Below are positions 1 to 64,000 of a stretch of 64,000 nucleotides of DNA, in pieces. The stretch is taken from assembly GCF_900106585.1 (NCBI RefSeq), contig NZ_FNWH01000006.1:992001-1056000 (forward strand), in the 5' to 3' direction. The position numbers and the translations under genes were made by a program. The first letter of the stretch is position 1. The number at the start of each line of letters is the position of its first letter. The DNA is from Acidaminococcus timonensis. Its GTDB lineage: Bacteria; Bacillota; Negativicutes; Acidaminococcales; Acidaminococcaceae. The notes under the pieces are model-generated. The model searched no databases, had not been told where the DNA came from, and worked only from the letters and a program-made list of their open reading frames with translations.

Positions 1-209
1 TCCTGGGCCGGCACTTCCTTGTAGGCCGCTTCGATTTCTTCCTTGCTTACGCGGAACGCATCCCGCACATAGCCGTCGAATTTCTCGCTGTATTTCTTCA
101 GGGCAGCATCCCCCTCGTTCACCACATCCTCGATGATGGCGGATACCGTGTTGCGCAGCTCCCGCCGGTCTTCCTTCGTCCGTTCCTTGCCTTCTTTGAT
201 GTATTTCAT
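1..209 (-). CDS. hisD: Histidinol dehydrogenase, N-terminal part (cut by window edge)
   Basis: The first 69 codons of a gene that continues past the left edge. The peptide begins MKYIKEGKERTKEDRREL and contains VVNEGDAALKKYSEKFDG followed by VSKEEIEAAYKEVP. This matches the N-terminal helix region of histidinol dehydrogenase, where a run of the type GDxALxxYTxxFDG is typical. The enzyme oxidises histidinol to histidine in two NAD-dependent steps, or acts on a related amino alcohol in paralogues. The start is the ATG at 209, preceded by GGGAG at a normal distance. Only the N-terminus is visible, so catalytic residues and the rest of the his operon cannot be checked; a HisD-like paralogue remains possible. 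Confidence 0.7.
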   Translation of the reverse strand, partial: MKYIKEGKERTKEDRRELRNTVSAIIEDVVNEGDAALKKYSEKFDGYVRDAFRVSKEEIEAAYKEVPAQ

Positions 210-234
210 TGGTATGTCTCCCTTCTCCTCTTCC

Positions 235-240
235 ATTATA
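235..240 (-). promoter_or_regulatory. -10 box (TATAAT) for the hisD-like gene
   Basis: A perfect TATAAT on the minus strand lies 26 bp before the hisD-like start. A TTGCGT 16 bp upstream could be the -35 element. The sequence is seen directly; promoter function is inferred. Confidence 0.45.
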
Positions 241-375
241 AAGGACTGGCGCCCAAACGCAAGGGCCAACCCCCAAATCCTGTTTCCAGGGGTGTTTTCA
301 GATCATGGCTAGAGTATATCCGTTCCAGTACACTCCACGTCAACCCCACTTTTCTGGGGTAAAGTGCAAAAAATG

Positions 376-405
376 TTGAGCAGACTCAAACTTTTAGGGT
401 ATAAT
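376..405 (+). promoter_or_regulatory. Plus-strand sigma70-type promoter reading into repeat array
   Basis: TTGAGC (376-381), an 18-bp spacer and TATAAT (400-405) form a plausible promoter directed into the repeat array that follows. The nearest downstream gene on this strand starts at 1294, so a transcript would carry about 880 nt of hairpin-rich leader or be a non-coding RNA. Confidence 0.4.
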
Positions 406-418
406 AAAGCATCCGGAC

Positions 419-1260
419 ACAAGTCTTTGTCCTTCCCGCGTCTTTTGTCCTTCCCGCGACGGCTGTGACGAACAGGAACAGCCTGGTTCCGGGGGAAAGG
501 GCGTCTTTTGTCCTTCCCTGAAAGGGAAGGGGGACCGTTGCGCATCAGCGCAATGGTGGATAGGTTCTTACACCGACCGTACGACTCTTTACTACCATTC
601 TGCTGGATAGGTTCAAACACCGTTTCTAATTTTACATTGGGTGTGCTAACCCCCTACCCGCAAGCGGGCCCTTTCCCCCTTTCAAGGGGACACAAATCTT
701 TGTCCTTCCCTGAAAGGGAAGGGGGACCGTTGCGCATCAGCGCAATGGTGGATAGGTTCTTACACCGGCCCTGCGAGTAACACCGTCTGCTGCCGGTTGT
801 CCGGTGTGCTAACCCCCTACCCGCTGAAGCGGGTCCTTTCCCCCTTTCAGGGGGACACAACGCTTTTCCCCTTTTCCACAGGACTGGGAGACTCCTCCTC
901 GTCGTCTCCGTCGCGGGGGACACAAATCTTTTGTCCTTCCCTGAAAGAGAAGGGGACCGTTGCGCATCAGCGCAATGGTGGATAGGTTTTTACACCGACC
1001 GTACGACTCTTTACTACCATTCTGCTGGATAGGTTCAAACACCGTTTCTAAATTTACATTGGGTGTACTAACCCCCTACCCGCAAGCGGGCCCTTTCCCC
1101 CTTTCAGGGGGACACAACGCTTTCCCCCTTTTCCACAGGACTGGGAGACTCCTTCTCGTCTCCGTCGCGGGGGACACAACGCTTTGTCCTTCCCTGGAAG
1201 GGAAGGGGGACCGTTGCGCATCAGCGCAATGGTGGATAGGTTTTTACACCAACCTTGCGA
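419..1260. repeat. Family A hairpin repeat array (about four units)
   Basis: A tandem array of the family A repeat. Recognisable modules are ACCCGCAAGCGGGCC followed by CCCCCTTTCAGGGGG, the palindrome CCTTCCCTGAAAGGGAAGG, and a hairpin TTGCGCATCAGCGCAA. A third module with an imperfect palindrome around CTCCTCGTCGTCTCC and CGACGGCTGTGACGA is also present. The stretch contains short open frames on both strands, but they are built of repeat units and lack ribosome sites, so I see no gene here. Confidence 0.85.
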
Positions 1261-1293
1261 ATTACCCACAATATCACCAGAAAGGAAACCATC

Positions 1294-2529
1294 ATGAAAA
1301 TCGGACAGGTAGGCAAAAAATACGGGATCTCCCGGGATCATCTCTATTACTACATCAACTATGGGCTGCTGGTGCCCCCCAAATCCGGCAAACAGTACAT
1401 TTTCGACCCGGCCACCCTCCACGACCTGGATACCATCCTGGCCCTGCAGCAGCTGGGCTTCACCCTGGCAGAGATCCACCACATCCTGTCCCTGTACCGG
1501 ATCACCGACGGAGAAAACGACGACATCCGGGAAGAACTGCTGCAGCTGTACCAGCATCAGAAAGAGAAATGCCAGCAGGAACTGGCCAAACTCCATGACC
1601 AGGTGGAAGGCCTGAACCAGAAGATCCGGGAACTGACCGCCCGGCAGAAAGGCCCCGCCCGGAAAGTGGGCGTGCCCCTGTCCATGCTGGGGCTGCTCGC
1701 CTGTCCCCGCTGCCACAAAGCCCTGGCCCTTTCCCAGGTGGCCATGGACACCCGGTACATCTACCAGGCCCAGCTGGCTTGTCCCTGCGGCTATCAGGCC
1801 CACATCCACGACGGCATCCTGATGACCGAAAACCGCTACACCGACAACGACGATACCCCCGACGTACACCGGCTCATGTACAAGGACCTGCCAGCCGGCA
1901 TGATCAGCCTGTTCCAGCAGGCCTGCAACTTCATGAACCGGCAGCTGGACGGGATGGACCTTTCCGGCAGCGTGGTACTGGAAACCTATGTGAACGCCTG
2001 GTTCTTCCTGTACACCCAGCAGAGCCACTTCCCCGAAAACGGGCAGTACATCATCGTGGACAAGTACCCGGAGACTCTCTCCATGTACAAAAAGCTCATG
2101 GAACAGGAGGGCCATCCCCTCGACGTCCTGTACATCGCCGACAGCACCCTGCAGCTGCCCCTGGTGCCAGGCTGCGTGGACCTCAACATCGACTTCTTCG
2201 CCGCCAACGAGCACAACTTCTACCGGCCCACCTTTTTCTACGAAGAACTGCTTCCCCTTCTCCGGAAGAACGCCCGGATCCTGGGCACCTACTTCTACTT
2301 CGACGGAGGCCGAAAATCCATGGAAACCCTGCTGGCCACCTACCCCAAGGCCAGTCCCCACAACTTCTCCCTGCCCTGGTTCAGACGCAGCCTGGAAAAA
2401 TGGGGGTTCACCCTGGAACAGGCAGAAAACGACGGCCCCAGCCTGGATTCCGGCAACAACATCGGCTTCGGCTTCCACCAGAAAGGCGAAAAGCTGTTCC
2501 TGTACCCCTACGCCGGGCGGAGGGTGTAA
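1294..2529 (+). CDS. MerR-type regulator fused to zinc-ribbon and methyltransferase-like domain
   Basis: A 411-residue protein. Residues 1-70 form a MerR winged helix (MKIGQVGKKYGISRDHLYYY, then a wing and FTLAEIHHILSLY). Residues 80-125 are a coiled coil (KEKCQQELAKLHDQVEGLNQ), the usual MerR dimerisation helix. After a linker comes a CPRCHK...CPCG zinc ribbon and a roughly 230-residue alpha/beta domain. That order, zinc ribbon then Rossmann-like domain, resembles RlmA-type methyltransferases, but I do not see a clear glycine-rich SAM motif. The C-terminal part may therefore sense a ligand instead of methylating. I chose the ATG at 1294, behind AGAAAGGAAACC, over an upstream start inside the repeat. 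No target gene is evident. The DNA-binding role is secure from the fold; the effector is unknown. Confidence 0.7.
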   Translation: MKIGQVGKKYGISRDHLYYYINYGLLVPPKSGKQYIFDPATLHDLDTILALQQLGFTLAEIHHILSLYRITDGENDDIREELLQLYQHQKEKCQQELAKLHDQVEGLNQKIRELTARQKGPARKVGVPLSMLGLLACPRCHKALALSQVAMDTRYIYQAQLACPCGYQAHIHDGILMTENRYTDNDDTPDVHRLMYKDLPAGMISLFQQACNFMNRQLDGMDLSGSVVLETYVNAWFFLYTQQSHFPENGQYIIVDKYPETLSMYKKLMEQEGHPLDVLYIADSTLQLPLVPGCVDLNIDFFAANEHNFYRPTFFYEELLPLLRKNARILGTYFYFDGGRKSMETLLATYPKASPHNFSLPWFRRSLEKWGFTLEQAENDGPSLDSGNNIGFGFHQKGEKLFLYPYAGRRV

Positions 2530-2541
2530 CCGGAACCCTTC

Positions 2542-3738
2542 TTACTGTTCCTTTTCCTCCGCGGCCAGCCGATCCCTGAATTCCTCTTTGATGGCTTTCA
2601 GTTCCTCCGGGCATTCCGCCAGTTCCAGCAGGGTATCGGCCAGGATCTTGGCTCCGAACACCACTGCCTCATGGGCCTCTCTGCTCTTGCCGGCCGCAAT
2701 GAATTCCGGCGAATGGGAGCTGGTGCCGTCGGGCACAAAAGCCACCCGGATGCAGCTGCCGGGCACCCGGTGCATCACATTGGCAAAGTCCGTGGAACCG
2801 GTCTTTTGCCGGGGCGGCTGGCAGTTGGGCGCATGGAGGGCCTGCGCATGTTTCATCAGCAGGTCATTCAGGTGCAGGTTGGGGATCTTGTTGTCCAGCA
2901 CCTTGCCCAGTTCGATCTCTGCGGTGGTCTCCGTCATCATGGCCGCGCCATTGAAGATTTTTTCCAGCCGGGCCATCAGCTCATGGACGGCCTTCACCGT
3001 ATTGGCCCGCACCATCACCTGGGCGCTGGTCAGGCTGGGCACCACATTGGCAGCCGTACCGCCGGTTTCCGTAATGTTGTAGTGCAGCCGTACATCATCC
3101 GTCACGTGTTCCCGCAGGCATTCCATGCCGTGGAAGGCCAGGCACATGGCATCCAGACTGCTCCGGCCGGCCTCCGGTTTCAGGGCCGCATGGGCGGCTT
3201 TGCCATGGTAGGTCAGCTGGTATTCCGCATTGGCCAGGCATTTGATGTCCGTCTGGGTGGCCGGGCCCCCGTGCATCATCAGTGCTACATCCAGTTCCTC
3301 AAAGGTGCACCCTTCTTCGATCATGATGTATTTGCCGCAGATGTTCTCCTCCCCGGGGGTGCCATACACCGTCAGGGTAAAAGGCCTGTCCCCGGCCGCC
3401 TGCTGGATGGCCACCGCCGCCCCCAATACACCGGGGCCCTGCATCTGATGGCCACAGCCATGGCCCATGCCGGGCAGGGCATCATATTCGCACAGAAGAC
3501 CCAGGTTGGGTCCCCCTTCCCCGTTCTTCCACACTGCTTTGAAGGCCGTAGGCAGGCTGCCGATGCCTCTCGTCACCGTGAACCCGTGGGCTTCCAGGTA
3601 ATCGGTCAGCAGCTTGCTGGCAAACACTTCATGGGGTCCCAGTTCCGGATGGTCGAAAATGGCATCGCTCATGTTCCACAGTTCTTCCTTATGGGCATCC
3701 ACACAGGCATTGGCTTTTTTAATCTGTTCTTCCAACAT
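2542..3738 (-). CDS. M20-family amidohydrolase / metallopeptidase
   Basis: A 398-residue M20-family enzyme that would remove acyl groups from amino acids or cleave small peptides, using a metal centre in the cytoplasm. Visible landmarks are the first metal region GMGHGCGHQMQGPG (about residue 90), the acidic pair in YGTPGEENICG (about 130), the dimerisation (lid) domain in the middle, and the late GSTDFANVMHRVPG segment typical of the PM20D2/AbgB branch. The length fits the family. The start at 3738 is preceded by GGAGAGATAAA. It is monocistronic and converges with the MerR-type gene, whose stop lies 12 bp away. Exact substrate unknown; names such as N-acyl-L-amino acid amidohydrolase or AbgB-like are reasonable. 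Confidence 0.85.
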   Translation of the reverse strand: MLEEQIKKANACVDAHKEELWNMSDAIFDHPELGPHEVFASKLLTDYLEAHGFTVTRGIGSLPTAFKAVWKNGEGGPNLGLLCEYDALPGMGHGCGHQMQGPGVLGAAVAIQQAAGDRPFTLTVYGTPGEENICGKYIMIEEGCTFEELDVALMMHGGPATQTDIKCLANAEYQLTYHGKAAHAALKPEAGRSSLDAMCLAFHGMECLREHVTDDVRLHYNITETGGTAANVVPSLTSAQVMVRANTVKAVHELMARLEKIFNGAAMMTETTAEIELGKVLDNKIPNLHLNDLLMKHAQALHAPNCQPPRQKTGSTDFANVMHRVPGSCIRVAFVPDGTSSHSPEFIAAGKSREAHEAVVFGAKILADTLLELAECPEELKAIKEEFRDRLAAEEKEQ

Positions 3739-3774
3739 TTTATCTCTCCTCTGAAATTCTACGATTGATTATAA

Positions 3775-3845
3775 CCTGGTGGGCGGATCACCAATCCGCC
3801 CTTACACGTCTCTACTGATTCATGCCAGCGTCAGCTGGCCTCCAT
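3775..3845. repeat. Short palindromic intergenic repeat (family C)
   Basis: GGGCGGATCACCAATCCGCCC at 3781-3801 and a nearby GCCAGCGTCAGCTGGC hairpin. A close copy of the first is at about 27833-27857, and the second resembles GCCAGCTTACGCTGGC near 35014. They are dispersed, non-coding and palindromic. Confidence 0.55.
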
Positions 3846-3933
3846 TGTATCCCATGACAACGGAAAATGCCAATTTCATTCTCTGATCCATTGCTCTTGT
3901 CACAATTTTTTTCCATTTTCCTTCATTCGGCAA

Positions 3934-3963
3934 AAAAAAGAACGGGGCCGCAGCCCCGTTTTT
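3934..3963 (-). terminator. Intrinsic terminator of etfBA
   Basis: A stem ACGGGGC / GCCCCGT with loop CGCA is followed on the minus strand by a run of eight T, immediately after the etfA stop codon. Confidence 0.85.
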
Positions 3964-4958
3964 CAGTTCTTCTTCAGCAGCTTTTCCAGTTCCGGCATCA
4001 CGTCGAACAGATCCCCAACCAGTCCGTAATGGGCGAACTGGAAAATGGGGGCATCCGGGTCTTTGTTCACGGCCACGATGCATTCCACATCCTGGATGCC
4101 CAGTTTGTGCTGGATGGCACCGGAGATGCCCAGGGCGAGGTAGACTCTGGGAGCGATTTTTTTGCCGGTAACCCCCACCTGCCAGTCGTAGGGGGCCCAG
4201 CCGGCGTCCACCAGAGGTTTGGAAACCCCGAACCCGGCTCCGATCCGTTTGGCGAAGGCCCGGACTTCCTCCATGCCTTCCTGGTTGGCCACGCCCCGGC
4301 CGGCACCGACCACAATGTCCGCAGTCATCAGATCCAGGTTCCCTTCCACTTTGGCCAGGGGCACGAACCCGGCCACCTTCACCAGGGGAGATGCATCCCC
4401 CAGGTCCACGGTGAGCTTCTTCACTTCTCCCTGCCGACCGGGATCCGCCGGGGTTCCGTGGAAGATCTTGTCGCTGATGGTGGCCAGCTGGGGCCGGGTG
4501 GTGGTCTGGATCTTCACGAACAGCTTGCCCGTATAGGCCGGGCGGATCCAGGTCAGGGTATCGTCCTCCCCTTCGTACCGCACATCGATGCTGTCGGCTA
4601 CCAGTCCCACTTCCATCTGTGCCGAAAGCCGGCCGCCCACTTCCCGGCCTTCCGGAGAGCCGCCGATCAGGAGCGCTCCGGGCTGCAGCTGCCCTACGGC
4701 CTGGGCCAGGGCCCGGGTGTACAGGGCCCCGTCAAAAGCTGCCAGCCGGCTGTCTTCCACCAGAGCCACCCCGTCGGCCCCGTAAGCAATGGCTTCCCTG
4801 GCGGGTGCCGCCCCGTCTGCGGTCAGCAGGAACCCGATCACGGGCAATCCCTTCCCATCCGCCAGCTGCCGGGCCTTGCCCAGCAGTTCAATGGTCAGAG
4901 GGCTCAAGCCATTTTCCCGCTGTTCCAGATATACGCCGATTCCTTTATTCCAGTCCAT
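3963..4958 (-). CDS. etfA: Electron transfer flavoprotein, alpha subunit
   Basis: A 331-residue EtfA. The C-terminal half has the FAD-binding signature: [17 protein letters not shown] at about residue 215, then [39 protein letters not shown] and [23 protein letters not shown]. With EtfB it shuttles electrons from acyl-CoA dehydrogenases to a membrane acceptor or, in some anaerobes, bifurcates electrons. The start at 4958 follows AAGGAGGGACACAACC, and the gene begins 14 bp after the etfB stop, so they form an operon. No acyl-CoA dehydrogenase lies beside it here, so its physiological partner is not shown. Confidence 0.95.
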
Positions 4959-4972
4959 GGTTGTGTCCCTCC

Positions 4973-5758
4973 TTATACCAGATTCCGGGCGCGCAGTTCA
5001 CGCACCAGGTTGGCGGCCATTTCCACTGCGGTGCCGCCTGTGATTTTCTGCCCCACCGGTGCCGGTTCCGGCGGAAACAGCTCTGTGACCTTCGTGGCCG
5101 ACCCGGCTTTGCCCGCCTTTTCAGGGGCCAGCCCCAGGTCTTCCAGGCGCCACACATCGAAGACAGCCTTCTTGGCAGCCATCTTTCCCTTGATTTTGGG
5201 AGCCCGGGGCGTATTGCATTTTTCTGTAACAGAAACCACCGCCGGCAGCGGCACATTCAGGGTTTCCCTGCCCCCACGGTTGTCCCGTACACCGGTGAGC
5301 ACATTGTCGTTCAGGTCCACTTCATCGGCATAGGAAAGCAGGTTCATATGCAACAGCTGGGCAATGGCCGGCGGGATTTGGCCGGTATCGCCGTCGCTGG
5401 AACGCTTGCCCGTAAATACCAGATCCACGTCCCCCAGTTTGGCAATGGCTGCCGCCAGGATCCGTCCCGTAGCCAGGGTGTCCGACCCTGCCATCCGTTC
5501 GTCCGAAGCCAGGATGCCCCGGTCAGCCCCCATGGCGATGCCTTCCCGGAGGATTTCCCCGGCCAGGGCGGTGCCCATGGTGATCAGGACCACTTCACCG
5601 CCGACCTGGTCCTTGACAGCCAGAGCCGCCTCAATGGCATGGACGTCCACAGGGTTCAGCTGCGAGGGAGCCCCCACCCGCACCAGGTTATGATCAGCCG
5701 GGCTGATTTCAATGTCAGAAACCGCCGGTACCTGTTTTACCAATACAACCGTCTTCAT
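4973..5758 (-). CDS. etfB: Electron transfer flavoprotein, beta subunit
   Basis: A 261-residue EtfB. It starts MKTVVLVKQVPAVSDIEI and carries the conserved NPVDVHAIEAAL, VVLITMGTALA, SDTLATGRILAAA and the SSDGDTGQIPPAIAQLL segment near the nucleotide-binding region. It forms the heterodimer with EtfA. I place the start at 5758 because AAAGGAGGG lies just upstream and this peptide begin is canonical; a longer frame upstream runs through the promoter. A strong TATAAT promoter precedes it. The sequence differs from the glutaconate-pathway EtfB that I recall from Acidaminococcus, so it may be a paralogous ETF (inference). Confidence 0.95.
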   Translation of the reverse strand: MKTVVLVKQVPAVSDIEISPADHNLVRVGAPSQLNPVDVHAIEAALAVKDQVGGEVVLITMGTALAGEILREGIAMGADRGILASDERMAGSDTLATGRILAAAIAKLGDVDLVFTGKRSSDGDTGQIPPAIAQLLHMNLLSYADEVDLNDNVLTGVRDNRGGRETLNVPLPAVVSVTEKCNTPRAPKIKGKMAAKKAVFDVWRLEDLGLAPEKAGKAGSATKVTELFPPEPAPVGQKITGGTAVEMAANLVRELRARNLV

Positions 5759-5801
5759 ACTATGCCCTCCTTTATGATATGGTCTTTTGTTTCCTGGAAT
5801 C

Positions 5802-5830
5802 ATTATACTATCAATTCTGAATTTTAGCAA
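5802..5830 (-). promoter_or_regulatory. Promoter of etfBA
   Basis: On the minus strand, TTGCTA (5830-5825), a 17-bp spacer and TATAAT (5807-5802), about 44 bp before the etfB start. Confidence 0.75.
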
Positions 5831-5876
5831 TAGAGAATTATTATTGATTAGAAATTAAAAAAGGGATTCTGCACCA

Positions 5877-5914
5877 TCAAAAAGGACCTGCCCCACCCGG
5901 GACAGTTCCTTTTC
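5877..5914 (-). terminator. Terminator after the Zorya operon / nuclease remnant
   Basis: Read on the minus strand, AAAAGGAACTGTCCC and a near-complementary TGGGGCAGGTCCTTTTT form a long stem ending in T residues, just past the remnant's stop codon. Confidence 0.65.
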
Positions 5915-6097
5915 TTATAATACCCCATTCAATTTACCCAGTTCCCGGATCTGCTCCACCGATACTTTCGTGATGCGGGCAATGGTCTCCATGGGGATCT
6001 TTTCCCGCAGCATGCCGAGGATGTTGCTGTTGCGTTCCTGCTGGATGCCTTCGTTACGGCCTTTGTTACGGCCGTACTTTACCTTCTCTGTTGCTTT
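5915..6097 (-). pseudogene. C-terminal remnant of an Rpn/YhgA-like transposase-nuclease
   Basis: Directly after the zorD stop, an open stretch on the minus strand encodes KATEKVKYGRNKGRNEGIQQ, then RNSNILGMLREKIPMETIAR and ITKVSVEQIRELGKLNGVL before TAA. The pattern of GRNEG repeats followed by a short helix with IAxITxxSxEQIxEL is the typical tail of Rpn-family PD-(D/E)XK recombination-promoting nucleases. No start codon or nuclease domain is present, so it is a decayed 3' end. It probably marks the left junction of the defence island. Confidence 0.6.
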
Positions 6098-9046
6098 TCA
6101 CCCTGCAGCCTTTTCGATCCGCTTCAGGATGGCCATGGCATTTTCTTCACTGGCTTCCGTGGGATACAGGGCGCTCCGGCTCAAATCCCGCTTGTACTGC
6201 AGCAGGTCATCCAGATTCAGATCGAAAGATGCCTCTTCCGGGAAATCCGTATCCACAGCCATGGGCAAATATACGGTCACAGCCTTTTTCTGTCCGATCC
6301 GGTAGGCCCGGTCCGTGGCCTGGTCTTCTTTGGCTGGATTCCAACAACGGCTGAGATGGATCACATGGTTGGCTCCGGTAATGTTCAGCCCTACCCCGGC
6401 TGCTTCCGGGGACAGCAGCAGCACCTGGAACCCTGGAGCCCCATTGAACTGGTCCACCATTTTCTGTCTGGCCACAGCCTGTGTAGTCCCGTTGATGGGA
6501 GGCTGTACTTGAACTCCATAGGCCTTTTCCAGAAAAGTCCTGAGCAGCAGCTGCAGTTTCCTGCTTTCCACAAAAATCAGGGCTTTTTCCCCTTTGGCCC
6601 GCACCTCATCCAGGATTTTTCGGGTCCGCATCAGCCGGGCGGACGATCCAAAGAAAAGATCTGGATTGCTGAGAGGATAGTTCTTTGCCTTCTCCCGGCC
6701 AAGGAAAGGATACAAGGAAATATCCCGCAGCCTGGCAATGGCCTGAAGCATGGTCATGGAATTTTCTTCCGGCTGATTTTCCTGCCGTGCCGCCCGGACC
6801 ACTTCCCCATACATTTTTCGCTGTTCTTCCGGCATGGGATCCTTGAACCGAAGGATTTCTTTGGCAGGAAGCCCCAGATTTACATCTTCCTTCAGCCGCC
6901 GGATGAAACAGGGATCCAGATTCTTCCGCAGTTGGTCCCCCAGCTTTTTCAGCAGGGTTCCATCGTTTTCCACGTTCTTCAGCTGGCTCTGGTAATGGCT
7001 GTTGAAATCCTTCAGGGATTCCAGCTTGCCCGGTTCCACAAAGTCCATAATGGTCCACAGATCCGTCCAGGAGTTTTCCACAGGGGTCCCGGTCAGTGCA
7101 AGACCAAAATCGCAGTTCATGGCCCGCGCTGCTACAGAGGTCCTGGTGGCCGGATTCTTGATTTTCTGGGCTTCATCCAAGATCATAACGCTCCAGGCCA
7201 CTCTGCCGAAAGAAAGCTGCAGTTCCCGCAGGGTTTCGTAGGTGGTCAGGATCAAATGGTTCTGCCTGTAATCAATCTGCCGTTCCCGGTCCTGAAAATC
7301 CAGCATGGAGACTTCCTTCAGATTGGGGTCCGGGGGCCGGAAATAACAGCGGCTTCCGTCCGGGTTCCGGGCCCAGTGTTTTTTCAGCTCACTGCCATAC
7401 ATGGGCACAATCCCATCGAATACGCCCTCTGCCACAAATTTCCGGTATTCTTCCATCCAGTTCTGGAGCAAGGAAACCGGTGCCACAATGAGCACCGATG
7501 CCATGTCCCCGCTGCCATAGGCTTTTTTTAGGGCTGCCAGGAATCCAAAGGCCTGCAGGGTTTTCCCCAGGCCCATATCGTCGGCCAATAGCACCCCATG
7601 ACAGCCACTCTCCCAGCAGGCAGCCAGCTGTTCCAGCCCCACCTGCTGATGAGGCATGGGACGGATGCCTGCTTTGAGTCCCTTGCCCAGAAAACTTCCC
7701 AGACGGTTCCCGTTTAGCTGCTTTTCCCGTTTTGCTTTCCGAGAATGATATTCCCGAGAAAGGAAATTTTCCTGGATTTGCAGAGACGCGTCTTTTTTCT
7801 TTTCTCCGGTACTTTCGGATCCCTGTACCTGTTCCCTTTGTTTTTCTGCAGCTTTTGCTTTCAGCTGATCCACATAGTCCAGGAATTCCGGTGTCAGTTC
7901 TACTTCCTGACTGCCCAGGACAATCCGTTTTTCTCCCCGGTCCAGAGCATCGCTGACCTTCAGGAACAATTCCGGATAGCCTTTTTCCTCCAGCAGGAAC
8001 AATTCCGGATAGTCCTTTTCCTCCAGATGAAGTGTTTCCGTCTTATGGGCTGAACCTTCCCGGCCATCTTCTTCAACGGTTCCTTCCGGAGGCAGCCAGT
8101 TCCGTCCGGAACTGAGAGAAAAAGGCAGATCCGGAGCCAGGAATTCCCCAATGGAAACCACCCTGTCCCCATACACCCCCAAGTCAAAATCAAAGGCTTC
8201 AGAACCGAAAACCTCCCGGGGATGTTCTGCTACTTGCCGGGCCGCTTCCGGAGACAGCCGCTGGCACTGGCGCATTTGACGAATGCCTTCCGCCTGTTCT
8301 GGAGTGAAAACATACTGGGTCTTGTCCGGCCCATAGATTTTTCGTGTGTTGTAGGGATTGCTCCGAAACCCCTGGTCCAGCGAATCTGCTTCGATCCGGG
8401 TATAGGAATCCCCATCCCTCCGCAAGAGGACCGGCAGTACGGAAAAAGAACCATCCGGATTCTTTTCCAGCCGCACGGAAAGCTTGTCCGCCGTAACAAC
8501 TTTCTGCCGTTCCATGAACCGGTCCAGGGTGGCATGGATTTTTTCCGCCCGTTCCTTGATCCGGGCCAGCTGAAGGGTATTGTACTGACTGACTTCCCCT
8601 CTATCCTGGATTTTCTGGCTCTCCCGGTTGCTTTCTTCCACCAGGCTCAGCAAATCATATTGGTCACGGTTGAACCGGTAACAGGTTTCCCGGCTCAGCT
8701 CCACGTAAGAACCCCGTACTACCAAGCCATAAAAAGGCGTCCCGTCCGGGCGCAGGTATTCCACTTCATACCGAAAAGACGGGGAGCCCAGGCTGCCATG
8801 ACTGCGAAGGGTGATTGCATAGGGGAAATAATCCGGCAGTTCCAGGATTTCCGAAATTTCCGGATCAAGCTCCACCGCTCGGGCATGGGGCAGCAGGAAT
8901 CCTTCCGGTCCCTCCTCCACTTTTCCTTCAGAAGCCAGGATTTCCAACTGTCCCTGGATCAGAGGCCAATCTTCTGTAGGTTCTGTTTGGTGACAGGGAT
9001 AAAAATACCCTTTCTCTTGGGCTGTCCAAAAGTGGTAGTTGGTCAT
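6098..9046 (-). CDS. zorD: Zorya type I ZorD: SNF2-family helicase
   Basis: A 982-residue superfamily 2 helicase-like ATPase. The SNF2 core occupies about residues 455-980: Walker A in LADDMGLGKTLQAF (near 490), the DEAQ Walker B in VMILDEAQKIKN (near 625), LTGTPVENSWTDLW, and the C-terminal motifs LLLSPEAAGVGLNITGANHV and QATDRAYRIGQ (near 912). The first 450 residues have no recognised catalytic motif and may read DNA or contact ZorC. In type I Zorya, ZorD is the cytoplasmic effector that acts on phage DNA. ATG at 9046 follows GGAGGTAAAAT, which overlaps the end of zorC. A 33-bp tandem duplication (7961-8026) repeats EEKxYPELFLL. SNF2 family membership is certain; the Zorya role rests on the four-gene context. 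Confidence 0.9.
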   Translation of the reverse strand: MTNYHFWTAQEKGYFYPCHQTEPTEDWPLIQGQLEILASEGKVEEGPEGFLLPHARAVELDPEISEILELPDYFPYAITLRSHGSLGSPSFRYEVEYLRPDGTPFYGLVVRGSYVELSRETCYRFNRDQYDLLSLVEESNRESQKIQDRGEVSQYNTLQLARIKERAEKIHATLDRFMERQKVVTADKLSVRLEKNPDGSFSVLPVLLRRDGDSYTRIEADSLDQGFRSNPYNTRKIYGPDKTQYVFTPEQAEGIRQMRQCQRLSPEAARQVAEHPREVFGSEAFDFDLGVYGDRVVSIGEFLAPDLPFSLSSGRNWLPPEGTVEEDGREGSAHKTETLHLEEKDYPELFLLEEKGYPELFLKVSDALDRGEKRIVLGSQEVELTPEFLDYVDQLKAKAAEKQREQVQGSESTGEKKKDASLQIQENFLSREYHSRKAKREKQLNGNRLGSFLGKGLKAGIRPMPHQQVGLEQLAACWESGCHGVLLADDMGLGKTLQAFGFLAALKKAYGSGDMASVLIVAPVSLLQNWMEEYRKFVAEGVFDGIVPMYGSELKKHWARNPDGSRCYFRPPDPNLKEVSMLDFQDRERQIDYRQNHLILTTYETLRELQLSFGRVAWSVMILDEAQKIKNPATRTSVAARAMNCDFGLALTGTPVENSWTDLWTIMDFVEPGKLESLKDFNSHYQSQLKNVENDGTLLKKLGDQLRKNLDPCFIRRLKEDVNLGLPAKEILRFKDPMPEEQRKMYGEVVRAARQENQPEENSMTMLQAIARLRDISLYPFLGREKAKNYPLSNPDLFFGSSARLMRTRKILDEVRAKGEKALIFVESRKLQLLLRTFLEKAYGVQVQPPINGTTQAVARQKMVDQFNGAPGFQVLLLSPEAAGVGLNITGANHVIHLSRCWNPAKEDQATDRAYRIGQKKAVTVYLPMAVDTDFPEEASFDLNLDDLLQYKRDLSRSALYPTEASEENAMAILKRIEKAAG

Positions 9047-9049
9047 ATT

Positions 9050-10453
9050 TTACCTCCATGTGCTTTCTTTGGGCCGTACTCCACAGTGTCTCCGCACCCA
9101 TTCATTGACCTTCCGCTGCCAGGAACCGGTTTCTGAACTGGAATGGACAAAATCCGCTTCCACATTGGAAGCCTGTGTAACGTCCACATAATAAAATTCC
9201 TTATAACTATATTTTGCTTGATAAAAAGGCAGAGGTTCTTTTCCTCTCTTCCAAACCCTCAGTTTGCCATTGTGGCTGGCTTCAATGAAAACGTAATCTC
9301 CAATGCTGAACATCAGCAGACTCCTCAGAGAATCTCCTTGACCGTTCAACCGTCCAAAACCCATACCCTGTTTGGCCAGGTCCATGCGCCTGGCAATCCA
9401 TTCTGCTTCGGGCCCCAGGAACACCCGGGTATAGTACATGGCATCCAGATACTTTTCCCAAAAGTTTTTCCGGTATTTCCACATGTTTTCCGATGTGGAA
9501 ACCCGACCTACCGTCTTGGAAATAATGGTAAAGAATAGGTTCAGATCGTTCTTTTTCAACCAGGACAGGAAAATTTCCCGGGCTCTTTCCTCCACATCCA
9601 CCCAGTTCAGGCTGGCTCCCGGATCCCGGGGATCTCCCAGCGCCTGGAACAGCAGGATCCGTACTTCTTTTTCCCGGTTTCCGTCACCGGACCGGTCCGT
9701 CAGATAAATCATCTTCTCCGCAGCATAAGGGACCATGTTCCCGCAGGCTTTGTTCTCACAAATTTCTTTCAGCACGCCGAACAGTTCATCCCAGTCGTTC
9801 TCTTCCTCCAGCTGAAAAAAATCCTTGACAGCCCACTGGGAAAAAGCCCCGTACCACAAGTTCACCGGCCAGCTGAATTCTTCCAACGCCTTATGGAAAC
9901 TCCGCTGTTTCTGGATTTCCCGGGTCAGCAGCTTGTGTCCGTTGGGTTTCAGCAGCTGCTTCCGGTTCCGGAGATACAGCACCGATCGCAGCAGTTCAGG
10001 ATCTTTCTGGAGAAACAGAGAGATGCATTTCTGCAGCCGTTCCCCCTTGTAAGGCTGTCCGTATACGGTGAAGTAGGCAAATACCAGATTCCGGAAAGTG
10101 TTCCGCCGGGCGGAACGGGGAGTCCCCTCTTGGATGACCTGCAGGATATCCTGGAGCAGGACTTCATAGAAACGGGGTTTTTCCTTTTTATCCCGAGTCA
10201 GCAGGACCGGCAGGAAAGGTACTTCCCGTTTCAAGTCCAGTGGCACTTTCTTCCCTCTTTCCTGTCCTTTCACCTTGGTATAGATTTCTTCCATGGTCAC
10301 CGGATCCAAGGCCGGCCGCCGTCCGGAATCGGATACGGTTTTTTTCAGCCATTTTTCCAGTTCCACCGGCTTTCCGGGATGCAGACAGACTTCAGGCAGG
10401 CGGATTTTAAAAGATTTCAGCCGTTCCAGACTGTTCCGCAGCGATTTATCCAT
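9050..10453 (-). CDS. zorC: Zorya type I ZorC: EH-signature protein
   Basis: A 467-residue, mostly helical cytoplasmic protein. Near the C-terminus it has the two conserved features of the EH-signature family: an acidic residue in DYVFIEASHNGKLRVWKRG (about residue 389) and a histidine followed by a Trp-containing helix in ADFVHSSSETGSWQRKVNEW (about 438). This family is ZorC of type I Zorya, thought to bind DNA and work with ZorD downstream of the ZorAB motor. It is shorter than the E. coli protein I recall (about 560). It starts inside the end of zorB (8-nt overlap) behind GGAGGCAGCC and ends 3 nt before zorD, so translation is coupled. The assignment uses context as much as sequence. Confidence 0.8.
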   Translation of the reverse strand: MDKSLRNSLERLKSFKIRLPEVCLHPGKPVELEKWLKKTVSDSGRRPALDPVTMEEIYTKVKGQERGKKVPLDLKREVPFLPVLLTRDKKEKPRFYEVLLQDILQVIQEGTPRSARRNTFRNLVFAYFTVYGQPYKGERLQKCISLFLQKDPELLRSVLYLRNRKQLLKPNGHKLLTREIQKQRSFHKALEEFSWPVNLWYGAFSQWAVKDFFQLEEENDWDELFGVLKEICENKACGNMVPYAAEKMIYLTDRSGDGNREKEVRILLFQALGDPRDPGASLNWVDVEERAREIFLSWLKKNDLNLFFTIISKTVGRVSTSENMWKYRKNFWEKYLDAMYYTRVFLGPEAEWIARRMDLAKQGMGFGRLNGQGDSLRSLLMFSIGDYVFIEASHNGKLRVWKRGKEPLPFYQAKYSYKEFYYVDVTQASNVEADFVHSSSETGSWQRKVNEWVRRHCGVRPKESTWR

Positions 10454-11153
10454 GGCTGCCTCCGGAAGGCTTTTCCCCGGGATCCTGAGGAGGCATCATG
10501 ACGAAACGGATGTCGATCCGCCGGTTGGCGGCTCTTCCCTCTTCCGAATTGGGATCCAGTCCGTTTTCCCGTACCGGCCGGGTTTCCGCATAGCCGGAGC
10601 AGGAGAAGATAGGCTCTCCCCGGGGATTCACCAGCCAGTTGAATTCCGGCACATCATTCCGCATAAGGTTCCAGGTATTGATGGCCCGCTGGGTGGAAAG
10701 TTCCCAGTTGGACTGGAAAGACTCGTTGTGGATGGGTACGTTGTCCGTATGCCCTTCGATGAAAACTGTTTCCAGGGCTTCCCGGTATTCCGGACGAGTC
10801 ATGGTTTTCAGCAGGGACTGGCTCAGCTTGCCCACAGCCGCCTGGCCCTGGTCCTTGATGTTGGCTTCCCCAGATTCAAACAGCACACTTTCCGGAATCC
10901 GCAGCACCCCCTGCTTGGTATCGATCCGCACCTGGAGCCCCTGGGCCTGGAGATCCTTCCCCACGTCCTTCAGCAATTGGTTCCGCAGTTCCGTATTCCC
11001 GGTGTATTTGTTGGTCACCGTCTGGAAATTCAGCATGAAATAACACAGGGCCAGGATAAAGATGCTCAGGAGCCCGGCCATCAGGTCACTGACCGAGGTA
11101 GTGAAGGCATCCCCCTGCTGTTCTGCCCGTTGTTCCTTCTTTTTCTTCCACAT
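10446..11153 (-). CDS. zorB: Zorya ZorB: MotB/OmpA-type stator subunit
   Basis: A 235-residue inner-membrane protein. A charged N-terminus (MWKKKKEQRAEQQGD) leads to one membrane helix beginning TTSVSDLMAGLLSIFILALC; Asp23 at its start sits where MotB-type stators carry the proton-binding aspartate. A linker follows, then an OmpA-like peptidoglycan-binding domain: VFIEGHTDNVPIHNESFQSN, WELSTQRAINTWN, CSGYAETRPV and GRAANRRIDIRFVM. In Zorya, ZorB pairs with the ZorA pentamer to make a proton-driven motor anchored in the cell wall. The ATG at 11153 follows TAAGGAGACTTTTGA, which contains the zorA stop. Confidence 0.92.
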   Translation of the reverse strand: MWKKKKEQRAEQQGDAFTTSVSDLMAGLLSIFILALCYFMLNFQTVTNKYTGNTELRNQLLKDVGKDLQAQGLQVRIDTKQGVLRIPESVLFESGEANIKDQGQAAVGKLSQSLLKTMTRPEYREALETVFIEGHTDNVPIHNESFQSNWELSTQRAINTWNLMRNDVPEFNWLVNPRGEPIFSCSGYAETRPVRENGLDPNSEEGRAANRRIDIRFVMMPPQDPGEKPSGGSHG

Positions 11154-11165
11154 TCAAAAGTCTCC

Positions 11166-13016
11166 TTAGTGCCGTCTGTTCTTTTCCATGGCGTCCGACA
11201 GATCCTGGATGGAATCACTCAGGCTCTGGTTGATGGTGGACACGGAATTCATAGCCTCTTTGATGCTCTTGTCATACTGACTGAGGGTTTCAGACAGCCA
11301 TTTGCTGGTGGAGGTATTGTACTGTTCCAGAGAATGGCCCAAGGTTTCGGTGGCTTCCCGCATTTCCCGGCTGACTCCCTGGAAGGTCTGCTGATAGTTT
11401 TCCCAGGCACTGCGCATGGTGCTCATGGAGTCCCGGATCAGTCCCAGGTCTTTCTGGCTGCTCTGGCTGGCCTGGACCAGCTTCTGGACATTCTGGTCCA
11501 CATGGCTGTTGAACTGGTTGCTGGCGCTGACCACCAGGTTCAGCTGACTGCCCAGGGTATCCGCCACCTTCTGCATAGGTGTGCTGGCCAAAGCAAACTT
11601 GTCCGCCGTTTTCCCGGCCGAAGCCATGATTTCCCGGTTGTGGCCCAGCATTTCCTTTAACCCGGCCATATAGGCATCCATGGTCCGGTTCCGTTCCTGC
11701 ATATCGTGCTGGAGCTGTTTCAGCACTTCCAGTACAGAATCTTTCATATTGGCCGTCACCTGGAGCATTTCTTCCTTCTGGGTCCGGGTGCTCCGGCTCA
11801 TGGTATCCGTGATTTCCTGGATGGTGCCCCGGGTGGCTTCCGTGGTCTGGAGCAGTGCCTGGTTGGCTGTCCGGCCGGCTTCCACCATCTGGTCCAGAGC
11901 TGCTTTCAGGTTGGCATTCATTTCTTCCACCAGCTGCTTCATGGCAGCCTGGCTGGCATCGCTGGTGCTGGCTTGTTTCTGGATATTGGCGTCCATGGTT
12001 TCGTTCAGCTTGGTCACCATCAATTCCACCGAACTTTGAAGACGGGCTGCATTTTCCGCATTCAACCGTTCAGAGACTTCCATCATATTGCCCATTTTCC
12101 CCTGAACATCTTGAAGGGTCACGGCCAGTCCCTGGATCTGGTCCCCTGCACCCTGTTCGATGGATTTGGACAGGGTATCCCCGGCACTGGTGCCCAGTTT
12201 ATCAATGGACTGGTTCAGATCCTGGAAAACCGGTTCCAGGCTCTGGGTGAAGGATTCTTTCAAATTGTTTTTCAGAGCTACATCGATGCTCTGGCTCAGT
12301 TTCACAAACATGTCTTCCAGACGGCCCACCAGTTCCCCATTCAGTTCCCGCATGGCATCCGTCTGTTCTTCCGCCTGCTCTGCCTGATGGGACAGGAATT
12401 CTTCCAGACTCTTGGAGGGGAAAAGGGCGTTGAGCTGATCGATCAAGGCAACCCGCTTTTGGGTGTAAGGACGGTAAATCCAGTTGTCGAAAAGACTGTA
12501 GAAAAGCGCCAGAATCAGGCCGACAACAGAAGTCAGGAAGGCCGTCTTTGTCCCGCTGAGCAAAACTTCAATCCCACTTTTCATGGTTTCCACATTGCCC
12601 AGATCGATACCGCTGATTCCCACTGTAATCCCGGCAAAAGTCCCCAACAAGCCCAGACCGGTGAATATTCCCGGCATAGCCCGGAACAGGTCCAGGGGCA
12701 GATTCTCCAGCAAGGTTCTGTCATTGTAAAAGGCTTCCGGATCCTGGGTCATCAGAACCCCTTCAGAGCGGGTTTTGAACAGGGTCCGTTCCAATTTCTT
12801 CCAGAGATCCCCATAGGGTGCCTTTGCCATTTCATCCTGCAGATTCCCATAATTTTCCCTGATAGATTCCAGAGAATACTTCTGCAGTACGGAAAGCACC
12901 TGGTCTATGGAAGTCCCTGCTTTCCGGATTTGGTAGAACCAACGATAACAGAAAACAGCACCCACAGCAAAGAAAAAACAAAAGACCCATAAAATCCAAG
13001 AAAGCCAATTCCCCAT
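11166..13016 (-). CDS. zorA: Zorya ZorA: MotA/TolQ-type channel with long coiled-coil tail
   Basis: A 616-residue membrane protein. TM1 is residues 3-25 (WLSWILWVFCFFFAVGAVFC). TM2 (about 112-135) carries AMPGIFTGLGLLGTFAGITV, the MotA/ExbB signature, and TM3 (about 153-178) carries TAFLTSVVGLILALFYSLFD. From about 180 to the end runs a heptad-rich, coiled-coil tail with many S, Q and K residues. This architecture is that of ZorA, where the tail projects into the cytoplasm and is proposed to relay phage sensing at the envelope to ZorC/ZorD. Start at 13016 follows GGTGAGGAATTTTTC. First gene of the four-gene operon. Confidence 0.92.
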   Translation of the reverse strand: MGNWLSWILWVFCFFFAVGAVFCYRWFYQIRKAGTSIDQVLSVLQKYSLESIRENYGNLQDEMAKAPYGDLWKKLERTLFKTRSEGVLMTQDPEAFYNDRTLLENLPLDLFRAMPGIFTGLGLLGTFAGITVGISGIDLGNVETMKSGIEVLLSGTKTAFLTSVVGLILALFYSLFDNWIYRPYTQKRVALIDQLNALFPSKSLEEFLSHQAEQAEEQTDAMRELNGELVGRLEDMFVKLSQSIDVALKNNLKESFTQSLEPVFQDLNQSIDKLGTSAGDTLSKSIEQGAGDQIQGLAVTLQDVQGKMGNMMEVSERLNAENAARLQSSVELMVTKLNETMDANIQKQASTSDASQAAMKQLVEEMNANLKAALDQMVEAGRTANQALLQTTEATRGTIQEITDTMSRSTRTQKEEMLQVTANMKDSVLEVLKQLQHDMQERNRTMDAYMAGLKEMLGHNREIMASAGKTADKFALASTPMQKVADTLGSQLNLVVSASNQFNSHVDQNVQKLVQASQSSQKDLGLIRDSMSTMRSAWENYQQTFQGVSREMREATETLGHSLEQYNTSTSKWLSETLSQYDKSIKEAMNSVSTINQSLSDSIQDLSDAMEKNRRH

Positions 13017-13066
13017 GAAAAATTCCTCACCTTCATTATTTTAGCTAATGGTTCGTATATAAATTC

Positions 13067-13072
13067 ATTATA
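13067..13072 (-). promoter_or_regulatory. Candidate -10 box for the Zorya operon
   Basis: TATAAT on the minus strand, 51 bp before the zorA start, in the 160-bp gap after the recombinase gene. No convincing -35 hexamer is visible, so the promoter is weak, needs an activator, or is not real. Confidence 0.4.
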
Positions 13073-13156
13073 CACGGAAATATCTATTTTTTCTCCATGA
13101 TTCTTTCTGATTGGCAGGAATCCAATCAAGCTGCCGGCACCGGTTGCTTTTATGTC

Positions 13157-13172
13157 AATCCCCTTCATCAGC
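13157..13172. repeat. 16-bp inverted repeat, distal side of recombinase gene
   Basis: AATCCCCTTCATCAGC on the plus strand is the exact reverse complement of the sequence at 14134-14149. The pair brackets the tyrosine recombinase gene, 6 bp beyond its stop on this side. Candidate recombination site. Confidence 0.8.
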
Positions 13173-13178
13173 CATATA

Positions 13179-14108
13179 TTACAACAAATTAGCCAATGAA
13201 CGCATCACCAGGTCAATATCCTGATTTTCCAGTTCCTGGATAATATGAAGATATGTTTTCTGCGTAGTCGTCATACTGGCATGCCCCAATCTGCGAGCTA
13301 CACTGGCGATGGAAACACCGGCAAAAAGCAGCAAAGAAGCATGAGTATGCCGCAACCCATGGATTGAAATTATTGGAATCTCTAATCTCTTACAGTGCCG
13401 TTCCAGGATGTTGTTCACAGTGGAATTATACACTTTTCCTTTATGGATGAAGAAAGGCACTTCCTTTGGCAAAGAATCAGTCAATACAGCAAATTGCATC
13501 ACTGTCTTCCAGTCAATCTGGATCTTGCGTATAGAAGACCGATTCTTAGTCGGCAAAAAGCCTCCATTGCCTTTATAATTCCACGTTTTGTTGATGCTGA
13601 CTGTTTGATGGGCAAAGTCAAAATCATCTGGCGTTAGTGCCAAAGCTTCAGAAAATCGCATTCCTGTTTTAGCAACCAGCAGGATGAACCAGTCCCAGTT
13701 TACTCTTTCACCCAAATCCAGATGTTTCAGGAGTGTGTGGAGTTGAAACTGATTCAGATACTTGATTTTCTTCTCTCTCGGAGCCATTCCCTTAATAATA
13801 ACTTTCCTGGTAGGATCCCGTTGGATAAGCCCTTCATCCACAGCGTCCAAAATGGCGCCCTTCAATTGATGATGGAAATCCATGGTTGTCTGACGCTCAT
13901 GGTACTGGGCATAATCATTAATCAGCTGTTGATAAGCAAGCCTTGTCAAATCCTGCACCCGTAATTCTGGGAGTAACCGTTCCAACCAGGATTGGGTCAT
14001 CTGATATTTCGCCAGAGTCACCGGCCGTACGGCTCCTTCTTTGTACATGGTCACCCAATGGGCATAGTATTCTCGAAACAGCTGTTCCCCGCCTTTTCGC
14101 TCCTGCAT
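13179..14108 (-). CDS. Tyrosine recombinase (phage-integrase family) in type I R-M locus
   Basis: A 309-residue tyrosine recombinase. An N-terminal SAM-like core-binding domain (about 10-100) is followed by the catalytic domain with the first arginine in KTGMRFSEALAL, HGLRHTHASLLL containing the HxxR box, and RLGHASMTTTQKTYLH with the late His and the nucleophilic Tyr. Enzymes of this type next to hsd genes in Firmicutes invert or exchange hsdS segments; others integrate mobile islands. Here the gene follows hsdR by 39 bp, has AAAGGAGTACACTT before its ATG, and is bracketed by a 16-bp inverted repeat whose core recurs in hsdS. I favour an hsdS invertase, with island integrase as the alternative. 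Confidence 0.85.
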   Translation of the reverse strand: MQERKGGEQLFREYYAHWVTMYKEGAVRPVTLAKYQMTQSWLERLLPELRVQDLTRLAYQQLINDYAQYHERQTTMDFHHQLKGAILDAVDEGLIQRDPTRKVIIKGMAPREKKIKYLNQFQLHTLLKHLDLGERVNWDWFILLVAKTGMRFSEALALTPDDFDFAHQTVSINKTWNYKGNGGFLPTKNRSSIRKIQIDWKTVMQFAVLTDSLPKEVPFFIHKGKVYNSTVNNILERHCKRLEIPIISIHGLRHTHASLLLFAGVSIASVARRLGHASMTTTQKTYLHIIQELENQDIDLVMRSLANLL

Positions 14109-14133
14109 AAGTGTACTCCTTTCGTACTCCTAT

Positions 14134-14149
14134 GCTGATGAAGGGGATT
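14134..14149. repeat. 16-bp inverted repeat, proximal side of recombinase gene
   Basis: GCTGATGAAGGGGATT, the inverted partner of 13157-13172. It overlaps the hsdR stop codon. The first 12 bases also occur at 18938-18949 inside hsdS. Confidence 0.8.
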
Positions 14150-17100
14150 ACTTATCCAAATCCGGTGCATCCGGCAGTTTCTTTCCATCAGAAAGGAAGA
14201 ATTCCTTCAAAATAGATTCAGCCATATTGTTGACTCTGAAAGGAGGCACCTTTTTCCCTTCCAGTGCCGTTATATAGGTAGCAGCATCTTCTTTCACAAT
14301 GTATTTTTTCACGTCATCGAACCGTCCATAGGCATTGTAATTTTGTTCATTAACGTGAGCATCCAGCATTTGGCAGACCACTTCTTCCGGAATCCCAAAA
14401 TACTTTGTAACTTTTCCCACCTGCCGTTTTCGTTCCGCATTGGCATACTGATGGATATAATCCATAAACGTGCAGTCTGGTTCCATACGAACGTCCCCTG
14501 CTTCCACATCATGGAGGAACAAATTGGCATACTTCTGTTCTTCCTGAGACAAGGACGCAAAAGCCTTGTGCAGTTGCTCCAGCGTCGTCTCTTTTTCTGC
14601 AGGATCCACATCTGGCTGGGTCAGGATCTTTCGATACTTTTCAAATCGGGAATTCAGATATTGGGAATCAATCAATCCGGTGGAAAGTTCCGTCAGATAA
14701 GGATCGATGGCAAAAGTGGGGTCCACACCGCCACCTCCACCTGAAGGTTCATTCCGCAGTTCTTTGTACCGTTCCAGAAGTATCTTATACTGTTCCCGGG
14801 TCGGAATGACAGAAATGGTTCCCGTTTTCTCTCCCGTATCCAGATCCGTAATCGGATATTCCTGTGTGTCCCAGGTAAAGCCCTGGATTTGTGCCGCCTG
14901 CAGATAAGTAGAAAATTCCCGGAACAGCTTGGCAAATTTGCCCCGGACTGTATTGTCTTCCGGAAGCCGTTCCATATCAGGAACGCCAGCTTCCCGGAAG
15001 ACCTGCGCCATATCCTGGAATCGTTCATTCATGTGCTGTAGATTTTGAGGTAAATGGTCAGCAAACAGACCCCAGGGCTTATCCCCGGAATACAGTTTCA
15101 TGGCGTTTTCAATATTCTGTTTCATAGTATGAGGATACCGGTAATACCGAATGGAACCAAAGGGTTTTTCATTGATGTTGTATAGTCGATTGGTCCTGGA
15201 AAAAGCCTGGATCAAATTCTCATAGGTAAGCATCTTATCCAAATATAATGTATTGATCCATTTGGAATCAAATCCCGTAAGCATCTGGTTCACCACAATC
15301 AGCAGATCCAGTTGCTGTTCCTTTTTGCATCCTCTATAAGGGGCTTTATGGGACAACCGGGCAGCTACGTCCTTTTTAAACCGATCATATCCTGCCAAAT
15401 CAAACTGCTGCTGATAAAGATTGTTATAATCCTGCAGCATGTCTATGAGCCCATTTTCCTTGGATAAAGACCGCTGACCTCCTTTGTTGTCAATGGTAGG
15501 ATCGAACAGCCCGGTCACTTTCAGCCGAGGTGCTTTGGCTCGGAATTTTTTGTAGTACCGGATGGCTTCCGGAATGCTGCTGGTGGCAAAAATGGCATGG
15601 AATTGTCCTCCCTGGCTCAACGTCATCCAGTTCTTCAGGATATCGTCCACCACTGCATTCTGATACTCGTCCGTTTCAAATTGGGCTTTTGGTACATAAT
15701 CTTCAATGCCCTTGATCCAGTTTCCATCATTCCCTACTCGTCCTGCCATGGGAACTTCATTGGGACGGACAAAACGGTAATAGATTGCTTTTTTGGCAGG
15801 ATCTGCCAGGGCTTCCGCCACGGTCTGAGCTTTGGCTTCCTGCAGCCCCACCTTTTCCCGCAGGGCTTTATCCGGGTAAACCATTACCATCGTTGGATCG
15901 AATCCAAGCACATTCTTGTCCCGGATTCCATCTGCAATGCTGTACCGGTGCAGTTCATTGCCAAACACATCTGCCGTAGTGCTGAGTGCCTTTTCGTTTT
16001 CCTGGAATACAGGAGTGCCTGTAAAGCCAAAGAATAGGGCATGAGGGAAGGTCGTTTTGATATTGCTGAGCATTTCTCCAAAGGTGGACCGGTGACATTC
16101 ATCCAGGATAAAGACTAAGCGTTTTTCCCGGATTTCTTCCAGATCTTTTTCCCGCCCTTTGGCCATGCCGTCTTCCCGTATTTTGCTCATCTTTTGGATG
16201 GACGAAACAATCAGGGTATCTTTGGGATCATTGCTTTTCAGTTTGGTCAGCAGGGCAATAGTATCTTCTGTTGCCTGCACGTCATCTGCATCATCAGCAA
16301 AACCCCGATATTCCTTCAAAGATTGGGTTCCCAATTCAATTCGATCCATAAGGAACACGACCTTGTCCGCATCCTTGGAGCTGGCAATCAGCTGGGCACT
16401 CTTGAAAGAAGTCATGGTCTTCCCGGAACCGGTGGTATGCCACACATATCCCCCAAGCTGGCTTCCATCTTCCCAGTCATTTTTGGCCACCCGGTCGGAA
16501 ATCTTGGTGGAAGCATAGTATTGGTAGCTTCGCATAACCTTCAGGATACCGTCGCTGTCATCGGCAACCGTATAGAATCCAATCAACTGATGGGCCATAG
16601 GAATGGATAGAAGTTCAGAAGCTATACGCTGCCAGTCATTGATTGGTTCATTATTGAAATCTGCCCAATGGAAGTAAAAATCCGGATTGAAATTTCCCTC
16701 TGGACCCGGATTGGCATAGTAGACCGTTTCTTCCGGATTCATGGCCACGAATACCTGCACCAGTGAAAACAGCCCTGTAAAAACCTGTTCCTTGGCATAT
16801 TTCGCAATCTGATTGGCTGCTTCTGATACGGGAACCCCGCTCCGTTTCAACTCAATATGAAACAAAGGCATCCCATTGATCAGCAGCATCAAATCTCCCC
16901 GCCGATCTTGTCCCAGGAGATTTTTCCGAGCGAACTCCGGCTGTTCCACAATCTGATATCGGCTTTGGCCCGCGGCAATTTCCAATCGGTCGTAAATCTT
17001 TAAGCTCACTTCTTTACCATAATGAAGGGCATCCTTAGGATTTCTCCGAGTAATGGAAACCGTCTTGCCATTGATGAATCCGTTCAGTGCCAGAGGCGTC

Positions 17101-17324
17101 CGCAAAGAACGAATTTGGTCCAGCAGCTGGTCCATTTCTTCTTTATTGAGAGGGACCCCATTCAGCCGGTCGATATTCTGATTGTTTTCATACAGGATAT
17201 CCGCCCAGTTCTGGATCAGGTCCTGTTCCGTCGGATGATGAAGGACCTCTTTGGCCCATCCATGATTTTGCAAAGCCCGTATCAAAGCGGACTCAAAATC
17301 AGCTTCTTTCGTAAATCCACTCAT
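14148..17324 (-). CDS. hsdR: Type I restriction enzyme, R (translocase/endonuclease) subunit
   Basis: A 1058-residue HsdR. The N-terminal nuclease domain shows GDLMLLINGMPLFHIELKRSG (Asp near 143, ELK near 158-160). The motor domains show Walker A HTTGSGKTMTS (about 296-303), VFILDECHRSTFGE (DECH box) and FFGFTGTPVF. Further on come VNQMLTGFDSKWINTLYLDK and AFSRTNRLYN (late helicase motifs), then a helical C-terminal domain that docks on the methylase. With HsdM and HsdS it cleaves DNA far from unmethylated targets after ATP-driven translocation. The frame is intact. It lies beyond an IS element from hsdS, so it may no longer be transcribed with hsdMS. Confidence 0.95.
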   Translation of the reverse strand: MSGFTKEADFESALIRALQNHGWAKEVLHHPTEQDLIQNWADILYENNQNIDRLNGVPLNKEEMDQLLDQIRSLRTPLALNGFINGKTVSITRRNPKDALHYGKEVSLKIYDRLEIAAGQSRYQIVEQPEFARKNLLGQDRRGDLMLLINGMPLFHIELKRSGVPVSEAANQIAKYAKEQVFTGLFSLVQVFVAMNPEETVYYANPGPEGNFNPDFYFHWADFNNEPINDWQRIASELLSIPMAHQLIGFYTVADDSDGILKVMRSYQYYASTKISDRVAKNDWEDGSQLGGYVWHTTGSGKTMTSFKSAQLIASSKDADKVVFLMDRIELGTQSLKEYRGFADDADDVQATEDTIALLTKLKSNDPKDTLIVSSIQKMSKIREDGMAKGREKDLEEIREKRLVFILDECHRSTFGEMLSNIKTTFPHALFFGFTGTPVFQENEKALSTTADVFGNELHRYSIADGIRDKNVLGFDPTMVMVYPDKALREKVGLQEAKAQTVAEALADPAKKAIYYRFVRPNEVPMAGRVGNDGNWIKGIEDYVPKAQFETDEYQNAVVDDILKNWMTLSQGGQFHAIFATSSIPEAIRYYKKFRAKAPRLKVTGLFDPTIDNKGGQRSLSKENGLIDMLQDYNNLYQQQFDLAGYDRFKKDVAARLSHKAPYRGCKKEQQLDLLIVVNQMLTGFDSKWINTLYLDKMLTYENLIQAFSRTNRLYNINEKPFGSIRYYRYPHTMKQNIENAMKLYSGDKPWGLFADHLPQNLQHMNERFQDMAQVFREAGVPDMERLPEDNTVRGKFAKLFREFSTYLQAAQIQGFTWDTQEYPITDLDTGEKTGTISVIPTREQYKILLERYKELRNEPSGGGGGVDPTFAIDPYLTELSTGLIDSQYLNSRFEKYRKILTQPDVDPAEKETTLEQLHKAFASLSQEEQKYANLFLHDVEAGDVRMEPDCTFMDYIHQYANAERKRQVGKVTKYFGIPEEVVCQMLDAHVNEQNYNAYGRFDDVKKYIVKEDAATYITALEGKKVPPFRVNNMAESILKEFFLSDGKKLPDAPDLDK

Positions 17325-17398
17325 ATTTTTTGGCTCCTTACTGTATATATATCCGTTTAGATCAAGATCGGTGATGTGACCCCAAAAAGTTAGACCTT

Positions 17399-17436
17399 AG
17401 TAACGAGATGGTTTTTACCGTCTCGTTACTTTTTTA
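17399..17436 (+). terminator. Hairpin at the left end of the IS element
   Basis: AGTAACGAGATGGT and ACCGTCTCGTTACT form a stem with loop TTTT and one mismatch, followed on the plus strand by a run of T. It could stop transcription entering or leaving the element. Confidence 0.6.
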
Positions 17437-18279
17437 TGCTGCCTGCAAGGAAAGCCTGTATTGAACAGGACTTTTCCAGCCCAGTTTTTCCTTGATTCTT
17501 TGCTCGTTATAGTATTTGATGTATCGTTCGATAGCGCCTTTTAATTCTTTGTAGCTGTAGTAGGTCACTCCGTAATATATTTCCTGCTTCAGTAAGCCGA
17601 AGAAGTTTTCCATTACAGCGTTATCATGACAGTTGCCTTTTCGAGACATGCTCTGAAAAATTCGTTCGTTTTTTAGTCTTTTGGTATAGAATTTCATTTG
17701 GTATGCCCAGCCCTGATCGGAGTGAAATGTTCTTCGATACGGACAATCAGCAGTAATTTTGATTGCTTTGGCTTGAGCTTCCAGTATGCTGTTAGCCGAA
17801 GGATATTTGGCTATTCCATAGCTGATGATTTCATTATTGAACATGTCCAGGAAAGGATCCAGATAAAGCTTGCGCAGAGTCAAATGTCCCTGTGAATCTG
17901 CTTCATAGTATTTGAATTCTGAAGTGTCGGTCGTAATCTTCTGGTGAGGGATATTCGTCTCAAAACGACGATGTATCCTATTTGGAGCAATGGTTCCTAC
18001 CTTACCCTTATAGGAGCTGTATTTACGGCTCTTCCGGGTAAAAGATGTTACCTGAAGGCTCAGTTTCTGCATGATACGTTGAACTTTCTTCTTGTTCACG
18101 CAAATCCCTTGGTTCTTTAGCTCACCGGTCATGCGACGGTATCCATAATCTTTATGCTGGCTGCGGATTTCCTGTATTTTCTCCTCTACTTCCTGGTCTG
18201 GATTCTCGCGGTCAAACCGTTTCTGCCAGTACATATAGGTTGCTTTGGGCATTTGCGTATAGGAGAGAATGTCTTTCAA
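17434..18279 (-). CDS. IS3-family transposase OrfB (DDE integrase domain)
   Basis: A 281-residue integrase-core protein. An HTH_21-like segment (EIRSQHKDYGYRRMTGEL) precedes the catalytic core with ITTDTSEFKYYE (first Asp), RTFHSDQGWAYQMKFY (second Asp) and NCHDNAVMENFFGLLKQEIY (Glu), the DDE triad of the rve fold. It ends in YNEQRIKEKLGWKSPVQYR, typical of IS3/IS150-like elements. Its ATG overlaps the orfA stop in ATGA. The full transposase may be made as an OrfAB fusion by frameshifting or as separate coupled proteins. Confidence 0.92.
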   Translation of the reverse strand: MKDILSYTQMPKATYMYWQKRFDRENPDQEVEEKIQEIRSQHKDYGYRRMTGELKNQGICVNKKKVQRIMQKLSLQVTSFTRKSRKYSSYKGKVGTIAPNRIHRRFETNIPHQKITTDTSEFKYYEADSQGHLTLRKLYLDPFLDMFNNEIISYGIAKYPSANSILEAQAKAIKITADCPYRRTFHSDQGWAYQMKFYTKRLKNERIFQSMSRKGNCHDNAVMENFFGLLKQEIYYGVTYYSYKELKGAIERYIKYYNEQRIKEKLGWKSPVQYRLSLQAA

Positions 18280-18854
18280 CTTGAATGATCCTCGGAGACT
18301 GGAGATGATTTTCGCAACTCTCTCATTTTTGCTTCGTCCTCTAAACGCAGTCTCCTCAGTTCTTTTAAAAAAGCATTCTCTATTCGGAGTTTAAGGTTTT
18401 CATTCTCTAACTCCTGGACATGTTCCACACTGATGTTGACCATCGGTTGTTGAACCTGGGTATCTGTTTTTTTGGGTTTTGATTGGCTCAAAGTCTTTTT
18501 CCTACCTTTTTTATGTGACCGTAACGCATCCGGCCCCGCAATTTTAAATTCATTGACCCATCTGGAAATCAATGACGGATTGTTGATTCCTACACGAATT
18601 GCCAATTCCTGATATGAGATTTCATTTGTTAAGTAAGACTCTACCACAGAAAGTTTTTCTTTGAAAGAGTATATTTTTTGAGAGCGAGATCTCTTCAGAC
18701 CATTATCTCCAAATGCCTTGTAAGCAGCAGCCCACTTTAGCAGCTGGCTGCTACTTGCCATCCCATATTTACGTGAAATAGAAATACACCCTTTGTCACT
18801 GTTCAAGTATTCCAGTACTATTTTTTTCTTAAATTCATAGCTGTGTCTTGCCAT
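18276..18854 (-). CDS. IS3-family transposase OrfA (helix-turn-helix)
   Basis: A 192-residue DNA-binding partner of OrfB. It contains two helix-turn-helix repeats (YLNSDKGCISISRKYGM and YLTNEISYQELAIRVGINN), a basic linker (SHKKGRKKTLSQSKPKK) and a C-terminal leucine-rich coiled coil (HVQELENENLKLRIENAFLK) used to dimerise. I chose MARHSYEF at 18854; an ATG 18 bp upstream lies inside the terminal hairpin of the element. Confidence 0.88.
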   Translation of the reverse strand: MARHSYEFKKKIVLEYLNSDKGCISISRKYGMASSSQLLKWAAAYKAFGDNGLKRSRSQKIYSFKEKLSVVESYLTNEISYQELAIRVGINNPSLISRWVNEFKIAGPDALRSHKKGRKKTLSQSKPKKTDTQVQQPMVNISVEHVQELENENLKLRIENAFLKELRRLRLEDEAKMRELRKSSPVSEDHSS

Positions 18855-18862
18855 AAAAAAAC

Positions 18863-18905
18863 TAACCCCCAATTGTTAGATTTTTGGTCTAACAATTGGG
18901 GGTCA
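18863..18905 (-). terminator. Terminator-like hairpin built from the right inverted repeat of the IS
   Basis: The right terminal repeat (18888-18905) is mirrored by TAACCCCCAATTGTTAGA at 18863-18880: 18-bp arms with one mismatch and a 7-nt loop. On the minus strand the stem is followed within a few bases by seven T, just before orfA. It should block transcription arriving from hsdS. Confidence 0.7.
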
Positions 18906-18914
18906 GCTCACGGA

Positions 18915-19472
18915 TCAAAAAGCACTTTTTTGCATACGCTGATGAAGGGTGATGAGGTGATTGATGCTATCTAAATAAGCACCGATTTTTTCTTGTTCCT
19001 GTACAGAAGGTATCATCACTTCTGTTGTCAGGATATTATCGTTGTAAAGTCTTTTTATCGTGCTTCCTTCAATTCCTGCCCATTGAATCACTTCGTAAAG
19101 ATACTTCAAAAATAGATTTACAATCGATTTGTCATGTCTCAACCAAACAATATTGGAGTCCTGAAAATATGCGTCTTCTCCTGTATATTCAACAGTTCTT
19201 CCAATACTTCCTGAAGCGGAAATCAAAATATCTCCCTTTTCCGGATAAGGATACATTTGCTTATACTCATTAAAAAGCTCTCTTGGAATATAGGCGTCAG
19301 GAACGCCACCAAAAGTCCCGATTTTATAAAATGGAATATCTACTTTTTCCGATGTTTGATCTTTAAAAATCCGCTTACACATGGCAACGGCCCCGAAATC
19401 CCCCAACTTACGCTGTTCCCAATCGTCTGTGAAGCCTTTGAATCTTAGTGCCGGTTTTTTCTTTAGGGCCAT
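18915..19472 (-). CDS. hsdS: Type I restriction specificity subunit, half-size
   Basis: A 185-residue protein, about half the usual HsdS length of near 400. It begins RFKGFTDDWEQRKLGD, the conserved start of a target-recognition domain, continues through the DNA-reading part (PYPEKGDILISASGSIGR, YFQDSNIVWLRHDKS) and ends in one conserved helix (VQEQEKIGAYLDSINHLITL, then HQRMQKSAF). The second recognition domain is absent. Half-size HsdS proteins can dimerise and stay active in known type I systems, so it may still work. The stop is 10 bp before an IS element. The segment encoding TLHQR carries the 12-bp core of the recombinase-flanking repeats. It starts 1 nt after the hsdM stop. Confidence 0.88.
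   Translation of the reverse strand: MALKKKPALRFKGFTDDWEQRKLGDFGAVAMCKRIFKDQTSEKVDIPFYKIGTFGGVPDAYIPRELFNEYKQMYPYPEKGDILISASGSIGRTVEYTGEDAYFQDSNIVWLRHDKSIVNLFLKYLYEVIQWAGIEGSTIKRLYNDNILTTEVMIPSVQEQEKIGAYLDSINHLITLHQRMQKSAF
18938..18949. repeat. 12-bp copy of the recombination-site core inside hsdS
   Basis: GCTGATGAAGGG, identical to the first 12 bases at 14134-14149 and inverted relative to 13161-13172. It lies in the conserved helix of hsdS, the usual crossover point in phase-variable hsdS loci. Confidence 0.7.
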
Positions 19473-19473
19473 T

Positions 19474-22047
19474 TTATTTCCCTCCCAGAAGTTTCTTCAG
19501 CTCTTCAATCCCTTTCAGATCCATTTCCGGTCCAGTCAGTTCTCCCAGCATCTGGATGAGCTCATGCTCCGTTTGTTGGATGCCCTGTTCCACATCATCC
19601 AGAGTTTCAGCATATTTTTCATTCAGGTCCTGCAGCTTATGAATCAAGGATTCCAGCAGATTGACAGGCAATTGCGCCAATTGGGTAGAAATAGGCCGTA
19701 TCCATTGTAAATCCAACAGATGGATGATTTCATCCGGAGTCAGATTATGGATCTTTTCCCGAGTCTGTTCCACCAATTTCTCTTCGCTTTCTTTAACTGC
19801 CCGTTTCAGGCTCTTTTCTTCCTTATCAAGACATTCCACCTGCTGAAGGGTCTTCAGGGCCATTTCATTTTCTTCCGGATTTTTTTTCAATTCTTTCAAC
19901 AAAGGCGATATATTCTTCACTACAAAAGCATCGCCATTCTCATTCAAAGCAGAGGCTATGCTCTCTTTTTCTTCTTCCCCCATTTCATCCAATAGATTTT
20001 GGATTGCTTCGGGAATTTCCTGTAGCCGGTTCTGCTTGTTATGCAACTCGATCAATTGGTCCTGCAGATACGTCTCCTGTACCAGGCTGAAAGCCAGCAC
20101 ATGTCCCTGCCAGCCTTCCTGGACTTCTGCTTCCTTGCCATTCTTCTTTTTCACCACCATATGAGGGTCTACCTGATTGGCAGCAGAAAGTCCCTCTGCC
20201 TGGAGGATTTCCAGATCGCCGACAATCCGTCCATACTGGTTATGGAATAATTCATAAGCTTCATAGGGATCCAGAAGAGGAACTGTGGAAAAATGACGGA
20301 AAAGTTCCTGGGTGACATCTTCTTCCGCCTGGGCAATGGAAATTTTCTCCATTCCGTCAATCAGGGTATGGTGCAGATATTGGGGGAAATCCTTGAAATT
20401 CTGGGTAAATTTTTCTTGAAAATCTCTTACGGCCAGATTGTTTTCCACTGTCTTTCGGATATCCGGATTTTTCAGCTGAGCGTATCCCTGACAAGTGACA
20501 AAAAGCTCCTCTTTTAAAGTAGGGAACGTATCCCAGTAGGGCTGGAGTCCTGCCAGCTCGCTTTCCGGGATACCGCCAAACATGGTGGCATAGATATCCC
20601 AGCTTTCCGTAGGCTCTGATGAATCCACATACCGCGGAATATTCAGATTGTAGTCATTGGCACGGATTTCTTCTCGGCTCACTTTCCGGGCATACTGGGG
20701 TACATCCCGCCGGCTGATGACTGTATCCACAATCCGACGAATGTCAGAAGCCCGGAGCTTGTTATTTTTTCCTTCTTTCACAAAACCCTTAGAAGCATCT
20801 ACAATCAATACATCCGTATTCTCCCGTTTTTGCCGCAGTACCATGATAATGGTAGGAATCCCCGTGCCGAAAAAGATATTGGCCGGCAGGCCGATTATGG
20901 CATCGATATGATTGTATTCCACCAGGTTTTTCCGGATGGTTCCTTCCTCGCCGCCCCGGAAAAGGACCCCATGGGGCAGGACGATATTCATTATGCCGTC
21001 CGGTTTAAGATGATACAGGTCGTGGAGTAAAAATGCATAATCCGCCTTGGATTTGGGAGCCAGTCCAAAGCGAGAATACCGAGGATCGTTGTCTTTACCG
21101 CTGGGATCCCATTGCTGGCTGTAGGGAGGATTCGAGACCACCGCATCCACATAAAGCGGTTCGTAAGTCCCGGTGGGATCACTGTCATCAAAATAGGGCC
21201 AATCTTCTTCCAGTGTATCCCCATTCCTGGCAATGATGTTGGCAGGCAGGATACCTCGCATTACCAGATTCATACGGGTCAGGTTATAGGTATTTTGTTT
21301 CAGTTCCTGGGCATAATACCGGATTTTGTTGGCATCTTTCATATACTTGGCCGCTGCATGCCCTATGTTGATCAGCAAAGATCCCGACCCTGATGTAGGA
21401 TCATAGATGGAAATTTCTTCCCGGCCCTGAAGATAGTGGGCAATGATTTCTGACATCAACTGAGAAACTTCATGGGGGGTATAGAATTCCCCGGCTTTTT
21501 TCCCGGCGTTGGCTGCAAACTGACTGATTAGATATTCATAAATAAAACCCAGCACATCATAATCCTGTTTCCCATCCATGGGAATATCTTTGATTAACTG
21601 AAGCAGGTCTCGCACCGCTTTGGTCTGGGATTTGGTATTTTCTCCCAGTTTGCTTAACCCGGTTTCCAGTGTATTAAAAATTTTATCAAATACCAGTTTA
21701 TGCGTAGGAGAAATCAAACGGGTAAAAGAACTGAGAGCCGTACGGACATTGTCTACAGTAAAGTCGCTTCCCATGCTCAGCCAAGTAGAAAACATGTCTT
21801 TATAAGCAATAAAATAGCCCAAATTGTCCTGGACCATTTGAACCGTTTCCGTATCTTCCTCGTTCACATAGTCACGGATATCCTCCGGACGGTAATCCCG
21901 CTGCAGCAGATACCGTTCTTCTTGGTCGGACAGATATTTATAGAAAATAAATCCCAGTATATAATCTTTATATTCATTGGCTTCAATTTTAGACCGCATC
22001 TTATTGGCGCTTTCCCAGATTTTGGAAGCCAGTTTTTGTTTATTCAT
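19474..22047 (-). CDS. hsdM: Type I restriction modification, methyltransferase subunit
   Basis: An 857-residue N6-adenine methyltransferase subunit. The N-terminal helical domain (KIWESANKMRSKIEANEYKD) precedes the SAM domain with GEFYTPHEVSQLMSEI, ISIYDPTSGSGSLLINIGH (motif I, about residue 215) and DAVVSNPPYSQQWD (motif IV, NPPY). A C-terminal extension of over 300 residues, largely coiled coil (DKEEKSLKRAVKESEEKLVE), makes it longer than the enterobacterial form of about 520; long HsdM variants are common in Firmicutes. With HsdS it protects host DNA by methylation. Start at 22047 follows AAGGAGATATCAAA. It heads the R-M operon. Confidence 0.95.
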   Translation of the reverse strand: MNKQKLASKIWESANKMRSKIEANEYKDYILGFIFYKYLSDQEERYLLQRDYRPEDIRDYVNEEDTETVQMVQDNLGYFIAYKDMFSTWLSMGSDFTVDNVRTALSSFTRLISPTHKLVFDKIFNTLETGLSKLGENTKSQTKAVRDLLQLIKDIPMDGKQDYDVLGFIYEYLISQFAANAGKKAGEFYTPHEVSQLMSEIIAHYLQGREEISIYDPTSGSGSLLINIGHAAAKYMKDANKIRYYAQELKQNTYNLTRMNLVMRGILPANIIARNGDTLEEDWPYFDDSDPTGTYEPLYVDAVVSNPPYSQQWDPSGKDNDPRYSRFGLAPKSKADYAFLLHDLYHLKPDGIMNIVLPHGVLFRGGEEGTIRKNLVEYNHIDAIIGLPANIFFGTGIPTIIMVLRQKRENTDVLIVDASKGFVKEGKNNKLRASDIRRIVDTVISRRDVPQYARKVSREEIRANDYNLNIPRYVDSSEPTESWDIYATMFGGIPESELAGLQPYWDTFPTLKEELFVTCQGYAQLKNPDIRKTVENNLAVRDFQEKFTQNFKDFPQYLHHTLIDGMEKISIAQAEEDVTQELFRHFSTVPLLDPYEAYELFHNQYGRIVGDLEILQAEGLSAANQVDPHMVVKKKNGKEAEVQEGWQGHVLAFSLVQETYLQDQLIELHNKQNRLQEIPEAIQNLLDEMGEEEKESIASALNENGDAFVVKNISPLLKELKKNPEENEMALKTLQQVECLDKEEKSLKRAVKESEEKLVEQTREKIHNLTPDEIIHLLDLQWIRPISTQLAQLPVNLLESLIHKLQDLNEKYAETLDDVEQGIQQTEHELIQMLGELTGPEMDLKGIEELKKLLGGK

Positions 22048-22074
22048 TTTGATATCTCCTTACTTTGCTAGTTA

Positions 22075-22149
22075 TTAATAATTTTTTATTTTGTCTAAGA
22101 CTTTATCATGGCTGATCGCCAGTGCAGCCACTACATTGGCTGTTTTCAA
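22075..22149 (-). CDS. Possible 24-residue leader peptide before hsdM
   Basis: Between the hsdM promoter and hsdM, a small frame starts at TTG (22149) five bases after GGAGAG and ends in tandem stops 27 bp before hsdM. The product would be MKTANVVAALAISHDK plus eight mostly charged or polar residues. Good ribosome-site spacing and protein-like composition support it; its size and TTG start argue for caution. It could be a translated leader that controls hsdM, or a remnant of a longer gene, since the frame has a stop six codons upstream. Confidence 0.4.
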   Translation of the reverse strand: MKTANVVAALAISHDKVLDKIKNY

Positions 22150-22179
22150 TGCGTCTCTCCATTGTTAATACTATGGTTT

Positions 22180-22185
22180 ATTATA
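22180..22185 (-). promoter_or_regulatory. -10 box of the hsdM promoter
   Basis: TATAAT on the minus strand, about 130 bp upstream of hsdM and 31 bp upstream of the small leader frame. The -35 region (CTGAAA with an 18-bp spacer) is weak. Confidence 0.55.
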
Positions 22186-22355
22186 TCATGGACGCTGTAT
22201 AAATTTCAGGACAATAAAAAAAAGCCGGTATGTGTCAACAAGTTCCCGGTAAAACCTTTCTCCCGGTATAGTGATTCATTATGGTAGGGCGCCTACATGG
22301 AGGACAAATACCGGTTTCCAAAATACTCTGAAAGAGGCCATTTGTGGCCGAACGG

Positions 22356-22383
22356 TTTACTTTTTTGTATTATTCTGTATAAT
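22356..22383 (+). promoter_or_regulatory. Promoter of the small HTH gene
   Basis: TTTACT (22356-22361), a 16-bp spacer and TATAAT (22378-22383), reading toward the HTH gene. Confidence 0.6.
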
Positions 22384-22438
22384 CAGAGTTGTGCGTATGG
22401 AAAATACACATTCTATACCCTAATTCTTAGAAAGGCAG

Positions 22439-22681
22439 ATGACCATCCAAGTGAACGCAGTACGAAAACTGTTCCTGTGGCTGAAATCCTCAGGCATCAC
22501 CATCAAACGATTTGCAGAAAGTTCGGGCGTGTCGGAACGGACACTGAGACGCATCAAATCGCTGCTGCATAAAAAATCCAGCTATCGTCCCTCCCTGGCT
22601 ACCCTGAAACAGATTGAAAAGGCATCTGAACTGACGCTGAAGGAGCTGATGACCATCTACGATGATCTGGAGGCTGCCTGA
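22439..22681 (+). CDS. Small helix-turn-helix DNA-binding protein
   Basis: An 80-residue protein with an XRE-like helix-turn-helix: LFLWLKSSGITIKRFAESSG then VSERTLRRIKSLL, and a C-terminal helix region with LATLKQIEKASELTLKELMT. It resembles the small regulators that accompany prophages and plasmids. The AGAAAGGCAG before the ATG and its own promoter and terminator support expression. Its partner may be the phage-type replication gene that follows on the same strand. Confidence 0.65.
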   Translation: MTIQVNAVRKLFLWLKSSGITIKRFAESSGVSERTLRRIKSLLHKKSSYRPSLATLKQIEKASELTLKELMTIYDDLEAA

Positions 22682-22706
22682 CGGAAGGCCTTTTGTTTGC
22701 CTATAA

Positions 22707-22736
22707 CAACCGGGTTCCCAGTGGACCCGGTTTTTT
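22707..22736 (+). terminator. Terminator after the HTH gene
   Basis: ACCGGGT, a 9-nt loop, ACCCGGT and a T run. Confidence 0.8.
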
Positions 22737-22786
22737 CATGCTTTTTTCAGGATCTTCCCTGTTTTCTATGAAAGGAGTCTTGTCCG

Positions 22787-23263
22787 ATGGCGCTACGTCG
22801 TATGTTTGCCAAATCGGTGATCCGCAGCTCTCATTTCATGCGGATGCCCATACACACACAATTTTTGTACCTGCAGATGCTGCTGGATGCGGATGATGAT
22901 GGGTTTATTTCCAACCCGGAGCTGGAAGTGACCATCGCCCACTGCAGCCAGGAGGACCTGAAAAATTTGATCGACCGGCATTATGTCATGATGTTCCCCA
23001 GCGGAATCGCCCTGATCCGGCACTGGTTTCTGCACAACTACATCCGCCGGGACCGGTATCAGGCATCCGTGTACCCGGAAAAGAGAATGGTGACCCTGAC
23101 AAAGGAACGGGTCTATGTGTGGCTGGAAGAGGAGGGTGATACAAAAGCCCCTGGGGTTCCTCCCTTCGGAGCTCCACCCCCTTTGGGCAACGAAGAGGAC
23201 TTTCCCGGGACCGGCTGCCCGAAATTGTCTGACAATGGGTATACCCAGTATAGAGTAGAGTAA
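22787..23263 (+). CDS. Phage replisome-organizer-like protein, short form
   Basis: A 158-residue protein whose first 100 residues follow the N-terminal pattern of phage replisome organisers and DnaD-like proteins: RRMFAKSVIRSSHFMRMP, TQFLYLQMLLDADDDGFISN and a later segment IALIRHWFLHNYIRRDRYQA. Those proteins bind the origin and help load helicase. The usual long C-terminal part is missing; after about residue 115 the sequence is low-complexity and proline-rich (APGVPPFGAPPPLGN), so the gene is probably a truncated prophage relic. The ATG follows AAAGGAGTCTTGTCCG. Confidence 0.65.
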   Translation: MALRRMFAKSVIRSSHFMRMPIHTQFLYLQMLLDADDDGFISNPELEVTIAHCSQEDLKNLIDRHYVMMFPSGIALIRHWFLHNYIRRDRYQASVYPEKRMVTLTKERVYVWLEEEGDTKAPGVPPFGAPPPLGNEEDFPGTGCPKLSDNGYTQYRVE

Positions 23264-23454
23264 AAAGAATAGAGCAGTTTAGTTTAGAGCAGTACAGATA
23301 AGAGCCGTGCTGTCGTTGGACCGTACAGGTATCTGGAGATGCAGAAAGGAGAACCTGCCCATGGAAGAAAATCGTTACCACCACCCTCCGCGAAAAAAAG
23401 CGGATTCATTTCTTCACAGCCTTTTTTCTCGATCCGACCAGGCGGGTCGATCAG

Positions 23455-23600
23455 GATGATCGGTGCGAGAACCCATCCACCATCCATTCGGCTGGTCCCC
23501 CTTCCCTTCCAGGGAAGGACAATAGCTTTGTGTCCCCCTGGAAGGGGGAAAGGGCCCGCTTGCGGGTAGGGGGTTCGCACACCTCTCTACCTTTTAAAGC
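23455..23600. repeat. Family A hairpin repeat, single unit
   Basis: One full unit: the CCATCCATTCGGCTGG arm, CCTTCCCTTCCAGGGAAGG, then CCCCCTGGAAGGGGG, GCCCGCTTGCGGG and the tail GGTTCGCACACCTCTCTACC. It fills most of the gap between the replication gene and the first adhesin. Confidence 0.85.
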
Positions 23601-23636
23601 CGATGTTACCCGTACTATCAAGGACAATTTAAGGCA

Positions 23637-23673
23637 AAAAAATCAGGGCCGCAGGTGCGGTCCCGATTTTTTC
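23637..23673 (-). terminator. Terminator of adhesin 1
   Basis: On the minus strand AAATCGGGACCGCA, loop CC and TGCGGCCCTGATTT form a stem followed by T7, eight bases past the adhesin stop. Confidence 0.85.
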
Positions 23674-23680
23674 ATCCGTC

Positions 23681-26600
23681 TTACTTTTCTTTCGCCAGCA
23701 GCTTGCTGACCATTTCTCTCAATTCCTTGATCTCGTTGCTCTGCTGTTTCAGCTGGGCATCCTGCTGGGCCACAGTTGCCCGCAGGGTGGTCACTTCCTT
23801 GCTGAGCAGGTACTTGTTGCTGGTGGTGTGGTTCTTGGGCCCAAGCTTGAAGGTTACGCCGGCGTTAATCATGTTCTCGCCGTTGCCGAAGTTGGTACCC
23901 ATGCTGAACATCACGTTCTCATCGGGCCGATAGAAGGCACCGATGGCCATGGCGTTGGCATCCCGATAATTGCCGTAGCCCACAGCGAAGTCCCACTTGT
24001 CGTCCGGGTTAAAGTCCTGAGGATGCAGGGCTGCCAGAGCGGCGGCACCGGCCCCCACTTTGTTGATCCGGCTGTCCAGGTCGTTCACCCGGCCGTTCAA
24101 CCGGTTAATGTTCGTGGTGTTGTTCTGTACGTTGCTTTCCACGCCCTTCAACTGGCCGTAGTTCACAGCGTCCGTATCGGCGGTACCGGCTGCCACATTG
24201 GTGATCTTGCTGCCGCCCGCATCGATGCCGTCCTTGGTCATGGACGGACCACCGGCAATGGAGACACCATTGCTGGAAATCGTGGTATCGCCTGCGGTCA
24301 CCTTATCCACGGTGATGGCCTTATTCAGGGAAACCTTATAGTTGGCCGGTTTGGTGGCATCGGTTTCGGTGTTGGCCACGGTGATGTTGGTATCGTCGCC
24401 AACAACGGTGCCTACGCCGCCATCTTTGCCGTCTTTACCGTCTTTGCCATCTTTGCCATCTTTGCCAGCAGGTCCTTGCGGTCCAACTGCACCATCCTTG
24501 CCGTCTTTACCATCTTTGCCAGCAGGTCCTTGCGGTCCAACTGCACCATCCTTGCCGTCTTTACCATCTTTGCCAGCAGGTCCTTGCGGTCCAACTGCAC
24601 CATCCTTGCCATCTTTACCATCTTTGCCAGGGTCACCTTTGAAATCAGGGTCGCCCTTCAGGGCATTTTTATCCAGGGATACCAGGACGCGTTTGCCTCC
24701 TTCTGCGTCCACTTCATCTGCTTTCAGGCCGTCGCCGAAGTCAAACTGCAGGCTGCTGATGGTCGGAGTGGCTACAAGGCTGCCGGCCGTGTAGCTGCCG
24801 CTGCTCCCCTTGCCGCCGCTGTAAATGTGGACGGGCAGGCTAGCCACACTCTTCAACTGAGCCACGTTCACGGCGTCGGTATCCGCAAACCCGGCCGCCA
24901 CACCCGTGATCTGGCGGGTATGGGTCCCATCGCCTACAGAAACCGCTGCCCAGGAGGATTTCCAGGCCTTGTCAGCCGATTCGCTGGCACCCTTCTTCAG
25001 AGGATCATAGCCTTCCACGTCTTTTTTCGTAGAAGCCACAGACCCGCTGCCAAGGGCCACGCCGCCATCCTCTTTCACGTCGGCATTGTGGCCGATGAGG
25101 ACGGCGTCGGAAGCAGAGATGGTCAGTTCCTTATCGGCAGAACCCAGGATTACGTTGTTCGTCCGGTCGGTCAGTTTGTGGTTGTCGCCCAGCACCAGAT
25201 TGGATTTGTTCGTATCCACGTTGCTGCCGGTGAGAGTATTATGGGAACCGATCACATAATTGTTCTTGCCGTTTTCCACTTTATTGTAGAAGCCATCCAC
25301 GTAGTTCAGCTGGGTGGAGGTCCCTTCTGTGTATTCCTTGTCGCTGCCGGTCACCGTGTTGCCCACGCCCACAACCTGAGTCATGTAAGCTTTATCCACG
25401 GTGTTGCCGCCACCCATGACCATGACCTGGGCCCCGCTGGTGGGAACGGCTGCCTTCAGGGCCTCGTTCAGCTGCTTCGGGTCCTTCAGGCCCTGCATGA
25501 TGGCACCGGCTTTTTGAACGTCGATGGCCCGGTAGGAATTGGTGACGCTGTTCCCGGCGCCGTAGACCATAGCCGCGTTGGAATCGGTGGTCACGTTAGC
25601 CTGCCCTACGATGCTGTTGGCGACGCCGCTGAAGGGCTGGGAAGCACTGGTGTTGTCGTTAAGGTTGAACATACCATAGGAAAGGGCTGCCGCACCGCGG
25701 AAATCATTGCTGCCCGGCTGAGCTGCCTCATTCATGATGCCGGAGAAGGAACCGGTTACAGTGGAGGCAATGCCGCCCGCATAGGTCATGTACCCGGCTG
25801 CCAGACCGGCGAATTCCTTGGCCCCTTTGTTATCGTCGTTAAGGTACTGGGCATATTTTTTGGCCGCATCCCCAAACACATTCGGTGTTTTTTCATTGAC
25901 GCTGTAATATTTGGTCCGGGCCTGTTTCAGCTGGGCCACGTTTACAGCATCCGTATTCTGTGTGCCAGCTGCTACGCCCGTGATCTGACGAGTCTTGTTC
26001 TTAGAAACATCACCGACGGAAACGGCAGCTGCCGTCGATTTCCAGGTGCCAGTGGTATCAGTCTGATGGTCACCATTTGCCGGGTCATAACCGACTTGAT
26101 CCTTATCGATAACAGCTACGGAACCGGCACCAATGGCTACACCGCCATTTTTCAGTACATCTGCATTATGGCCAATCATGACGGCATCGGCAAGTTTTTC
26201 CTGATGTGTAAAACGATTTACACTTTCCTTTGTACCCAGAGTTCCATCTGTGTTATATCTCTTCTGAGTCAGTTTCCCATCTTGTGATCCTAAAATGATA
26301 TTATTACTACCATTCTTCATCTGATGGAAGTCACCAATGACGATATTCGATTTATTGCTGCTTACATCATCACCAGAAATGTCATTTGCCATACCAATGA
26401 CATAATCATTCTTTGCATTTGTGAGATTATTATAGAAACCATCTACATAGTTCAGTCTTGTTGCCTGCTTATTAAATGCACTATTAAAGGCCGTAATATA
26501 ACGTTCATAGTTTTCCTCATCATCCTGTAATTCCGGAGGAGTGAAAGTGATATCATCCCCTTGTACTTTATTGCCCACACCCATCAGCTGCGTCATATAG

Positions 26601-27430
26601 GCTTTATCTGCTACGTTGCCACCGCCAATAGCCATGACCTGTCCACCGCTCTGTAAAACAGCTTCGCCGACTTTATCTGTGAACGATTCCGGATTCTGAT
26701 AAACGTCGGAATTCATGGAAGCAGCCAACATATTAATCGGTACATCGCCTCTGTACGAGTTAGTAATCTTATTGCCAGCACCGTAAATCAAAACACCGTT
26801 AGAATCCTTTGTCAGATTCCCCTGTCCAACAATACTATTAGCTGTCCCACTGTACCATTTTGAAAAATCGTTAGATGATTTAATTGGAGTGTTTAAATTG
26901 AAATTAAACGATCCTACAGATACAGCAGTAGCCCCTTGAGGAGATAAATCTTCATCGTCTCCATCTTTAACTTTATCATTTTGAATTACAGAATATGAGC
27001 CGATAACAGTACTTGCGTCTCCAGCCGCATATGTACCATATCCCGCAGCCATTGCATAATACGATTTTGCGCCATCATTATTTTTATTTGTATAATGTTT
27101 TTCAAACTCTTCATTGTCGAATATAGCACCTGGAGCAGAATCATTGACACTGTAATACTTCGTCTTCGAAGCATCAACGGTATTGCTGATAGCTTTGAGC
27201 TGTGCCACGTTGACAGCATCGGTATCGTTAGTACCGGCTGCCAGAGCCGTTCCAAATGTCCCCAGGCTCAATACCCCTGCCGCCAGCACAGCGGCCAGCA
27301 GGCTGGTGCCTTTACGGCTGCCCACCACAGCACCCTGGGAGGTTCCCTTTCCGTTATTTTTGGCCAGCTCGGATACCACCACGTAGCAGTTACGTACCTT
27401 GCTGTAAATGACTTTGTAGATTTTGTTCAT
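23681..27430 (-). CDS. Trimeric autotransporter adhesin (YadA-like) with collagen-like stalk
   Basis: A 1249-residue surface adhesin. It begins with the extended signal peptide MNKIYKVIYSKVRNCYVVVS and a hydrophobic core ending at ALAAG. Repeated head and neck modules follow: DAVNVAQLK necks and left-handed helix repeats such as AYMTQVVGVGNTV and NYVIGSHNTLTGSN. A collagen-like stalk of GKDGKDGKDGAVGPQGPA repeats (about residues 925-1005) leads to the YadA anchor (AGAAALAALHPQDFNPDDKW, then FAVGYGNYRDANAMAIGAFY, ending AGVTFKLG). Unusually, about 50 coiled-coil residues (LSKEVTTLRATVAQQDAQLK) follow the last barrel strand. It should form a trimer in the outer membrane and bind host or bacterial surfaces. 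ATG at 27430 follows AAAGGAGGCAGTCTG. Confidence 0.92.
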   Translation of the reverse strand: MNKIYKVIYSKVRNCYVVVSELAKNNGKGTSQGAVVGSRKGTSLLAAVLAAGVLSLGTFGTALAAGTNDTDAVNVAQLKAISNTVDASKTKYYSVNDSAPGAIFDNEEFEKHYTNKNNDGAKSYYAMAAGYGTYAAGDASTVIGSYSVIQNDKVKDGDDEDLSPQGATAVSVGSFNFNLNTPIKSSNDFSKWYSGTANSIVGQGNLTKDSNGVLIYGAGNKITNSYRGDVPINMLAASMNSDVYQNPESFTDKVGEAVLQSGGQVMAIGGGNVADKAYMTQLMGVGNKVQGDDITFTPPELQDDEENYERYITAFNSAFNKQATRLNYVDGFYNNLTNAKNDYVIGMANDISGDDVSSNKSNIVIGDFHQMKNGSNNIILGSQDGKLTQKRYNTDGTLGTKESVNRFTHQEKLADAVMIGHNADVLKNGGVAIGAGSVAVIDKDQVGYDPANGDHQTDTTGTWKSTAAAVSVGDVSKNKTRQITGVAAGTQNTDAVNVAQLKQARTKYYSVNEKTPNVFGDAAKKYAQYLNDDNKGAKEFAGLAAGYMTYAGGIASTVTGSFSGIMNEAAQPGSNDFRGAAALSYGMFNLNDNTSASQPFSGVANSIVGQANVTTDSNAAMVYGAGNSVTNSYRAIDVQKAGAIMQGLKDPKQLNEALKAAVPTSGAQVMVMGGGNTVDKAYMTQVVGVGNTVTGSDKEYTEGTSTQLNYVDGFYNKVENGKNNYVIGSHNTLTGSNVDTNKSNLVLGDNHKLTDRTNNVILGSADKELTISASDAVLIGHNADVKEDGGVALGSGSVASTKKDVEGYDPLKKGASESADKAWKSSWAAVSVGDGTHTRQITGVAAGFADTDAVNVAQLKSVASLPVHIYSGGKGSSGSYTAGSLVATPTISSLQFDFGDGLKADEVDAEGGKRVLVSLDKNALKGDPDFKGDPGKDGKDGKDGAVGPQGPAGKDGKDGKDGAVGPQGPAGKDGKDGKDGAVGPQGPAGKDGKDGKDGKDGKDGGVGTVVGDDTNITVANTETDATKPANYKVSLNKAITVDKVTAGDTTISSNGVSIAGGPSMTKDGIDAGGSKITNVAAGTADTDAVNYGQLKGVESNVQNNTTNINRLNGRVNDLDSRINKVGAGAAALAALHPQDFNPDDKWDFAVGYGNYRDANAMAIGAFYRPDENVMFSMGTNFGNGENMINAGVTFKLGPKNHTTSNKYLLSKEVTTLRATVAQQDAQLKQQSNEIKELREMVSKLLAKEK
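24466..24632. repeat. 54-bp tandem repeats encoding collagen-like Gly-X-Y stalk
   Basis: Three nearly perfect copies of a 54-bp unit encoding GKDGKDGKDGAVGPQGPA, flanked by further GKD triplets. Copy number is likely to change by slippage, altering stalk length in 18-residue steps without breaking the frame. Confidence 0.85.
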
Positions 27431-27465
27431 CAGACTGCCTCCTTTGAAACTATATCTAGTTCGAC

Positions 27466-27494
27466 TATACAGGATGTCCTAAGAGCATGGTCAA
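27466..27494 (-). promoter_or_regulatory. Promoter of adhesin 1
   Basis: TTGACC (27494-27489), a 17-bp spacer and TGTATA (27471-27466). The arrangement and several spacer bases (TGCTC, ACAT) match the promoter of adhesin 2. Confidence 0.65.
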
Positions 27495-27499
27495 TCGGA

Positions 27500-27787
27500 A
27501 AAAACCGGCAGGAAAATGACAAAAAAGTTCCTGAAATTTTAAGATTTTTCGGAACTGTAAAGACAGCCTTTGTTCTTTGTATATACCCTGGAAATTATGT
27601 TTACAAAGTATATCTATTTTTATTTTATTTTCATATTTTATTTACAGAACAATTTGTTTTTATAGTTTTCATCATTTATTCATGTAAATCATTTTGATTT
27701 AGTTCTGCCAGAAAATTGAAGGCAAAGAGAGAAAAATTTGGAAAATTTTGGAAGGTTTCGGTTTTTGTGAAAAGAGTTGCCGGCAAT
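27500..27787. other. AT-rich intergenic stretch, no gene seen
   Basis: About 290 bp of AT-rich DNA upstream of adhesin 1. I see no ribosome site with a credible frame. It may hold regulatory sites for the adhesin or simply be spacer. Confidence 0.5.
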
Positions 27788-27822
27788 AAGACAGCAAAAA
27801 GCCCGATGCCGTTTGGCATCGG
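27788..27822 (-). terminator. Terminator of adhesin 2
   Basis: AAGCCCGATGCC, loop AAAC, GGCATCGGGCTT then TTT on the minus strand: a 12-bp perfect stem about 150 bp past the adhesin 2 stop. Confidence 0.85.
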
Positions 27823-27829
27823 GCTTCCT

Positions 27830-27955
27830 GAGGCGGGCGGAATACCAATCCGCCCCTACGGCGGGTCGATAGCTTCGGGTCTCAACACACGGTGTGAAAC
27901 CCCCTACCCGCAAAGCGGGTCCTTTCCCCCTTTCAGGGGGACACAAAGTTTACAT
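27830..27955. repeat. Family C and partial family A repeats
   Basis: GGGCGGAATACCAATCCGCCC (family C), then CCCCCTACCCGCAAAGCGGG, CCCCCTTTCAGGGGG and ACACAAAG, which is only the first half of a family A unit. Confidence 0.75.
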
Positions 27956-27973
27956 CTATAGGCTGCGTTTCTC

Positions 27974-30900
27974 TTACCCATTCAGCTTGGCCAGGATGGC
28001 CTGCAGCTGTTTCTTCATTTCCTGGTTCTCTTTTTCCAGGGCGTCGATCCGTTTGTCCTTGGCTTCCTCGCTGGCCTTCAGATCCTGCACCGCATGGATC
28101 AGGGTTACCCGGTTCATGCCGGCGTACGGGGACGATTTGCCCAGCTTGAAGGCAATGCCGGCGTTGAAGCCAGGGTCTCCGTTACCCAGGGCCACACCGA
28201 AGTTGAACTGGGTCTTGCTGTCGGGCTGGTAGAAAGCACCCACAGCAGCGGCGTTGGCGTTATGGTAATGGCCATAGCCCATGGCGAAGCTCAGCTTGTC
28301 GTCCGGGTCGAATTCCAGCGGATGCAGGGCAGCCAGGGCATTGCTGCCGGCAGCCGCCCGGTTGATGTTGTTGTCCAACCGGCCGTAGGCGTTGTTCATA
28401 TCCCGGTAGATCTGCTGGGTATTGGCGGCGGCCATGTTGTTCACATAACCCACGTTGGCGGCGGAGCTGGCGTCGTTGGTGTCGGTGACCACACCGGTGA
28501 TCACCCGGCCGCTGCCGTTCTTGTCGCTGATGTCCACCTTGGTGGCCGTATCCTTGCTGCCGATCTTGATGGTGCTGCCGTCACTGTTCACCAGATCGCT
28601 GTTCCTCTTCACCTGGGTATCCAGATTCGTGATGTTCTGGGCTGTGGTGTTGTTCTGATTGATATAGGTGCCGCCGGAAGGACGGAGTTCGTTCCAGATG
28701 GTCCCGGCATTCACCGCATTGGTGGAACCTTTTTCGATCTTGGTATCATCCAGGTCGCTGATGGTCTTATTCGCAATGGTCACACCGCCGATGGTGGCGC
28801 TGTTGTTCACGGTCAGGGTATCGGTGGTCGCGCTCTTCGTGGTCACGCTGTTCAGAGAGATATCATCTTTCAGAGATACCTTATAATCCGTATGGCCATC
28901 GTTCTGCACATTTCCATTGACCTTGATATTACTGCCTTCGGAAACGGTGGAATGTTTTCCGGCTGCAGAAGCGGCCTGCTGTACGGCCCCATCCAGTTTG
29001 CCAATGGCACTGGTGATGCTGTCACCATCGCTCACATATTTGTTGGTGCCGCTGGTATTGCTCTTGCTGTAGTTCTGGTCGCCGATCTTGGTATTCATAC
29101 TGGTATTCACGTTGTTGATGGCATCCACCACCGTAGTCGTTTTGCCACCAGCGTTCTTCACACCGTCAGCCAGCTTGGAAACATCGCCCATTTCGCTGGA
29201 CTTGGCTACGTCGGTAATGATAACGGTACCTTTTGTATCGTTATTCTTATCAACAAGATTCATGGAAACCTGATTCTGATCATTTACTGCATAGGAACCA
29301 GCTGCTACATGGATATCGTTCTCCCCGGCCTGCTTGACAGCATCCTTCACAGCCGCGTCCACCTGGCTTTCGGTAGCAGCCTTCGTGGAGTTGGAGTAAT
29401 CGTTGGCTTTGGAATCCCAGGTCGTATTGGTCAGGCCGGAAATTTCACCGTTCGTCCCGTCAATGGTGACCTGTTTGGTCTTGTCCGAACCAATGGTAAT
29501 CTTGTCGCTCAGGCCGATGCCGTTGGAGTCCACCTTCAGATTGCTGTCGGAGGTCTTGATTTTGAGAGCCTTTGTTGTTTCATCAACAGTCAAGCCATCG
29601 CCTGTGTTGACAGCCAGTTTTCCGCTGTCGAATTTGAGGCCATCCCCTTGGTTGACGGAAATAACATTCTTCCCGGATGTACCATCCTTCTGAATAGTAA
29701 TGCCATTGCCATTGGTGTAGCCGTTATCTACGCCCTGCTGTACCAGTGTCTGCACATCGCTGATGGAGGCTGCATTGTTAGCGCTCCCCTTAATGATCTT
29801 TCCATCTTTTGTCAGGTTCGAAGCCACATCTTTGATGCTGCCGCCGTTGAGGCTGATGTTCTTATCCGTCGTATCGAGAGTAATCTTAGCTCCTTTGTCA
29901 TCGGTACTGCCGGAAATAGAGGTGATGCTGGTGAGGTCTTTGGCCAGCTGGATTTTCAGGCCGTCAGTGCTGCTGTTTACACCAATGTTTTTATCCGTCA
30001 GCTTCGTGCTGTCTGCGCCTCCGGTGATATTCAGCTGTTCATTCAGTTTCCTTGCGATAACCGTGCTGTCATCGCCTTTGAATTTCAGTCCATCATCGAG
30101 GGTTGCGAAGGTATGCTTACCGTTGCCATCCTTGTCCTGGTAAACGACACGAGTGATGCCATCCTTGCCGTCCACGCCGGCTGCGCCCTGTTCCGTCTTG
30201 ATGTAGGTCATGGTGTAGCCGTCTTTGCCATTCTGACCAGCAATACCGATGGAGCCGTCTTTGCCATCCTTGCCATCTTTGCCGACAGTGATGTTATCCA
30301 GTCCGCCATGGAGGGCGTCGTAGACCGTCTTGCCAGTTACAAGCTGATTGGCATGTTCGTTAGTAGAATCAGCTACCGCACCGGTACCAATAGCTGCGCC
30401 CCAATTATCCAGATTTGTCTTCTGTGCTGTTGTATCAGTGATATGGGTACCGATATTGTCAGCAGCCACATTTGCCTTCAGCGCCAGCTTGTCATCCGTA
30501 TTGCCAGCTTCTTTTTCAATCATGCTGTGGACGTCACCAATGTTGGCGGCATTGTTCTTATCTGTATCTGCATAGGTTCCGTCAGTTGCAGTAAGGCCGC
30601 TCTTAACATCAGTAATCTTACCGCTATTGACACTGATACTGCCATCGTCCTTCAGGTCAATCTTTGCACCAGTAGTAGTCTGGGCATCACCTTTGCCAGT
30701 TGTTGTCTGGTTGGCAATGGATGTAATGCCTGCAAGGTTCTTGGCCAGCTGGATTTTCAGGCCGTCAGTGCTGCTGTTTACACCGATGTTTTTATCCGTC
30801 AGCTTCGTGCTGTCTGCGCCTCCGGTGATATTCAGCTGTTCATTCAGTTTCCTTGCGATAACCGTGCTGTCATCGCCTTTGAATTTCAGTCCATCATCGA

Positions 30901-33900
30901 GGGTTGCGAAGGTATGCTTACCGTTGCCATCCTTGTCCTGGTAAACGACACGAGTGATGCCATCCTTGCCGTCCACGCCGGCTGCGCCCTGTTCCGTCTT
31001 GATGTAGGTAATGGAATAGCCGTCTTTGCCATTCTGACCAGCAATGCCTATGGAGCCGTCTTTACCGTTCTGACCGTCTTTGCCAACGGTGATGTTGTCT
31101 AAGCCGCCATGAAGAGCGTCATAGACCGTCTTGCCGGTAACCATCTGCTTCGAACCATCATCATCCTTGGTCACCGTGCCAGTACCAATGGCTGTCGCCC
31201 AAGCTTCTTTATTCTTCGTCTTATCAGTATCAGTAGCCGCTGTTGTCCCATCAGCTCCGTACTGCAGATTAGCACCAATATTGGAAGCATCGATGTTAGC
31301 CAGCTTCTTAATCTGGGCCACGTTAACAGCATCCGTATCGTTGGTGCCGGCTGCCACCCCGGTGATCTGGCGAGTATGGGTCCCATCGCCTACAGAAACC
31401 GCTGCCCAGGAGGATTTCCAGGCCTTGTCAGCCGATTCGCTGGCACCCTTCTTCAGAGGATCATAGCCTTCCACGTCTTTATTCGTAGAAGCCACAGACC
31501 CGCTGCCCAGGGCCACGCCGCCGTCAACGCTCACATCGGCATTGTGTCCGATGACTACGGCGCCGGAAGCGGCCAGTTCCTTGCTGGAATCGGCCGAGCC
31601 GATGACCACATTGTTGCTCTTATTACTCAGGGTATGGTTATCGCCAAAGACGATGTTCTTGCTGCCGCCTGTCAGGTTATTCTGGGCACCGATGATGTAA
31701 TTGCTCGTACCGCCCGTAACAGTGTTATTAAAGCCTTCCACATAGTTCAGTTCCGTACTGGAAACCGTGTTGCCGAGGCCCACAACCTGGGTCTTGTAAG
31801 CACTGGTGATTTTGTTGCCGCCGCCGATGGCCATGACCTGCCCGCCGCTTTCCGGAACGGCCTGCTGCAGGGCTTCTTCCAGCGCTTCCGGCGTGCTGCC
31901 CTTCATGGTGCTGGTATCGATTTTTACATCCTTATAGGAATCGGTGATGGTGTTCCCGGCACCGATGATGATGGCGGCGTTGGAATTGGTGGTCATGTTG
32001 CCCTGGCCCACGATGCTGTTGGCCACGCCACTGAAAGTCTTACTTGTATCGGTATTCTGGTTCAGGTTCAGGGTACCCAGGGAAATAGAGGCTGCACCCT
32101 GCAACCCGGAACCTATAACGCCGGAATAGGAACCGACAACGGTCGAAGCAATGCCGGTAGTGCCGGTTTCATAGCCCGCAGCCAGGCCCGCCCAGGCGGA
32201 AGCACCATCGTTGTTTTCGTTGGTGCTGAACCCGGCAATCTGGGGCCCTTTGTGGACGGAGTAGTATTTGGTTTTTGCATTGCCAATCGCCGTATTCATC
32301 TGCCCTACGGTAGCGGCATCGTTGGCATTGGCCCCATCTTTCAGGTTCGTGATGGTGGTGCCACCTTCACCGGCCAGAGTGATCTTTGTATTGTCGACAA
32401 CGGTCTTACCATTTTCCGTTTTGGTATCATACTTCACAGACCGGCTATTCACATCGGAAAGTGTATCCGTATTGGTCTTTACCTGTCTATCCAGATTCAG
32501 CAGATTCTGGCCAGTCGTGTTGTTTGCCGACACATAATTCAATTTCTTGCCAGTTTCTGCAACCGGCGCATCATAGTTGTACAGCGTCTTGCCCGTTACC
32601 AGCTGGTCGGAAGTAGAAGCATCCGTAGCAGCATCGGATGTGCCTGTAGTAAACGGTTCTGCACCAAGAGCCTTGCCCCAGTCATCTTTATTGGTTTTCT
32701 TCTGGTCATCTGTTGCATCGGCTTCTGTAATGGTTTCTCCATTATCACCGACGGTGTAGGTCTTCAAGTTATTGCCAATATTGGATGCGTCCGATTTGGT
32801 ATACGGTTTCAGCTGTTCCATGACGACGACATCGTGGTCATCCTGGCCGTCGGCGACTTTGACAAGGCGGTTGTAGTAAGCGTCTTTATACTTCGTAGGA
32901 GTTACAGATTTCGGAGCTTTGGTATAATCATTAGCCGTTCCATCAGCATTGACCTGACCTTTGGGCAGTTTGTTCCATTCGATGGTATAGCCGGAGACAT
33001 CGCCTGCATCATGGCCAAACGCAATCGTGCCTTCTTTATCAGTTGTGGCCTGATAGCCAACGGCTGTACCATTAGCTGTTGTGACAACGGACTGATTACC
33101 TGCCGCTAAGCCATTTAACGCTTCAGTACCGGTAGAACCACCAGCCAGACTAACTGAGTAGTTACCATTTACACTAGTGCTGTAACCATACATACCATTG
33201 CCGCCCGTTCCGCCGATGGCGGTTGAAGAAGTCCCCAATGCATAGTTGTATGCACCACCAAGAGCAACAGCCTGCTGACCATTGGCAACATTCATGATAC
33301 CGCCTCCGGCTGTAGAAGCAATACCACCAGCCGTGTTATTACGTCCACCGAATACAGCAGACTGATTTCCTGCTGCATTATTGTTATCACCGCCGACGAC
33401 TACAGACGTAGCGCCAGAAGCAACATTGTCCAATCCACCGACAACGACACTGCTCTTGCCGGATGCCAAGGCTTTACCAGCACCAACGACAACGGAATTT
33501 GCATCAGCAGCACCGTACTGTTTTGCAGAATCTCTGTCTTCAACCAGACCGCCGATAATCATGCCGTTAGCCTCGGCATCGTTGTACCCCGTGCCAAGAT
33601 TGTGTTTCAGGCTGATGACATTTTTAGTTCCCTTTCCGGTTTTCGGGTCTTTTTCATCAGCAACGTTGATGCCCCAACCGGCATTGACGTTCAAATTATC
33701 AGCTTGTTTAATAGCGTCATTCATCTGACCAACGGTAACAACATCGGAGTTATCGGTACCTTTAGCGACATTGGTGATGCGACGCTTAAGAGTTCCATTA
33801 CCTACGGAGACGTAAGAATCATTTTTATCTGTAGATGTAGCGTCTGAATAGGCACCGATGGCGATGTTCCCGTCTTTGGCTTTAGCGCTATAGCCTAAAG

Positions 33901-34615
33901 CAACGGAAGACCATGTGATTGACGGATTTAATTTGATCCCATAATTATCGTCTTGTACCGTACCGGAAGTTCCTTCATTTCCTTCGTAATCTACTACCTG
34001 GCTGGTTTCATGGGTATTTACAGCGACGGCATTGGAACCGATGGCAATGGAACCCCAGCCGGTGGCATTAGACTGGAAACCAACAGCTGTTACATAATTG
34101 TTGCTCATTCCGACAGGATTATTCTCTCTCCCGTCATTATATCTGTCGAGTTCCCCGATAAACACACTGCCTTTTGACTGTCCGGCATTGCGGTTCCCAA
34201 TGGTAACCGTCTGCTCTCCTGCCTGTGCATACAAGCCCGCAGTGACAGCACCCGGTTCCTTTGCACCGCCGCCCTCATAGTTGGGTAATTTTTGCCAAGA
34301 GCGGTTATTGTTGATACTGCTTATTTTATATGGATACTTCTCCCACTGATTTGTTTTTTCATCAAAGTACCAGTAGTAACCATTGGCTCCTACATAGTCA
34401 TTATTTTTCAGACTTTCAGTTCCGTCGGCCGCCTGCGCAACTGACGGCATCCCCGTCAAACAAAAAGACGTCAATGCAAGGAGGATGGCTGCTGCCAGGG
34501 CAGTTTTCCCCTTTACATTGACGCTGTGACATTTGCGCTGGTTCTTCGCCAGTTCGGAAACCACCACATAGCAGTTCCGCACCTTACTGTAGATGACTTT
34601 GTAGATTTTATTCAT
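27974..34615 (-). CDS. Giant trimeric autotransporter adhesin (YadA-like)
   Basis: A 2213-residue surface adhesin. It shares its first 25 residues with adhesin 1 (MNKIYKVIYSKVRNCYVVVS and on), followed by a signal core ending VAQAADG. The passenger has many YadA-head repeats (SVVVGGLDNVASGATSVVVG), DAVNVAQIK and AATVGQMN necks, Gly-rich KDGKDGSIGIAGQNGKDGY segments, and a module of about 130 residues present twice. The C-terminus has the YadA anchor (GSNALAALHPLEFDPDDKLS through AGIAFKLG) and then a roughly 50-residue coiled-coil tail (EEAKDKRIDALEKENQEMKK). It is intact despite its size. The start at 34615 follows AGGGGGTAATTTTT, a weaker site than that of adhesin 1. Confidence 0.92.
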   Translation of the reverse strand: MNKIYKVIYSKVRNCYVVVSELAKNQRKCHSVNVKGKTALAAAILLALTSFCLTGMPSVAQAADGTESLKNNDYVGANGYYWYFDEKTNQWEKYPYKISSINNNRSWQKLPNYEGGGAKEPGAVTAGLYAQAGEQTVTIGNRNAGQSKGSVFIGELDRYNDGRENNPVGMSNNYVTAVGFQSNATGWGSIAIGSNAVAVNTHETSQVVDYEGNEGTSGTVQDDNYGIKLNPSITWSSVALGYSAKAKDGNIAIGAYSDATSTDKNDSYVSVGNGTLKRRITNVAKGTDNSDVVTVGQMNDAIKQADNLNVNAGWGINVADEKDPKTGKGTKNVISLKHNLGTGYNDAEANGMIIGGLVEDRDSAKQYGAADANSVVVGAGKALASGKSSVVVGGLDNVASGATSVVVGGDNNNAAGNQSAVFGGRNNTAGGIASTAGGGIMNVANGQQAVALGGAYNYALGTSSTAIGGTGGNGMYGYSTSVNGNYSVSLAGGSTGTEALNGLAAGNQSVVTTANGTAVGYQATTDKEGTIAFGHDAGDVSGYTIEWNKLPKGQVNADGTANDYTKAPKSVTPTKYKDAYYNRLVKVADGQDDHDVVVMEQLKPYTKSDASNIGNNLKTYTVGDNGETITEADATDDQKKTNKDDWGKALGAEPFTTGTSDAATDASTSDQLVTGKTLYNYDAPVAETGKKLNYVSANNTTGQNLLNLDRQVKTNTDTLSDVNSRSVKYDTKTENGKTVVDNTKITLAGEGGTTITNLKDGANANDAATVGQMNTAIGNAKTKYYSVHKGPQIAGFSTNENNDGASAWAGLAAGYETGTTGIASTVVGSYSGVIGSGLQGAASISLGTLNLNQNTDTSKTFSGVANSIVGQGNMTTNSNAAIIIGAGNTITDSYKDVKIDTSTMKGSTPEALEEALQQAVPESGGQVMAIGGGNKITSAYKTQVVGLGNTVSSTELNYVEGFNNTVTGGTSNYIIGAQNNLTGGSKNIVFGDNHTLSNKSNNVVIGSADSSKELAASGAVVIGHNADVSVDGGVALGSGSVASTNKDVEGYDPLKKGASESADKAWKSSWAAVSVGDGTHTRQITGVAAGTNDTDAVNVAQIKKLANIDASNIGANLQYGADGTTAATDTDKTKNKEAWATAIGTGTVTKDDDGSKQMVTGKTVYDALHGGLDNITVGKDGQNGKDGSIGIAGQNGKDGYSITYIKTEQGAAGVDGKDGITRVVYQDKDGNGKHTFATLDDGLKFKGDDSTVIARKLNEQLNITGGADSTKLTDKNIGVNSSTDGLKIQLAKNLAGITSIANQTTTGKGDAQTTTGAKIDLKDDGSISVNSGKITDVKSGLTATDGTYADTDKNNAANIGDVHSMIEKEAGNTDDKLALKANVAADNIGTHITDTTAQKTNLDNWGAAIGTGAVADSTNEHANQLVTGKTVYDALHGGLDNITVGKDGKDGKDGSIGIAGQNGKDGYTMTYIKTEQGAAGVDGKDGITRVVYQDKDGNGKHTFATLDDGLKFKGDDSTVIARKLNEQLNITGGADSTKLTDKNIGVNSSTDGLKIQLAKDLTSITSISGSTDDKGAKITLDTTDKNISLNGGSIKDVASNLTKDGKIIKGSANNAASISDVQTLVQQGVDNGYTNGNGITIQKDGTSGKNVISVNQGDGLKFDSGKLAVNTGDGLTVDETTKALKIKTSDSNLKVDSNGIGLSDKITIGSDKTKQVTIDGTNGEISGLTNTTWDSKANDYSNSTKAATESQVDAAVKDAVKQAGENDIHVAAGSYAVNDQNQVSMNLVDKNNDTKGTVIITDVAKSSEMGDVSKLADGVKNAGGKTTTVVDAINNVNTSMNTKIGDQNYSKSNTSGTNKYVSDGDSITSAIGKLDGAVQQAASAAGKHSTVSEGSNIKVNGNVQNDGHTDYKVSLKDDISLNSVTTKSATTDTLTVNNSATIGGVTIANKTISDLDDTKIEKGSTNAVNAGTIWNELRPSGGTYINQNNTTAQNITNLDTQVKRNSDLVNSDGSTIKIGSKDTATKVDISDKNGSGRVITGVVTDTNDASSAANVGYVNNMAAANTQQIYRDMNNAYGRLDNNINRAAAGSNALAALHPLEFDPDDKLSFAMGYGHYHNANAAAVGAFYQPDSKTQFNFGVALGNGDPGFNAGIAFKLGKSSPYAGMNRVTLIHAVQDLKASEEAKDKRIDALEKENQEMKKQLQAILAKLNG
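29941..30331. repeat. Intragenic near-identical repeat, copy 1
   Basis: About 390 bp nearly identical to 30742-31132, offset by exactly 801 bp (267 codons). Encodes the segment from GKDGKDGSIGIAG to GLKIQLAK. Confidence 0.85.
30742..31132. repeat. Intragenic near-identical repeat, copy 2
   Basis: The second copy of the adhesin 2 module. It differs from copy 1 by few bases, so the duplication is recent or maintained by gene conversion. Confidence 0.85.
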
Positions 34616-34662
34616 AAAAATTACCCCCTACAAGGTTTATAATACACTTCCACAATTTCAAC

Positions 34663-34691
34663 CATACAGTATGTTGCAGGAGCAGAGTCAA
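34663..34691 (-). promoter_or_regulatory. Promoter of adhesin 2
   Basis: TTGACT (34691-34686), a 17-bp spacer and TGTATG (34668-34663), with the same layout as the adhesin 1 promoter. Confidence 0.6.
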
Positions 34692-34699
34692 TTGTCAGA

Positions 34700-34940
34700 A
34701 AGTTAGGCTTGAAATCTTCAGAAAATTTTATACTTTATACTGTATCTTCCATGAAAAATTGTATTTTTTATGTCATTTCACGGATTTATTGTATATCATA
34801 GGCCATTGTAATTACACATATATTCATAACTATTTGTTTTATTTTATTTATATTACATAGAGTAGATAAAACTATATGTTTTATTTAAGATTCCATGAAT
34901 GTTGTCAAAACATCCATATAGATAGATTGAATGGAAACAA
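34700..34940. other. AT-rich intergenic stretch, no gene seen
   Basis: About 240 bp, very AT-rich, between adhesin 2 and the hairpins after mgtE. No credible reading frame is visible. Confidence 0.5.
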
Positions 34941-34942
34941 AA

Positions 34943-34976
34943 GGGGATGTGAAAAAAATGATTTTCACATCCCCGT
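34943..34976. terminator. Hairpin GGGGATGTGAAAA / TTTTCACATCCCC
   Basis: A 13-bp arm stem-loop without a long flanking T tract. It may be a terminator remnant or a palindromic repeat. Confidence 0.45.
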
Positions 34977-34977
34977 C

Positions 34978-35005
34978 ACTAGTCTCTAGTCACTAGTCTC
35001 TAGCC
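34978..35005. repeat. 7-bp tandem repeat, four copies
   Basis: ACTAGTC, TCTAGTC, ACTAGTC, TCTAGCC: the same heptamer family as the 12-copy array at 51237-51320. Confidence 0.75.
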
Positions 35006-35035
35006 GATGGAAGCCAGCTTACGCTGGCAAATTTA

Positions 35036-35072
35036 AGGCGCTGTGAATGATTTTTTCACAGCGCCTTTCGTT
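35036..35072 (-). terminator. Terminator of mgtE
   Basis: AAGGCGCTGTGAA and TTCACAGCGCCTT form a 13-bp stem with a short T-containing loop, four bases from the mgtE stop. Confidence 0.8.
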
Positions 35073-35075
35073 TCC

Positions 35076-36467
35076 TTATAACAGATACGGTAAAAACATC
35101 TTGGCCAGGCCCAGGAATACGAAGAACCCGCACACATCGGTGAAGGTGGTGATGAAAATGCTGGAGGCCACAGCCGGGTCGTAATTCATGGCTTTCAGGA
35201 TCACCGGTACCAGGAAGCCCACCAATGCGGCAATCATCAGGTTCACGATCATGGCCACCAGGATGATGACGCCCAGGGCGATGTTGTGATTGATCCATAC
35301 GATCACCGCACCGGCAATGAGCCCGTTCACCAAACCGTTGATGAACCCTACGGCAATGCCGCGGGCAATCCGCACTCCGTTGCCGTGGAGCTTGATGTCG
35401 CCCAGGGCGATGCCCCGGACCACCACGGCCAGGGTCTGGGTACCGGCATTGCCCCCCATCCCGGCCACGATGGGCATGGCGGCGGCCAAGGCCACCACCT
35501 GGCTGATGGTGTCCTCGAACAGGGAGACCACGGATGATGCCAAAAAGGCCGTCACCAGGTTGATGAGCAGCCAGGGAAGCCGCAGCCGCACGCTTTCCAT
35601 CACGGTGCTGTCCACGTCTTCTTCCTTGCTGACACCACCCATTTTCAACATATCTTCGGTGTTTTCTTCTTCGATGACATCGATGATATCGTCAACGGTG
35701 ATGATCCCCAGCATGCCCTTCCGCTTGTTCACAACGGGGATGGCATGGAGGTCGTATTTGGAAACCAGCCGGGCCACGTCTTCCTGGTCGGACTCAGGCT
35801 CAACGGAGATCACGTTGTCCTCCATGATATCCTGCAGGGTATCATAGTTCTTGGCCACCAGCAGTTCCCGCAGGGAAACGGTGCCCACCAGCTGTTTCTT
35901 GTCGTTCAGTACGTATAATATGTTGATTTCTTCTGTCTTGGGAGCGATTTCCTTCACTTTTTCCAGTGCCTGGCTCACCGTAAGGCTGGCCCGCATGGAA
36001 ATGTATTCGGTGGTCATGATACCACCGGCGGTGCTCTCCCCATACCCCAGCAGGTTCCGGATGACCTCCTGGTCGCTGGTCTTCATGAGCTTGACCAGCT
36101 CTTTCCGCCGGTTGGCAGGCATGTCGCCCAGGATATCGACGATATCATCCTTGGACATGTGCTGGAAGATGTTCAAAATCTTGTTCAGATCGAACAGCTT
36201 CATGATCCGCACCTGGAGCTCGTCGTCGGCCTGTTCGATGATTTCGGCCATCTGCTGGTCGGTCAAAAGGCTGGCCAGGAACAGGATCTCGCTGTCGCTG
36301 GCTTCTTCCAGTGCATAGGCGATATCGATGGGATGGGCGTCCTCCATCAGTCGGCGGACGGCTTTCTCATCCTTGCATTTCAGGGCGGAAATCAGTTCGT
36401 TCTCTACCCGTTCTTCCAGTTCTTCCTGTTTTTCCTCTACGGAATGGTTCTCTTTCTGTTCATCCAT
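35076..36467 (-). CDS. mgtE: MgtE-type magnesium channel/transporter
   Basis: A 463-residue magnesium channel. It shows the acidic helical MgtE N domain (about 30-135, with DDIVDILGDMPANRRKELVK), a CBS-domain pair (about 140-265, MTTEYISMRASLTVSQAL and LGIITVDDIIDVIEEENTED) and five membrane helices from about 285 on, including ALAAAMPIVAGMGGNAGTQT, the pore-lining signature. Magnesium binding by the N and CBS domains closes the channel. Length and domain order are standard. It lies 86 bp downstream of the small secreted SH3-like gene. Confidence 0.95.
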   Translation of the reverse strand: MDEQKENHSVEEKQEELEERVENELISALKCKDEKAVRRLMEDAHPIDIAYALEEASDSEILFLASLLTDQQMAEIIEQADDELQVRIMKLFDLNKILNIFQHMSKDDIVDILGDMPANRRKELVKLMKTSDQEVIRNLLGYGESTAGGIMTTEYISMRASLTVSQALEKVKEIAPKTEEINILYVLNDKKQLVGTVSLRELLVAKNYDTLQDIMEDNVISVEPESDQEDVARLVSKYDLHAIPVVNKRKGMLGIITVDDIIDVIEEENTEDMLKMGGVSKEEDVDSTVMESVRLRLPWLLINLVTAFLASSVVSLFEDTISQVVALAAAMPIVAGMGGNAGTQTLAVVVRGIALGDIKLHGNGVRIARGIAVGFINGLVNGLIAGAVIVWINHNIALGVIILVAMIVNLMIAALVGFLVPVILKAMNYDPAVASSIFITTFTDVCGFFVFLGLAKMFLPYLL

Positions 36468-36553
36468 TCGGATCTCTCCCCTCGCCCGCCTTCCCCTGAG
36501 GCGGTGTCTGACGGATGTACGGCCGCCCTCTGGATCGGCCGCACTCCGGATAC

Positions 36554-36886
36554 TTATTTGCGAGTCAGCGCCACATCATCGGATGAGAGCCATCCGACGG
36601 CGCCGTCAAAACGGATGCACAGATTGTAGACTTTGCCTTCCTCCATATTGCGGGTCTGGTTGATGGGCACGAAAATGGTCCCTTTGGGATAGAACCCCAG
36701 GGTCAGGCTGTCTTTGTTGGGTTCGGCATAGAAGGCCGCCCCGTTTCGGGTGGTCATCATGATGATCTTGGACTGCTGGAACCGTTCTTCCGTGGATTGG
36801 GCTGCGGCCAGCTGAGGCACCAGGGCCGCTCCGCCCAGGCCCACCAGAGAACACAGGGCCAGCACCATACGCATTTTCTTGAACAT
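36554..36886 (-). CDS. Small exported SH3-like protein, unknown function
   Basis: A 110-residue protein with a signal peptide (MFKKMRMVLALCSLVGLGGA, cleavage likely after AAA in LAAAQST). The mature part has the look of a bacterial SH3 barrel: a short strand pattern FYAEPNKDSLTLGFYPKGTI, then GKVYNLCIRFDGAVGWLSSD, the last resembling the VRFxGxxGWV end of SH3_3 domains. Such domains often bind cell-wall peptides. It sits between the rlmI-like gene and mgtE on the same strand. No catalytic motif seen. Confidence 0.65.
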   Translation of the reverse strand: MFKKMRMVLALCSLVGLGGAALVPQLAAAQSTEERFQQSKIIMMTTRNGAAFYAEPNKDSLTLGFYPKGTIFVPINQTRNMEEGKVYNLCIRFDGAVGWLSSDDVALTRK

Positions 36887-36937
36887 GGAACACCTCTCAA
36901 TCCCCAGGAGGCGATGAACCGGGCAGGACCGGTTTTC

Positions 36938-38167
36938 TTACACCACCTGGAAAATATAGAATTTCAGATAATCCGTTTCCGGTACATTGTACAGGATGGG
37001 ATGATCGGGGGCCTGCTGCCGGGCTTCCACCTGGCGCAGGGAAACGGCGGCATCCCGGGCCGCCTCGTGGAGCATCTGCACAAACAGCTCGCTTTTCATG
37101 AAGTGGCTGCAGGAGCAGGTGGCCAGATAGCCGCCCCGGGGCAGCAGTTTCATGGCTTTCAGGTTGATTTCCTTATAGCCCCGGAAGGCACTTTTCACCG
37201 TGTGGCTGCTTTTGGTGAAGGCCGGCGGATCCAGGATGATGAAGTCGAAGGGATGCTGTTTCTTTTCCTCCAGGTCCGTCAGGTAGTCGAACACATTGGC
37301 TTCCACGGTCTGGATCTTGTCTTCATATCCGTTCAGGGCGAAATTGTCCCGGGCCCGTTTCAGGGCCTCTCCGGAAATATCCACGGCCGTGACGCTGGCC
37401 GCACCGCCTCTGGCTGCATTCATGGCAAAGGGGCCGGTGTGGGTGAAGCAATCCAGCACATGTTTGCCGGCACAGATCCGGGACACCGCCAGCCGGTTGT
37501 ACTTCTGGTCCAGGAAAAAGCCGGTCTTCTGGCCGTTCACCACGTCCACATGGTAGCGCAGGCCGTTTTCGGTGATGACGGGCATCAGGTCGGCCTCCGT
37601 CAGGGTGCTGCCGGGAACGGCCGCGATGCCCTTGCCTTCGGTCATGCCCTCCAGTTCCCGGATCTTCACATCGTTGCGCTCGTAGATGCCCTTCACGTCC
37701 TCGCCCATTTCCCGCAGGATCTTCAGGAGCAGGGTGAACAGCAGCTCTTTGCGCTGTTCGATGCCCAGGCTGAGCACCTGGGCTACCAGCACGTCCTGGA
37801 ACCGGTCCACGGTAAGGCCCGGAAAGCCGTCGGCCTCGCCAAAGATCAGGCGGCAGGCCTTGAAATCGTCGCCGGGCATGACGGTTTTGCGGTACTCAAT
37901 GGCGTACCGCAGCCGCCGTTCGAAGAAGGCCTGGTCGAACTTGTCGTTGGCGTTCCAGGAAATCAGGCGCACCCGGATCTTGGAGTTGTCGTTATAGAAA
38001 CCCGTACCGATGTACTTGCCCTTTTTTTCGCTGACCACGTCCACCAGGGCTCCGTTTTCCACCGGCCCGGCCACGTCCAGCACTTCGTCCGCAAACACCC
38101 AGGGGTGGCCGCCCCGGGCCATCCGCTCCCCTTTTCGGGTGATGGTGATTTTCGTAAATTCCCGCAT
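36938..38167 (-). CDS. rlmI: RlmI-like 23S rRNA cytosine methyltransferase
   Basis: A 409-residue SAM-dependent methyltransferase. A PUA domain (about 5-75, TRKGERMARGGHPWVFADEV) is followed by a linker domain and a Rossmann fold with VLDCFTHTGPFAMNAARGGA (motif I), VTAVDISGEALKRA, the active-site DFIILDPPAFTKSS (near 314) and ATCSCSHFM (near 350), the cysteine that acts in 5-methylcytosine chemistry. This order fits RlmI, which methylates C1962 of 23S rRNA. ATG at 38167 follows GATAGGAGAACGAA. Exact target base is inferred from family. Confidence 0.85.
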   Translation of the reverse strand: MREFTKITITRKGERMARGGHPWVFADEVLDVAGPVENGALVDVVSEKKGKYIGTGFYNDNSKIRVRLISWNANDKFDQAFFERRLRYAIEYRKTVMPGDDFKACRLIFGEADGFPGLTVDRFQDVLVAQVLSLGIEQRKELLFTLLLKILREMGEDVKGIYERNDVKIRELEGMTEGKGIAAVPGSTLTEADLMPVITENGLRYHVDVVNGQKTGFFLDQKYNRLAVSRICAGKHVLDCFTHTGPFAMNAARGGAASVTAVDISGEALKRARDNFALNGYEDKIQTVEANVFDYLTDLEEKKQHPFDFIILDPPAFTKSSHTVKSAFRGYKEINLKAMKLLPRGGYLATCSCSHFMKSELFVQMLHEAARDAAVSLRQVEARQQAPDHPILYNVPETDYLKFYIFQVV

Positions 38168-38284
38168 TTCGTTCTCCTATCTATCCAAGGCCAGCCAGCT
38201 GGCCAAATTCACGTATATATTATTGTACCATATGGAACGGATGAAGGGAACAGAAAATGACAGGGGTTGGTGGGGAGGGGGGTA

Positions 38285-38560
38285 GTGAAGATTTGTGTCC
38301 CCCTGAAAGGGGGAAAGGGCCCGCTTGCGGGTAGGGGGTTCGCACACCTCTCTACCTTTTAAAGTCGATGTTACCCGTACTGTCGATGTATGAACCCATC
38401 CACCATCCATTCGGATGGTCCCCCTTCCCTTCCAGGGAAGGACAAAAGCTTTGTGTCCCCCTGAAAGGGGGAAAGGACCCGCTTGCGGGTAGGGGGTTCG
38501 CACACCTCTCTACCTTTTAAAGTCGATGTTACTCGTACTGTCGATGTAAGAACCCATTGC
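38285..38560. repeat. Family A hairpin repeat array (about two units, 158-bp period)
   Basis: TTTGTGTCCCCCTGAAAGG starts at 38292 and again at 38450, giving a 158-bp period. The stem arm at 38402-38419 is ACCATCC-ATTC-GGATGGT. This fills the space between the divergent rlmI-like and MBL genes. No gene is visible in it. Confidence 0.9.
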
Positions 38561-38593
38561 TTTTCTAAATTCTTCCAATACGCTATACTATAA

Positions 38594-38609
38594 CCAATCG
38601 TACGATTGG
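38594..38609. promoter_or_regulatory. 16-bp perfect palindrome overlapping a ribosome site
   Basis: CCAATCGTACGATTGG ends in the GG of the GGAGGAAA ribosome site of the MBL gene and follows TATACT/TATAAC promoter-like boxes. It could be an operator or a hairpin that hides the ribosome site. Confidence 0.5.
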
Positions 38610-38619
38610 AGGAAACTGC

Positions 38620-39420
38620 ATGGAAATTTTATTTTTGGGTACAGGGCATGCCATTTCTACCCGCTGTTACAACACGTGCTATGTGCTGCGCCAGAACGAA
38701 AGGTACCTGCTGGTGGACGGAGGCGGCGGAAACGGCATCCTGCGCCAGCTGCAGCGGGCCCGGCTTCCCTGGCAGAAGATCAAGGACATCTTCGTCACCC
38801 ACCGCCATATGGACCATGTGCTGGGCATCTTCTGGCTGATCCGCATGATTGTAAAGGCCATGCGCCGGGGCACGTACACCGGGGAGGCCCGGATCTACGG
38901 CCACGATGAGATGATCCACCTGCTGCGCACCACAGCCCCCCTGCTCCTGGACCCGGTGGACCTGCCCTTTCTGGACACCCGGCTCCACTTCATCCAGGTG
39001 GAGGACGGGGAAACCCGGAAGATCCGGGGCTGGGATGTGACCTTCTTCGACATCCACTCCACGAAGGCCAAACAGTTCGGCTACACCCTGGAAAGCCACG
39101 GCCACAAGCTGGGCTGCTGCGGGGATGAACCGATGAACGACGCCAATTTTACCCGCCTCAGCGGCAGCGAATGGCTGCTCCACGAGGCGTTCTGCCTGTA
39201 CCGGGACCGGGAGCGCTACCGCCCGTACGAAAAGCACCACTCCACGGTGAAGGAAGCCTGCGAAAACGGAGAACGGCTGCAGGTACCCAACCTGGTGCTG
39301 TACCATACGGAGGACAACCACCTGGCCCAGCGCAAAGCCCTGTACACGGAAGAGGGCAAGGCCTACTACGGCGGCAACCTGTTCGTGCCCGACGACCTGG
39401 AAACGTTGAAGCTGTGGTGA
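38620..39420 (+). CDS. MBL-fold metallo-hydrolase (RNase Z-like)
   Basis: A 266-residue metallo-beta-lactamase-fold enzyme. It starts MEILFLGTGHAISTRCYNTC and carries the metal motif THRHMDHVLG (HxHxDH, about residues 67-72), with later acidic and histidine ligands in GCCGDEPMN, LLHEAFC and LVLYHTED. The layout resembles RNase Z and related phosphodiesterases but lacks the exosite arm I would expect in tRNA 3' processing enzymes, so the substrate is open. It overlaps sfsA by one base, so the two are co-expressed. Confidence 0.8.
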   Translation: MEILFLGTGHAISTRCYNTCYVLRQNERYLLVDGGGGNGILRQLQRARLPWQKIKDIFVTHRHMDHVLGIFWLIRMIVKAMRRGTYTGEARIYGHDEMIHLLRTTAPLLLDPVDLPFLDTRLHFIQVEDGETRKIRGWDVTFFDIHSTKAKQFGYTLESHGHKLGCCGDEPMNDANFTRLSGSEWLLHEAFCLYRDRERYRPYEKHHSTVKEACENGERLQVPNLVLYHTEDNHLAQRKALYTEEGKAYYGGNLFVPDDLETLKLW

Positions 39421-40106
39421 TGGCCATGGAATATCCGAACATTGTAGAAGGAACATTCATCTCCCGCCCCAACCGGTTCATTGCCCAGGTGGAAATCGGC
39501 GGCCGGGAAGAAACGTGCCACGTGAAGAATACGGGCCGCTGCAGAGAGCTGCTGGTGCCGGGCTGTACGGTATACCTGGTGCACAGCGACAATCCGGCCC
39601 GGAAAACGGCCTACGACCTGGTGACGGTACAAAAGGGAGAGCGGCTCATCAACATGGATTCCCAGGCCCCGAACAAGGTGGTGCAGGAGTGGCTGGAACA
39701 GGGCGGCCTGCCCGGGGTGACCCTGGTGCGGCCGGAGACGAAGTATGACCAGTCCCGGTTCGACTTTTACTTCGAACAGGGCCCGCGGAAGGCGTTCATG
39801 GAAGTGAAGGGCGTAACCCTGGAGGAAGACGGCGTGGTCCGGTTCCCGGACGCCCCCACTGCCCGGGGCAGCAAGCATCTCCACGAACTGGTGAAGGCCC
39901 ATCAGGAAGGGTACGATGTATACCTGTTCCTGGTGGTCCAGATGGCGGACGTGGACCATTTCGAACCCAACTGGCGCACGGATCCGGATTTTGGCCAGGC
40001 TTTGCTGGAAGCGGAGGCCGGCGGGGTCAAAATCTTGTGTTACGACTGCGACGTAACACCACAAACGTTAAAAATAGGCAAAAAAGTAGCGGTCCGATTG
40101 AAATGA
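39420..40106 (+). CDS. sfsA: SfsA family DNA/RNA-binding nuclease-like protein
   Basis: A 228-residue SfsA. An OB-like N-terminal part (VEGTFISRPNRFIAQVEIGG, CHVKNTGRCRELLVPG) precedes the nuclease-like domain with KYDQSRFDFYF, AFMEVKGVTL (Glu and Lys of a PD-(D/E)XK-like site) and FPDAPTARGSKHLHEL. SfsA was named for effects on sugar fermentation; biochemical work indicates nucleic-acid binding and cleavage. I start at the ATG at 39420, inside the TGATG junction with the MBL gene; an in-frame ATG six bases later is the alternative. Confidence 0.92.
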   Translation: MAMEYPNIVEGTFISRPNRFIAQVEIGGREETCHVKNTGRCRELLVPGCTVYLVHSDNPARKTAYDLVTVQKGERLINMDSQAPNKVVQEWLEQGGLPGVTLVRPETKYDQSRFDFYFEQGPRKAFMEVKGVTLEEDGVVRFPDAPTARGSKHLHELVKAHQEGYDVYLFLVVQMADVDHFEPNWRTDPDFGQALLEAEAGGVKILCYDCDVTPQTLKIGKKVAVRLK

Positions 40107-40121
40107 TCGGACCGCTGTTTC
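40085..40121 (+). terminator. Terminator of the MBL-sfsA operon
   Basis: AGCGGTCCGATT and GATCGGACCGCT form a stem that overlaps the sfsA stop, followed by TTT. Confidence 0.75.
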
Positions 40122-40127
40122 GTTACC

Positions 40128-40188
40128 CTCCGGGAGACCTGGGAACGGACGTCCCTTATGGGCCGTCCCTACGCAGGGTTCGGAGTTT
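40128..40188. repeat. Family B palindromic repeat (partial)
   Basis: Contains CCTGGGAACGGACGTCCC, TTATGGGCCGTCCCTACGCA: GGGACGTCC and GGGACGGCC-type arms. Other copies are near 43600, 45605 and 57555. Confidence 0.75.
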
Positions 40189-40197
40189 CTCTGACTT

Positions 40198-41025
40198 TTA
40201 GAATGCCGGGATGATGGCGCCTTTGTATTTGTCTTCGATGAATTTCTTCACTTCGGGGCTCTGCAGGGCTTTCATCAGCTTCTGGATTTCCGGCCGCTGT
40301 TCGTCGCCCTTACGGACGGCTACGATGTTGGCGTAGGGGGAATCCTTGGCTTCGATGAACAGGGCATCCTTCGTGGGATTCAGCTTGGCTTCCATGGCAA
40401 AGTTGGAATTGATCACGGCGATGTCCACATCATCCAGGGTACGGGGCAGCATGGCTGCTTCGGCTTCGGTGATCTGCAGGTTTCTGGGGTTGTCTACGAT
40501 GTCGTTGGCCGTAGCCAGGACCCCCACCCCTTCCTTCAGTTTGATCAGGCCGGCTTTTTCCAGGATGGCCAGGGCACGGCCACCGTTGGTGGGATCGTTG
40601 GGGATGGCCACTTTGGCGCCGTCCTTCAGTTCCTTCAGGTCTTTGATCTTTTTGGAGTATACGCCCATGGGTTCGATGTGCACAGCCCCCATGGAGACCA
40701 GGGACAGGTTCCGGTCTTTGCAGAACTTATCCAGGTAGGGTTTGTGCTGGAAGAAGTTGGCGTCGATTTCCTTGTCGCTGAGGCTCAGGTTGGGTTTCAC
40801 GTAATCGGTGAATTCCACTACCTGCAGATCCACCCCTTCTTTGGCCAGCAGGGGTTTGATCTGGTTCAAAATTTCTGCGTGAGGCACCGGAGAAGCCCCC
40901 ACTTTCAGCACCACTTTCTTGTCTCCTCCGCTGGATTTGGAATCTGTAGAACTGCCGCAGCCGGCAGCCAGTCCCGTCAGTGCCAGCAGTCCGGCCAGCA
41001 CCAGAGCCAGTTTTTTCATTTTCAT
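40198..41025 (-). CDS. metQ: MetQ/NlpA-family substrate-binding lipoprotein
   Basis: A 275-residue lipoprotein. The signal peptide ends in a lipobox, LTGLAAGC, so the mature protein is anchored by Cys24. The binding-protein fold begins VLKVGASPVPHAEILNQIKP and includes VVEFTDYVKPNLSLSDKEID, ANFFQHKPYLDKF and IPNDPTNGGRALAILEKAGL, which are highly conserved in methionine-binding NlpA/MetQ proteins. Usually the metN ATPase and metI permease lie beside it; neither is present here, so it would have to work with a transporter encoded elsewhere. It follows the malic enzyme gene by 20 bp. Confidence 0.88.
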   Translation of the reverse strand: MKMKKLALVLAGLLALTGLAAGCGSSTDSKSSGGDKKVVLKVGASPVPHAEILNQIKPLLAKEGVDLQVVEFTDYVKPNLSLSDKEIDANFFQHKPYLDKFCKDRNLSLVSMGAVHIEPMGVYSKKIKDLKELKDGAKVAIPNDPTNGGRALAILEKAGLIKLKEGVGVLATANDIVDNPRNLQITEAEAAMLPRTLDDVDIAVINSNFAMEAKLNPTKDALFIEAKDSPYANIVAVRKGDEQRPEIQKLMKALQSPEVKKFIEDKYKGAIIPAF

Positions 41026-41045
41026 CCTCTATTCCTCCCTTTGCA

Positions 41046-42296
41046 TTAGTGATTCCAGTTTCTTTCTACCCGTTCGGCCGCCTCTTTGCGGATGTCTTCG
41101 GGATCCCGTTTGACCCGGGCGATGCCCTGTTCCATGGCCACTTTGGCTACGGCAGCGGCAATGGCCGGAACGATGCGGCGGTCGAAGGCGCCGGGCACCA
41201 CATAGTCTTCTTTCAGTTCGTCCTCGCTGATCAGGCCGGCAATGGCTTTCACAGCGGCCACCTTCATCTCTTCCGTGATGGCGGAGGCACGGACAGCCAG
41301 CGCACCCCGGAAGATCCCCGGGAACACGCATACATTGTTCACCTGGTTGGGGGCATCGCTGCGGCCCGTACCGGCCACGGCAGCGCCGGCAGCTTTGGCT
41401 TCCTCATAGGTGGTTTCCGGCACCGGATTGGCCAGGGCGAACACGATGGGATCCTTGCCCATGCTCTGGATGATCTCCCGGGTGAACAGCCGGGGAGCGG
41501 AAACGCCCAGCAGCACATCGGCCCCTTTCACGGCCCCCTTCAGGTCGCCGGTATAGTGACGCTGGTTGGTGCAACCGGCCAGATAGGCCGTGGCCATGTC
41601 CATATCGCCGGGCCGACCTTCATACACAGCGCCGTGTACATCGATCATGGTCAGGTCCTTCACACCCAGTTTCACCAGCAGTTTGCCGATGGCGGAACCG
41701 GCAGCGCCGCAGCCGTTCACCACCACTTTGACCTTGTCGATGTCCTTCTTCACATAGCGCAGGGCCCCTACGATGGCGGCGCAGGCGATGATGGCCGTAC
41801 CATGCTGGTCATCATGGAACACCGGAATCTTACACCGTTTGATCAGTTCGGCTTCGATTTCATAGCATTTGGGGGAAGAGATGTCCTCCAGGTTGATGCC
41901 GCCGAAGGAAGGCTGGAGTTTTTCCACGATATTCACGAATTCTTTGGGGTCCTTGGTGTCGATGCAGATGGGCACAGCATCCACGTCCCCGAATTTCTTG
42001 TACAGCACGGCCTTGCCTTCCATAACGGGCATGGCGGCTTCCGGTCCGATGTCCCCCAGGCCCAGCACACGGGTCCCGTCGCTGATGACGGCCACCATGT
42101 TGCCCCGGCAGGTGTATTCAAAAGACAGGTCATGGTTCTCTTTGATCTTGCGGCAGGGTTCAGCTACACCGGGGGTGTAGGCAATGGACAGATCATGTCC
42201 ATTTTCCAGAGGCACCTTGCAGCGGACTTCCAGTTTGCCATGGTTTTTGGCATGCATTTCCAGTGATTCACGATTCAGTTCTTCTGTATTGGCCAA
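41046..42296 (-). CDS. Malic enzyme (malate dehydrogenase, oxaloacetate-decarboxylating)
   Basis: A 416-residue malic enzyme that converts malate to pyruvate, CO2 and NAD(P)H. Features: LSIAYTPGVAEPCRKI and the catalytic-lysine strand LPVMEGKAVLYKKFG, the metal-binding EDISSPKCYEIE and PVFHDDQHGTAIIACAA, and the nucleotide fold VVVNGCGAAGSAIGKLL. NAD or NADP preference cannot be read with certainty. The start is a TTG at 42296 behind GAGGAGGAATTTGAA; no better ATG exists. The short form (about 410 residues, no phosphotransacetylase domain) is typical of Firmicutes. Confidence 0.93.
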   Translation of the reverse strand: MANTEELNRESLEMHAKNHGKLEVRCKVPLENGHDLSIAYTPGVAEPCRKIKENHDLSFEYTCRGNMVAVISDGTRVLGLGDIGPEAAMPVMEGKAVLYKKFGDVDAVPICIDTKDPKEFVNIVEKLQPSFGGINLEDISSPKCYEIEAELIKRCKIPVFHDDQHGTAIIACAAIVGALRYVKKDIDKVKVVVNGCGAAGSAIGKLLVKLGVKDLTMIDVHGAVYEGRPGDMDMATAYLAGCTNQRHYTGDLKGAVKGADVLLGVSAPRLFTREIIQSMGKDPIVFALANPVPETTYEEAKAAGAAVAGTGRSDAPNQVNNVCVFPGIFRGALAVRASAITEEMKVAAVKAIAGLISEDELKEDYVVPGAFDRRIVPAIAAAVAKVAMEQGIARVKRDPEDIRKEAAERVERNWNH

Positions 42297-42324
42297 TTCA
42301 AATTCCTCCTCTTACAAATAAACC

Positions 42325-42424
42325 CCTCCACCAGCCATTCGGCTGGTCCCCCTCCCCTTTCAGGGAAGGACAAAGCATTGTGTCCCCCTGGAAGGGGGAA
42401 AGGGCCCGCTTGCGGGTAGAGGGT
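42325..42424. repeat. Family A hairpin repeat, single unit
   Basis: Includes the stem ACCAGCC-ATTC-GGCTGGT at 42330-42347, CCTTTCAGGGAAGG and CCCCCTGGAAGGGGG, GCCCGCTTGCGGG. It ends at the stop codon of the phosphodiesterase gene. Confidence 0.85.
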
Positions 42425-42425
42425 T

Positions 42426-42908
42426 TTACTCCCTCACTTCGATGACTTCGAACTTCGGCTTTTTGCCTTTTTCCAGGGTCAGGATCCCGAAACTGGGCAC
42501 CCCGTTCCTGGGACGGCTGGGACTGCCGGGATTCACCAGCAGGATGCCGTCTTCTTCCACGCAGACAGGCACGTGGATGTGGCCGAAGATCACCACATCG
42601 GCCTGCTTTTCCTCTCCAAAATAGAACAGCCGGCTCCAGTCATTGTACCGCACGTACCGATGGCCGTGGGTCATGGCCAGGGTAACGCCCAGCTGCTTCG
42701 TCACCAGTTCGGCGGGAGCCCGGTCGGTATAGCTGTCGCAGTTGCCGCAGACAGCGTACACCGGGATGCCGGTCTTCTCTTCGATGTAGGGGGCGTCCTG
42801 GCTGTAATCCCCGGCGTGGAGCCACAGGTCCACTTCCCCGGCCTGGTCCAGTACCTGGCGCAGGGCATGGAGATCGCCGTGGGTGTCGCTGACCACCCCG
42901 ATCCTCAT
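42426..42908 (-). CDS. YfcE/MJ0936-type metallophosphoesterase
   Basis: A 160-residue calcineurin-like phosphodiesterase. All metal motifs are visible: VVSDTHGDL, LHAGDYSQD, VCGNCDSY, MTHGHRY and FGHIHVPV. Members hydrolyse phosphodiesters such as bis-pNPP; the cellular substrate is generally unknown. The start at 42908 overlaps the rdgB stop in ATGA, so translation is coupled; a frame extending 18 bases upstream is less likely. Confidence 0.9.
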   Translation of the reverse strand: MRIGVVSDTHGDLHALRQVLDQAGEVDLWLHAGDYSQDAPYIEEKTGIPVYAVCGNCDSYTDRAPAELVTKQLGVTLAMTHGHRYVRYNDWSRLFYFGEEKQADVVIFGHIHVPVCVEEDGILLVNPGSPSRPRNGVPSFGILTLEKGKKPKFEVIEVRE

Positions 42909-43498
42909 TTGTTCATCTTTTTCCATTGGTTCACCAGCTTGCGAATGGCCTTGGCCCGATGGCTGATGCCATTCTTTTCTTCCATGGTGGCCTCTCCCAG
43001 AGGTTTGTGCAGCTCCGTGGACCAGAACAGCGGATCGTAGCCGAAGCCGTTGGTGCCATGGGGTTCGTGCAGCAGGATGCCGTCACAGATCCCCGCGCTT
43101 TCCAGCAGGATCTTCCCTTCCGGGTTGGCCACGGCCAGGGCGCAGAAGAACCGGCAATTGCGGCGCACCTGCAGCTTCATATTGGCCAGGAGCAGATTGT
43201 TGTTTTCTTCATCGGTGGCATCCTCACCGGCATACCGGGCAGAACGCACACCGGGAGCCCCTTTCAGGCTCAGCACTTCCAGGCCGGAATCGTCGGCCAG
43301 GCAGACCTTCCCCAGGGCCCTGGCATAGTACCGGGCCTTCAGGCGGGCGTTGGCCGCAAAGGTGCGGCCCGTTTCCTCGGGTTCGGGCACCGGGGGATAA
43401 TCGCTGAGGCAGGTAAAGGTGATGCCGAGTTCATCCATCAGTGATTTGAACTCCTCTACTTTACCCAAATTATGGGTTGCGATTACAACTTCCAACAT
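42905..43498 (-). CDS. rdgB: Non-canonical purine NTP pyrophosphatase (RdgB/HAM1)
   Basis: A 197-residue housecleaning enzyme that hydrolyses ITP, dITP and XTP. It starts MLEVVIATHNLGKVEEFKSL and carries RTFAANARLKARYYA, CLADDSGLEV, GAPGVRSARYAGEDATDEEN and GFGYDPLFW near the end, then SHRAKAIRKL. I chose the ATG at 43498 with AGGTGA nearby over an upstream GTG. It is first in a two-gene operon with the phosphodiesterase. Confidence 0.95.
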   Translation of the reverse strand: MLEVVIATHNLGKVEEFKSLMDELGITFTCLSDYPPVPEPEETGRTFAANARLKARYYARALGKVCLADDSGLEVLSLKGAPGVRSARYAGEDATDEENNNLLLANMKLQVRRNCRFFCALAVANPEGKILLESAGICDGILLHEPHGTNGFGYDPLFWSTELHKPLGEATMEEKNGISHRAKAIRKLVNQWKKMNK

Positions 43499-43517
43499 CC
43501 AATTCACCTACCTTTTC

Positions 43518-43533
43518 TACAATAGCTATTGTA
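43518..43533. promoter_or_regulatory. 16-bp palindrome in the rdgB promoter region
   Basis: TACAATAGCTATTGTA is a perfect palindrome that contains a TACAAT -10-like box 20 bp before rdgB. Candidate operator. Confidence 0.45.
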
Positions 43534-43596
43534 CCTGTAAAAACAGGATAAATCCAGTACTTCTTTTTGCGTCACTGGTGCAAAAAAAAACCGACC

Positions 43597-43706
43597 GGCG
43601 ACCTGGGTCCGGGCTCCCCTGACGGGTAGCCCCTACGATGCAGTCGTATGTACGAGCAATGCGTAGGGACGGCCCATGAGGGACGTCCGTTCCCAGGTCC
43701 GGAGGG
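43597..43706. repeat. Family B palindromic repeat (full)
   Basis: CCTGGGTCCGGGCTCCCCTG, ACGGGTAGCCCCTACG, then TGCGTAGGGACGGCCCATGA and GGGACGTCCGTTCCCAGGT. The same two halves, in reverse order, occur at 57557-57662. Confidence 0.8.
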
Positions 43707-43714
43707 TTTTGTTT

Positions 43715-44359
43715 TTAATCGATATAATTTTTGATGACGCAGATCGGAGTCTTCTGGCTGTCGTTGCCGAAGGGATTGTTGATCAGGATCCGTTCCACCT
43801 TGCGGGGATCCACACCCCGGGTGCAACCCAGGCAGCAGGACCGTTTCAGGTCGTTTACGTCGGCCACAGCCGCACCGAAGCAGCCCAGCCCTTCCTTGAT
43901 GCTTTCAGACACCTTCACCGGGTTCTTGGGCCCCAGCACGATGTGCTTGTCGTAGGGAGGCATGGTCCCGGTGATATCGTCGATCAGACGGGCCTGTTCG
44001 CCGCCCATCATATAGAATACACCGTTCTTGCCCACGCATTTGGCGAAGAAGCCGCACACCACAGCAATCAGCACTTTCAGGGTGCCGGACTCGTTCAGGA
44101 GGCTCTGCATAGCGGACCAGTTGCCGATGCTCCCGATGCCGGGGAACAGCTGGCTCAGCACTTTGGCGGCAAAGGAAATCTTCAGGGTTTCGGGACGGAT
44201 GGCCCGGTTCTGGGTGATGGCCACCACACTTTCGGCCACGCACACCACATCGCGGGGGCCGATCTTGTCTCCCCCAAATTCCCGTACCGCGTCCACGATG
44301 TTATCATGGACCGTCAAAATCCGGGTCGGAATCGGAATGATTTCATAGTTCTCAGCCAT
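43715..44359 (-). CDS. CofE-like (F420-0:gamma-glutamyl ligase family) protein
   Basis: A 214-residue protein related to coenzyme F420-0:L-glutamate ligase. Recognisable segments are RILTVHDNIVDAVREFGGDK, DVVCVAESVVAITQNRAI and a C-terminal CCLGCTRGVDPRKVERIL. The middle holds a hydrophobic segment (VLIAVVCGFFAKCVGKNG). True CofE adds glutamates to F420; I see no other F420 genes and the host lineage is not a known F420 producer, so it likely ligates glutamate to another acceptor or has changed function. ATG at 44359 follows GGGGGGTGCCTACA and overlaps the preceding gene. Confidence 0.65.
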   Translation of the reverse strand: MAENYEIIPIPTRILTVHDNIVDAVREFGGDKIGPRDVVCVAESVVAITQNRAIRPETLKISFAAKVLSQLFPGIGSIGNWSAMQSLLNESGTLKVLIAVVCGFFAKCVGKNGVFYMMGGEQARLIDDITGTMPPYDKHIVLGPKNPVKVSESIKEGLGCFGAAVADVNDLKRSCCLGCTRGVDPRKVERILINNPFGNDSQKTPICVIKNYID

Positions 44360-44888
44360 TGTAGGCACCCCCCAGTTTCTTCAGTTCATCTGCAAACACC
44401 GTGAAGAAGAATTTCCGCACGTAATGGGCTTTCCGGCCCACGCCGCATACGAAGATGCAGCTGTCCATGTCCACCATGTGCTGCAGCAGGTCACGCATAT
44501 CCTTGCCGTTGCGGGCGTGGAGGGTCAGGGTGACGATCAGTTTCCATTCGGACCATTCCTTCAGCACCAGGGCTTCGAAATAATGGTCATCCCGGCGCCG
44601 GTCGCTTTTTTCCACATTGCCTTCCGCCCAGGCATCCGGAAACTGTTCCTGGGGCAGGTAGGGCCGGACGAAGCAGTCCGTAATGGCTGCACTTTCCTGG
44701 CTTTTGTTCCGCAGCGGGACTTCAAAACGCAGGACCGCCGTATCGTGGTCCAGATGGTCCAGTTGCAGCGGAGTCTTTTCCTCCACCACCACCCGGGTGG
44801 CATCCGTGGGTTTCAGGGCAGCATAGACGATCATCACCAGCAGCCCCAGTACGCACAACCCCAGAATCAGTAAAATCACATTGATCAT
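44352..44888 (-). CDS. Membrane-anchored protein of unknown function
   Basis: A 178-residue protein with one N-terminal membrane helix (VILLILGLCVLGLLVMIVYA) and a soluble domain of about 150 residues. The domain starts with a beta-rich part (HDTAVLRFEVPLRNKSQESA) and continues through YFEALVLKEWSEWKLIVTLT to a final helix. I do not recognise a family. It overlaps the thioesterase gene by 4 nt and the CofE-like gene by 8 nt, so the three are a translationally coupled operon. Confidence 0.7.
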   Translation of the reverse strand: MINVILLILGLCVLGLLVMIVYAALKPTDATRVVVEEKTPLQLDHLDHDTAVLRFEVPLRNKSQESAAITDCFVRPYLPQEQFPDAWAEGNVEKSDRRRDDHYFEALVLKEWSEWKLIVTLTLHARNGKDMRDLLQHMVDMDSCIFVCGVGRKAHYVRKFFFTVFADELKKLGGAYNG

Positions 44889-45307
44889 GCTTGGTTCTCC
44901 CTTTCTTGAGCAGCCAATTGCTGCAATTTGTCAAAATATTCCCCGGTCAGCCGTTCGGGCTTCCCTTCCAGGTTCACAAATGCATTCCGGGAAGTGCCTT
45001 CCACCAGCAAAGCCCCATCGCTCTTCCGCAGGATCTTATACCGGAATTCGATGGTGATGCGGCTGACTTTCACCAAAGTGGTCTGGACTTCATAAATATC
45101 GTCGAAACGGGCCGACTGTTTGAAATGGGCCTGGACGTCCACGATGGGAATCATGTACCCTGCCTTCTGCAGGTCGTTCAGGTCGATGCCCGCCTGACGG
45201 AAATAGGCCACCCGGCCGGCTTCAAACCAGCGCAGGTAGTTGGTGTGATGGACCACCGCCATCAGATCCGTTTCTGAAAAACGCACGCGATCAGTGATTG
45301 TAACCAC
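44885..45307 (-). CDS. YbgC/FadM-type acyl-CoA thioesterase
   Basis: A 140-residue hotdog-fold thioesterase. The family motif is present as VRFSETDLMAVVHHTNYLRW (Asp near residue 13, His-His-Thr-Asn-Tyr), followed by EAGRVAYFRQAGID. It hydrolyses acyl-CoA or related thioesters in the cytoplasm. I start at the GTG at 45307, which has AGAGG at seven bases; a longer frame upstream has no ribosome site and runs into the tRNA leader. First gene of the operon with the membrane protein and CofE-like gene. Confidence 0.85.
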   Translation of the reverse strand: MVTITDRVRFSETDLMAVVHHTNYLRWFEAGRVAYFRQAGIDLNDLQKAGYMIPIVDVQAHFKQSARFDDIYEVQTTLVKVSRITIEFRYKILRKSDGALLVEGTSRNAFVNLEGKPERLTGEYFDKLQQLAAQERENQA

Positions 45308-45447
45308 GGCATAACCTCTTTTCTCTCGCACTGGATTGACAACTTTTTCATTATAGCACATTTTGCTCTTTTCGTCTGTCTGAAAAAAGTTCCATGCAAC
45401 AAAAAACCTCATACCCCGCTGACGCGAACTATGAGGTAACATTTGAA

Positions 45448-45522
45448 TGGTACGCCCGAGTGGAATCGAACCACCGCACACGGCTCCGGAGGCCGTTGCT
45501 CTATCCACTGAGCTACGGGCGT
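45448..45522 (-). tRNA. tRNA-Arg (anticodon CCG)
   Basis: A complete cloverleaf on the minus strand. The acceptor ACGCCCG pairs with CGGGCGT, the D arm is GCTCAGTGGATAGAGC, the anticodon stem ACGGC/GCCGT encloses loop CTCCGGA (anticodon CCG, reading CGG), and the T arm is GGTGG-TTCGATT-CCACT. The 3' CCA is encoded. Confidence 0.95.
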
Positions 45523-45603
45523 GTTTACCGAACGAATGTTATTATAGCACAGGGATGCAGGAGATGCAACCCCTTATTTGAAAAAATAAGGGAAGGGGTG
45601 GAT

Positions 45604-45650
45604 GCGCAGGGACGGCCCGTAAGAGACGTTCCGTTCCCAGGTCTGGAACC
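45604..45650. repeat. Family B palindromic repeat (fragment)
   Basis: AGGGACGGCCCGTAAGAGAC, GTTCCGTTCCCAGGTCTGG: a diverged half-copy between the tRNA and an ABC-transporter remnant. Confidence 0.65.
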
Positions 45651-45657
45651 GGGCTTT

Positions 45658-45836
45658 TTATTCTCTGTGCAATGTCTCGAAGAACTGTTTCGTCCGGGCT
45701 TCTTTCGGATGGTCGAACACTTCTTCTGGCTTTCGGTGTTTCACCTTCAGCAGGCCGAATTCCACATTTTCCTTCACGGTCATTTCGTGGAACAGATTGA
45801 ACTGCTGGAACACCATGGCGGTGTTCTGCCACATGA
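45658..45836 (-). pseudogene. Remnant of an amino-acid ABC transporter ATPase (GlnQ-like)
   Basis: The minus strand encodes WQNTAMVFQQFNLFHEMTVK then ENVEFGLLKVK, which is the Q-loop region of a polar amino-acid ABC ATPase. It jumps directly to EEVFDHPKEARTKQFFETLH and a stop, which is the C-terminal end of the same family. The Walker A start, signature, Walker B and H-loop are all missing, so a large internal deletion and a 5' loss have occurred. The upstream edge merges into family A repeats. Confidence 0.75.
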
Positions 45837-45837
45837 A

Positions 45838-46632
45838 TAGGGGGTTCGCACGCCTCTCTGCCTTTTCAAGACGGTGTTACTCGTACTGTCGATGTAAAAA
45901 CCTATCCACCGTCCATTCGGACGGTCCCCCTTCCCTTTCAGGGAAGGACAACAGATTTGTGTCCCCCTGAAAGGGGGAAAGGACCCGCTTCAGCGGGTAG
46001 GGGGTTCGTACACCTCTCTACCTTTTCAAGACGGTGTTACTCGTACTGTCGATGTCAGAACCCACCACCAGCCATTCGGCTGGTCCCCCTTCCCTTTCAG
46101 GGAAGGACAAATCCTTGGTTTCCCCATCCCCATCCCCTTCCCTTTTCCCCGGGACTAGGCTGTTCCTTCTCGTCACAGCCGTCGCAGGGAAGGACAAAAG
46201 ATTTGTATCCCCCTGAAAGGGGGAAAGGGCCCGCTTGCGGGTAGGGGGTTCGCACACCTCTCTACTTTTTCAAGACGGTGTTACTCGTACTGTCGATGTC
46301 AGAACCCACCACCAGCCATGCGGCTGGTCCCCCGCCCTTGAAAAGGGCGGATATGATGGTGGGATGGTCGTCATTCGGACGGTCCCCCTTCCCTTTTCCC
46401 CGAGACTGAGCCGTTCCTCTTCGTCACAGCTGTTGCGGGAAGGATAGAGCTTTGTGTCCCCCTGAAAGGGGGAAAGAGCCCGCTTGCGGGTAGGGGGTTC
46501 GCACGCCTATCTACCTTTTCAAGACGGTGTTACTCCGGTGCTACTCGCAGGGTCGGTGTACGAACCTATCCACCATTGCGCTGACGCGCAACGGTCCCCC
46601 TTCCCTTTCAGGGAAGGACAATTACTTGTGTC
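45838..46632. repeat. Family A hairpin repeat array (about four to five units)
   Basis: The longest array in the window. Repeat starts at about 45957, 46203 and 46452 give periods near 247 bp because of an added module containing TTCCTCTTCGTCACAGC-like sequence. Stem variants ACCGTCC/GGACGGT (45908-45925) and ACCAGCC/GGCTGGT (46068-46085) both pair. The short frames inside are repeat-derived; no gene is seen. Confidence 0.9.
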
Positions 46633-46642
46633 CCCCCTAACC

Positions 46643-46690
46643 CAAGCAAAAGAACCTGTCCTCACTGGAGGACAGGTCCTTTGCTTGGAT
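46643..46690 (-). terminator. Terminator-like long hairpin after leuA
   Basis: CCAAGCAAAAGAACCTGTCC and GGACAGGTCCTTTGCTTGG form a stem of about 20 bp around TCACTGGA. Confidence 0.75.
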
Positions 46691-46720
46691 TAGGGGTAAT
46701 GGCTGCCTTATGGCTTTTGT

Positions 46721-48412
46721 TTATTCTTCTCCTGCAATGGCACGGTTGATGGCATTCACAATGCCCAGCAGGGAGGCGGTGTTGATGTTGGGATGGATGC
46801 CTACACCGAAGATGTGCTTGCCATCCGGTTTCTTCAGTTCAATGTAGGAAATGGCCTTGGAATTGGAGCCCTGGCTGATGGCGTGTTCATGATAGTTGAT
46901 GAACTCGAATCCGTCCACCCCGATCTTGTTCAGGGCGTTGAAGAAGGCATCGATGGGCCCGTTGCCGGTTCCGGTGATGTGCATCTCGGTGCCGTCGGCC
47001 TTCACATCCCCTTCGAAGATGGTGCTGTTGTTCTCATCGCCCTCGTGGTTGTCGTATACCTTGTGGGCCTTCAGTTCATACTTGCCGCCGAAGTCCACGT
47101 ACTTTTTATTGAACAGATCCACGATCTGGCTGGCGCTCAGTTCGTCGCCGTATTCATCGGCCGCGGCCTTGACCATATGGCCGAATTCCGGATGCATTTC
47201 CTTGGGCAGGTAGTAGCCCACAGCCTGCTGCATCACGAAAGCTGCGCCGCCCTTGCCGCTCTGGCTGTTGATCCGGATCACCGGTTCATATTCCCGGTGG
47301 ATATCTGCCGGGTTGATGGGCAGATAGGGAACTTCCCAGTACCGGCTGTTGGTATCAGCCATATATTTGAAGCCTTTGCGGATGGCATCCTGATGGGATC
47401 CGGAGAAAGCGGTGAAGACCAGCTCCCCGGCATAGGGATGACGGGGTTCCACTTTCATCTTGGTCACCCGTTCGCAGATCCGTTTGATCCGGTTGATGTG
47501 GGAGAAGTCCAGTTTGGGATCCACATTGTGGGTGTACATGTTCAGGGCCAGGGTGACGATGTCCACGTTCCCGGTCCGTTCGCCGTTGCCGAACAGGGTG
47601 CCTTCCACTCTGTCAGCACCGGCCATCATGGCCAGTTCCGTGGCGGCCACGCCTTCACCCCGGTCATTGTGGGGATGGACGCTGATGATGGCCCGATCCC
47701 GGTCCTTCAGATGACGGATGAAGTATTCGATCTGGTCCGCATAGGTGTTGGGGGTGGACATCTCCACCGTGGAGGGCAGGTTGATGATCACCGGGTTTTC
47801 CTTGGTGGCGCCCAGGGTATCCATGACGGCTTCGCAGATTTCCACGGCATAATCGGTTTCGGTGCCGGTGAAGCTTTCCGGAGAATATTCGTACCGGATG
47901 TTCATGCCGCTTTTGGCAACTTCTTTTTCGGTCAGTTCCCGGATCAGTTTGGCCCCATCCACAGCAATCTTGGTGATGCCTGCCTTGTCCTTGCGGAAGA
48001 CGATCTTTCTCTGCAGGGTGGAAGTGGAGTTGTAGAAGTGGATGATCACATTCTTGGCGCCTCTCACCGCTTCAAAGGTCTTCTTGATCAGTTCAGGACG
48101 GGCCTGCACCAGTACCTGGACGGTCACATCATCGGGGATGTAGTGGTCCTCGATCAGGGTCCGCAGGATTTCATATTCCGTATCGGAAGCGGACGGGAAT
48201 CCCACTTCGATTTCCTTGAAACCGATTTTCACCAGGGTGGTGAACAGCAGCAGTTTCTCTTCCAGCTGCATGGGGGTGACCAGGGCCTGGTTCCCATCCC
48301 GCAGATCCACGCTGCACCAGATGGGGGGCTTGGTGATCTCTTTATCCGGCCAGGTACGGTCGGGAAGGCTGACTCCCTCAAAGGGAATGTACTTTTTAAT
48401 GGGCTTATGCAT
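46721..48412 (-). CDS. leuA: 2-isopropylmalate synthase
   Basis: A 563-residue enzyme of the first step of leucine synthesis, joining acetyl-CoA and 2-oxoisovalerate. It belongs to the longer LeuA type with N-terminal PFEGVSLPDRTWPDKEITK. The TIM-barrel active site shows WCSVDLRDGNQALVTP and SVHPHNDRGEGVAATELAMM (metal HxH), and the C-terminal LeuA regulatory domain covers roughly 430-563, where leucine feedback would act. The start at 48412 follows AAGGAGGAATTGATT. It is alone in its operon and is controlled by the T-box upstream. Confidence 0.96.
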   Translation of the reverse strand: MHKPIKKYIPFEGVSLPDRTWPDKEITKPPIWCSVDLRDGNQALVTPMQLEEKLLLFTTLVKIGFKEIEVGFPSASDTEYEILRTLIEDHYIPDDVTVQVLVQARPELIKKTFEAVRGAKNVIIHFYNSTSTLQRKIVFRKDKAGITKIAVDGAKLIRELTEKEVAKSGMNIRYEYSPESFTGTETDYAVEICEAVMDTLGATKENPVIINLPSTVEMSTPNTYADQIEYFIRHLKDRDRAIISVHPHNDRGEGVAATELAMMAGADRVEGTLFGNGERTGNVDIVTLALNMYTHNVDPKLDFSHINRIKRICERVTKMKVEPRHPYAGELVFTAFSGSHQDAIRKGFKYMADTNSRYWEVPYLPINPADIHREYEPVIRINSQSGKGGAAFVMQQAVGYYLPKEMHPEFGHMVKAAADEYGDELSASQIVDLFNKKYVDFGGKYELKAHKVYDNHEGDENNSTIFEGDVKADGTEMHITGTGNGPIDAFFNALNKIGVDGFEFINYHEHAISQGSNSKAISYIELKKPDGKHIFGVGIHPNINTASLLGIVNAINRAIAGEE

Positions 48413-48446
48413 AATCAATTCCTCCTTGTTTTTCCGAGGCGGGCTA

Positions 48447-48738
48447 TAAAAAAATCCCCGCCCCTCATACAAATGAAGGGGCGAGGATCAACTTCCACGC
48501 TGTACCACCCTTGTTCAGCCGGCTTGCGCCGACCCTTTCGCCTCTCAGGTTCACTTGTAAGGCTAAGGTCTGTAACGGGACCTCCCGTTCCGGACTACAT
48601 ATCACCCGGACGACTCTGGAACCAGTTATCGTTCAGGATTGGATCATCGGCTCGCAGCAGGTACCGACTCTCTGAAGATCCAATGTCCTGATCTTTTTTC
48701 CTTCGCAGTCATTGTTGGTTACATTTTTGAACTTGATG
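48447..48738 (-). promoter_or_regulatory. T-box riboswitch leader of leuA
   Basis: On the minus strand the leader contains AGAGAGTCGGTACCTGCTGC-type stem I features and the T-box sequence AGGGTGGTACAGCGTGG at about 48496-48512. A terminator follows (GCCCCTTCATTTGTATGAGG with GGGGATTTTTTT, 48448-48488). Uncharged tRNA should favour the antiterminator and let leuA be read. The specifier codon could not be fixed by eye; leucine is inferred from the gene controlled. Confidence 0.9.
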
Positions 48739-48744
48739 GTGCTT

Positions 48745-48773
48745 ATTATAAACAGCTTTATAACGTTTGTCAA
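48745..48773 (-). promoter_or_regulatory. Promoter of leuA
   Basis: A consensus promoter: TTGACA (48773-48768), a 17-bp spacer and TATAAT (48750-48745). Confidence 0.9.
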
Positions 48774-48833
48774 CAATTTTGTGGAAATTTGTTTTTTGTA
48801 TTTTTTGCACAGGAAAGAGTGGGCAGAGACAAA

Positions 48834-48863
48834 AAAATCCTCCCCGCAGGGAGGAGGATTTTC
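48834..48863 (-). terminator. Terminator of the AICAR transformylase gene
   Basis: AATCCTCCTCCC, loop TGC, GGGGAGGATT and T7 on the minus strand. Confidence 0.85.
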
Positions 48864-48869
48864 TCAGGA

Positions 48870-50045
48870 TCAATGATGGAACAGACGGACACCGGTCATG
48901 GCCATGGCGATCCCATACTTGTCGCAGGTGTCGATGACGTTCTGGTCACGGATGCTGCCGCCGGTCTGGGCCACGTATTCCACGCCGCTGCGATGGGCCC
49001 GTTCGATGTTGTCCCCAAAGGGGAAGAAGGCATCGGAGCCCAGGGCCACCCCGGTGTTTTTGGCAATCCAGGCTTTCCGTTCCTCCCGGGTCATGGGTTC
49101 GGGCTTTTCGGTGAAGAACAGCTGCCAGGTACCGTCAGCCAGCACGTCTTCCCAATCGTCGGAGGTGTATACATCGATGGTATTGTCCTTGTCCGGGCGA
49201 CGGATGTCCGCCTTGAACGGCAGATTCAGGACTTTCGGGCATTGCCGCAGCCACCACTTGTCGGCCTTGTCCCCTGCCAGACGAGTGCAGTGGATCCGGC
49301 TCTGCTGGCCGGCGCCCACGCCGATGGTCTGGCCGTCCTTCACGTAGCAGACGGAGTTGGACTGAGTGTATTTCAGGGTGATCATGGCAATCAGCAGATC
49401 CCGCTGGGCAGCTTCCGGGATGTCCTTGTTTTTGGTGGGACGGTTCTGGAGCAGTTCGGTGGTGATGTGGTCGTTGTTCCGTTTCTGTTCAAAGGTAATG
49501 CCAAAGACCTGTTTCCGTTCCAGTTCTTCCGGTTCATAGTCCGGGTCGATCTGTACCACGTTGTAGCGGCCCTTTTTCTTGGCGGACAGGATTTCCAGGG
49601 CTTCCGGTTCGTACCCCGGAGCGATGACGCCGTCTGACACTTCATGCTGCAGCACCAGGGCGGTGGCTTTGTCGCACACGTCGGACAGGGCCACCCAGTC
49701 GCCGAAGGAGCTCATGCGGTCGGCCCCACGGGCACGGGCATAGGCAGCAGCCAGCGGGGACAGTTCCAGGTGTTCCACGCCGTAGATCTTTTTCAGGGTA
49801 TCCGTCAGCGGCAGGCCCACAGCCGCACCGGCAGGGCTCACGTGCTTGAAGGAAGCGGCCGCAGGCAGGCCGGTGGCCCTTTTCAGTTCCCGCACCAGCT
49901 GCCAGCTGTTGAAGGCATCCAGGAAGTTGATGTAGCCCGGTTTGCCGTTGAGAACGGTTACGGGCAGATCAGCGCCGTTTGCCATGAAGATCCGGGCAGG
50001 GATCTGGTTGGGGTTGCAGCCATACTTCAGTTTCAATTCTTTCAT
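48870..50045 (-). CDS. Standalone AICAR transformylase (PurH C-terminal activity)
   Basis: A 391-residue protein that matches only the AICAR formyltransferase part of PurH, which formylates AICAR with 10-formyl-THF in purine synthesis. Landmarks are LKYGCNPNQIPARI, INFLDAFNSWQLVRELK, AAASFKHVSPAGAAVG (the catalytic Lys-His), YTQSNSVCYVKDGQTIGVGA and SDAFFPFGDNIERA. The IMP cyclohydrolase domain is absent and must be encoded elsewhere. The ATG at 50045 follows AATTAAGGAGGAATCG. Control is by a ZTP riboswitch in the leader, which fits because AICAR (ZMP) is its substrate. Confidence 0.92.
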   Translation of the reverse strand: MKELKLKYGCNPNQIPARIFMANGADLPVTVLNGKPGYINFLDAFNSWQLVRELKRATGLPAAASFKHVSPAGAAVGLPLTDTLKKIYGVEHLELSPLAAAYARARGADRMSSFGDWVALSDVCDKATALVLQHEVSDGVIAPGYEPEALEILSAKKKGRYNVVQIDPDYEPEELERKQVFGITFEQKRNNDHITTELLQNRPTKNKDIPEAAQRDLLIAMITLKYTQSNSVCYVKDGQTIGVGAGQQSRIHCTRLAGDKADKWWLRQCPKVLNLPFKADIRRPDKDNTIDVYTSDDWEDVLADGTWQLFFTEKPEPMTREERKAWIAKNTGVALGSDAFFPFGDNIERAHRSGVEYVAQTGGSIRDQNVIDTCDKYGIAMAMTGVRLFHH

Positions 50046-50069
50046 GAACGATTCCTCCTTAATTGACCA

Positions 50070-50172
50070 AACAAAAAAAGCCGCCCCGGGACCAAAACAG
50101 GTGCCCAGACGGTCGGCAAGCAAGGATCATGCTCCCTGTGGGTAAACCCACTTCCGTCAGTCACATGATCTG
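50070..50172 (-). promoter_or_regulatory. ZTP (pfl) riboswitch with overlapping terminator
   Basis: The minus-strand leader has GATCATGTGACTGACGG, a hairpin GTGGG-TTTA-CCCAC, AGGGAGCATGATC closing the first stem, and a second part with CCGACCGTCTGGGCACC. This matches the conserved ZTP aptamer, including its pseudoknot segment. The second part can instead pair with GGTCCCGGGGCGGC followed by T7, an intrinsic terminator. ZMP/ZTP binding should prevent termination and switch on the transformylase gene. Confidence 0.9.
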
Positions 50173-50180
50173 TCCTTCAA

Positions 50181-50210
50181 ATTATAATATGGAGGGCCGC
50201 CAAATGTCAA
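50181..50210 (-). promoter_or_regulatory. Promoter of the ZTP-controlled gene
   Basis: TTGACA (50210-50205), an 18-bp spacer and TATAAT (50186-50181). Confidence 0.88.
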
Positions 50211-50259
50211 TGGAATTCACAACCACCCTGCTCTTTTCTCTGACCTCTTCACGATGTGT

Positions 50260-50265
50260 TATAAT
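50260..50265 (+). promoter_or_regulatory. -10 box of the radical SAM gene
   Basis: TATAAT 34 bp before the ATG at 50299. The -35 region is poor. Confidence 0.6.
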
Positions 50266-50298
50266 ACTGCTATCACACACGAAAGAAGGACCTGTTTC

Positions 50299-51213
50299 AT
50301 GACCCTTTGTACCCTTTGTCCCCATGAATGCCGGGTGGACCGGCCTGCTGCCAAAGGTGCACCCGGCACCTATGGCTACTGCCGCATGCCCTGGCAGCCG
50401 CAAGCTGCCCGGGCGGCCCTGCACCTGTGGGAGGAACCCTGCATCAGCGGCGAAAGCGGCGGCAGCGGGACGGTGTTCTTTTCAGGCTGCACCCTCCAGT
50501 GTGTGTTCTGCCAGAACAGCGAGATCAGCTGCGGAGGCAGGGGCTGGCCGGTGACGGTGGAAGGCCTGCGGAACGTATACCGGAACCTGATCGCCCAGGG
50601 GGCCCACAACATCAACCTGGTGACCCCCACCCATTTCCTGCCCGCCATCCTGGAATCCCTGGAGCCAAAACTGCCCGTACCGGTGGTGTATAACTGCGGG
50701 GGCTACGAAAAGGTGGAGACCCTGCGCCGGCTGGAAGGCAAAGTGCAGATCTACCTGCCCGACCTGAAATATGGAAACGAGGCCGCGGCCCTGCGCTACA
50801 GCCATGCCAAAGATTACTTTGCCATCGCCACCAGGGCCATCCTGGAAATGTACCGGCAAACGGGGCCCTACCAGATGGACGAAGAAACGGGCCTGCTGAA
50901 AAAGGGGGTCATCATCCGCCATATGATCCTTCCGGGCCAGCTGGAAGACAGCAAAAAGATCATCGACTGGGTGGCGGACCACTTCGGCCCGGGAGAAGTG
51001 CTGTTCAGCCTGATGCGCCAGTACGTGCCCTGCAGCAAAGCCGCCACGGGCCAGTACCCGGAAATCGGCCGGCCGCTGTCCGATCAGGAATACCAGGAGG
51101 TGGAAGACTACCTGTTCCAGAGCCCCATCGAAGACGGTTTCGTCCAGGAGGCCTCCAGTGCCGACAGCCAGTTCATTCCCCTGTTTGACGGGACGGGGAT
51201 CAAGGACGTGTGA
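50299..51213 (+). CDS. Radical SAM protein, PflA-like activating enzyme (COG1313 type)
   Basis: A 304-residue radical SAM enzyme. An N-terminal cysteine cluster (CTLCPHECRVDR ... GYCRMP) precedes the 4Fe-4S motif SGCTLQCVFCQN (CxxxCxxC, about residues 69-76). The rest of the barrel includes INLVTPTHFLPAILESLEPK and VVYNCGGYEKVETL. Members are annotated as pyruvate-formate-lyase-activating-like proteins; the true target is often unknown, and no glycyl-radical enzyme lies beside it here. I start at 50299, behind AAAGAAGGACC; an upstream frame extension has no ribosome site. Confidence 0.88.
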   Translation: MTLCTLCPHECRVDRPAAKGAPGTYGYCRMPWQPQAARAALHLWEEPCISGESGGSGTVFFSGCTLQCVFCQNSEISCGGRGWPVTVEGLRNVYRNLIAQGAHNINLVTPTHFLPAILESLEPKLPVPVVYNCGGYEKVETLRRLEGKVQIYLPDLKYGNEAAALRYSHAKDYFAIATRAILEMYRQTGPYQMDEETGLLKKGVIIRHMILPGQLEDSKKIIDWVADHFGPGEVLFSLMRQYVPCSKAATGQYPEIGRPLSDQEYQEVEDYLFQSPIEDGFVQEASSADSQFIPLFDGTGIKDV

Positions 51214-51236
51214 AACTCGTTTCTCACGTCCGCTTC

Positions 51237-51321
<85 letters not shown>

Positions 51322-51337
51322 ATGGATAAAATAATCA

Positions 51338-51366
51338 TCCACCCGCATAGCGGGTGGTTTTTCCTT
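51338..51366 (+). terminator. Terminator of the radical SAM gene
   Basis: CCACCCGC, loop ATA, GCGGGTGG and T5 on the plus strand. Confidence 0.85.
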
Positions 51367-52040
51367 TTCGGGCATAGCCCTAATACTACTGGCAACGTAC
51401 AAGTACGTTAAAAAATTGGCCTGTCAGCCACGCACAGGATTACTTGCTACCCGTAAACGGGTCCCTGGGGTCGAAGATACTTAACTGATCCGCTACCCTA
51501 TCCTGCTTCAGCTGATTGGCAATATAATTTTTAATTGCCACAGTATTTTTGCCGACAGTATCGACATAGTATCCCTTGCACCAAAATTCGCGATTTCGGT
51601 AAGCAAATTTCATATTTCCAAACTTCTGGAAAATCATGAGACTGCTTTTGCCTTTCAGGTATCCCATGAATCCCGAAACGCTAATTTTGGGCGGGATACT
51701 TACTAACAGATGCACATGGTCAGGACAGATTTCTCCTTCGATAATCTCTACCCCTTTCCATGAGCAAAGTTGTCGTAAGATTTCTCTGATCGCCAACCTT
51801 TTTTCTTCATAGAAAACTTTTCTCCGATACTTTGGAGCAAACACAATATGATACTTACAATTCCATCTTGTGTGTGCTAAACTATGGTTAACATTACTTT
51901 GCCCACTTGGCATTGTAGTGCACCTCCTAATGTTTTACTTTGCATGACTGACAGGTCAATTGCATCGTACTACATTGGGAGTTTTTTTCATAGCTATAAG
52001 CTTTCCGGAACCACGCCACTATGGCGTGGTTTTCAAAAGA
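51366..52040 (-). mobile_element. IS200-type insertion sequence (approximate limits)
   Basis: A single Y1 transposase gene is flanked by small subterminal hairpins, ACGTACAAGTACGT near 51396 on one side and CCACGCCACTATGGCGTGG at 52011-52029 on the other, as expected for IS200/IS605 ends. The precise borders cannot be fixed without an empty-site comparison. Confidence 0.6.
51440..51913 (-). CDS. tnpA: IS200/IS605-family transposase TnpA (Y1 HUH)
   Basis: A 157-residue single-strand transposase. The HUH motif is in CPDHVHLLVSIPPK (His-Val-His), and the nucleophilic tyrosine is in KGYYVDTVGKN in the helix near residue 120. The N-terminal RWNCKYHIVFAPKYRRKVFY is highly conserved. It looks intact. 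No tnpB is present, so the element is of the IS200 kind. ATG at 51913 follows TAGGAGGTGCACTACA. Confidence 0.93.
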   Translation of the reverse strand: MPSGQSNVNHSLAHTRWNCKYHIVFAPKYRRKVFYEEKRLAIREILRQLCSWKGVEIIEGEICPDHVHLLVSIPPKISVSGFMGYLKGKSSLMIFQKFGNMKFAYRNREFWCKGYYVDTVGKNTVAIKNYIANQLKQDRVADQLSIFDPRDPFTGSK

Positions 52041-52044
52041 ACAC

Positions 52045-52081
52045 AAAAAAAACTGCCGCATTGCGCGACAGTTCTTTTTTT
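52045..52081. terminator. Terminator between IS200 and the M15-like gene
   Basis: AACTGCCGC and GCGCGACAGTT form a stem with A-rich and T-rich flanks, so it can work in both directions. Confidence 0.7.
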
Positions 52082-52724
52082 AGAATTTATATCCCATGGA
52101 ATACCGGCCCCGATAATTCTGGGGGAAAATGGTGATGTCATAATGGGCATTGTCCAGCTCATGGACGATTTCATGCTTGAACGGTGCCAGTGCCAGATGT
52201 AGCACCTTGAAGGCCTTGCTGCCCCACATGGCGCCGTCATCGGAAATATCCACCTTGTAGCCGTTGCCGTGGGAATAGGTCCCCACTGCATGGTACCCTT
52301 TTTCCGATCCGCCGGTAATCACAAACGTCACGTTGTTGCGGCGTGCCAGGTCATTGAGATGATCCAGGAACGCAACGGTGGATGCCTTGAAATGCACCGT
52401 ATCCGTCACAGCATTGCTTCTCCAGGGCGTATCCATCCCTTCTGCACTGCTCCATTTGCGCAGATTGCTTTTGCCGAAATCTCTGCGCCAGGCATAGGCC
52501 TGTTTGGTGGAAATGGAATTGTACACCAGCGGCGTGTTTTTGGTGGATTTCCGGGTACGTGCCCGGTAGGCGGAAGTGGAATAGCTGGTGGTCGTATGGG
52601 CAGGAGCCGTAGAACGTACCCCATACGTGAAGGGTACAGCCCGCCGCACCATACCGGCAGCAGAAGCAGAAACGGAAACAGTCAGCGAAGAAAAGACAAC
52701 AGCAGTCAGAACGAATTTATTCAT
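52080..52724 (-). CDS. Exported M15-like metallopeptidase (peptidoglycan hydrolase candidate)
   Basis: A 214-residue protein with a signal peptide (MNKFVLTAVVFSSLTVSVSA, then SAAG) and a Thr/Ser-rich linker. The C-terminal domain has FVITGGSEKGYHAVGTYSHG and GNGYKVDISDD, in which SHGNGYKVDI fits the zinc motif HxxGxxxD of M15-type D,D- or L,D-peptidases, and a later His in NAHYDITIFP would be the third ligand. It may trim peptidoglycan in the periplasm. I start at 52724; the frame extends 13 codons further without a ribosome site. Family assignment is by motif only. Confidence 0.65.
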   Translation of the reverse strand: MNKFVLTAVVFSSLTVSVSASAAGMVRRAVPFTYGVRSTAPAHTTTSYSTSAYRARTRKSTKNTPLVYNSISTKQAYAWRRDFGKSNLRKWSSAEGMDTPWRSNAVTDTVHFKASTVAFLDHLNDLARRNNVTFVITGGSEKGYHAVGTYSHGNGYKVDISDDGAMWGSKAFKVLHLALAPFKHEIVHELDNAHYDITIFPQNYRGRYSMGYKF

Positions 52725-52771
52725 GCGGCTCGCACATCTCCCAACGTTAAGAATAAAAAACAATCGTCTAT

Positions 52772-52800
52772 ATTATACTCTTTTTATTCCATTTCCGCAA
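52772..52800 (-). promoter_or_regulatory. Promoter of the M15-like gene
   Basis: TTGCGG (52800-52795), a 17-bp spacer and TATAAT (52777-52772). Confidence 0.7.
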
Positions 52801-52873
52801 GGGGTGCACAAGAAAGGCAAAATGTCTCCCTCCCGGAACCGTTTTCCGTCGGGCCTTCCCGTCCCCACAGGCA

Positions 52874-53392
52874 TCACCACAACCACAGCAGCAGCCCTGC
52901 CAGGACCCCGGACACAAATCCTGCGGTAACGTCGGTGGGATAATGGACACCTCCCAGGACCCGGACCAGGGCACTGAGGAGACTGACCACCAGGAACAGA
53001 ATGCCCAGTGGAGGGTGCACATACAGGTACACCATGGCAATCACGGTAGAGGAAAACACATGGCGGCTGGGCATGGATTCTCCCTGTTTGTTCCGGGGGA
53101 TCAGAGGCCGGATGGGCCAGGATTCATAGGGCCGGGGACGGTTGATCCGGGTGCGTACCACCGTCAGCACCAGGAAAGAAAGGGCCGGGATCCAGAAGGC
53201 CCGCTGCAAAAGGGGATCCAGCAGGCTGTGGTGGCGCAGGTACAGCTCCGCCAGCAGCAGGGGGTAGGCGATGTACATGAGCACCACCAGGATCCCGTTC
53301 AGCAGTTTCAGGCCGGCAACGGCCCGGGGTTTTCCCCGGAACCAGCGGGTCAGACGTGCATAAGTCCGGGTATAATTTTGTTCAGCGTGCAT
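52874..53392 (-). CDS. PAP2-family membrane phosphatase
   Basis: A 172-residue membrane protein with several hydrophobic helices. The three PAP2 motifs are visible: RINRPRPYE (KxxxxxxRP-like), SMPSRHVFSS (PSGH-like, with Arg for Gly) and ALVRVLGGVHYPTDVTAG (SRxxxxxHxxxD-like, with Val for Ser). It may dephosphorylate undecaprenyl pyrophosphate or lipid phosphates at the outer face of the inner membrane. ATG at 53392 has no strong ribosome site. Substrate unknown. Confidence 0.85.
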   Translation of the reverse strand: MHAEQNYTRTYARLTRWFRGKPRAVAGLKLLNGILVVLMYIAYPLLLAELYLRHHSLLDPLLQRAFWIPALSFLVLTVVRTRINRPRPYESWPIRPLIPRNKQGESMPSRHVFSSTVIAMVYLYVHPPLGILFLVVSLLSALVRVLGGVHYPTDVTAGFVSGVLAGLLLWLW

Positions 53393-53423
53393 GGTTTTCC
53401 TCCCCCACGTCTCCACAGGTTAA

Positions 53424-53460
53424 AAAAAGACTGCCGCGATTGCGACAGTCTTTTCGGTTC
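53424..53460 (-). terminator. Terminator of rpsO
   Basis: AAGACTGTCGCAATCGCGGCAGTCTT: a stem AAGACTGtCGC / GCGgCAGTCTT ending in T on the minus strand. Confidence 0.85.
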
Positions 53461-53465
53461 TGCAA

Positions 53466-53732
53466 TTATTTCCGCAGGCCCAGTCTTTCAACGATGCTTC
53501 TGTACCGTTCGATGTTTTTCTTCATCAGGTAGTTCAGCAGGCCACGGCGCTGACCAACCATTTTCAGCAGGCCGCGACGGGAATGATGGTCTTTCTTGTT
53601 GTTTTTCAGGTGTTCAGTCAGATAGCTGATCCGTTCGGTCAGGATGGCAATCTGAACTTCCGGAGATCCGGTATCCTGTTCGTTGATGCGGTAGGTTTCG
53701 ATCAGTTCTTTTTTTCTTGCAGGCGTTAACAT
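53466..53732 (-). CDS. rpsO: 30S ribosomal protein S15
   Basis: An 88-residue S15, which binds the central domain of 16S rRNA early in assembly. Characteristic segments are [40 protein letters not shown] and [20 protein letters not shown]. Length is standard. ATG at 53732 follows AAGGAGGAAGAGAATT. It has its own promoter, a structured leader and a terminator. Confidence 0.98.
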
Positions 53733-53836
53733 AATTCTCTTCCTCCTTAGTCATTGAAGAGCCGATAGCTGGTGCTGGCGTCGGAGTGTCGCACAGCAAC
53801 GCTACGGTTAAAGTAGATTCTATGCCATTTCGGCAC
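53733..53836 (-). ncRNA. Probable autoregulatory leader of rpsO
   Basis: The roughly 100-nt leader includes GTAGCGTTGCTGTGCGACAC and GCCAGCACCAGCTATCGGC, GC-rich pairing segments. S15 leaders are often bound by S15 to repress translation, but the known leader classes differ, so the assignment is by position. Confidence 0.45.
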
Positions 53837-53842
53837 TAGGAA

Positions 53843-53871
53843 ATTATAACATAGTTTACAGAGGAGAGCAA
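53843..53871 (-). promoter_or_regulatory. Promoter of rpsO
   Basis: TTGCTC (53871-53866), a 17-bp spacer and TATAAT (53848-53843). Confidence 0.82.
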
Positions 53872-53874
53872 GGA

Positions 53875-54639
53875 TTACCCCAATTTTTCCCGGCACTTTT
53901 CCCGGATCAGCGCCAGCTGTTTCTCACTTTCCGGGTTGGTGGCCCTGAAGTCCAGGAGTTTTTGGTAATACCCCTGTTCCCGCACTTCCTCCAGGCTGGG
54001 CTGGAAGGTCATATCGAAGATCTGGCACAGGCAGCCTGTGAAAAAGTCCAGGGCCGTGCGTTTTTTCCGGGTATGGACCAGCCTGCCTTCCAGGGCCTCC
54101 TGGAACACGGCCGGACTCAGTGCCTGGGTCCCCAGATCCTCCAGGGACACCTGCCACACGGTTTCCGGATGCGCCAGGTACCCGGCGTACACCCGGAACA
54201 GGTCGATTTTGTCCGCATCCCGCAGCAGTTCACAGAACAGCCGGCTGCGCCCGGTGACGCTGGCCGGGATCTCATAGGCGCTGTGGAACAGGATGGACAG
54301 CTCCAGCACTTCATCATCCACGGAAGCCGGGATAAAATCCCGGATATGACCGTATTCGAACAGGTAGATGACCCCGAAGCGGGCGTGGTCCATGGACTTA
54401 TAATCCAGGAATGTATGGTAGCGGCGGGCCTGTTCGAACCGGCCGATATCGTGGAGCAGTCCCATGACCCAGGCCAGCTGGACATCGTGTCCGCTCCACC
54501 CCAGCTTTGCAGCCAGTTTCTCGCACAGCCGGCTCACGATATGGGAATGGAGCTGTTTGCTGGCGATCCCCGGCGTGGCCCTGTCGAACTGGTCCACGTA
54601 CCGGTCAAAGGCGGCCTGGATGGATTCTTTCTGGAACAT
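53875..54639 (-). CDS. HD-domain phosphohydrolase
   Basis: A 254-residue HD-superfamily enzyme. The metal motif is AWVMGLLHDIGRFEQARRYH (His-Asp, about residues 64-65), with an earlier His in KQLHSHIVSRL and later LRDADKIDLFRVY. HD proteins hydrolyse nucleotides or other phosphates; the specific reaction is unknown. The ATG at 54639 sits behind AAGGAGGTGTCCACT; a longer frame upstream crosses repeat and terminator DNA and is not credible. The rpsO promoter begins right at its 3' end. Confidence 0.8.
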   Translation of the reverse strand: MFQKESIQAAFDRYVDQFDRATPGIASKQLHSHIVSRLCEKLAAKLGWSGHDVQLAWVMGLLHDIGRFEQARRYHTFLDYKSMDHARFGVIYLFEYGHIRDFIPASVDDEVLELSILFHSAYEIPASVTGRSRLFCELLRDADKIDLFRVYAGYLAHPETVWQVSLEDLGTQALSPAVFQEALEGRLVHTRKKRTALDFFTGCLCQIFDMTFQPSLEEVREQGYYQKLLDFRATNPESEKQLALIREKCREKLG

Positions 54640-54659
54640 AGTGGACACCTCCTTACAGG

Positions 54660-54700
54660 AATTTGTGCCCCCCTGAAAGGGGGGAAGGACAAAGATTGCT
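54660..54700. repeat. Family A repeat, recombined mini-copy
   Basis: TTTGTGCCCCCCTGAAAGGG runs directly into GGAAGGACAAAG, joining the first and last parts of a unit with the middle deleted. Confidence 0.7.
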
Positions 54701-54707
54701 TTGTACT

Positions 54708-54744
54708 CAAAAAAGGCTGTCGCAATTGCGACAGCCTTTTTATA
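54708..54744 (-). terminator. Terminator of the infC-rpmI-rplT operon
   Basis: AAAAAGGCTGTCGC, loop AATT, GCGACAGCCTTTTTT: a strong stem with T tract on the minus strand. Confidence 0.9.
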
Positions 54745-54751
54745 TTCTCTC

Positions 54752-55105
54752 TTACAGAGCAGCCTTGGCAGTTTCCACCAGTTTGGTGAAAGCAGCGGCA
54801 TCGTTCACAGCCATGTCGGCCAGTACCTTGCGGTCCAGTTCCACACCAGCTTTGTTCAGGCCGGCGATGAAACGGCTGTAGCTCAGGCCATTGGCACGGG
54901 TAGCAGCGTTGATACGAGCGATCCACAGTTGACGGAATTCGCGTTTCTTCGCTCTTCTGTCACGACGGGCATAGCTCAGGCCCTTCATTACGGTTTCATT
55001 GGCTTTTTTGAATTGTTTGCTCTTGGCACCTCTGTAGCCTTTGGCCAGGGCCAGGATGTGTTTATGACGTCTATGGGCAGTTACGCCGACTTTGATTCTT
55101 GCCAT
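54752..55105 (-). CDS. rplT: 50S ribosomal protein L20
   Basis: A 117-residue L20, needed for early 50S assembly and a repressor of its own operon in Firmicutes. Conserved runs are [40 protein letters not shown] and [23 protein letters not shown] at 55105 follows AAGGAGGAACTTGAAC. It is last in the infC operon, 37 bp after rpmI. Confidence 0.98.
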
Positions 55106-55142
55106 TGTTCAAGTTCCTCCTTGGATATTCTCTACACTCAGA

Positions 55143-55340
55143 TTATGCGTACGGCAGCATTTTGGCTACGCGTTCATGATCGGTCTTATGTACCAGAGTT
55201 GCTTTGCGCAGGTTTCTCTTCCGAGCGGGAGATTTGTGTTCCAGGATGTGGCTCCGGAAAGCTTTACCACGTTTGAATTCACCGGAAGCGGTAGCTTTAA
55301 AGCGTTTAGCAGCAGATCTGCGGGTTTTCATTTTCGGCAT
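55143..55340 (-). CDS. rpmI: 50S ribosomal protein L35
   Basis: A 65-residue L35 with [40 protein letters not shown] and [13 protein letters not shown]. Length and order between infC and rplT are the usual ones. ATG at 55340 follows AAGGAGGATGTCCAATC. Confidence 0.98.
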
Positions 55341-55358
55341 GATTGGACATCCTCCTTG

Positions 55359-55877
55359 TTATTTGGAACTTTTGGGAGCAACGATCATGATCATGTTGCG
55401 TCCTTCCAGTTTCGGCTTTCTTTCTACAGTTGCGATTTCCTGCAGTTGGTCAGCCATTCTATTCAGTAATTGTTCACCCAGTTCAGGATGGGTCATTTCA
55501 CGGCCCCGGAACATGATGGTGACTTTTACCTTGTCACCGCCCTGTAAGAAGCGGATGGCATTCTTGGTCTTTACATCGAAGTCGTGATCTTCGATCCGGA
55601 TCCGGAGTTTCACTTCTTTTACGTCGATGATTCTCTGGCGTTTCCGGGCTTCCTTTTCTCTCTTCTGCTGTTCATAGAGATACTTGCCGTAATCCATGAT
55701 GCGGCAGACAGGAGGTTTGGCTTTCGGGGCGATTTCCACCAGGTCCTGGTGTTTTTCTTCCGCCAGGTGCAGGGCATCCCGCAGGGACATGATCCCCAGT
55801 TGTTCGCCGTCAGCCGTGTTCACACGGACTTCTCTTGCGCGGATGGCTTCGTTGATCCGCAGTTCTTCTTTTGCTAT
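55359..55877 (-). CDS. infC: Translation initiation factor IF-3 (AUA start)
   Basis: A 172-residue IF-3. It contains INEAIRAREVRVNTADGEQL, VEIAPKAKPPVCRIMDYGKY, the lysine-rich linker and the C-terminal domain with KNAIRFLQGGDKVKVTIMFR and GREMTHPELG. No ATG exists near the right place. GGAGG lies eight bases before ATA (55877), giving I-A-K-E-E-L, which aligns with the ISKD-type starts of other IF-3 genes that use AUU. Rare start codons of this kind let IF-3 limit its own synthesis. A frame from an upstream GTG would run through the leader RNA. Confidence 0.95.
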   Translation of the reverse strand: MAKEELRINEAIRAREVRVNTADGEQLGIMSLRDALHLAEEKHQDLVEIAPKAKPPVCRIMDYGKYLYEQQKREKEARKRQRIIDVKEVKLRIRIEDHDFDVKTKNAIRFLQGGDKVKVTIMFRGREMTHPELGEQLLNRMADQLQEIATVERKPKLEGRNMIMIVAPKSSK

Positions 55878-55884
55878 GACGTTC

Positions 55885-56018
55885 ACCTCCAGTGATTCTG
55901 ACAAAAGACAATAAAATAAAACGGGCGAACCAAAGTCCACCCGTTACAAAATCCAGTATCACTGACCCTGTCGAGCATCGCCGCAAGGTGAGAAGCAGGT
56001 GGCCTCTACTTTGGTTAC
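55885..56018 (-). ncRNA. infC/L20 leader RNA
   Basis: The leader contains AGTAGAGGCCACCTGCTTCT, CACCTTGCGGCG and, further on, GGGTGGACTTTGGTTCGCCC. The pair CCAAAGTAGAGGCCACC and GGGTGGACTTTGG can form a long-range stem typical of the L20-controlled infC leader of Firmicutes. L20 binding should reduce expression of the operon. Confidence 0.8.
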
Positions 56019-56024
56019 TTGATT

Positions 56025-56052
56025 ATTATACCATAGAGAGGAAAAATTGCAA
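56025..56052 (-). promoter_or_regulatory. Promoter of infC-rpmI-rplT
   Basis: TTGCAA (56052-56047), a 16-bp spacer and TATAAT (56030-56025). Confidence 0.82.
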
Positions 56053-56063
56053 GGAATTTTTTC

Positions 56064-56669
56064 CTATTTCATCAGCCCCATGAACCGTTCCATGGGCAAT
56101 ACCCGGTACAGCACCAGGCAGATGAGCAGATCGGGGATCAGGTAGGTTCCATTGGCCACCAGGGAATACACCACCGGACTCATGCCGGCCGGCGCATAGC
56201 TGGCAAAAAAGGCCACACCGGAAATGAAATGGCACAGATACCGCACTCCCACAGCCACCACCATGCCCCCGAAGGGATGCTTCGGGAAGAACCCGCACAG
56301 GCCCAGTGCCATGAAAGGCAGCGGATAATCGAACAGCACCTGCACCGGATGCAGGATGTAGGGATTGAGCAGCAGGTTCAGGATGCCATAGGCGAATCCG
56401 GCCAGAAATCCCACTTCCGGCCCGTAGGCAAAGGCGATGAGCATGATGGGCAGCATGCCCCCCAGGGTCACCGTGCCCCCGTAGGGCATCCGGTACAGGG
56501 GCAGCAGGCTCAAAATCAGGGTCAGGGCCAGGAGCAGGGCGCAGCAGGTCACCTGATGGGTGGAAAGCTTCGTCTTCCGGGCCCGCAGCAGCCCGTACAG
56601 CAGCACCAGCACCCCCGCCAGGGTCAGCACGGTCAGGGGGCTTTTTTCAATCATGGAAAGGAACTTCAT
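56064..56669 (-). CDS. thiT: Thiamine ECF transporter S component (ThiT)
   Basis: A 201-residue membrane protein with about six helices. The pattern MPYGGTVTLGGMLPIMLIAF, YGPEVGFLAGFAYGILNLLL, NPYILHPVQVLFDYPLPFMA and LGLCGFF closely follows ThiT, which binds thiamine outside and hands it to the shared energy-coupling factor module. The EcfAAT genes are not here. It overlaps nfo in ATGA, so the two are translated together. I see no TPP riboswitch in the leader, unlike many thiT genes. Confidence 0.88.
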   Translation of the reverse strand: MKFLSMIEKSPLTVLTLAGVLVLLYGLLRARKTKLSTHQVTCCALLLALTLILSLLPLYRMPYGGTVTLGGMLPIMLIAFAYGPEVGFLAGFAYGILNLLLNPYILHPVQVLFDYPLPFMALGLCGFFPKHPFGGMVVAVGVRYLCHFISGVAFFASYAPAGMSPVVYSLVANGTYLIPDLLICLVLYRVLPMERFMGLMK

Positions 56670-57511
56670 TCTTCTTCCGCCTCTTTTCTGGCTTCCCGCA
56701 TGATCCGGATTTCTTCGGCATACCCATCCAGATCATTGGGGGTTTCCAGGATAAAGGGCAGTTTCCGCAGGGCCGGATGGTTCACCACGTTTTTCAGGGC
56801 CGGCAGGCCGATCATCCCCTGCCCCAGTTTCTCGTGCCGGTCTTTGGCCGCACCCAGGGGATTCTTGCTGTCGTTCAGATGGATGGCCTTCAGCTTTTCC
56901 AGCCCCACCACGTCATCGAATTCCTGCAGCACCCCGTCCAGGTCGTGGACGATATCGTAGCCACCGTCCCAGACGTGGCAGGTATCCAGGCAGATGCCCA
57001 CTTTTTCCGGATGTTCCAGCCGGTCCAGGATGGCCCGCAGTTCCCCGAAATTCCGGCCCATTTCCGTCCCCTTCCCCGCCATGGTCTCCAGCAGCAGCGT
57101 GGTATGCATGGCCGGATCGATGATCTGGTTCAGGATCTCCCCGATGAGCACAATGCCGGTCTGGCTGCCCTGGCCCAGGTGGTTGCCCGGATGCATGTTG
57201 TAATAGTTGCCGGGCAGGGCCTCCATTTTGCGCAGGTCGTCGGCCAATGTCTCACGGGCGAACTCCCGCACATGGGGTTTGCTGGAGCAGGGGTTCAGGG
57301 TATAGGGAGCATGGGCCACCAGGGGGACGGCCCGGTTGGGTGTCCACAGTTCCCGAAAGGCGGCCACGTCGGCCGGATCGGTCTCCCTGGCCTTGCTGCC
57401 CCGGGGATTGCGGGTGAAAAAGGCAAAGGTATCCGCCCCGATGCTGAGCGCGGTCCTCCCCATGGCCGCAAACCCCTTGCTGCTGGACAGGTGACATCCG
57501 ATATGTAACAT
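56666..57511 (-). CDS. nfo: Deoxyribonuclease IV (AP endonuclease)
   Basis: A 281-residue endonuclease IV that cuts DNA at abasic sites. It starts MLHIGCHLSSSKGFAAMGRT and has the metal-site pieces FFTRNPRGSK, NYYNMHPGNHLGQGSQTGIV, LLLETMAGKGTEMGRNFGEL, VGICLDTCHVWDGGYDI, HLNDSKNPLGAAKDRHEKLG and FILETPNDL. I start at 57511 because this is the family start; the frame extends upstream through repeat DNA. It is first in an operon with thiT. Confidence 0.95.
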   Translation of the reverse strand: MLHIGCHLSSSKGFAAMGRTALSIGADTFAFFTRNPRGSKARETDPADVAAFRELWTPNRAVPLVAHAPYTLNPCSSKPHVREFARETLADDLRKMEALPGNYYNMHPGNHLGQGSQTGIVLIGEILNQIIDPAMHTTLLLETMAGKGTEMGRNFGELRAILDRLEHPEKVGICLDTCHVWDGGYDIVHDLDGVLQEFDDVVGLEKLKAIHLNDSKNPLGAAKDRHEKLGQGMIGLPALKNVVNHPALRKLPFILETPNDLDGYAEEIRIMREARKEAEEE

Positions 57512-57554
57512 AAACAGGATCCTTTCTAAGATAACAACGCACTGTACAATAAAT

Positions 57555-57664
57555 TCGTAGGGGCTACCCGTCAGGGGAGCCCGAACCCAGGTCGCCCAGA
57601 GGGCCAACCGGTTATCTCGTACCTGGGAACGGACGTCCCTTATGGGCCGTCCCTACGCATTTCT
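57555..57664. repeat. Family B palindromic repeat (full)
   Basis: CGTAGGGGCTACCCGTCAGG and GGAGCCCGAACCCAGGTCG, then CCTGGGAACGGACGTCCCTT and ATGGGCCGTCCCTACGCA. It is the reverse-complement counterpart of 43597-43706 with a different spacer. Confidence 0.8.
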
Positions 57665-57688
57665 TTCGTACATCCGATATATTCCTTA

Positions 57689-59023
57689 TTATTTCGCACT
57701 GTTGGTGAAGTCATAGGGCAGTTCGATGATGAACCGCATGCCCTTGCCTTCGGCGTTGTCCGCCTTGATCAGGCCTCCCAGCAGGTGTACCAGGCGGTGG
57801 GTCACCACCAGCCCCAGACCTCCGTGGACCTTGGCACTGCCCACCTGCCGGGTCAGCTCAAAGGGCAGGAACACTTTGTCCACCATATTCTGGGGCATCT
57901 TCATGCCCGCACACAGCACGGTGAACTCCATGCACACCTTTTTGTTCTTCACCAGCTTCTGGCGCACGGCGCACAGCACCCGCTGCCCCTTCTCCGTAAA
58001 CAGCAGCGCATTGGTCAGGAGGTTCAGCAGCACCTGTTCCAGCCGTTTCTCGTCTCCCACCAGATGGGTGTACAGCAACGGTTCCACATTGCAGGAATAG
58101 GAAATTCCCCGCTTGGCCGCCTCTTTCTGGAACAGAGCGTTCATTTTTTCCAGGGTTTTGTCCACGTCAAAGGCTTCGCTGCGGGTTTCCAGGGTCCCGT
58201 TTTCCATGTCGGACAGTTCCTTCACGTCTTCGATCATGCTCATCAGGTACCGCACTTTGCTCTGGCTCTGCTCCATGTATTCCTTCCGCCGGTCCGGGTC
58301 CACTTCCCCCTCGGTCAACGTCAGATTGCCCATGATGTCCCGCAGGGCTTCCCGGGTATCCTGGCTGATCCGGTTCAGAAATTCCGCCTTGGCCTGGACG
58401 GCCTCTCTGGCCTGATCCCTGTCCTGGCTCAGCCGGGCCCGTTTTTCCATCTCAGCGCCCCGGGTGTCGTTCACATCCCGCTTCAGCAGCAGGCAGCTGC
58501 GGGTATGGATGGCGTCCTTCTTCACGCCCTGGAACAGGATGGATTTCCAGTGCCAGGTCCCGTCTGCTGCTTTTTCCCGGGCGGTGAATTCCACAGGCTG
58601 GCAGGTCTTCATGGCCTTTTCCAGATACCCTTTCAGCACCTCTTCCGGGTACTTGGCCGCATCTTCCGGCAGCAGGGGGCCGATCAGGTCGCTGAGGCTG
58701 TCGATGTCCCGTTCCTGGATTTCCAGCCGGCCATCCCGGAAATGGTACCGGTAGGCTTTCTGTTTCTTCCAGTCCACGTCTTCCAGACTGTCATAGGTAT
58801 CGCACAGGTGGCTGATCATGCCGCTGATCTGATAGGTCAGCCGCCGCTGCCGGCGCAACTGGTGCACCCGGAACCGGTAGGCGATCAGCAGCAGGACGAA
58901 AATGCCCGCCATCACTTCCATGCCGGTACGGACAAAAGGCAGGGAGGGAACCTGGTCCATGCCTCCCAGCAGAATCGTCTTCCAGCCTTCCAATTGCTCC
59001 ATCAGGGTCTTCAAGATTTCCAT
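57689..59023 (-). CDS. Histidine-kinase-like membrane protein lacking the phospho-acceptor His
   Basis: A 444-residue protein with one N-terminal membrane helix (VMAGIFVLLLIAYRF), a PAS-like region (about 90-195, GTWHWKSILFQGVKKDAIH) and a kinase-like half. The dimerisation helix reads KAEFLNRISQDTREALRDIM where kinases have SHExRTPL, so Gln replaces His. The ATPase domain keeps an N box (LEQVLLNLLTNALLFT) and GGLGLVVTHRLVHLLGG, but the G1 box is VLCAGMKMPQ, without the Asp. It probably cannot autophosphorylate by the normal route and may be a sensor that acts by contact. It follows ctpA by 18 bp; no response regulator is nearby. Confidence 0.85.
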   Translation of the reverse strand: MEILKTLMEQLEGWKTILLGGMDQVPSLPFVRTGMEVMAGIFVLLLIAYRFRVHQLRRQRRLTYQISGMISHLCDTYDSLEDVDWKKQKAYRYHFRDGRLEIQERDIDSLSDLIGPLLPEDAAKYPEEVLKGYLEKAMKTCQPVEFTAREKAADGTWHWKSILFQGVKKDAIHTRSCLLLKRDVNDTRGAEMEKRARLSQDRDQAREAVQAKAEFLNRISQDTREALRDIMGNLTLTEGEVDPDRRKEYMEQSQSKVRYLMSMIEDVKELSDMENGTLETRSEAFDVDKTLEKMNALFQKEAAKRGISYSCNVEPLLYTHLVGDEKRLEQVLLNLLTNALLFTEKGQRVLCAVRQKLVKNKKVCMEFTVLCAGMKMPQNMVDKVFLPFELTRQVGSAKVHGGLGLVVTHRLVHLLGGLIKADNAEGKGMRFIIELPYDFTNSAK

Positions 59024-59041
59024 GTTCCACGCTCCTTGCCG

Positions 59042-60193
59042 TTAGTTGTTCTGCAGCTGGCTGCGCAGGTATGCTTCTGCCGCCTGCAGCTGGTTCGTGC
59101 CTTCTTCGTCGGTGGCCTCCACCACCTGGTCGGGGGTGATGCCCACCTTGTCGATGCTGCGGCCGCTGGGGGTGTAGTACCTGGCCACCGTCAGCTTCAC
59201 CGCCGTCTTGTTGCTCAGCAGGAAAATGTTCTGCACCACGCCCTTGCCATAGGTCTTCCCCCCGAACAGTCTGCCGGAACCGGTGTCCTGGATCGCGCCG
59301 GACACAATTTCCGCCGCACTGGCAGTGCCATGGTTGACCAGCACCGCCAGTGGGAATCCCACCGATTCCAGGGTGGAGCTTTCGGTCTGGGTGTTGCCGT
59401 CCTTGTCGGTGACCGAAACGATGGGGCCTTTGGGCACCAGGTACCGGGCCACACCCACGCCGCTTTCCAGCAGGCCTCCGGGGTTATCCCGCAGGTCCAG
59501 CACCAGGGCTTCCATGCCCTGATCCTTCAGTTCCTGGAGTTTGGTGCCGAAATCCCTTGCGGTATCTTCATTGAAATTGGTCACCCGGATATACCCGATA
59601 TGTCCCTCATCCATGCGCCCGTAAACGCTCTTCAGTTTGATGTCGCTGCGGGTCACAGTGATGTCCTTTGGCTCCTCGTTCCCTCGTTGCAGGGTCAGGG
59701 TCACCTGGGAACCATCTTCGCCCCGGATCTGCTTCACCACCTGGTTCAGGTTCTGGCCGGAAAGATCATTGCCGTCGATCTTCAGCAGGATATCCCCGGC
59801 TTTGATCCCGGCCTGGAAGGCCGGTGTATCCTCAATGGGCGAAACCACCACGAACCGGCCGTCCTTCTGCTGGCCCATGACCATGCCCACCCCGCCGAAA
59901 TGGCCTTCGGTCATGGTGGAGAGGGCCGCAAAATCCTGGTTGTCCAGGTAGGACGAATAGGGATCGTTCAAAACTTTGACCATGCCTTTCAGTGCCCCGT
60001 CATAAATGGCTTTCCGATCGGTTTCCCCTACATAATGACGCTGGATCAGATGCATGGTCCGGACGATCTGGAAAAGGGCACCCGGATCTCCGATCCAGTC
60101 TTTTATCAAATAATAGGTCCCTCCGCTGAAAACACCCAGCGAAAGGAAGAATACTCCCAGCATCTGGGGAGCTGTATATTTCTTTTTAAACAT
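59042..60193 (-). CDS. ctpA: C-terminal processing protease (S41, CtpA-like)
   Basis: A 383-residue periplasmic protease held by an N-terminal membrane helix (MLGVFFLSLGVFSGGTYYLI). It has a PDZ domain (about 100-180, GVGMVMGQQKDGRFVVVSPI, AGIKAGDILLKIDGNDL) and the S41 catalytic domain: NPGGLLESGV, VNHGTASAAEIVSGAI (Ser near 294) and GGKTYGKGVVQNIF (Lys near 318). It cleaves proteins near their C-termini, often in peptidoglycan remodelling. It follows envC after a repeat-filled gap of 144 bp. ATG at 60193 follows GAAGGAGAACC. Confidence 0.95.
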   Translation of the reverse strand: MFKKKYTAPQMLGVFFLSLGVFSGGTYYLIKDWIGDPGALFQIVRTMHLIQRHYVGETDRKAIYDGALKGMVKVLNDPYSSYLDNQDFAALSTMTEGHFGGVGMVMGQQKDGRFVVVSPIEDTPAFQAGIKAGDILLKIDGNDLSGQNLNQVVKQIRGEDGSQVTLTLQRGNEEPKDITVTRSDIKLKSVYGRMDEGHIGYIRVTNFNEDTARDFGTKLQELKDQGMEALVLDLRDNPGGLLESGVGVARYLVPKGPIVSVTDKDGNTQTESSTLESVGFPLAVLVNHGTASAAEIVSGAIQDTGSGRLFGGKTYGKGVVQNIFLLSNKTAVKLTVARYYTPSGRSIDKVGITPDQVVEATDEEGTNQLQAAEAYLRSQLQNN

Positions 60194-60209
60194 GGTTCTC
60201 CTTCATTCA

Positions 60210-60335
60210 GGAAATTGTATCCCCCTGAAAGGGGGAAAGACCCGCTTGGCGGGTAGGGGGTCTTACACCAGTTATATGACCCACCATCCATTCGGATGGT
60301 CCCCCCTTCCCTTTCAGGGAAGGACAAACACCAGT
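60210..60335. repeat. Family A hairpin repeat, single unit
   Basis: CCCCCTGAAAGGGGG, ACCCGCTTGGCGGGT, the arm ACCATCC-ATTC-GGATGGT (60283-60300) and CCTTCCCTTTCAGGGAAGG. Confidence 0.85.
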
Positions 60336-60337
60336 CC

Positions 60338-61471
60338 CTACGGCAGATACTGCAGCGGGCTGGTCACTTCGCCGTGGACACGGACCTCAAAATGGCAGTG
60401 GGGACCGGTGGAATTGCCGGTGCTGCCGGCCAGGGCAATGGTTTCTCCCTTGCCCACCTGCTGGCCCTCGCTGACCGTAATGGAAGAGTTATGCCCGTAC
60501 AGGGTCACCAGGCCGCCCCCGTGGTCGATCATAACCGCGTTGCCGTAGCCGCCCATCCAGCCGGCGTACACCACGGTGCCGCTGTCCGCTGCATGGACCG
60601 GTTCTCCATAATCGGCGCCGATGTCCAGCCCTGCGTGGAAGATCTGGGTCCCCCAGATGGGATGCACCCGCCAGCCGAAAGGCGACGTGATTTCCCCGTT
60701 GACCGGCCACATGAACTGACCGGTCCCGTGGGCCTGGGCCGCCAGACGGCCCTCTTCCTCCATACGCTGGATCATGGCCGTGATTTCCTGGCTGTTGCGC
60801 TGCAGTTCCTCATACTCTGCATCCAGTCTGGCTTTCTCCGCCAGGGCCTGTTCGTACAGGGCCTGCCGTTCCACCGTCTTCTGGGCGATGACCTTCTGCT
60901 CAGCGGCCGCTTCCCCGTGGATGGCCTCCAGTTCCCGCCGGTTGTCGTCCAGGACGGCTTTCTGCTGCTCCAGGGCCGTTTTCTGGCTCTGCAGGGTTTC
61001 GATCAGTTTGAAGTCCCGGCGGATCACCCGCTGGAGCAGGTACATCCGGGAGGCAAAATCCCGGAAATCCGTGGACCCCAGCAGCACATCCAGGTAGTTC
61101 ACCTGGCCGTTTTCGTAGATATCCCGCAGGCGCTTTTCGTAGACCTTCCGGGTCTTGTTGTAATCGGCTTCCTTGGCTTTCAGGGCCGCCTGGTTCTGAC
61201 GGATCCTGATCTCCAGGGCATGCTGCCGGCCCTCTATCTCAGCCAGCTTCCGTTTGGCTTCCGCCAGCTGGTTCTGGGCAGCCACCAGCCGTTCCACGGC
61301 ATTGCCGATTTCCTGTTTTTTCTGTTCCCGCTGGGCATCCTTGGCGTCCATCTGCTGCTGGATCTCCTCCAGCTCCGCCTTCTTCTCCTCGATGGATTCG
61401 GCCCAGGTCACCGGTGCCGACAGCTGGGCGCCCAGCAATACCGCCGCCAGGGCGGCTGCACATGTCTTCAT
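60338..61471 (-). CDS. Murein hydrolase activator EnvC-like, M23 domain
   Basis: A 377-residue exported protein. After a signal peptide (MKTCAAALAAVLLGAQLSAP) come two long coiled-coil stretches (about 25-230, EEKKAELEEIQQQMDAKDAQ) and a C-terminal LytM/M23 domain (about 255-375, GWRVHPIWGTQIFHAGLDIG, DSGTVVYAGWMGGYGNAVMI, DHGGGLVTLYGHNSSI). This is the EnvC layout, in which the coiled coil is driven by FtsEX and the M23 domain activates or cleaves peptidoglycan. It follows ftsX by 11 bp, which strengthens the link. I start at 61471, behind TAGGAGGCGGCCGG. Confidence 0.92.
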   Translation of the reverse strand: MKTCAAALAAVLLGAQLSAPVTWAESIEEKKAELEEIQQQMDAKDAQREQKKQEIGNAVERLVAAQNQLAEAKRKLAEIEGRQHALEIRIRQNQAALKAKEADYNKTRKVYEKRLRDIYENGQVNYLDVLLGSTDFRDFASRMYLLQRVIRRDFKLIETLQSQKTALEQQKAVLDDNRRELEAIHGEAAAEQKVIAQKTVERQALYEQALAEKARLDAEYEELQRNSQEITAMIQRMEEEGRLAAQAHGTGQFMWPVNGEITSPFGWRVHPIWGTQIFHAGLDIGADYGEPVHAADSGTVVYAGWMGGYGNAVMIDHGGGLVTLYGHNSSITVSEGQQVGKGETIALAGSTGNSTGPHCHFEVRVHGEVTSPLQYLP

Positions 61472-61482
61472 CCGGCCGCCTC

Positions 61483-62370
61483 CTATACATCCAGGAATTT
61501 CCGCAGGGAAATGCTGCTGCCCAGGGCCCCGATCAGGGTCCCCACCAGCACCAGCACCCCGCACAGATAGCCCATGGTGGGCCAGGCGGGCAGCATGGGG
61601 AAGAAGGCCAGGGTGGCGTAGATCCGGGTCAGGATGGCCGTATACCCCTGGTACAGGGCCAGGTCGGCAATGGCGGCCCCGATGAGCCCCATGAGCATCC
61701 CCTCCAGCAGGAAGGGCCAGCGGATGAACCAGTCAGTGGCTCCCACGTACTTCATGATGTTCACTTCCCGCCGCCGGGCAAACACGGTGATGCGGATGGT
61801 ATTGCTGATGATGAACAGGGTGGCCACGGCCAATAGAGCGATCAGCAGCACACCGCCGATCCGCAGCACCCGGGTCAGCTGGAACAGGTGGGTCACCACC
61901 TCCTGACCGAACTTGGCCGTCTCCACGCCGGGCAGCTGCTGCAGCTGGGGCACCAGGCCGGGAATCCGCTCCGGCGTATCCACCTGGATCTCAAAAGAAG
62001 CCGGGAAGGGGTTGTCCTGTCCCAGGGCATCCAGCAGTTTCTGCTGGTCCCCCAGCCGGGACTTGAATTCCTGCAGGGCCTGCTCCTTGGTCACCGGCTT
62101 CACCTGCACGATGCCCTCGGTGCTTTTCAGCACCTTCTCCACCTGCTTCAGCTGTTCGGCCGTAGCCTTGTCCTGCATGTAGACGGTGACCTGCACCTGG
62201 CTTTCCAGCTGACGGGCCAGGTTGTTCACATTCAGCACCATGGTGAGGAACATGCCCAGTACCAGCAGGGACAGGGCTACCGTGCTGATGGAGGCGATGG
62301 TCATCAGGGAGTTCCGCTTGAAAGAGGTCAAGGTTTCTTTGATGTAATACCATTTCGTACTAAACTTCAT
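61483..62370 (-). CDS. ftsX: Cell division permease FtsX
   Basis: A 295-residue membrane protein. TM1 (TIASISTVALSLLVLGMFLT) is followed by a periplasmic loop (about 45-165) that binds the hydrolase partner, then three more helices including GGVLLIALLAVATLFIISNT and AAIADLALYQGYTAIL. IRITVFARRREVNIMKYVGA is the coupling segment facing FtsE. It works with FtsE to control murein hydrolases at the septum. The start at 62370 overlaps the ftsE end by 11 bp. Confidence 0.95.
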   Translation of the reverse strand: MKFSTKWYYIKETLTSFKRNSLMTIASISTVALSLLVLGMFLTMVLNVNNLARQLESQVQVTVYMQDKATAEQLKQVEKVLKSTEGIVQVKPVTKEQALQEFKSRLGDQQKLLDALGQDNPFPASFEIQVDTPERIPGLVPQLQQLPGVETAKFGQEVVTHLFQLTRVLRIGGVLLIALLAVATLFIISNTIRITVFARRREVNIMKYVGATDWFIRWPFLLEGMLMGLIGAAIADLALYQGYTAILTRIYATLAFFPMLPAWPTMGYLCGVLVLVGTLIGALGSSISLRKFLDV

Positions 62371-63046
62371 ACCCGTAAACTCCTTTGCGGTCATCCCGGA
62401 CAATGCGCCCGTTTTCCAGGGCGATCACCCGTTTCTGCATATAGTCCACCATGGTCTTGTCGTGGGTGGCCATGATGATGGTGGTGCCGTTGGCATTGAT
62501 CTGGGAAAAGATGTTCATGATTTCCATACTGGTTTCCGGATCCAGGTTGCCGGTGGGTTCGTCAGCGATCACCAGCAGCGGGTCGTTGACGATGGCCCGG
62601 GCAATGGCGATCCGCTGCTGTTCCCCGCCGCTCATCTCGCCGGGATAGGCATCGCCCCGGTCCTTCAGGCCCACCAGTTCCAGCACTTCCTCCACCCGCC
62701 GGCGGATCTTATGGCTGGGTGCCTCGATCACCTGCATGGCAAAGGCCACGTTCTCGTAGGCGGTACGGTTGTTTAGGAGACGGAAATCCTGGAACACGAT
62801 GCCCAGCTGCCGGCGCAGGTATGGGATATCCCGCCGTTTCAGCTTCATCACGTCCACCCCGTCCACGAAGATCTGGCCGCTGGTGGGTTCGATTTCCCGG
62901 GAGATCAGCCGGATGAAGGTGCTTTTTCCGGCGCCGCTGGGGCCTACCAGGAACACGAATTCCCCGGCTTTGATTTCAACATTGATGTCTTCCAGGGCGA
63001 CAGACCCCCCCGGATAGATCTTTCCTGCATGACGCATTTCCAGCAT
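62360..63046 (-). CDS. ftsE: Cell division ATP-binding protein FtsE
   Basis: A 228-residue ABC ATPase. Walker A is [16 protein letters not shown] (about 36-43), the signature [16 protein letters not shown], Walker [14 protein letters not shown], and the H-loop [15 protein letters not shown]. It begins [20 protein letters not shown] as FtsE does. It powers FtsX, and through it EnvC-type activators. I start at 63046, behind AGGAGGATTGTTTCC; the frame upstream overlaps csaB. Confidence 0.97.
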
Positions 63047-63059
63047 GGAAACAATCCTC

Positions 63060-64000
63060 CTACTTGTTTTGGATAAGGGCAAGGGCCCGGCCGATGTTGG
63101 CCTGGGCTTCCTGCCGCAGAGCCCGGATCTGGTCCCGGCGCTGCCGGCCGTCTTCCTGCCACAGCCGGCGGGCCTGCTCCACCAGTTCATCCGCCGTCAC
63201 CCGGCCGATGGTATCCACCACATCGCCTTTCATGCCGTCCACGAACCGGTCCACTTTGGGATCGTAGGAAATGGCCATGAAGGGCACATCGTTCAAAGCG
63301 GCAAATACCAGGGCGTGGAGCCGCATGCCGATCAGCAGGTGGAAATTGCAGATCAGGTCCTGGTACTGCTGGGTGGAACATTTCTGTTCCAGGATGAACA
63401 CGTTCTTCTGATGCTGCATCTGATTCCGCACCTGGGCGGACAGTTCAGCATCTGCCGGGAACTGCAGGGGCACAAACAGGATCTGGGCTCCGAACTCCTG
63501 CTGCAGCCGGTCTGCCGCCCGGGCGAATTCCCGGGTGAACCGTTTCTCCCCTTTCCAGTGGCGCAGCGCCAGCCCCACCACCGGACGGTCCAGGTCCAGG
63601 CCCAATTGCCTGAGCAGACCGGCGCCGGCGTCCTTCCGGCCCACCGGCAGGGAGAACACCGCATCGCTGGTCACATGGATGGTGGCCGGGTCGAAGCCCA
63701 TGGAGCTGAGATCCTCCAGGGAACCGTCGTCCCGCACGGTGATCAGATCCGCTTTTTGACAGACCAGCCGGGTCAGGAAACGGCTGAACCGCCCCCGGAT
63801 GGGGCCGATGCCTTGGGCAAAGAGCATAATCTTCTTCCCCAGGAGGCCGGCCAGGCCGATGATGGACAGATAATAATAAAGGCTCATGCGGCTGGTCACA
63901 TTCTGCAGCAGGCTGCCGCCCCCCGAAAGGAGCAGGTCCGTACCTGCCATCGCCCGCAGGATGCCCCACAAGTTGAACCGATGGATGGCCTTTACCGGAT
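63060..64000 (-). CDS. csaB: Polysaccharide pyruvyl transferase CsaB, partial
   Basis: At least 313 residues, open at the window edge. The protein matches CsaB-type transferases: DLLLSGGGSLLQNVTSRMSL, GKKIMLFAQGIGPIRGRFSR, ITVRDDGSLEDLSSMGF, VTSDAVFSLPVGR, and HLLIGMRLHALVFAALNDVP near the end. CsaB adds ketal-pyruvate to a cell-wall polysaccharide, the usual anchor for SLH-domain surface proteins. The stop codon overlaps the ribosome site region of ftsE (14 bp gap), so csaB-ftsE-ftsX-envC are one transcript. The start lies outside the window. Confidence 0.92.
   Translation of the reverse strand, partial: PVKAIHRFNLWGILRAMAGTDLLLSGGGSLLQNVTSRMSLYYYLSIIGLAGLLGKKIMLFAQGIGPIRGRFSRFLTRLVCQKADLITVRDDGSLEDLSSMGFDPATIHVTSDAVFSLPVGRKDAGAGLLRQLGLDLDRPVVGLALRHWKGEKRFTREFARAADRLQQEFGAQILFVPLQFPADAELSAQVRNQMQHQKNVFILEQKCSTQQYQDLICNFHLLIGMRLHALVFAALNDVPFMAISYDPKVDRFVDGMKGDVVDTIGRVTADELVEQARRLWQEDGRQRRDQIRALRQEAQANIGRALALIQNK

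Follow-up and report, generated by a model that had tools for sequence, protein, structure and literature searches.

The window, by which we mean the whole 64,000-nucleotide stretch of the Acidaminococcus timonensis genome (G000) analyzed here, carries a run of cell-envelope genes that ends in a gene for a histidine-kinase-like protein (HK). A preliminary description had put this reading frame at 57689-59023, in a cell-envelope operon next to ctpA. The frame was found there, on the minus strand, and the neighborhood is correctly named and longer than had been stated, reading csaB-ftsE-ftsX-envC/pcsB-ctpA-HK. The features of the run are as follows.

63060..63971, minus strand: csaB-like polysaccharide pyruvyl transferase
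62360..63190, minus strand: ftsE, ABC ATPase, with its true start probably downstream of the listed one
61483..62403, minus strand: ftsX
60338..61564, minus strand: envC/pcsB-like gene encoding a PcsB coiled coil and an M23 domain that has the HxxxD and HxH motifs
59042..60193, minus strand: ctpA, PDZ-S41 protease, ending 18 bases before the pseudokinase start
57689..59023, minus strand: pseudo-histidine-kinase gene, 444 aa, ATG start, final gene of the ftsEX-envC-ctpA run
57608..57688, minus strand: 81 bases from the pseudokinase stop to the listed nfo ORF start, no receiver domain
56666..57607, minus strand: nfo-like AP endonuclease, TIM barrel, downstream neighbor

The catalytic motifs of CtpA and of the M23 domain were searched for and are present. 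Our genus sample is 9 genomes, the window's own and 8 others, and the gene is present in 9/9 at the same place, with an ATG start and a gap of 17-21 bases after ctpA in every one. On the other side, nfo lies 20-88 bases downstream in 7/9 genus genomes and about 8 kb off in G002; in G008 (C8:32000-51000), 2,551 bases lie between the pseudokinase and nfo. Across 59 family genomes, 54 of them with a ctpA match, an HK match adjoins ctpA in 11, namely the 9 of the genus, G019, and G015, at a search threshold of E <= 1e-15, with which weaker HKs adjoining ctpA in other genera could go unnoticed. The full gene order from csaB to the HK is kept in 10 of these 11 loci, the eleventh, G015, being a 4.5-kb contig that shows envC-ctpA-HK. 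The gene spacing suggests that the pseudokinase gene is a member of the operon. In Pseudomonas aeruginosa, too, envC and ctpA are in one operon, according to PMC12569750.

Elsewhere in the window, a low-GC stretch at 13179-22047 contains a phage-type integrase, hsdR, an IS3-type transposase, and hsdM.

13179-14108, minus strand: phage-type integrase
14148-17324, minus strand: hsdR
17434-18279, minus strand: IS3-type transposase; by eye, another IS ORF extends to 18872
18915-19472, minus strand: short hsdS-like ORF of 185 aa that ends just before the IS ORFs, the only one seen (by eye)
19474-22047, minus strand: hsdM

From this layout, the type I restriction system may be without a full specificity subunit. 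Two neighboring trimeric autotransporter adhesins are encoded on the minus strand at 23681-27430 (1249 aa) and 27974-34615 (2213 aa), both with an ESPR signal, a YadA stalk and anchor, and collagen-like repeats, and a ZMP/ZTP riboswitch at 50096-50174 (minus strand) scores above the Rfam gathering score.

Domains and catalytic residues

The domains and the residues that matter for catalysis are located in the gene as listed.

58871..58924, minus strand: single transmembrane helix, about residues 34-51 (hydrophobic segment, read by eye)
58454..58843, minus strand: PAS-like region, residues 61-190 (AF2 topology and Foldseek)
58169..58453, minus strand: linker and DHp (HisKA) region, residues 191-285, with the Pfam HisKA match inside
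58361..58363, minus strand: Gln221, codon CAG, at the phospho-His site of the H box RISQDTREAL
58349..58351, minus strand: Glu225 at position H+4
57692..58168, minus strand: CA (HATPase_c) region, residues 286-444, with the Pfam HATPase_c match inside
57995..58024, minus strand: N box NLLTNALLFT, Asn338 present, Lys replaced by Leu341 (residue reading)
57911..57913, minus strand: Cys371 replacing the adenine-contacting Asp of the G1 box VLCAGMKMP
57803..57829, minus strand: G2 box VHGGLGLVV, GLGL intact, one residue shorter than in G015 (residue reading)

Pfam aligns the 444-aa protein to HisKA over residues 211-276 at 29.6 bits (cut-off 26.9) and to HATPase_c over residues 323-437 at 56.1 bits (cut-off 26.4), and finds no match in the PAS-like region, residues 61-190. 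The AF2 model comes from a three-sequence alignment and has a mean pLDDT of 52.5. Its best-modeled part is residues 71-170 (block-mean pLDDT 60-86), where the strands and helices follow a PAS-like order in what is a low-confidence model, and the best Foldseek matches of the model are LOV/PAS-histidine kinases with poor rmsd. A helix modeled at residues 28-76, also with low confidence, covers the transmembrane segment. That segment is followed, by eye, by a strongly basic stretch, YRFRVHQLRRQRR, and the positive-inside rule, likewise applied by eye, leads us to expect an N-out, C-in topology with the rest of the protein cytoplasmic.

Both replacements that the preliminary description had read from the letters, Gln for His in the H box and a G1 box without Asp, are borne out as Gln221 and Cys371. 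Its statement that the N and G2 boxes remain holds for the GLGL of G2 and for Asn338, but the N-box Lys has become Leu341, and the Asn is itself replaced by His in the three closest genomes. The F box, KVFLPFE, is intact in the window's protein. Glu225 is a further loss, beyond those described earlier: HisKA phosphatase activity needs Thr or Asn at H+4.

Conservation across the genus

The preliminary description had named orthologues with His at the H site as the sign of a sequencing error or recent mutation. This was looked for, and 0/8 other genus genomes have His; both explanations are rejected, the His being missing from all 8. The accompanying question, whether the Gln is conserved, has a divided answer, for the His is absent in 9/9 but Gln itself occurs in only 4/9: Gln in G000, G003, G006, and G007, Lys in G008, and Arg in G001, G002, G004, and G005. 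We compared 30 loci in all, being the best match in each of the 30 best genomes, and among the 21 outside the genus, 20 have His, the exception being the Arg of G019, which belongs to another genus. For comparison, His is missing in 0.9% of HisKA domains (722 of 76,471) by the count given in PMC12632262.

All nine genus members have Cys for the G1 Asp, Leu or Met for the N-box Lys, and Glu at H+4 (Thr in G015 and G019), and all nine keep GLGL. The N-box Asn is kept in 6/9, including the window, and is His in G003, G006, and G007. The other HisKA kinases of the window's genome serve as a control, with His in 6/6, Thr at H+4 in 6/6, and a clear G1 Asp in 5/6. The sixth, HisKA kinase C6:609 (G000 C6:607500-611000, ORF 1278-2546), keeps its His, has an odd G1 box, LVSNDYKNGAG, and adjoins its own response regulator.

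Receivers and the order of losses

The two ctpA-linked orthologues outside the genus are hybrid kinases. Both carry two receivers, counted by eye, and in both the N and G1 boxes are intact; they differ at the H site, which is His in G015 and Arg in G019. Within the genus, one receiver follows the CA domain in G001, G002, G004, G005, and G008, behind a core without the His and without the G1 Asp. The receiver phosphorylation residues (acidic pair, Asp, Thr, and Lys) are kept in 5/5 of these receiver-bearing genus orthologues. In the window's clade of four (G000, G003, G006, and G007), the receiver is absent.

The tree was built with 22 of the 30 loci in and 8 out and with the three trait columns blanked, and has the topology (G015,(G019,(Arg clade,(G008,(Gln clade))))), the named outgroup forming no single side of any branch. 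Support is 100/99 for G019 plus the genus, 100/100 for both the genus and the Gln clade, and only 93/91 for the G015 fork; the stem branch of the genus is long, at 1.16 changes per column. On this tree, the H site needs 3 state changes, with one loss of His, on the branch joining G019 and the genus. The His loss is thus older than the split of the genus from G019.

Synteny and the tree show that the gene descends from that of an active hybrid kinase located behind ctpA. Because the distant ctpA-linked orthologues are hybrid kinases, one with His and one with Arg, the series reads as a stepwise decay from such a kinase, apparently beginning with the His, going on to the ATP site together with one receiver, and ending, in the window's clade, with the remaining receiver; the first step is read from G019, a single genome that is 63% complete. 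Two further explanations were set aside. An Hpt match is found in none of the 9 genus genomes, not in G015 either, and twice in G019, and loss of an Hpt partner is insufficient alone as the cause of decay, since G015 with its intact His has no Hpt match either. Nor does the receiver appear to have become a gene of its own: the frames that hold the 8 receivers found in G000 are 206-256 aa long, with no bare receiver among them and none adjoining the pseudokinase gene.

Selection and constraint

The pseudokinase gene is under purifying selection, because whole-gene dN/dS (NG86) is 0.10-0.29 in 7/7 pairs. Five neighbor genes come close to this, at 0.03-0.24, with one ctpA pair saturated and nfo missing for one pair. 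Set against six His-bearing kinases measured in G000-G003 and G000-G006 (12 comparisons), the pseudokinase falls at the high end of their range: its three comparisons (G003, G006, and G007) give 0.19-0.30, and theirs 0.12-0.28. Only two of its three comparisons match the control species pairs, and the controls are taken as intact by their motifs, one having an odd G1 box.

In the window's clade, the DHp gives 0.19-0.25 in three comparisons, above all 12 controls (0.02-0.17), and the CA gives 0.11-0.24 against 0.13-0.36 in controls, which is to say it is equally constrained. The sensor part gives 0.26-0.41 against 0.09-0.32, and the first 60 residues are the fastest, at 0.14-0.74 over six pairs; where one of the two genes compared is the window's (three comparisons), they reach 0.43-0.74. 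For the receiver, dN/dS is 0.13-0.15, measurable in 2/4 pairs. The DHp is the best conserved part in 10/10 pairs drawn from the five orthologues with a receiver (identity 66-87%, with CA 48-74% and receiver 50-77%), and in the receiver-less clade, the CA is best conserved in 6/6 pairs, with one tie with the DHp. Hence the DHp relaxation is limited to the window's clade and does not extend to the whole genus. From these rates, we infer that the DHp would have been kept to dock the protein's own receiver and freed on receiver loss, with the CA kept for a role other than ATP chemistry; constraint moved in this way only once, in one four-member clade, as read from few species and with dS partly high.

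Other two-component proteins

The window's genome encodes six other HisKA kinases, none carrying receivers and each with an adjacent response regulator, and eight receiver proteins, none of which adjoins the pseudokinase; among these 8, there is no response regulator gene beside it. Two receiver proteins, one NarL-type and one LytTR-type, fall outside the six HisKA pairs. The NarL-type protein has, by eye, an HK-like ORF, and the contig of the LytTR-type protein yields no HATPase_c match. A response regulator partner for the pseudokinase among these two is possible. The pseudokinase has no close relative in its own genome, the only match at E <= 1e-15 being the protein itself.

Interpretation

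We read the protein as a conserved pseudo-histidine kinase that acts by binding, with a probability of about 65%. Of the marks of an active HisKA kinase, it has the domains, and the phospho-His, two of the ATP-site residues (the G1 Asp and the N-box Lys), and an adjacent response regulator are absent. A pseudo-histidine kinase is one that lacks at least one histidine kinase function and still takes part in signaling; of this kind, the protein shows the histidine kinase fold without catalytic residues, conserved in evolution. The pseudokinase reading of the preliminary description is strengthened by the absence of His from the other genus genomes, by a loss that predates the split from G019, and by the purifying selection, and the results gathered here are compatible with its suggestion of signal sensing and of regulation through binding. 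The residue readings show a predicted protein without the residue for autophosphorylation and phosphate transfer. In all likelihood its ATP binding is poor and the residue normally used for phosphatase activity is missing, and with N338 and GLGL kept, weak nucleotide binding by the window's protein is possible.

Decay toward loss of the gene would fit the ordered loss of catalytic residues and domains, the long genus stem branch (1.16 changes per column), and the fast N-terminus. Against this, the open frame, the position, and the constant ctpA spacing are retained in 9/9 genomes, and selection is purifying in 7/7 pairs, so a pseudogene on its way out is a highly improbable description. A cryptic kinase, using another acceptor residue or other ATP contacts, could point to N338, GLGL, and the F box, all intact in the window's protein, but the G1 Asp and N-box Lys are lost in 9/9 and the N-box Asn in 3/9, and an H site that varies among Gln, Lys, and Arg offers no conserved substitute acceptor at that position; we give this just as little credence. 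The H-site His is dispensable for HisKA phosphatase activity according to PMC12632262, which is what recommends a response regulator phosphatase without kinase activity, and what makes that very unlikely is the H+4 position, Glu in 9/9 genus members in place of the Thr found in 6/6 other HisKA kinases.

The remaining two alternatives are sub-cases of a binding pseudokinase that differ in the partner, and their odds overlap. One is a sensor of a phosphorylated receiver, as DivL is, in which the DHp would dock a receiver and relay its state to the membrane or to the envelope module. DivL (4q20) is both a sequence match and a fold match, 5/9 orthologues have a receiver of their own with acidic pair, Asp, Thr, and Lys kept, REC dN/dS, measurable in 2/4 pairs, is 0.13-0.15, the DHp is best conserved in 10/10 receiver-bearing pairs, and the window's genome has the two receiver proteins outside the six HisKA pairs. 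The receiver is gone in the window's clade, however, with the docking DHp relaxed there, and there is no Hpt match in 9/9 genus genomes, so that we regard this as unlikely for the protein at hand. The other is heterodimerization with another sensor kinase, as RetS does with GacS. The DHp is still recognized by Pfam, RetS structures are among the sequence matches, and six other HisKA kinases are candidate partners; but those six carry no receivers, none is a close relative (E <= 1e-15), and in the window's clade constraint on the DHp has loosened, where a conserved DHp interface would predict the reverse. A kinase partner thus seems decidedly unlikely.

Returning to a conserved pseudo-histidine kinase acting by binding, the mechanism we propose starts from a membrane-anchored protein with PAS-like, DHp, and CA parts, presumably a dimer. 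The PAS-like and membrane part would set the conformation of the DHp-CA core without phosphate chemistry, and the core would bind a partner, in the window's clade chiefly through the former ATPase domain. The likeliest partner may be in the wall-hydrolysis module, either FtsEX on its cytoplasmic side or some factor controlling EnvC/PcsB or CtpA, a step suggested by gene order to which, taken by itself, we give somewhat less than even odds. Phosphate may still be relevant in the receiver-bearing species, that is, in five of the nine orthologues, because their receiver phosphorylation residues and DHp are well kept.

The most extended form of the proposal is tentative, and we hold it to be doubtful in its entirety. 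A hybrid kinase would have become, by way of living intermediates, a cytoplasmic subunit that controls the FtsEX-EnvC/PcsB-CtpA wall-hydrolysis machine without phosphate, with His giving way to Arg, Lys, and Gln, the receivers going from two to one to none, and the ATP site lost between, until the former ATPase domain served as the conserved binding face. Where a receiver remains, phosphate information would run backwards, from the receiver to the dead kinase to the membrane. At one locus in one family, a hybrid kinase with His, a form that has lost the His but has its ATP site intact, a pseudokinase with its receiver intact, and a bare pseudokinase are available for comparison, which allows a direct test of the order of functional losses in a histidine kinase. 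Should FtsEX or CtpA prove to be the partner, a control of cell-wall hydrolysis would have been derived from a two-component system.

Comparison with known systems

Pseudo-histidine kinases are an already known kind of protein. Among the matches listed from the open-licence literature, mostly titles and the starts of abstracts, there is no paper evidently on this gene. Within that literature, what is new is the genus-wide fixation, the graded series at one locus, and the division-operon setting, along with constraint on the CA that persists where kinase, ATP-site, and phosphatase residues have been lost, and the shift of constraint upon receiver loss.

DivL of Caulobacter has Tyr for His and is a pseudokinase that reads DivK~P, as stated in PMC4211667. 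The likeness is in the DHp and CA parts, in the replaced phospho-His, and in a tie to division control, with a PAS-like region here where DivL has PAS parts; DivL's ATP binding is weak, as is predicted here, and we claim no orthology. The Tyr that marks the DivL family at the H site is Gln, Lys, or Arg in 9/9 genus members. Moreover, DivL detects DivK~P and has CckA as its target, whereas the Acidaminococcus protein has no response regulator encoded beside it, is also without the G1 Asp and the H+4 Thr, and sits in an FtsEX-EnvC/PcsB-CtpA cluster. RetS of Pseudomonas (see PMC12675982) provides in its kinase-kinase contact a model for the Acidaminococcus protein, with the differences that RetS acts on GacS and that the Acidaminococcus protein has lost receivers. 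DivL with a response regulator and RetS with a kinase show that pseudokinases can act by contact.

FasC of group A Streptococcus is a proposed pseudokinase in a FasB-FasC heterodimer, according to PMC12675982. It resembles the protein studied here in being kinase-like with a kinase domain of its own that is reported there as dispensable, and differs in that FasC keeps its His (H246), found necessary by the authors of that study, where the Acidaminococcus protein has none. Another comparison is within the same family, to the ctpA-linked hybrid kinases of G015 and G019, which share the locus and the layout of membrane, PAS-like, DHp, and CA parts and are orthologous by position and tree. Of these, G015 differs in keeping the His, the N box, the G1 box, and two receivers, and G019 has already exchanged the His for Arg with the rest kept.
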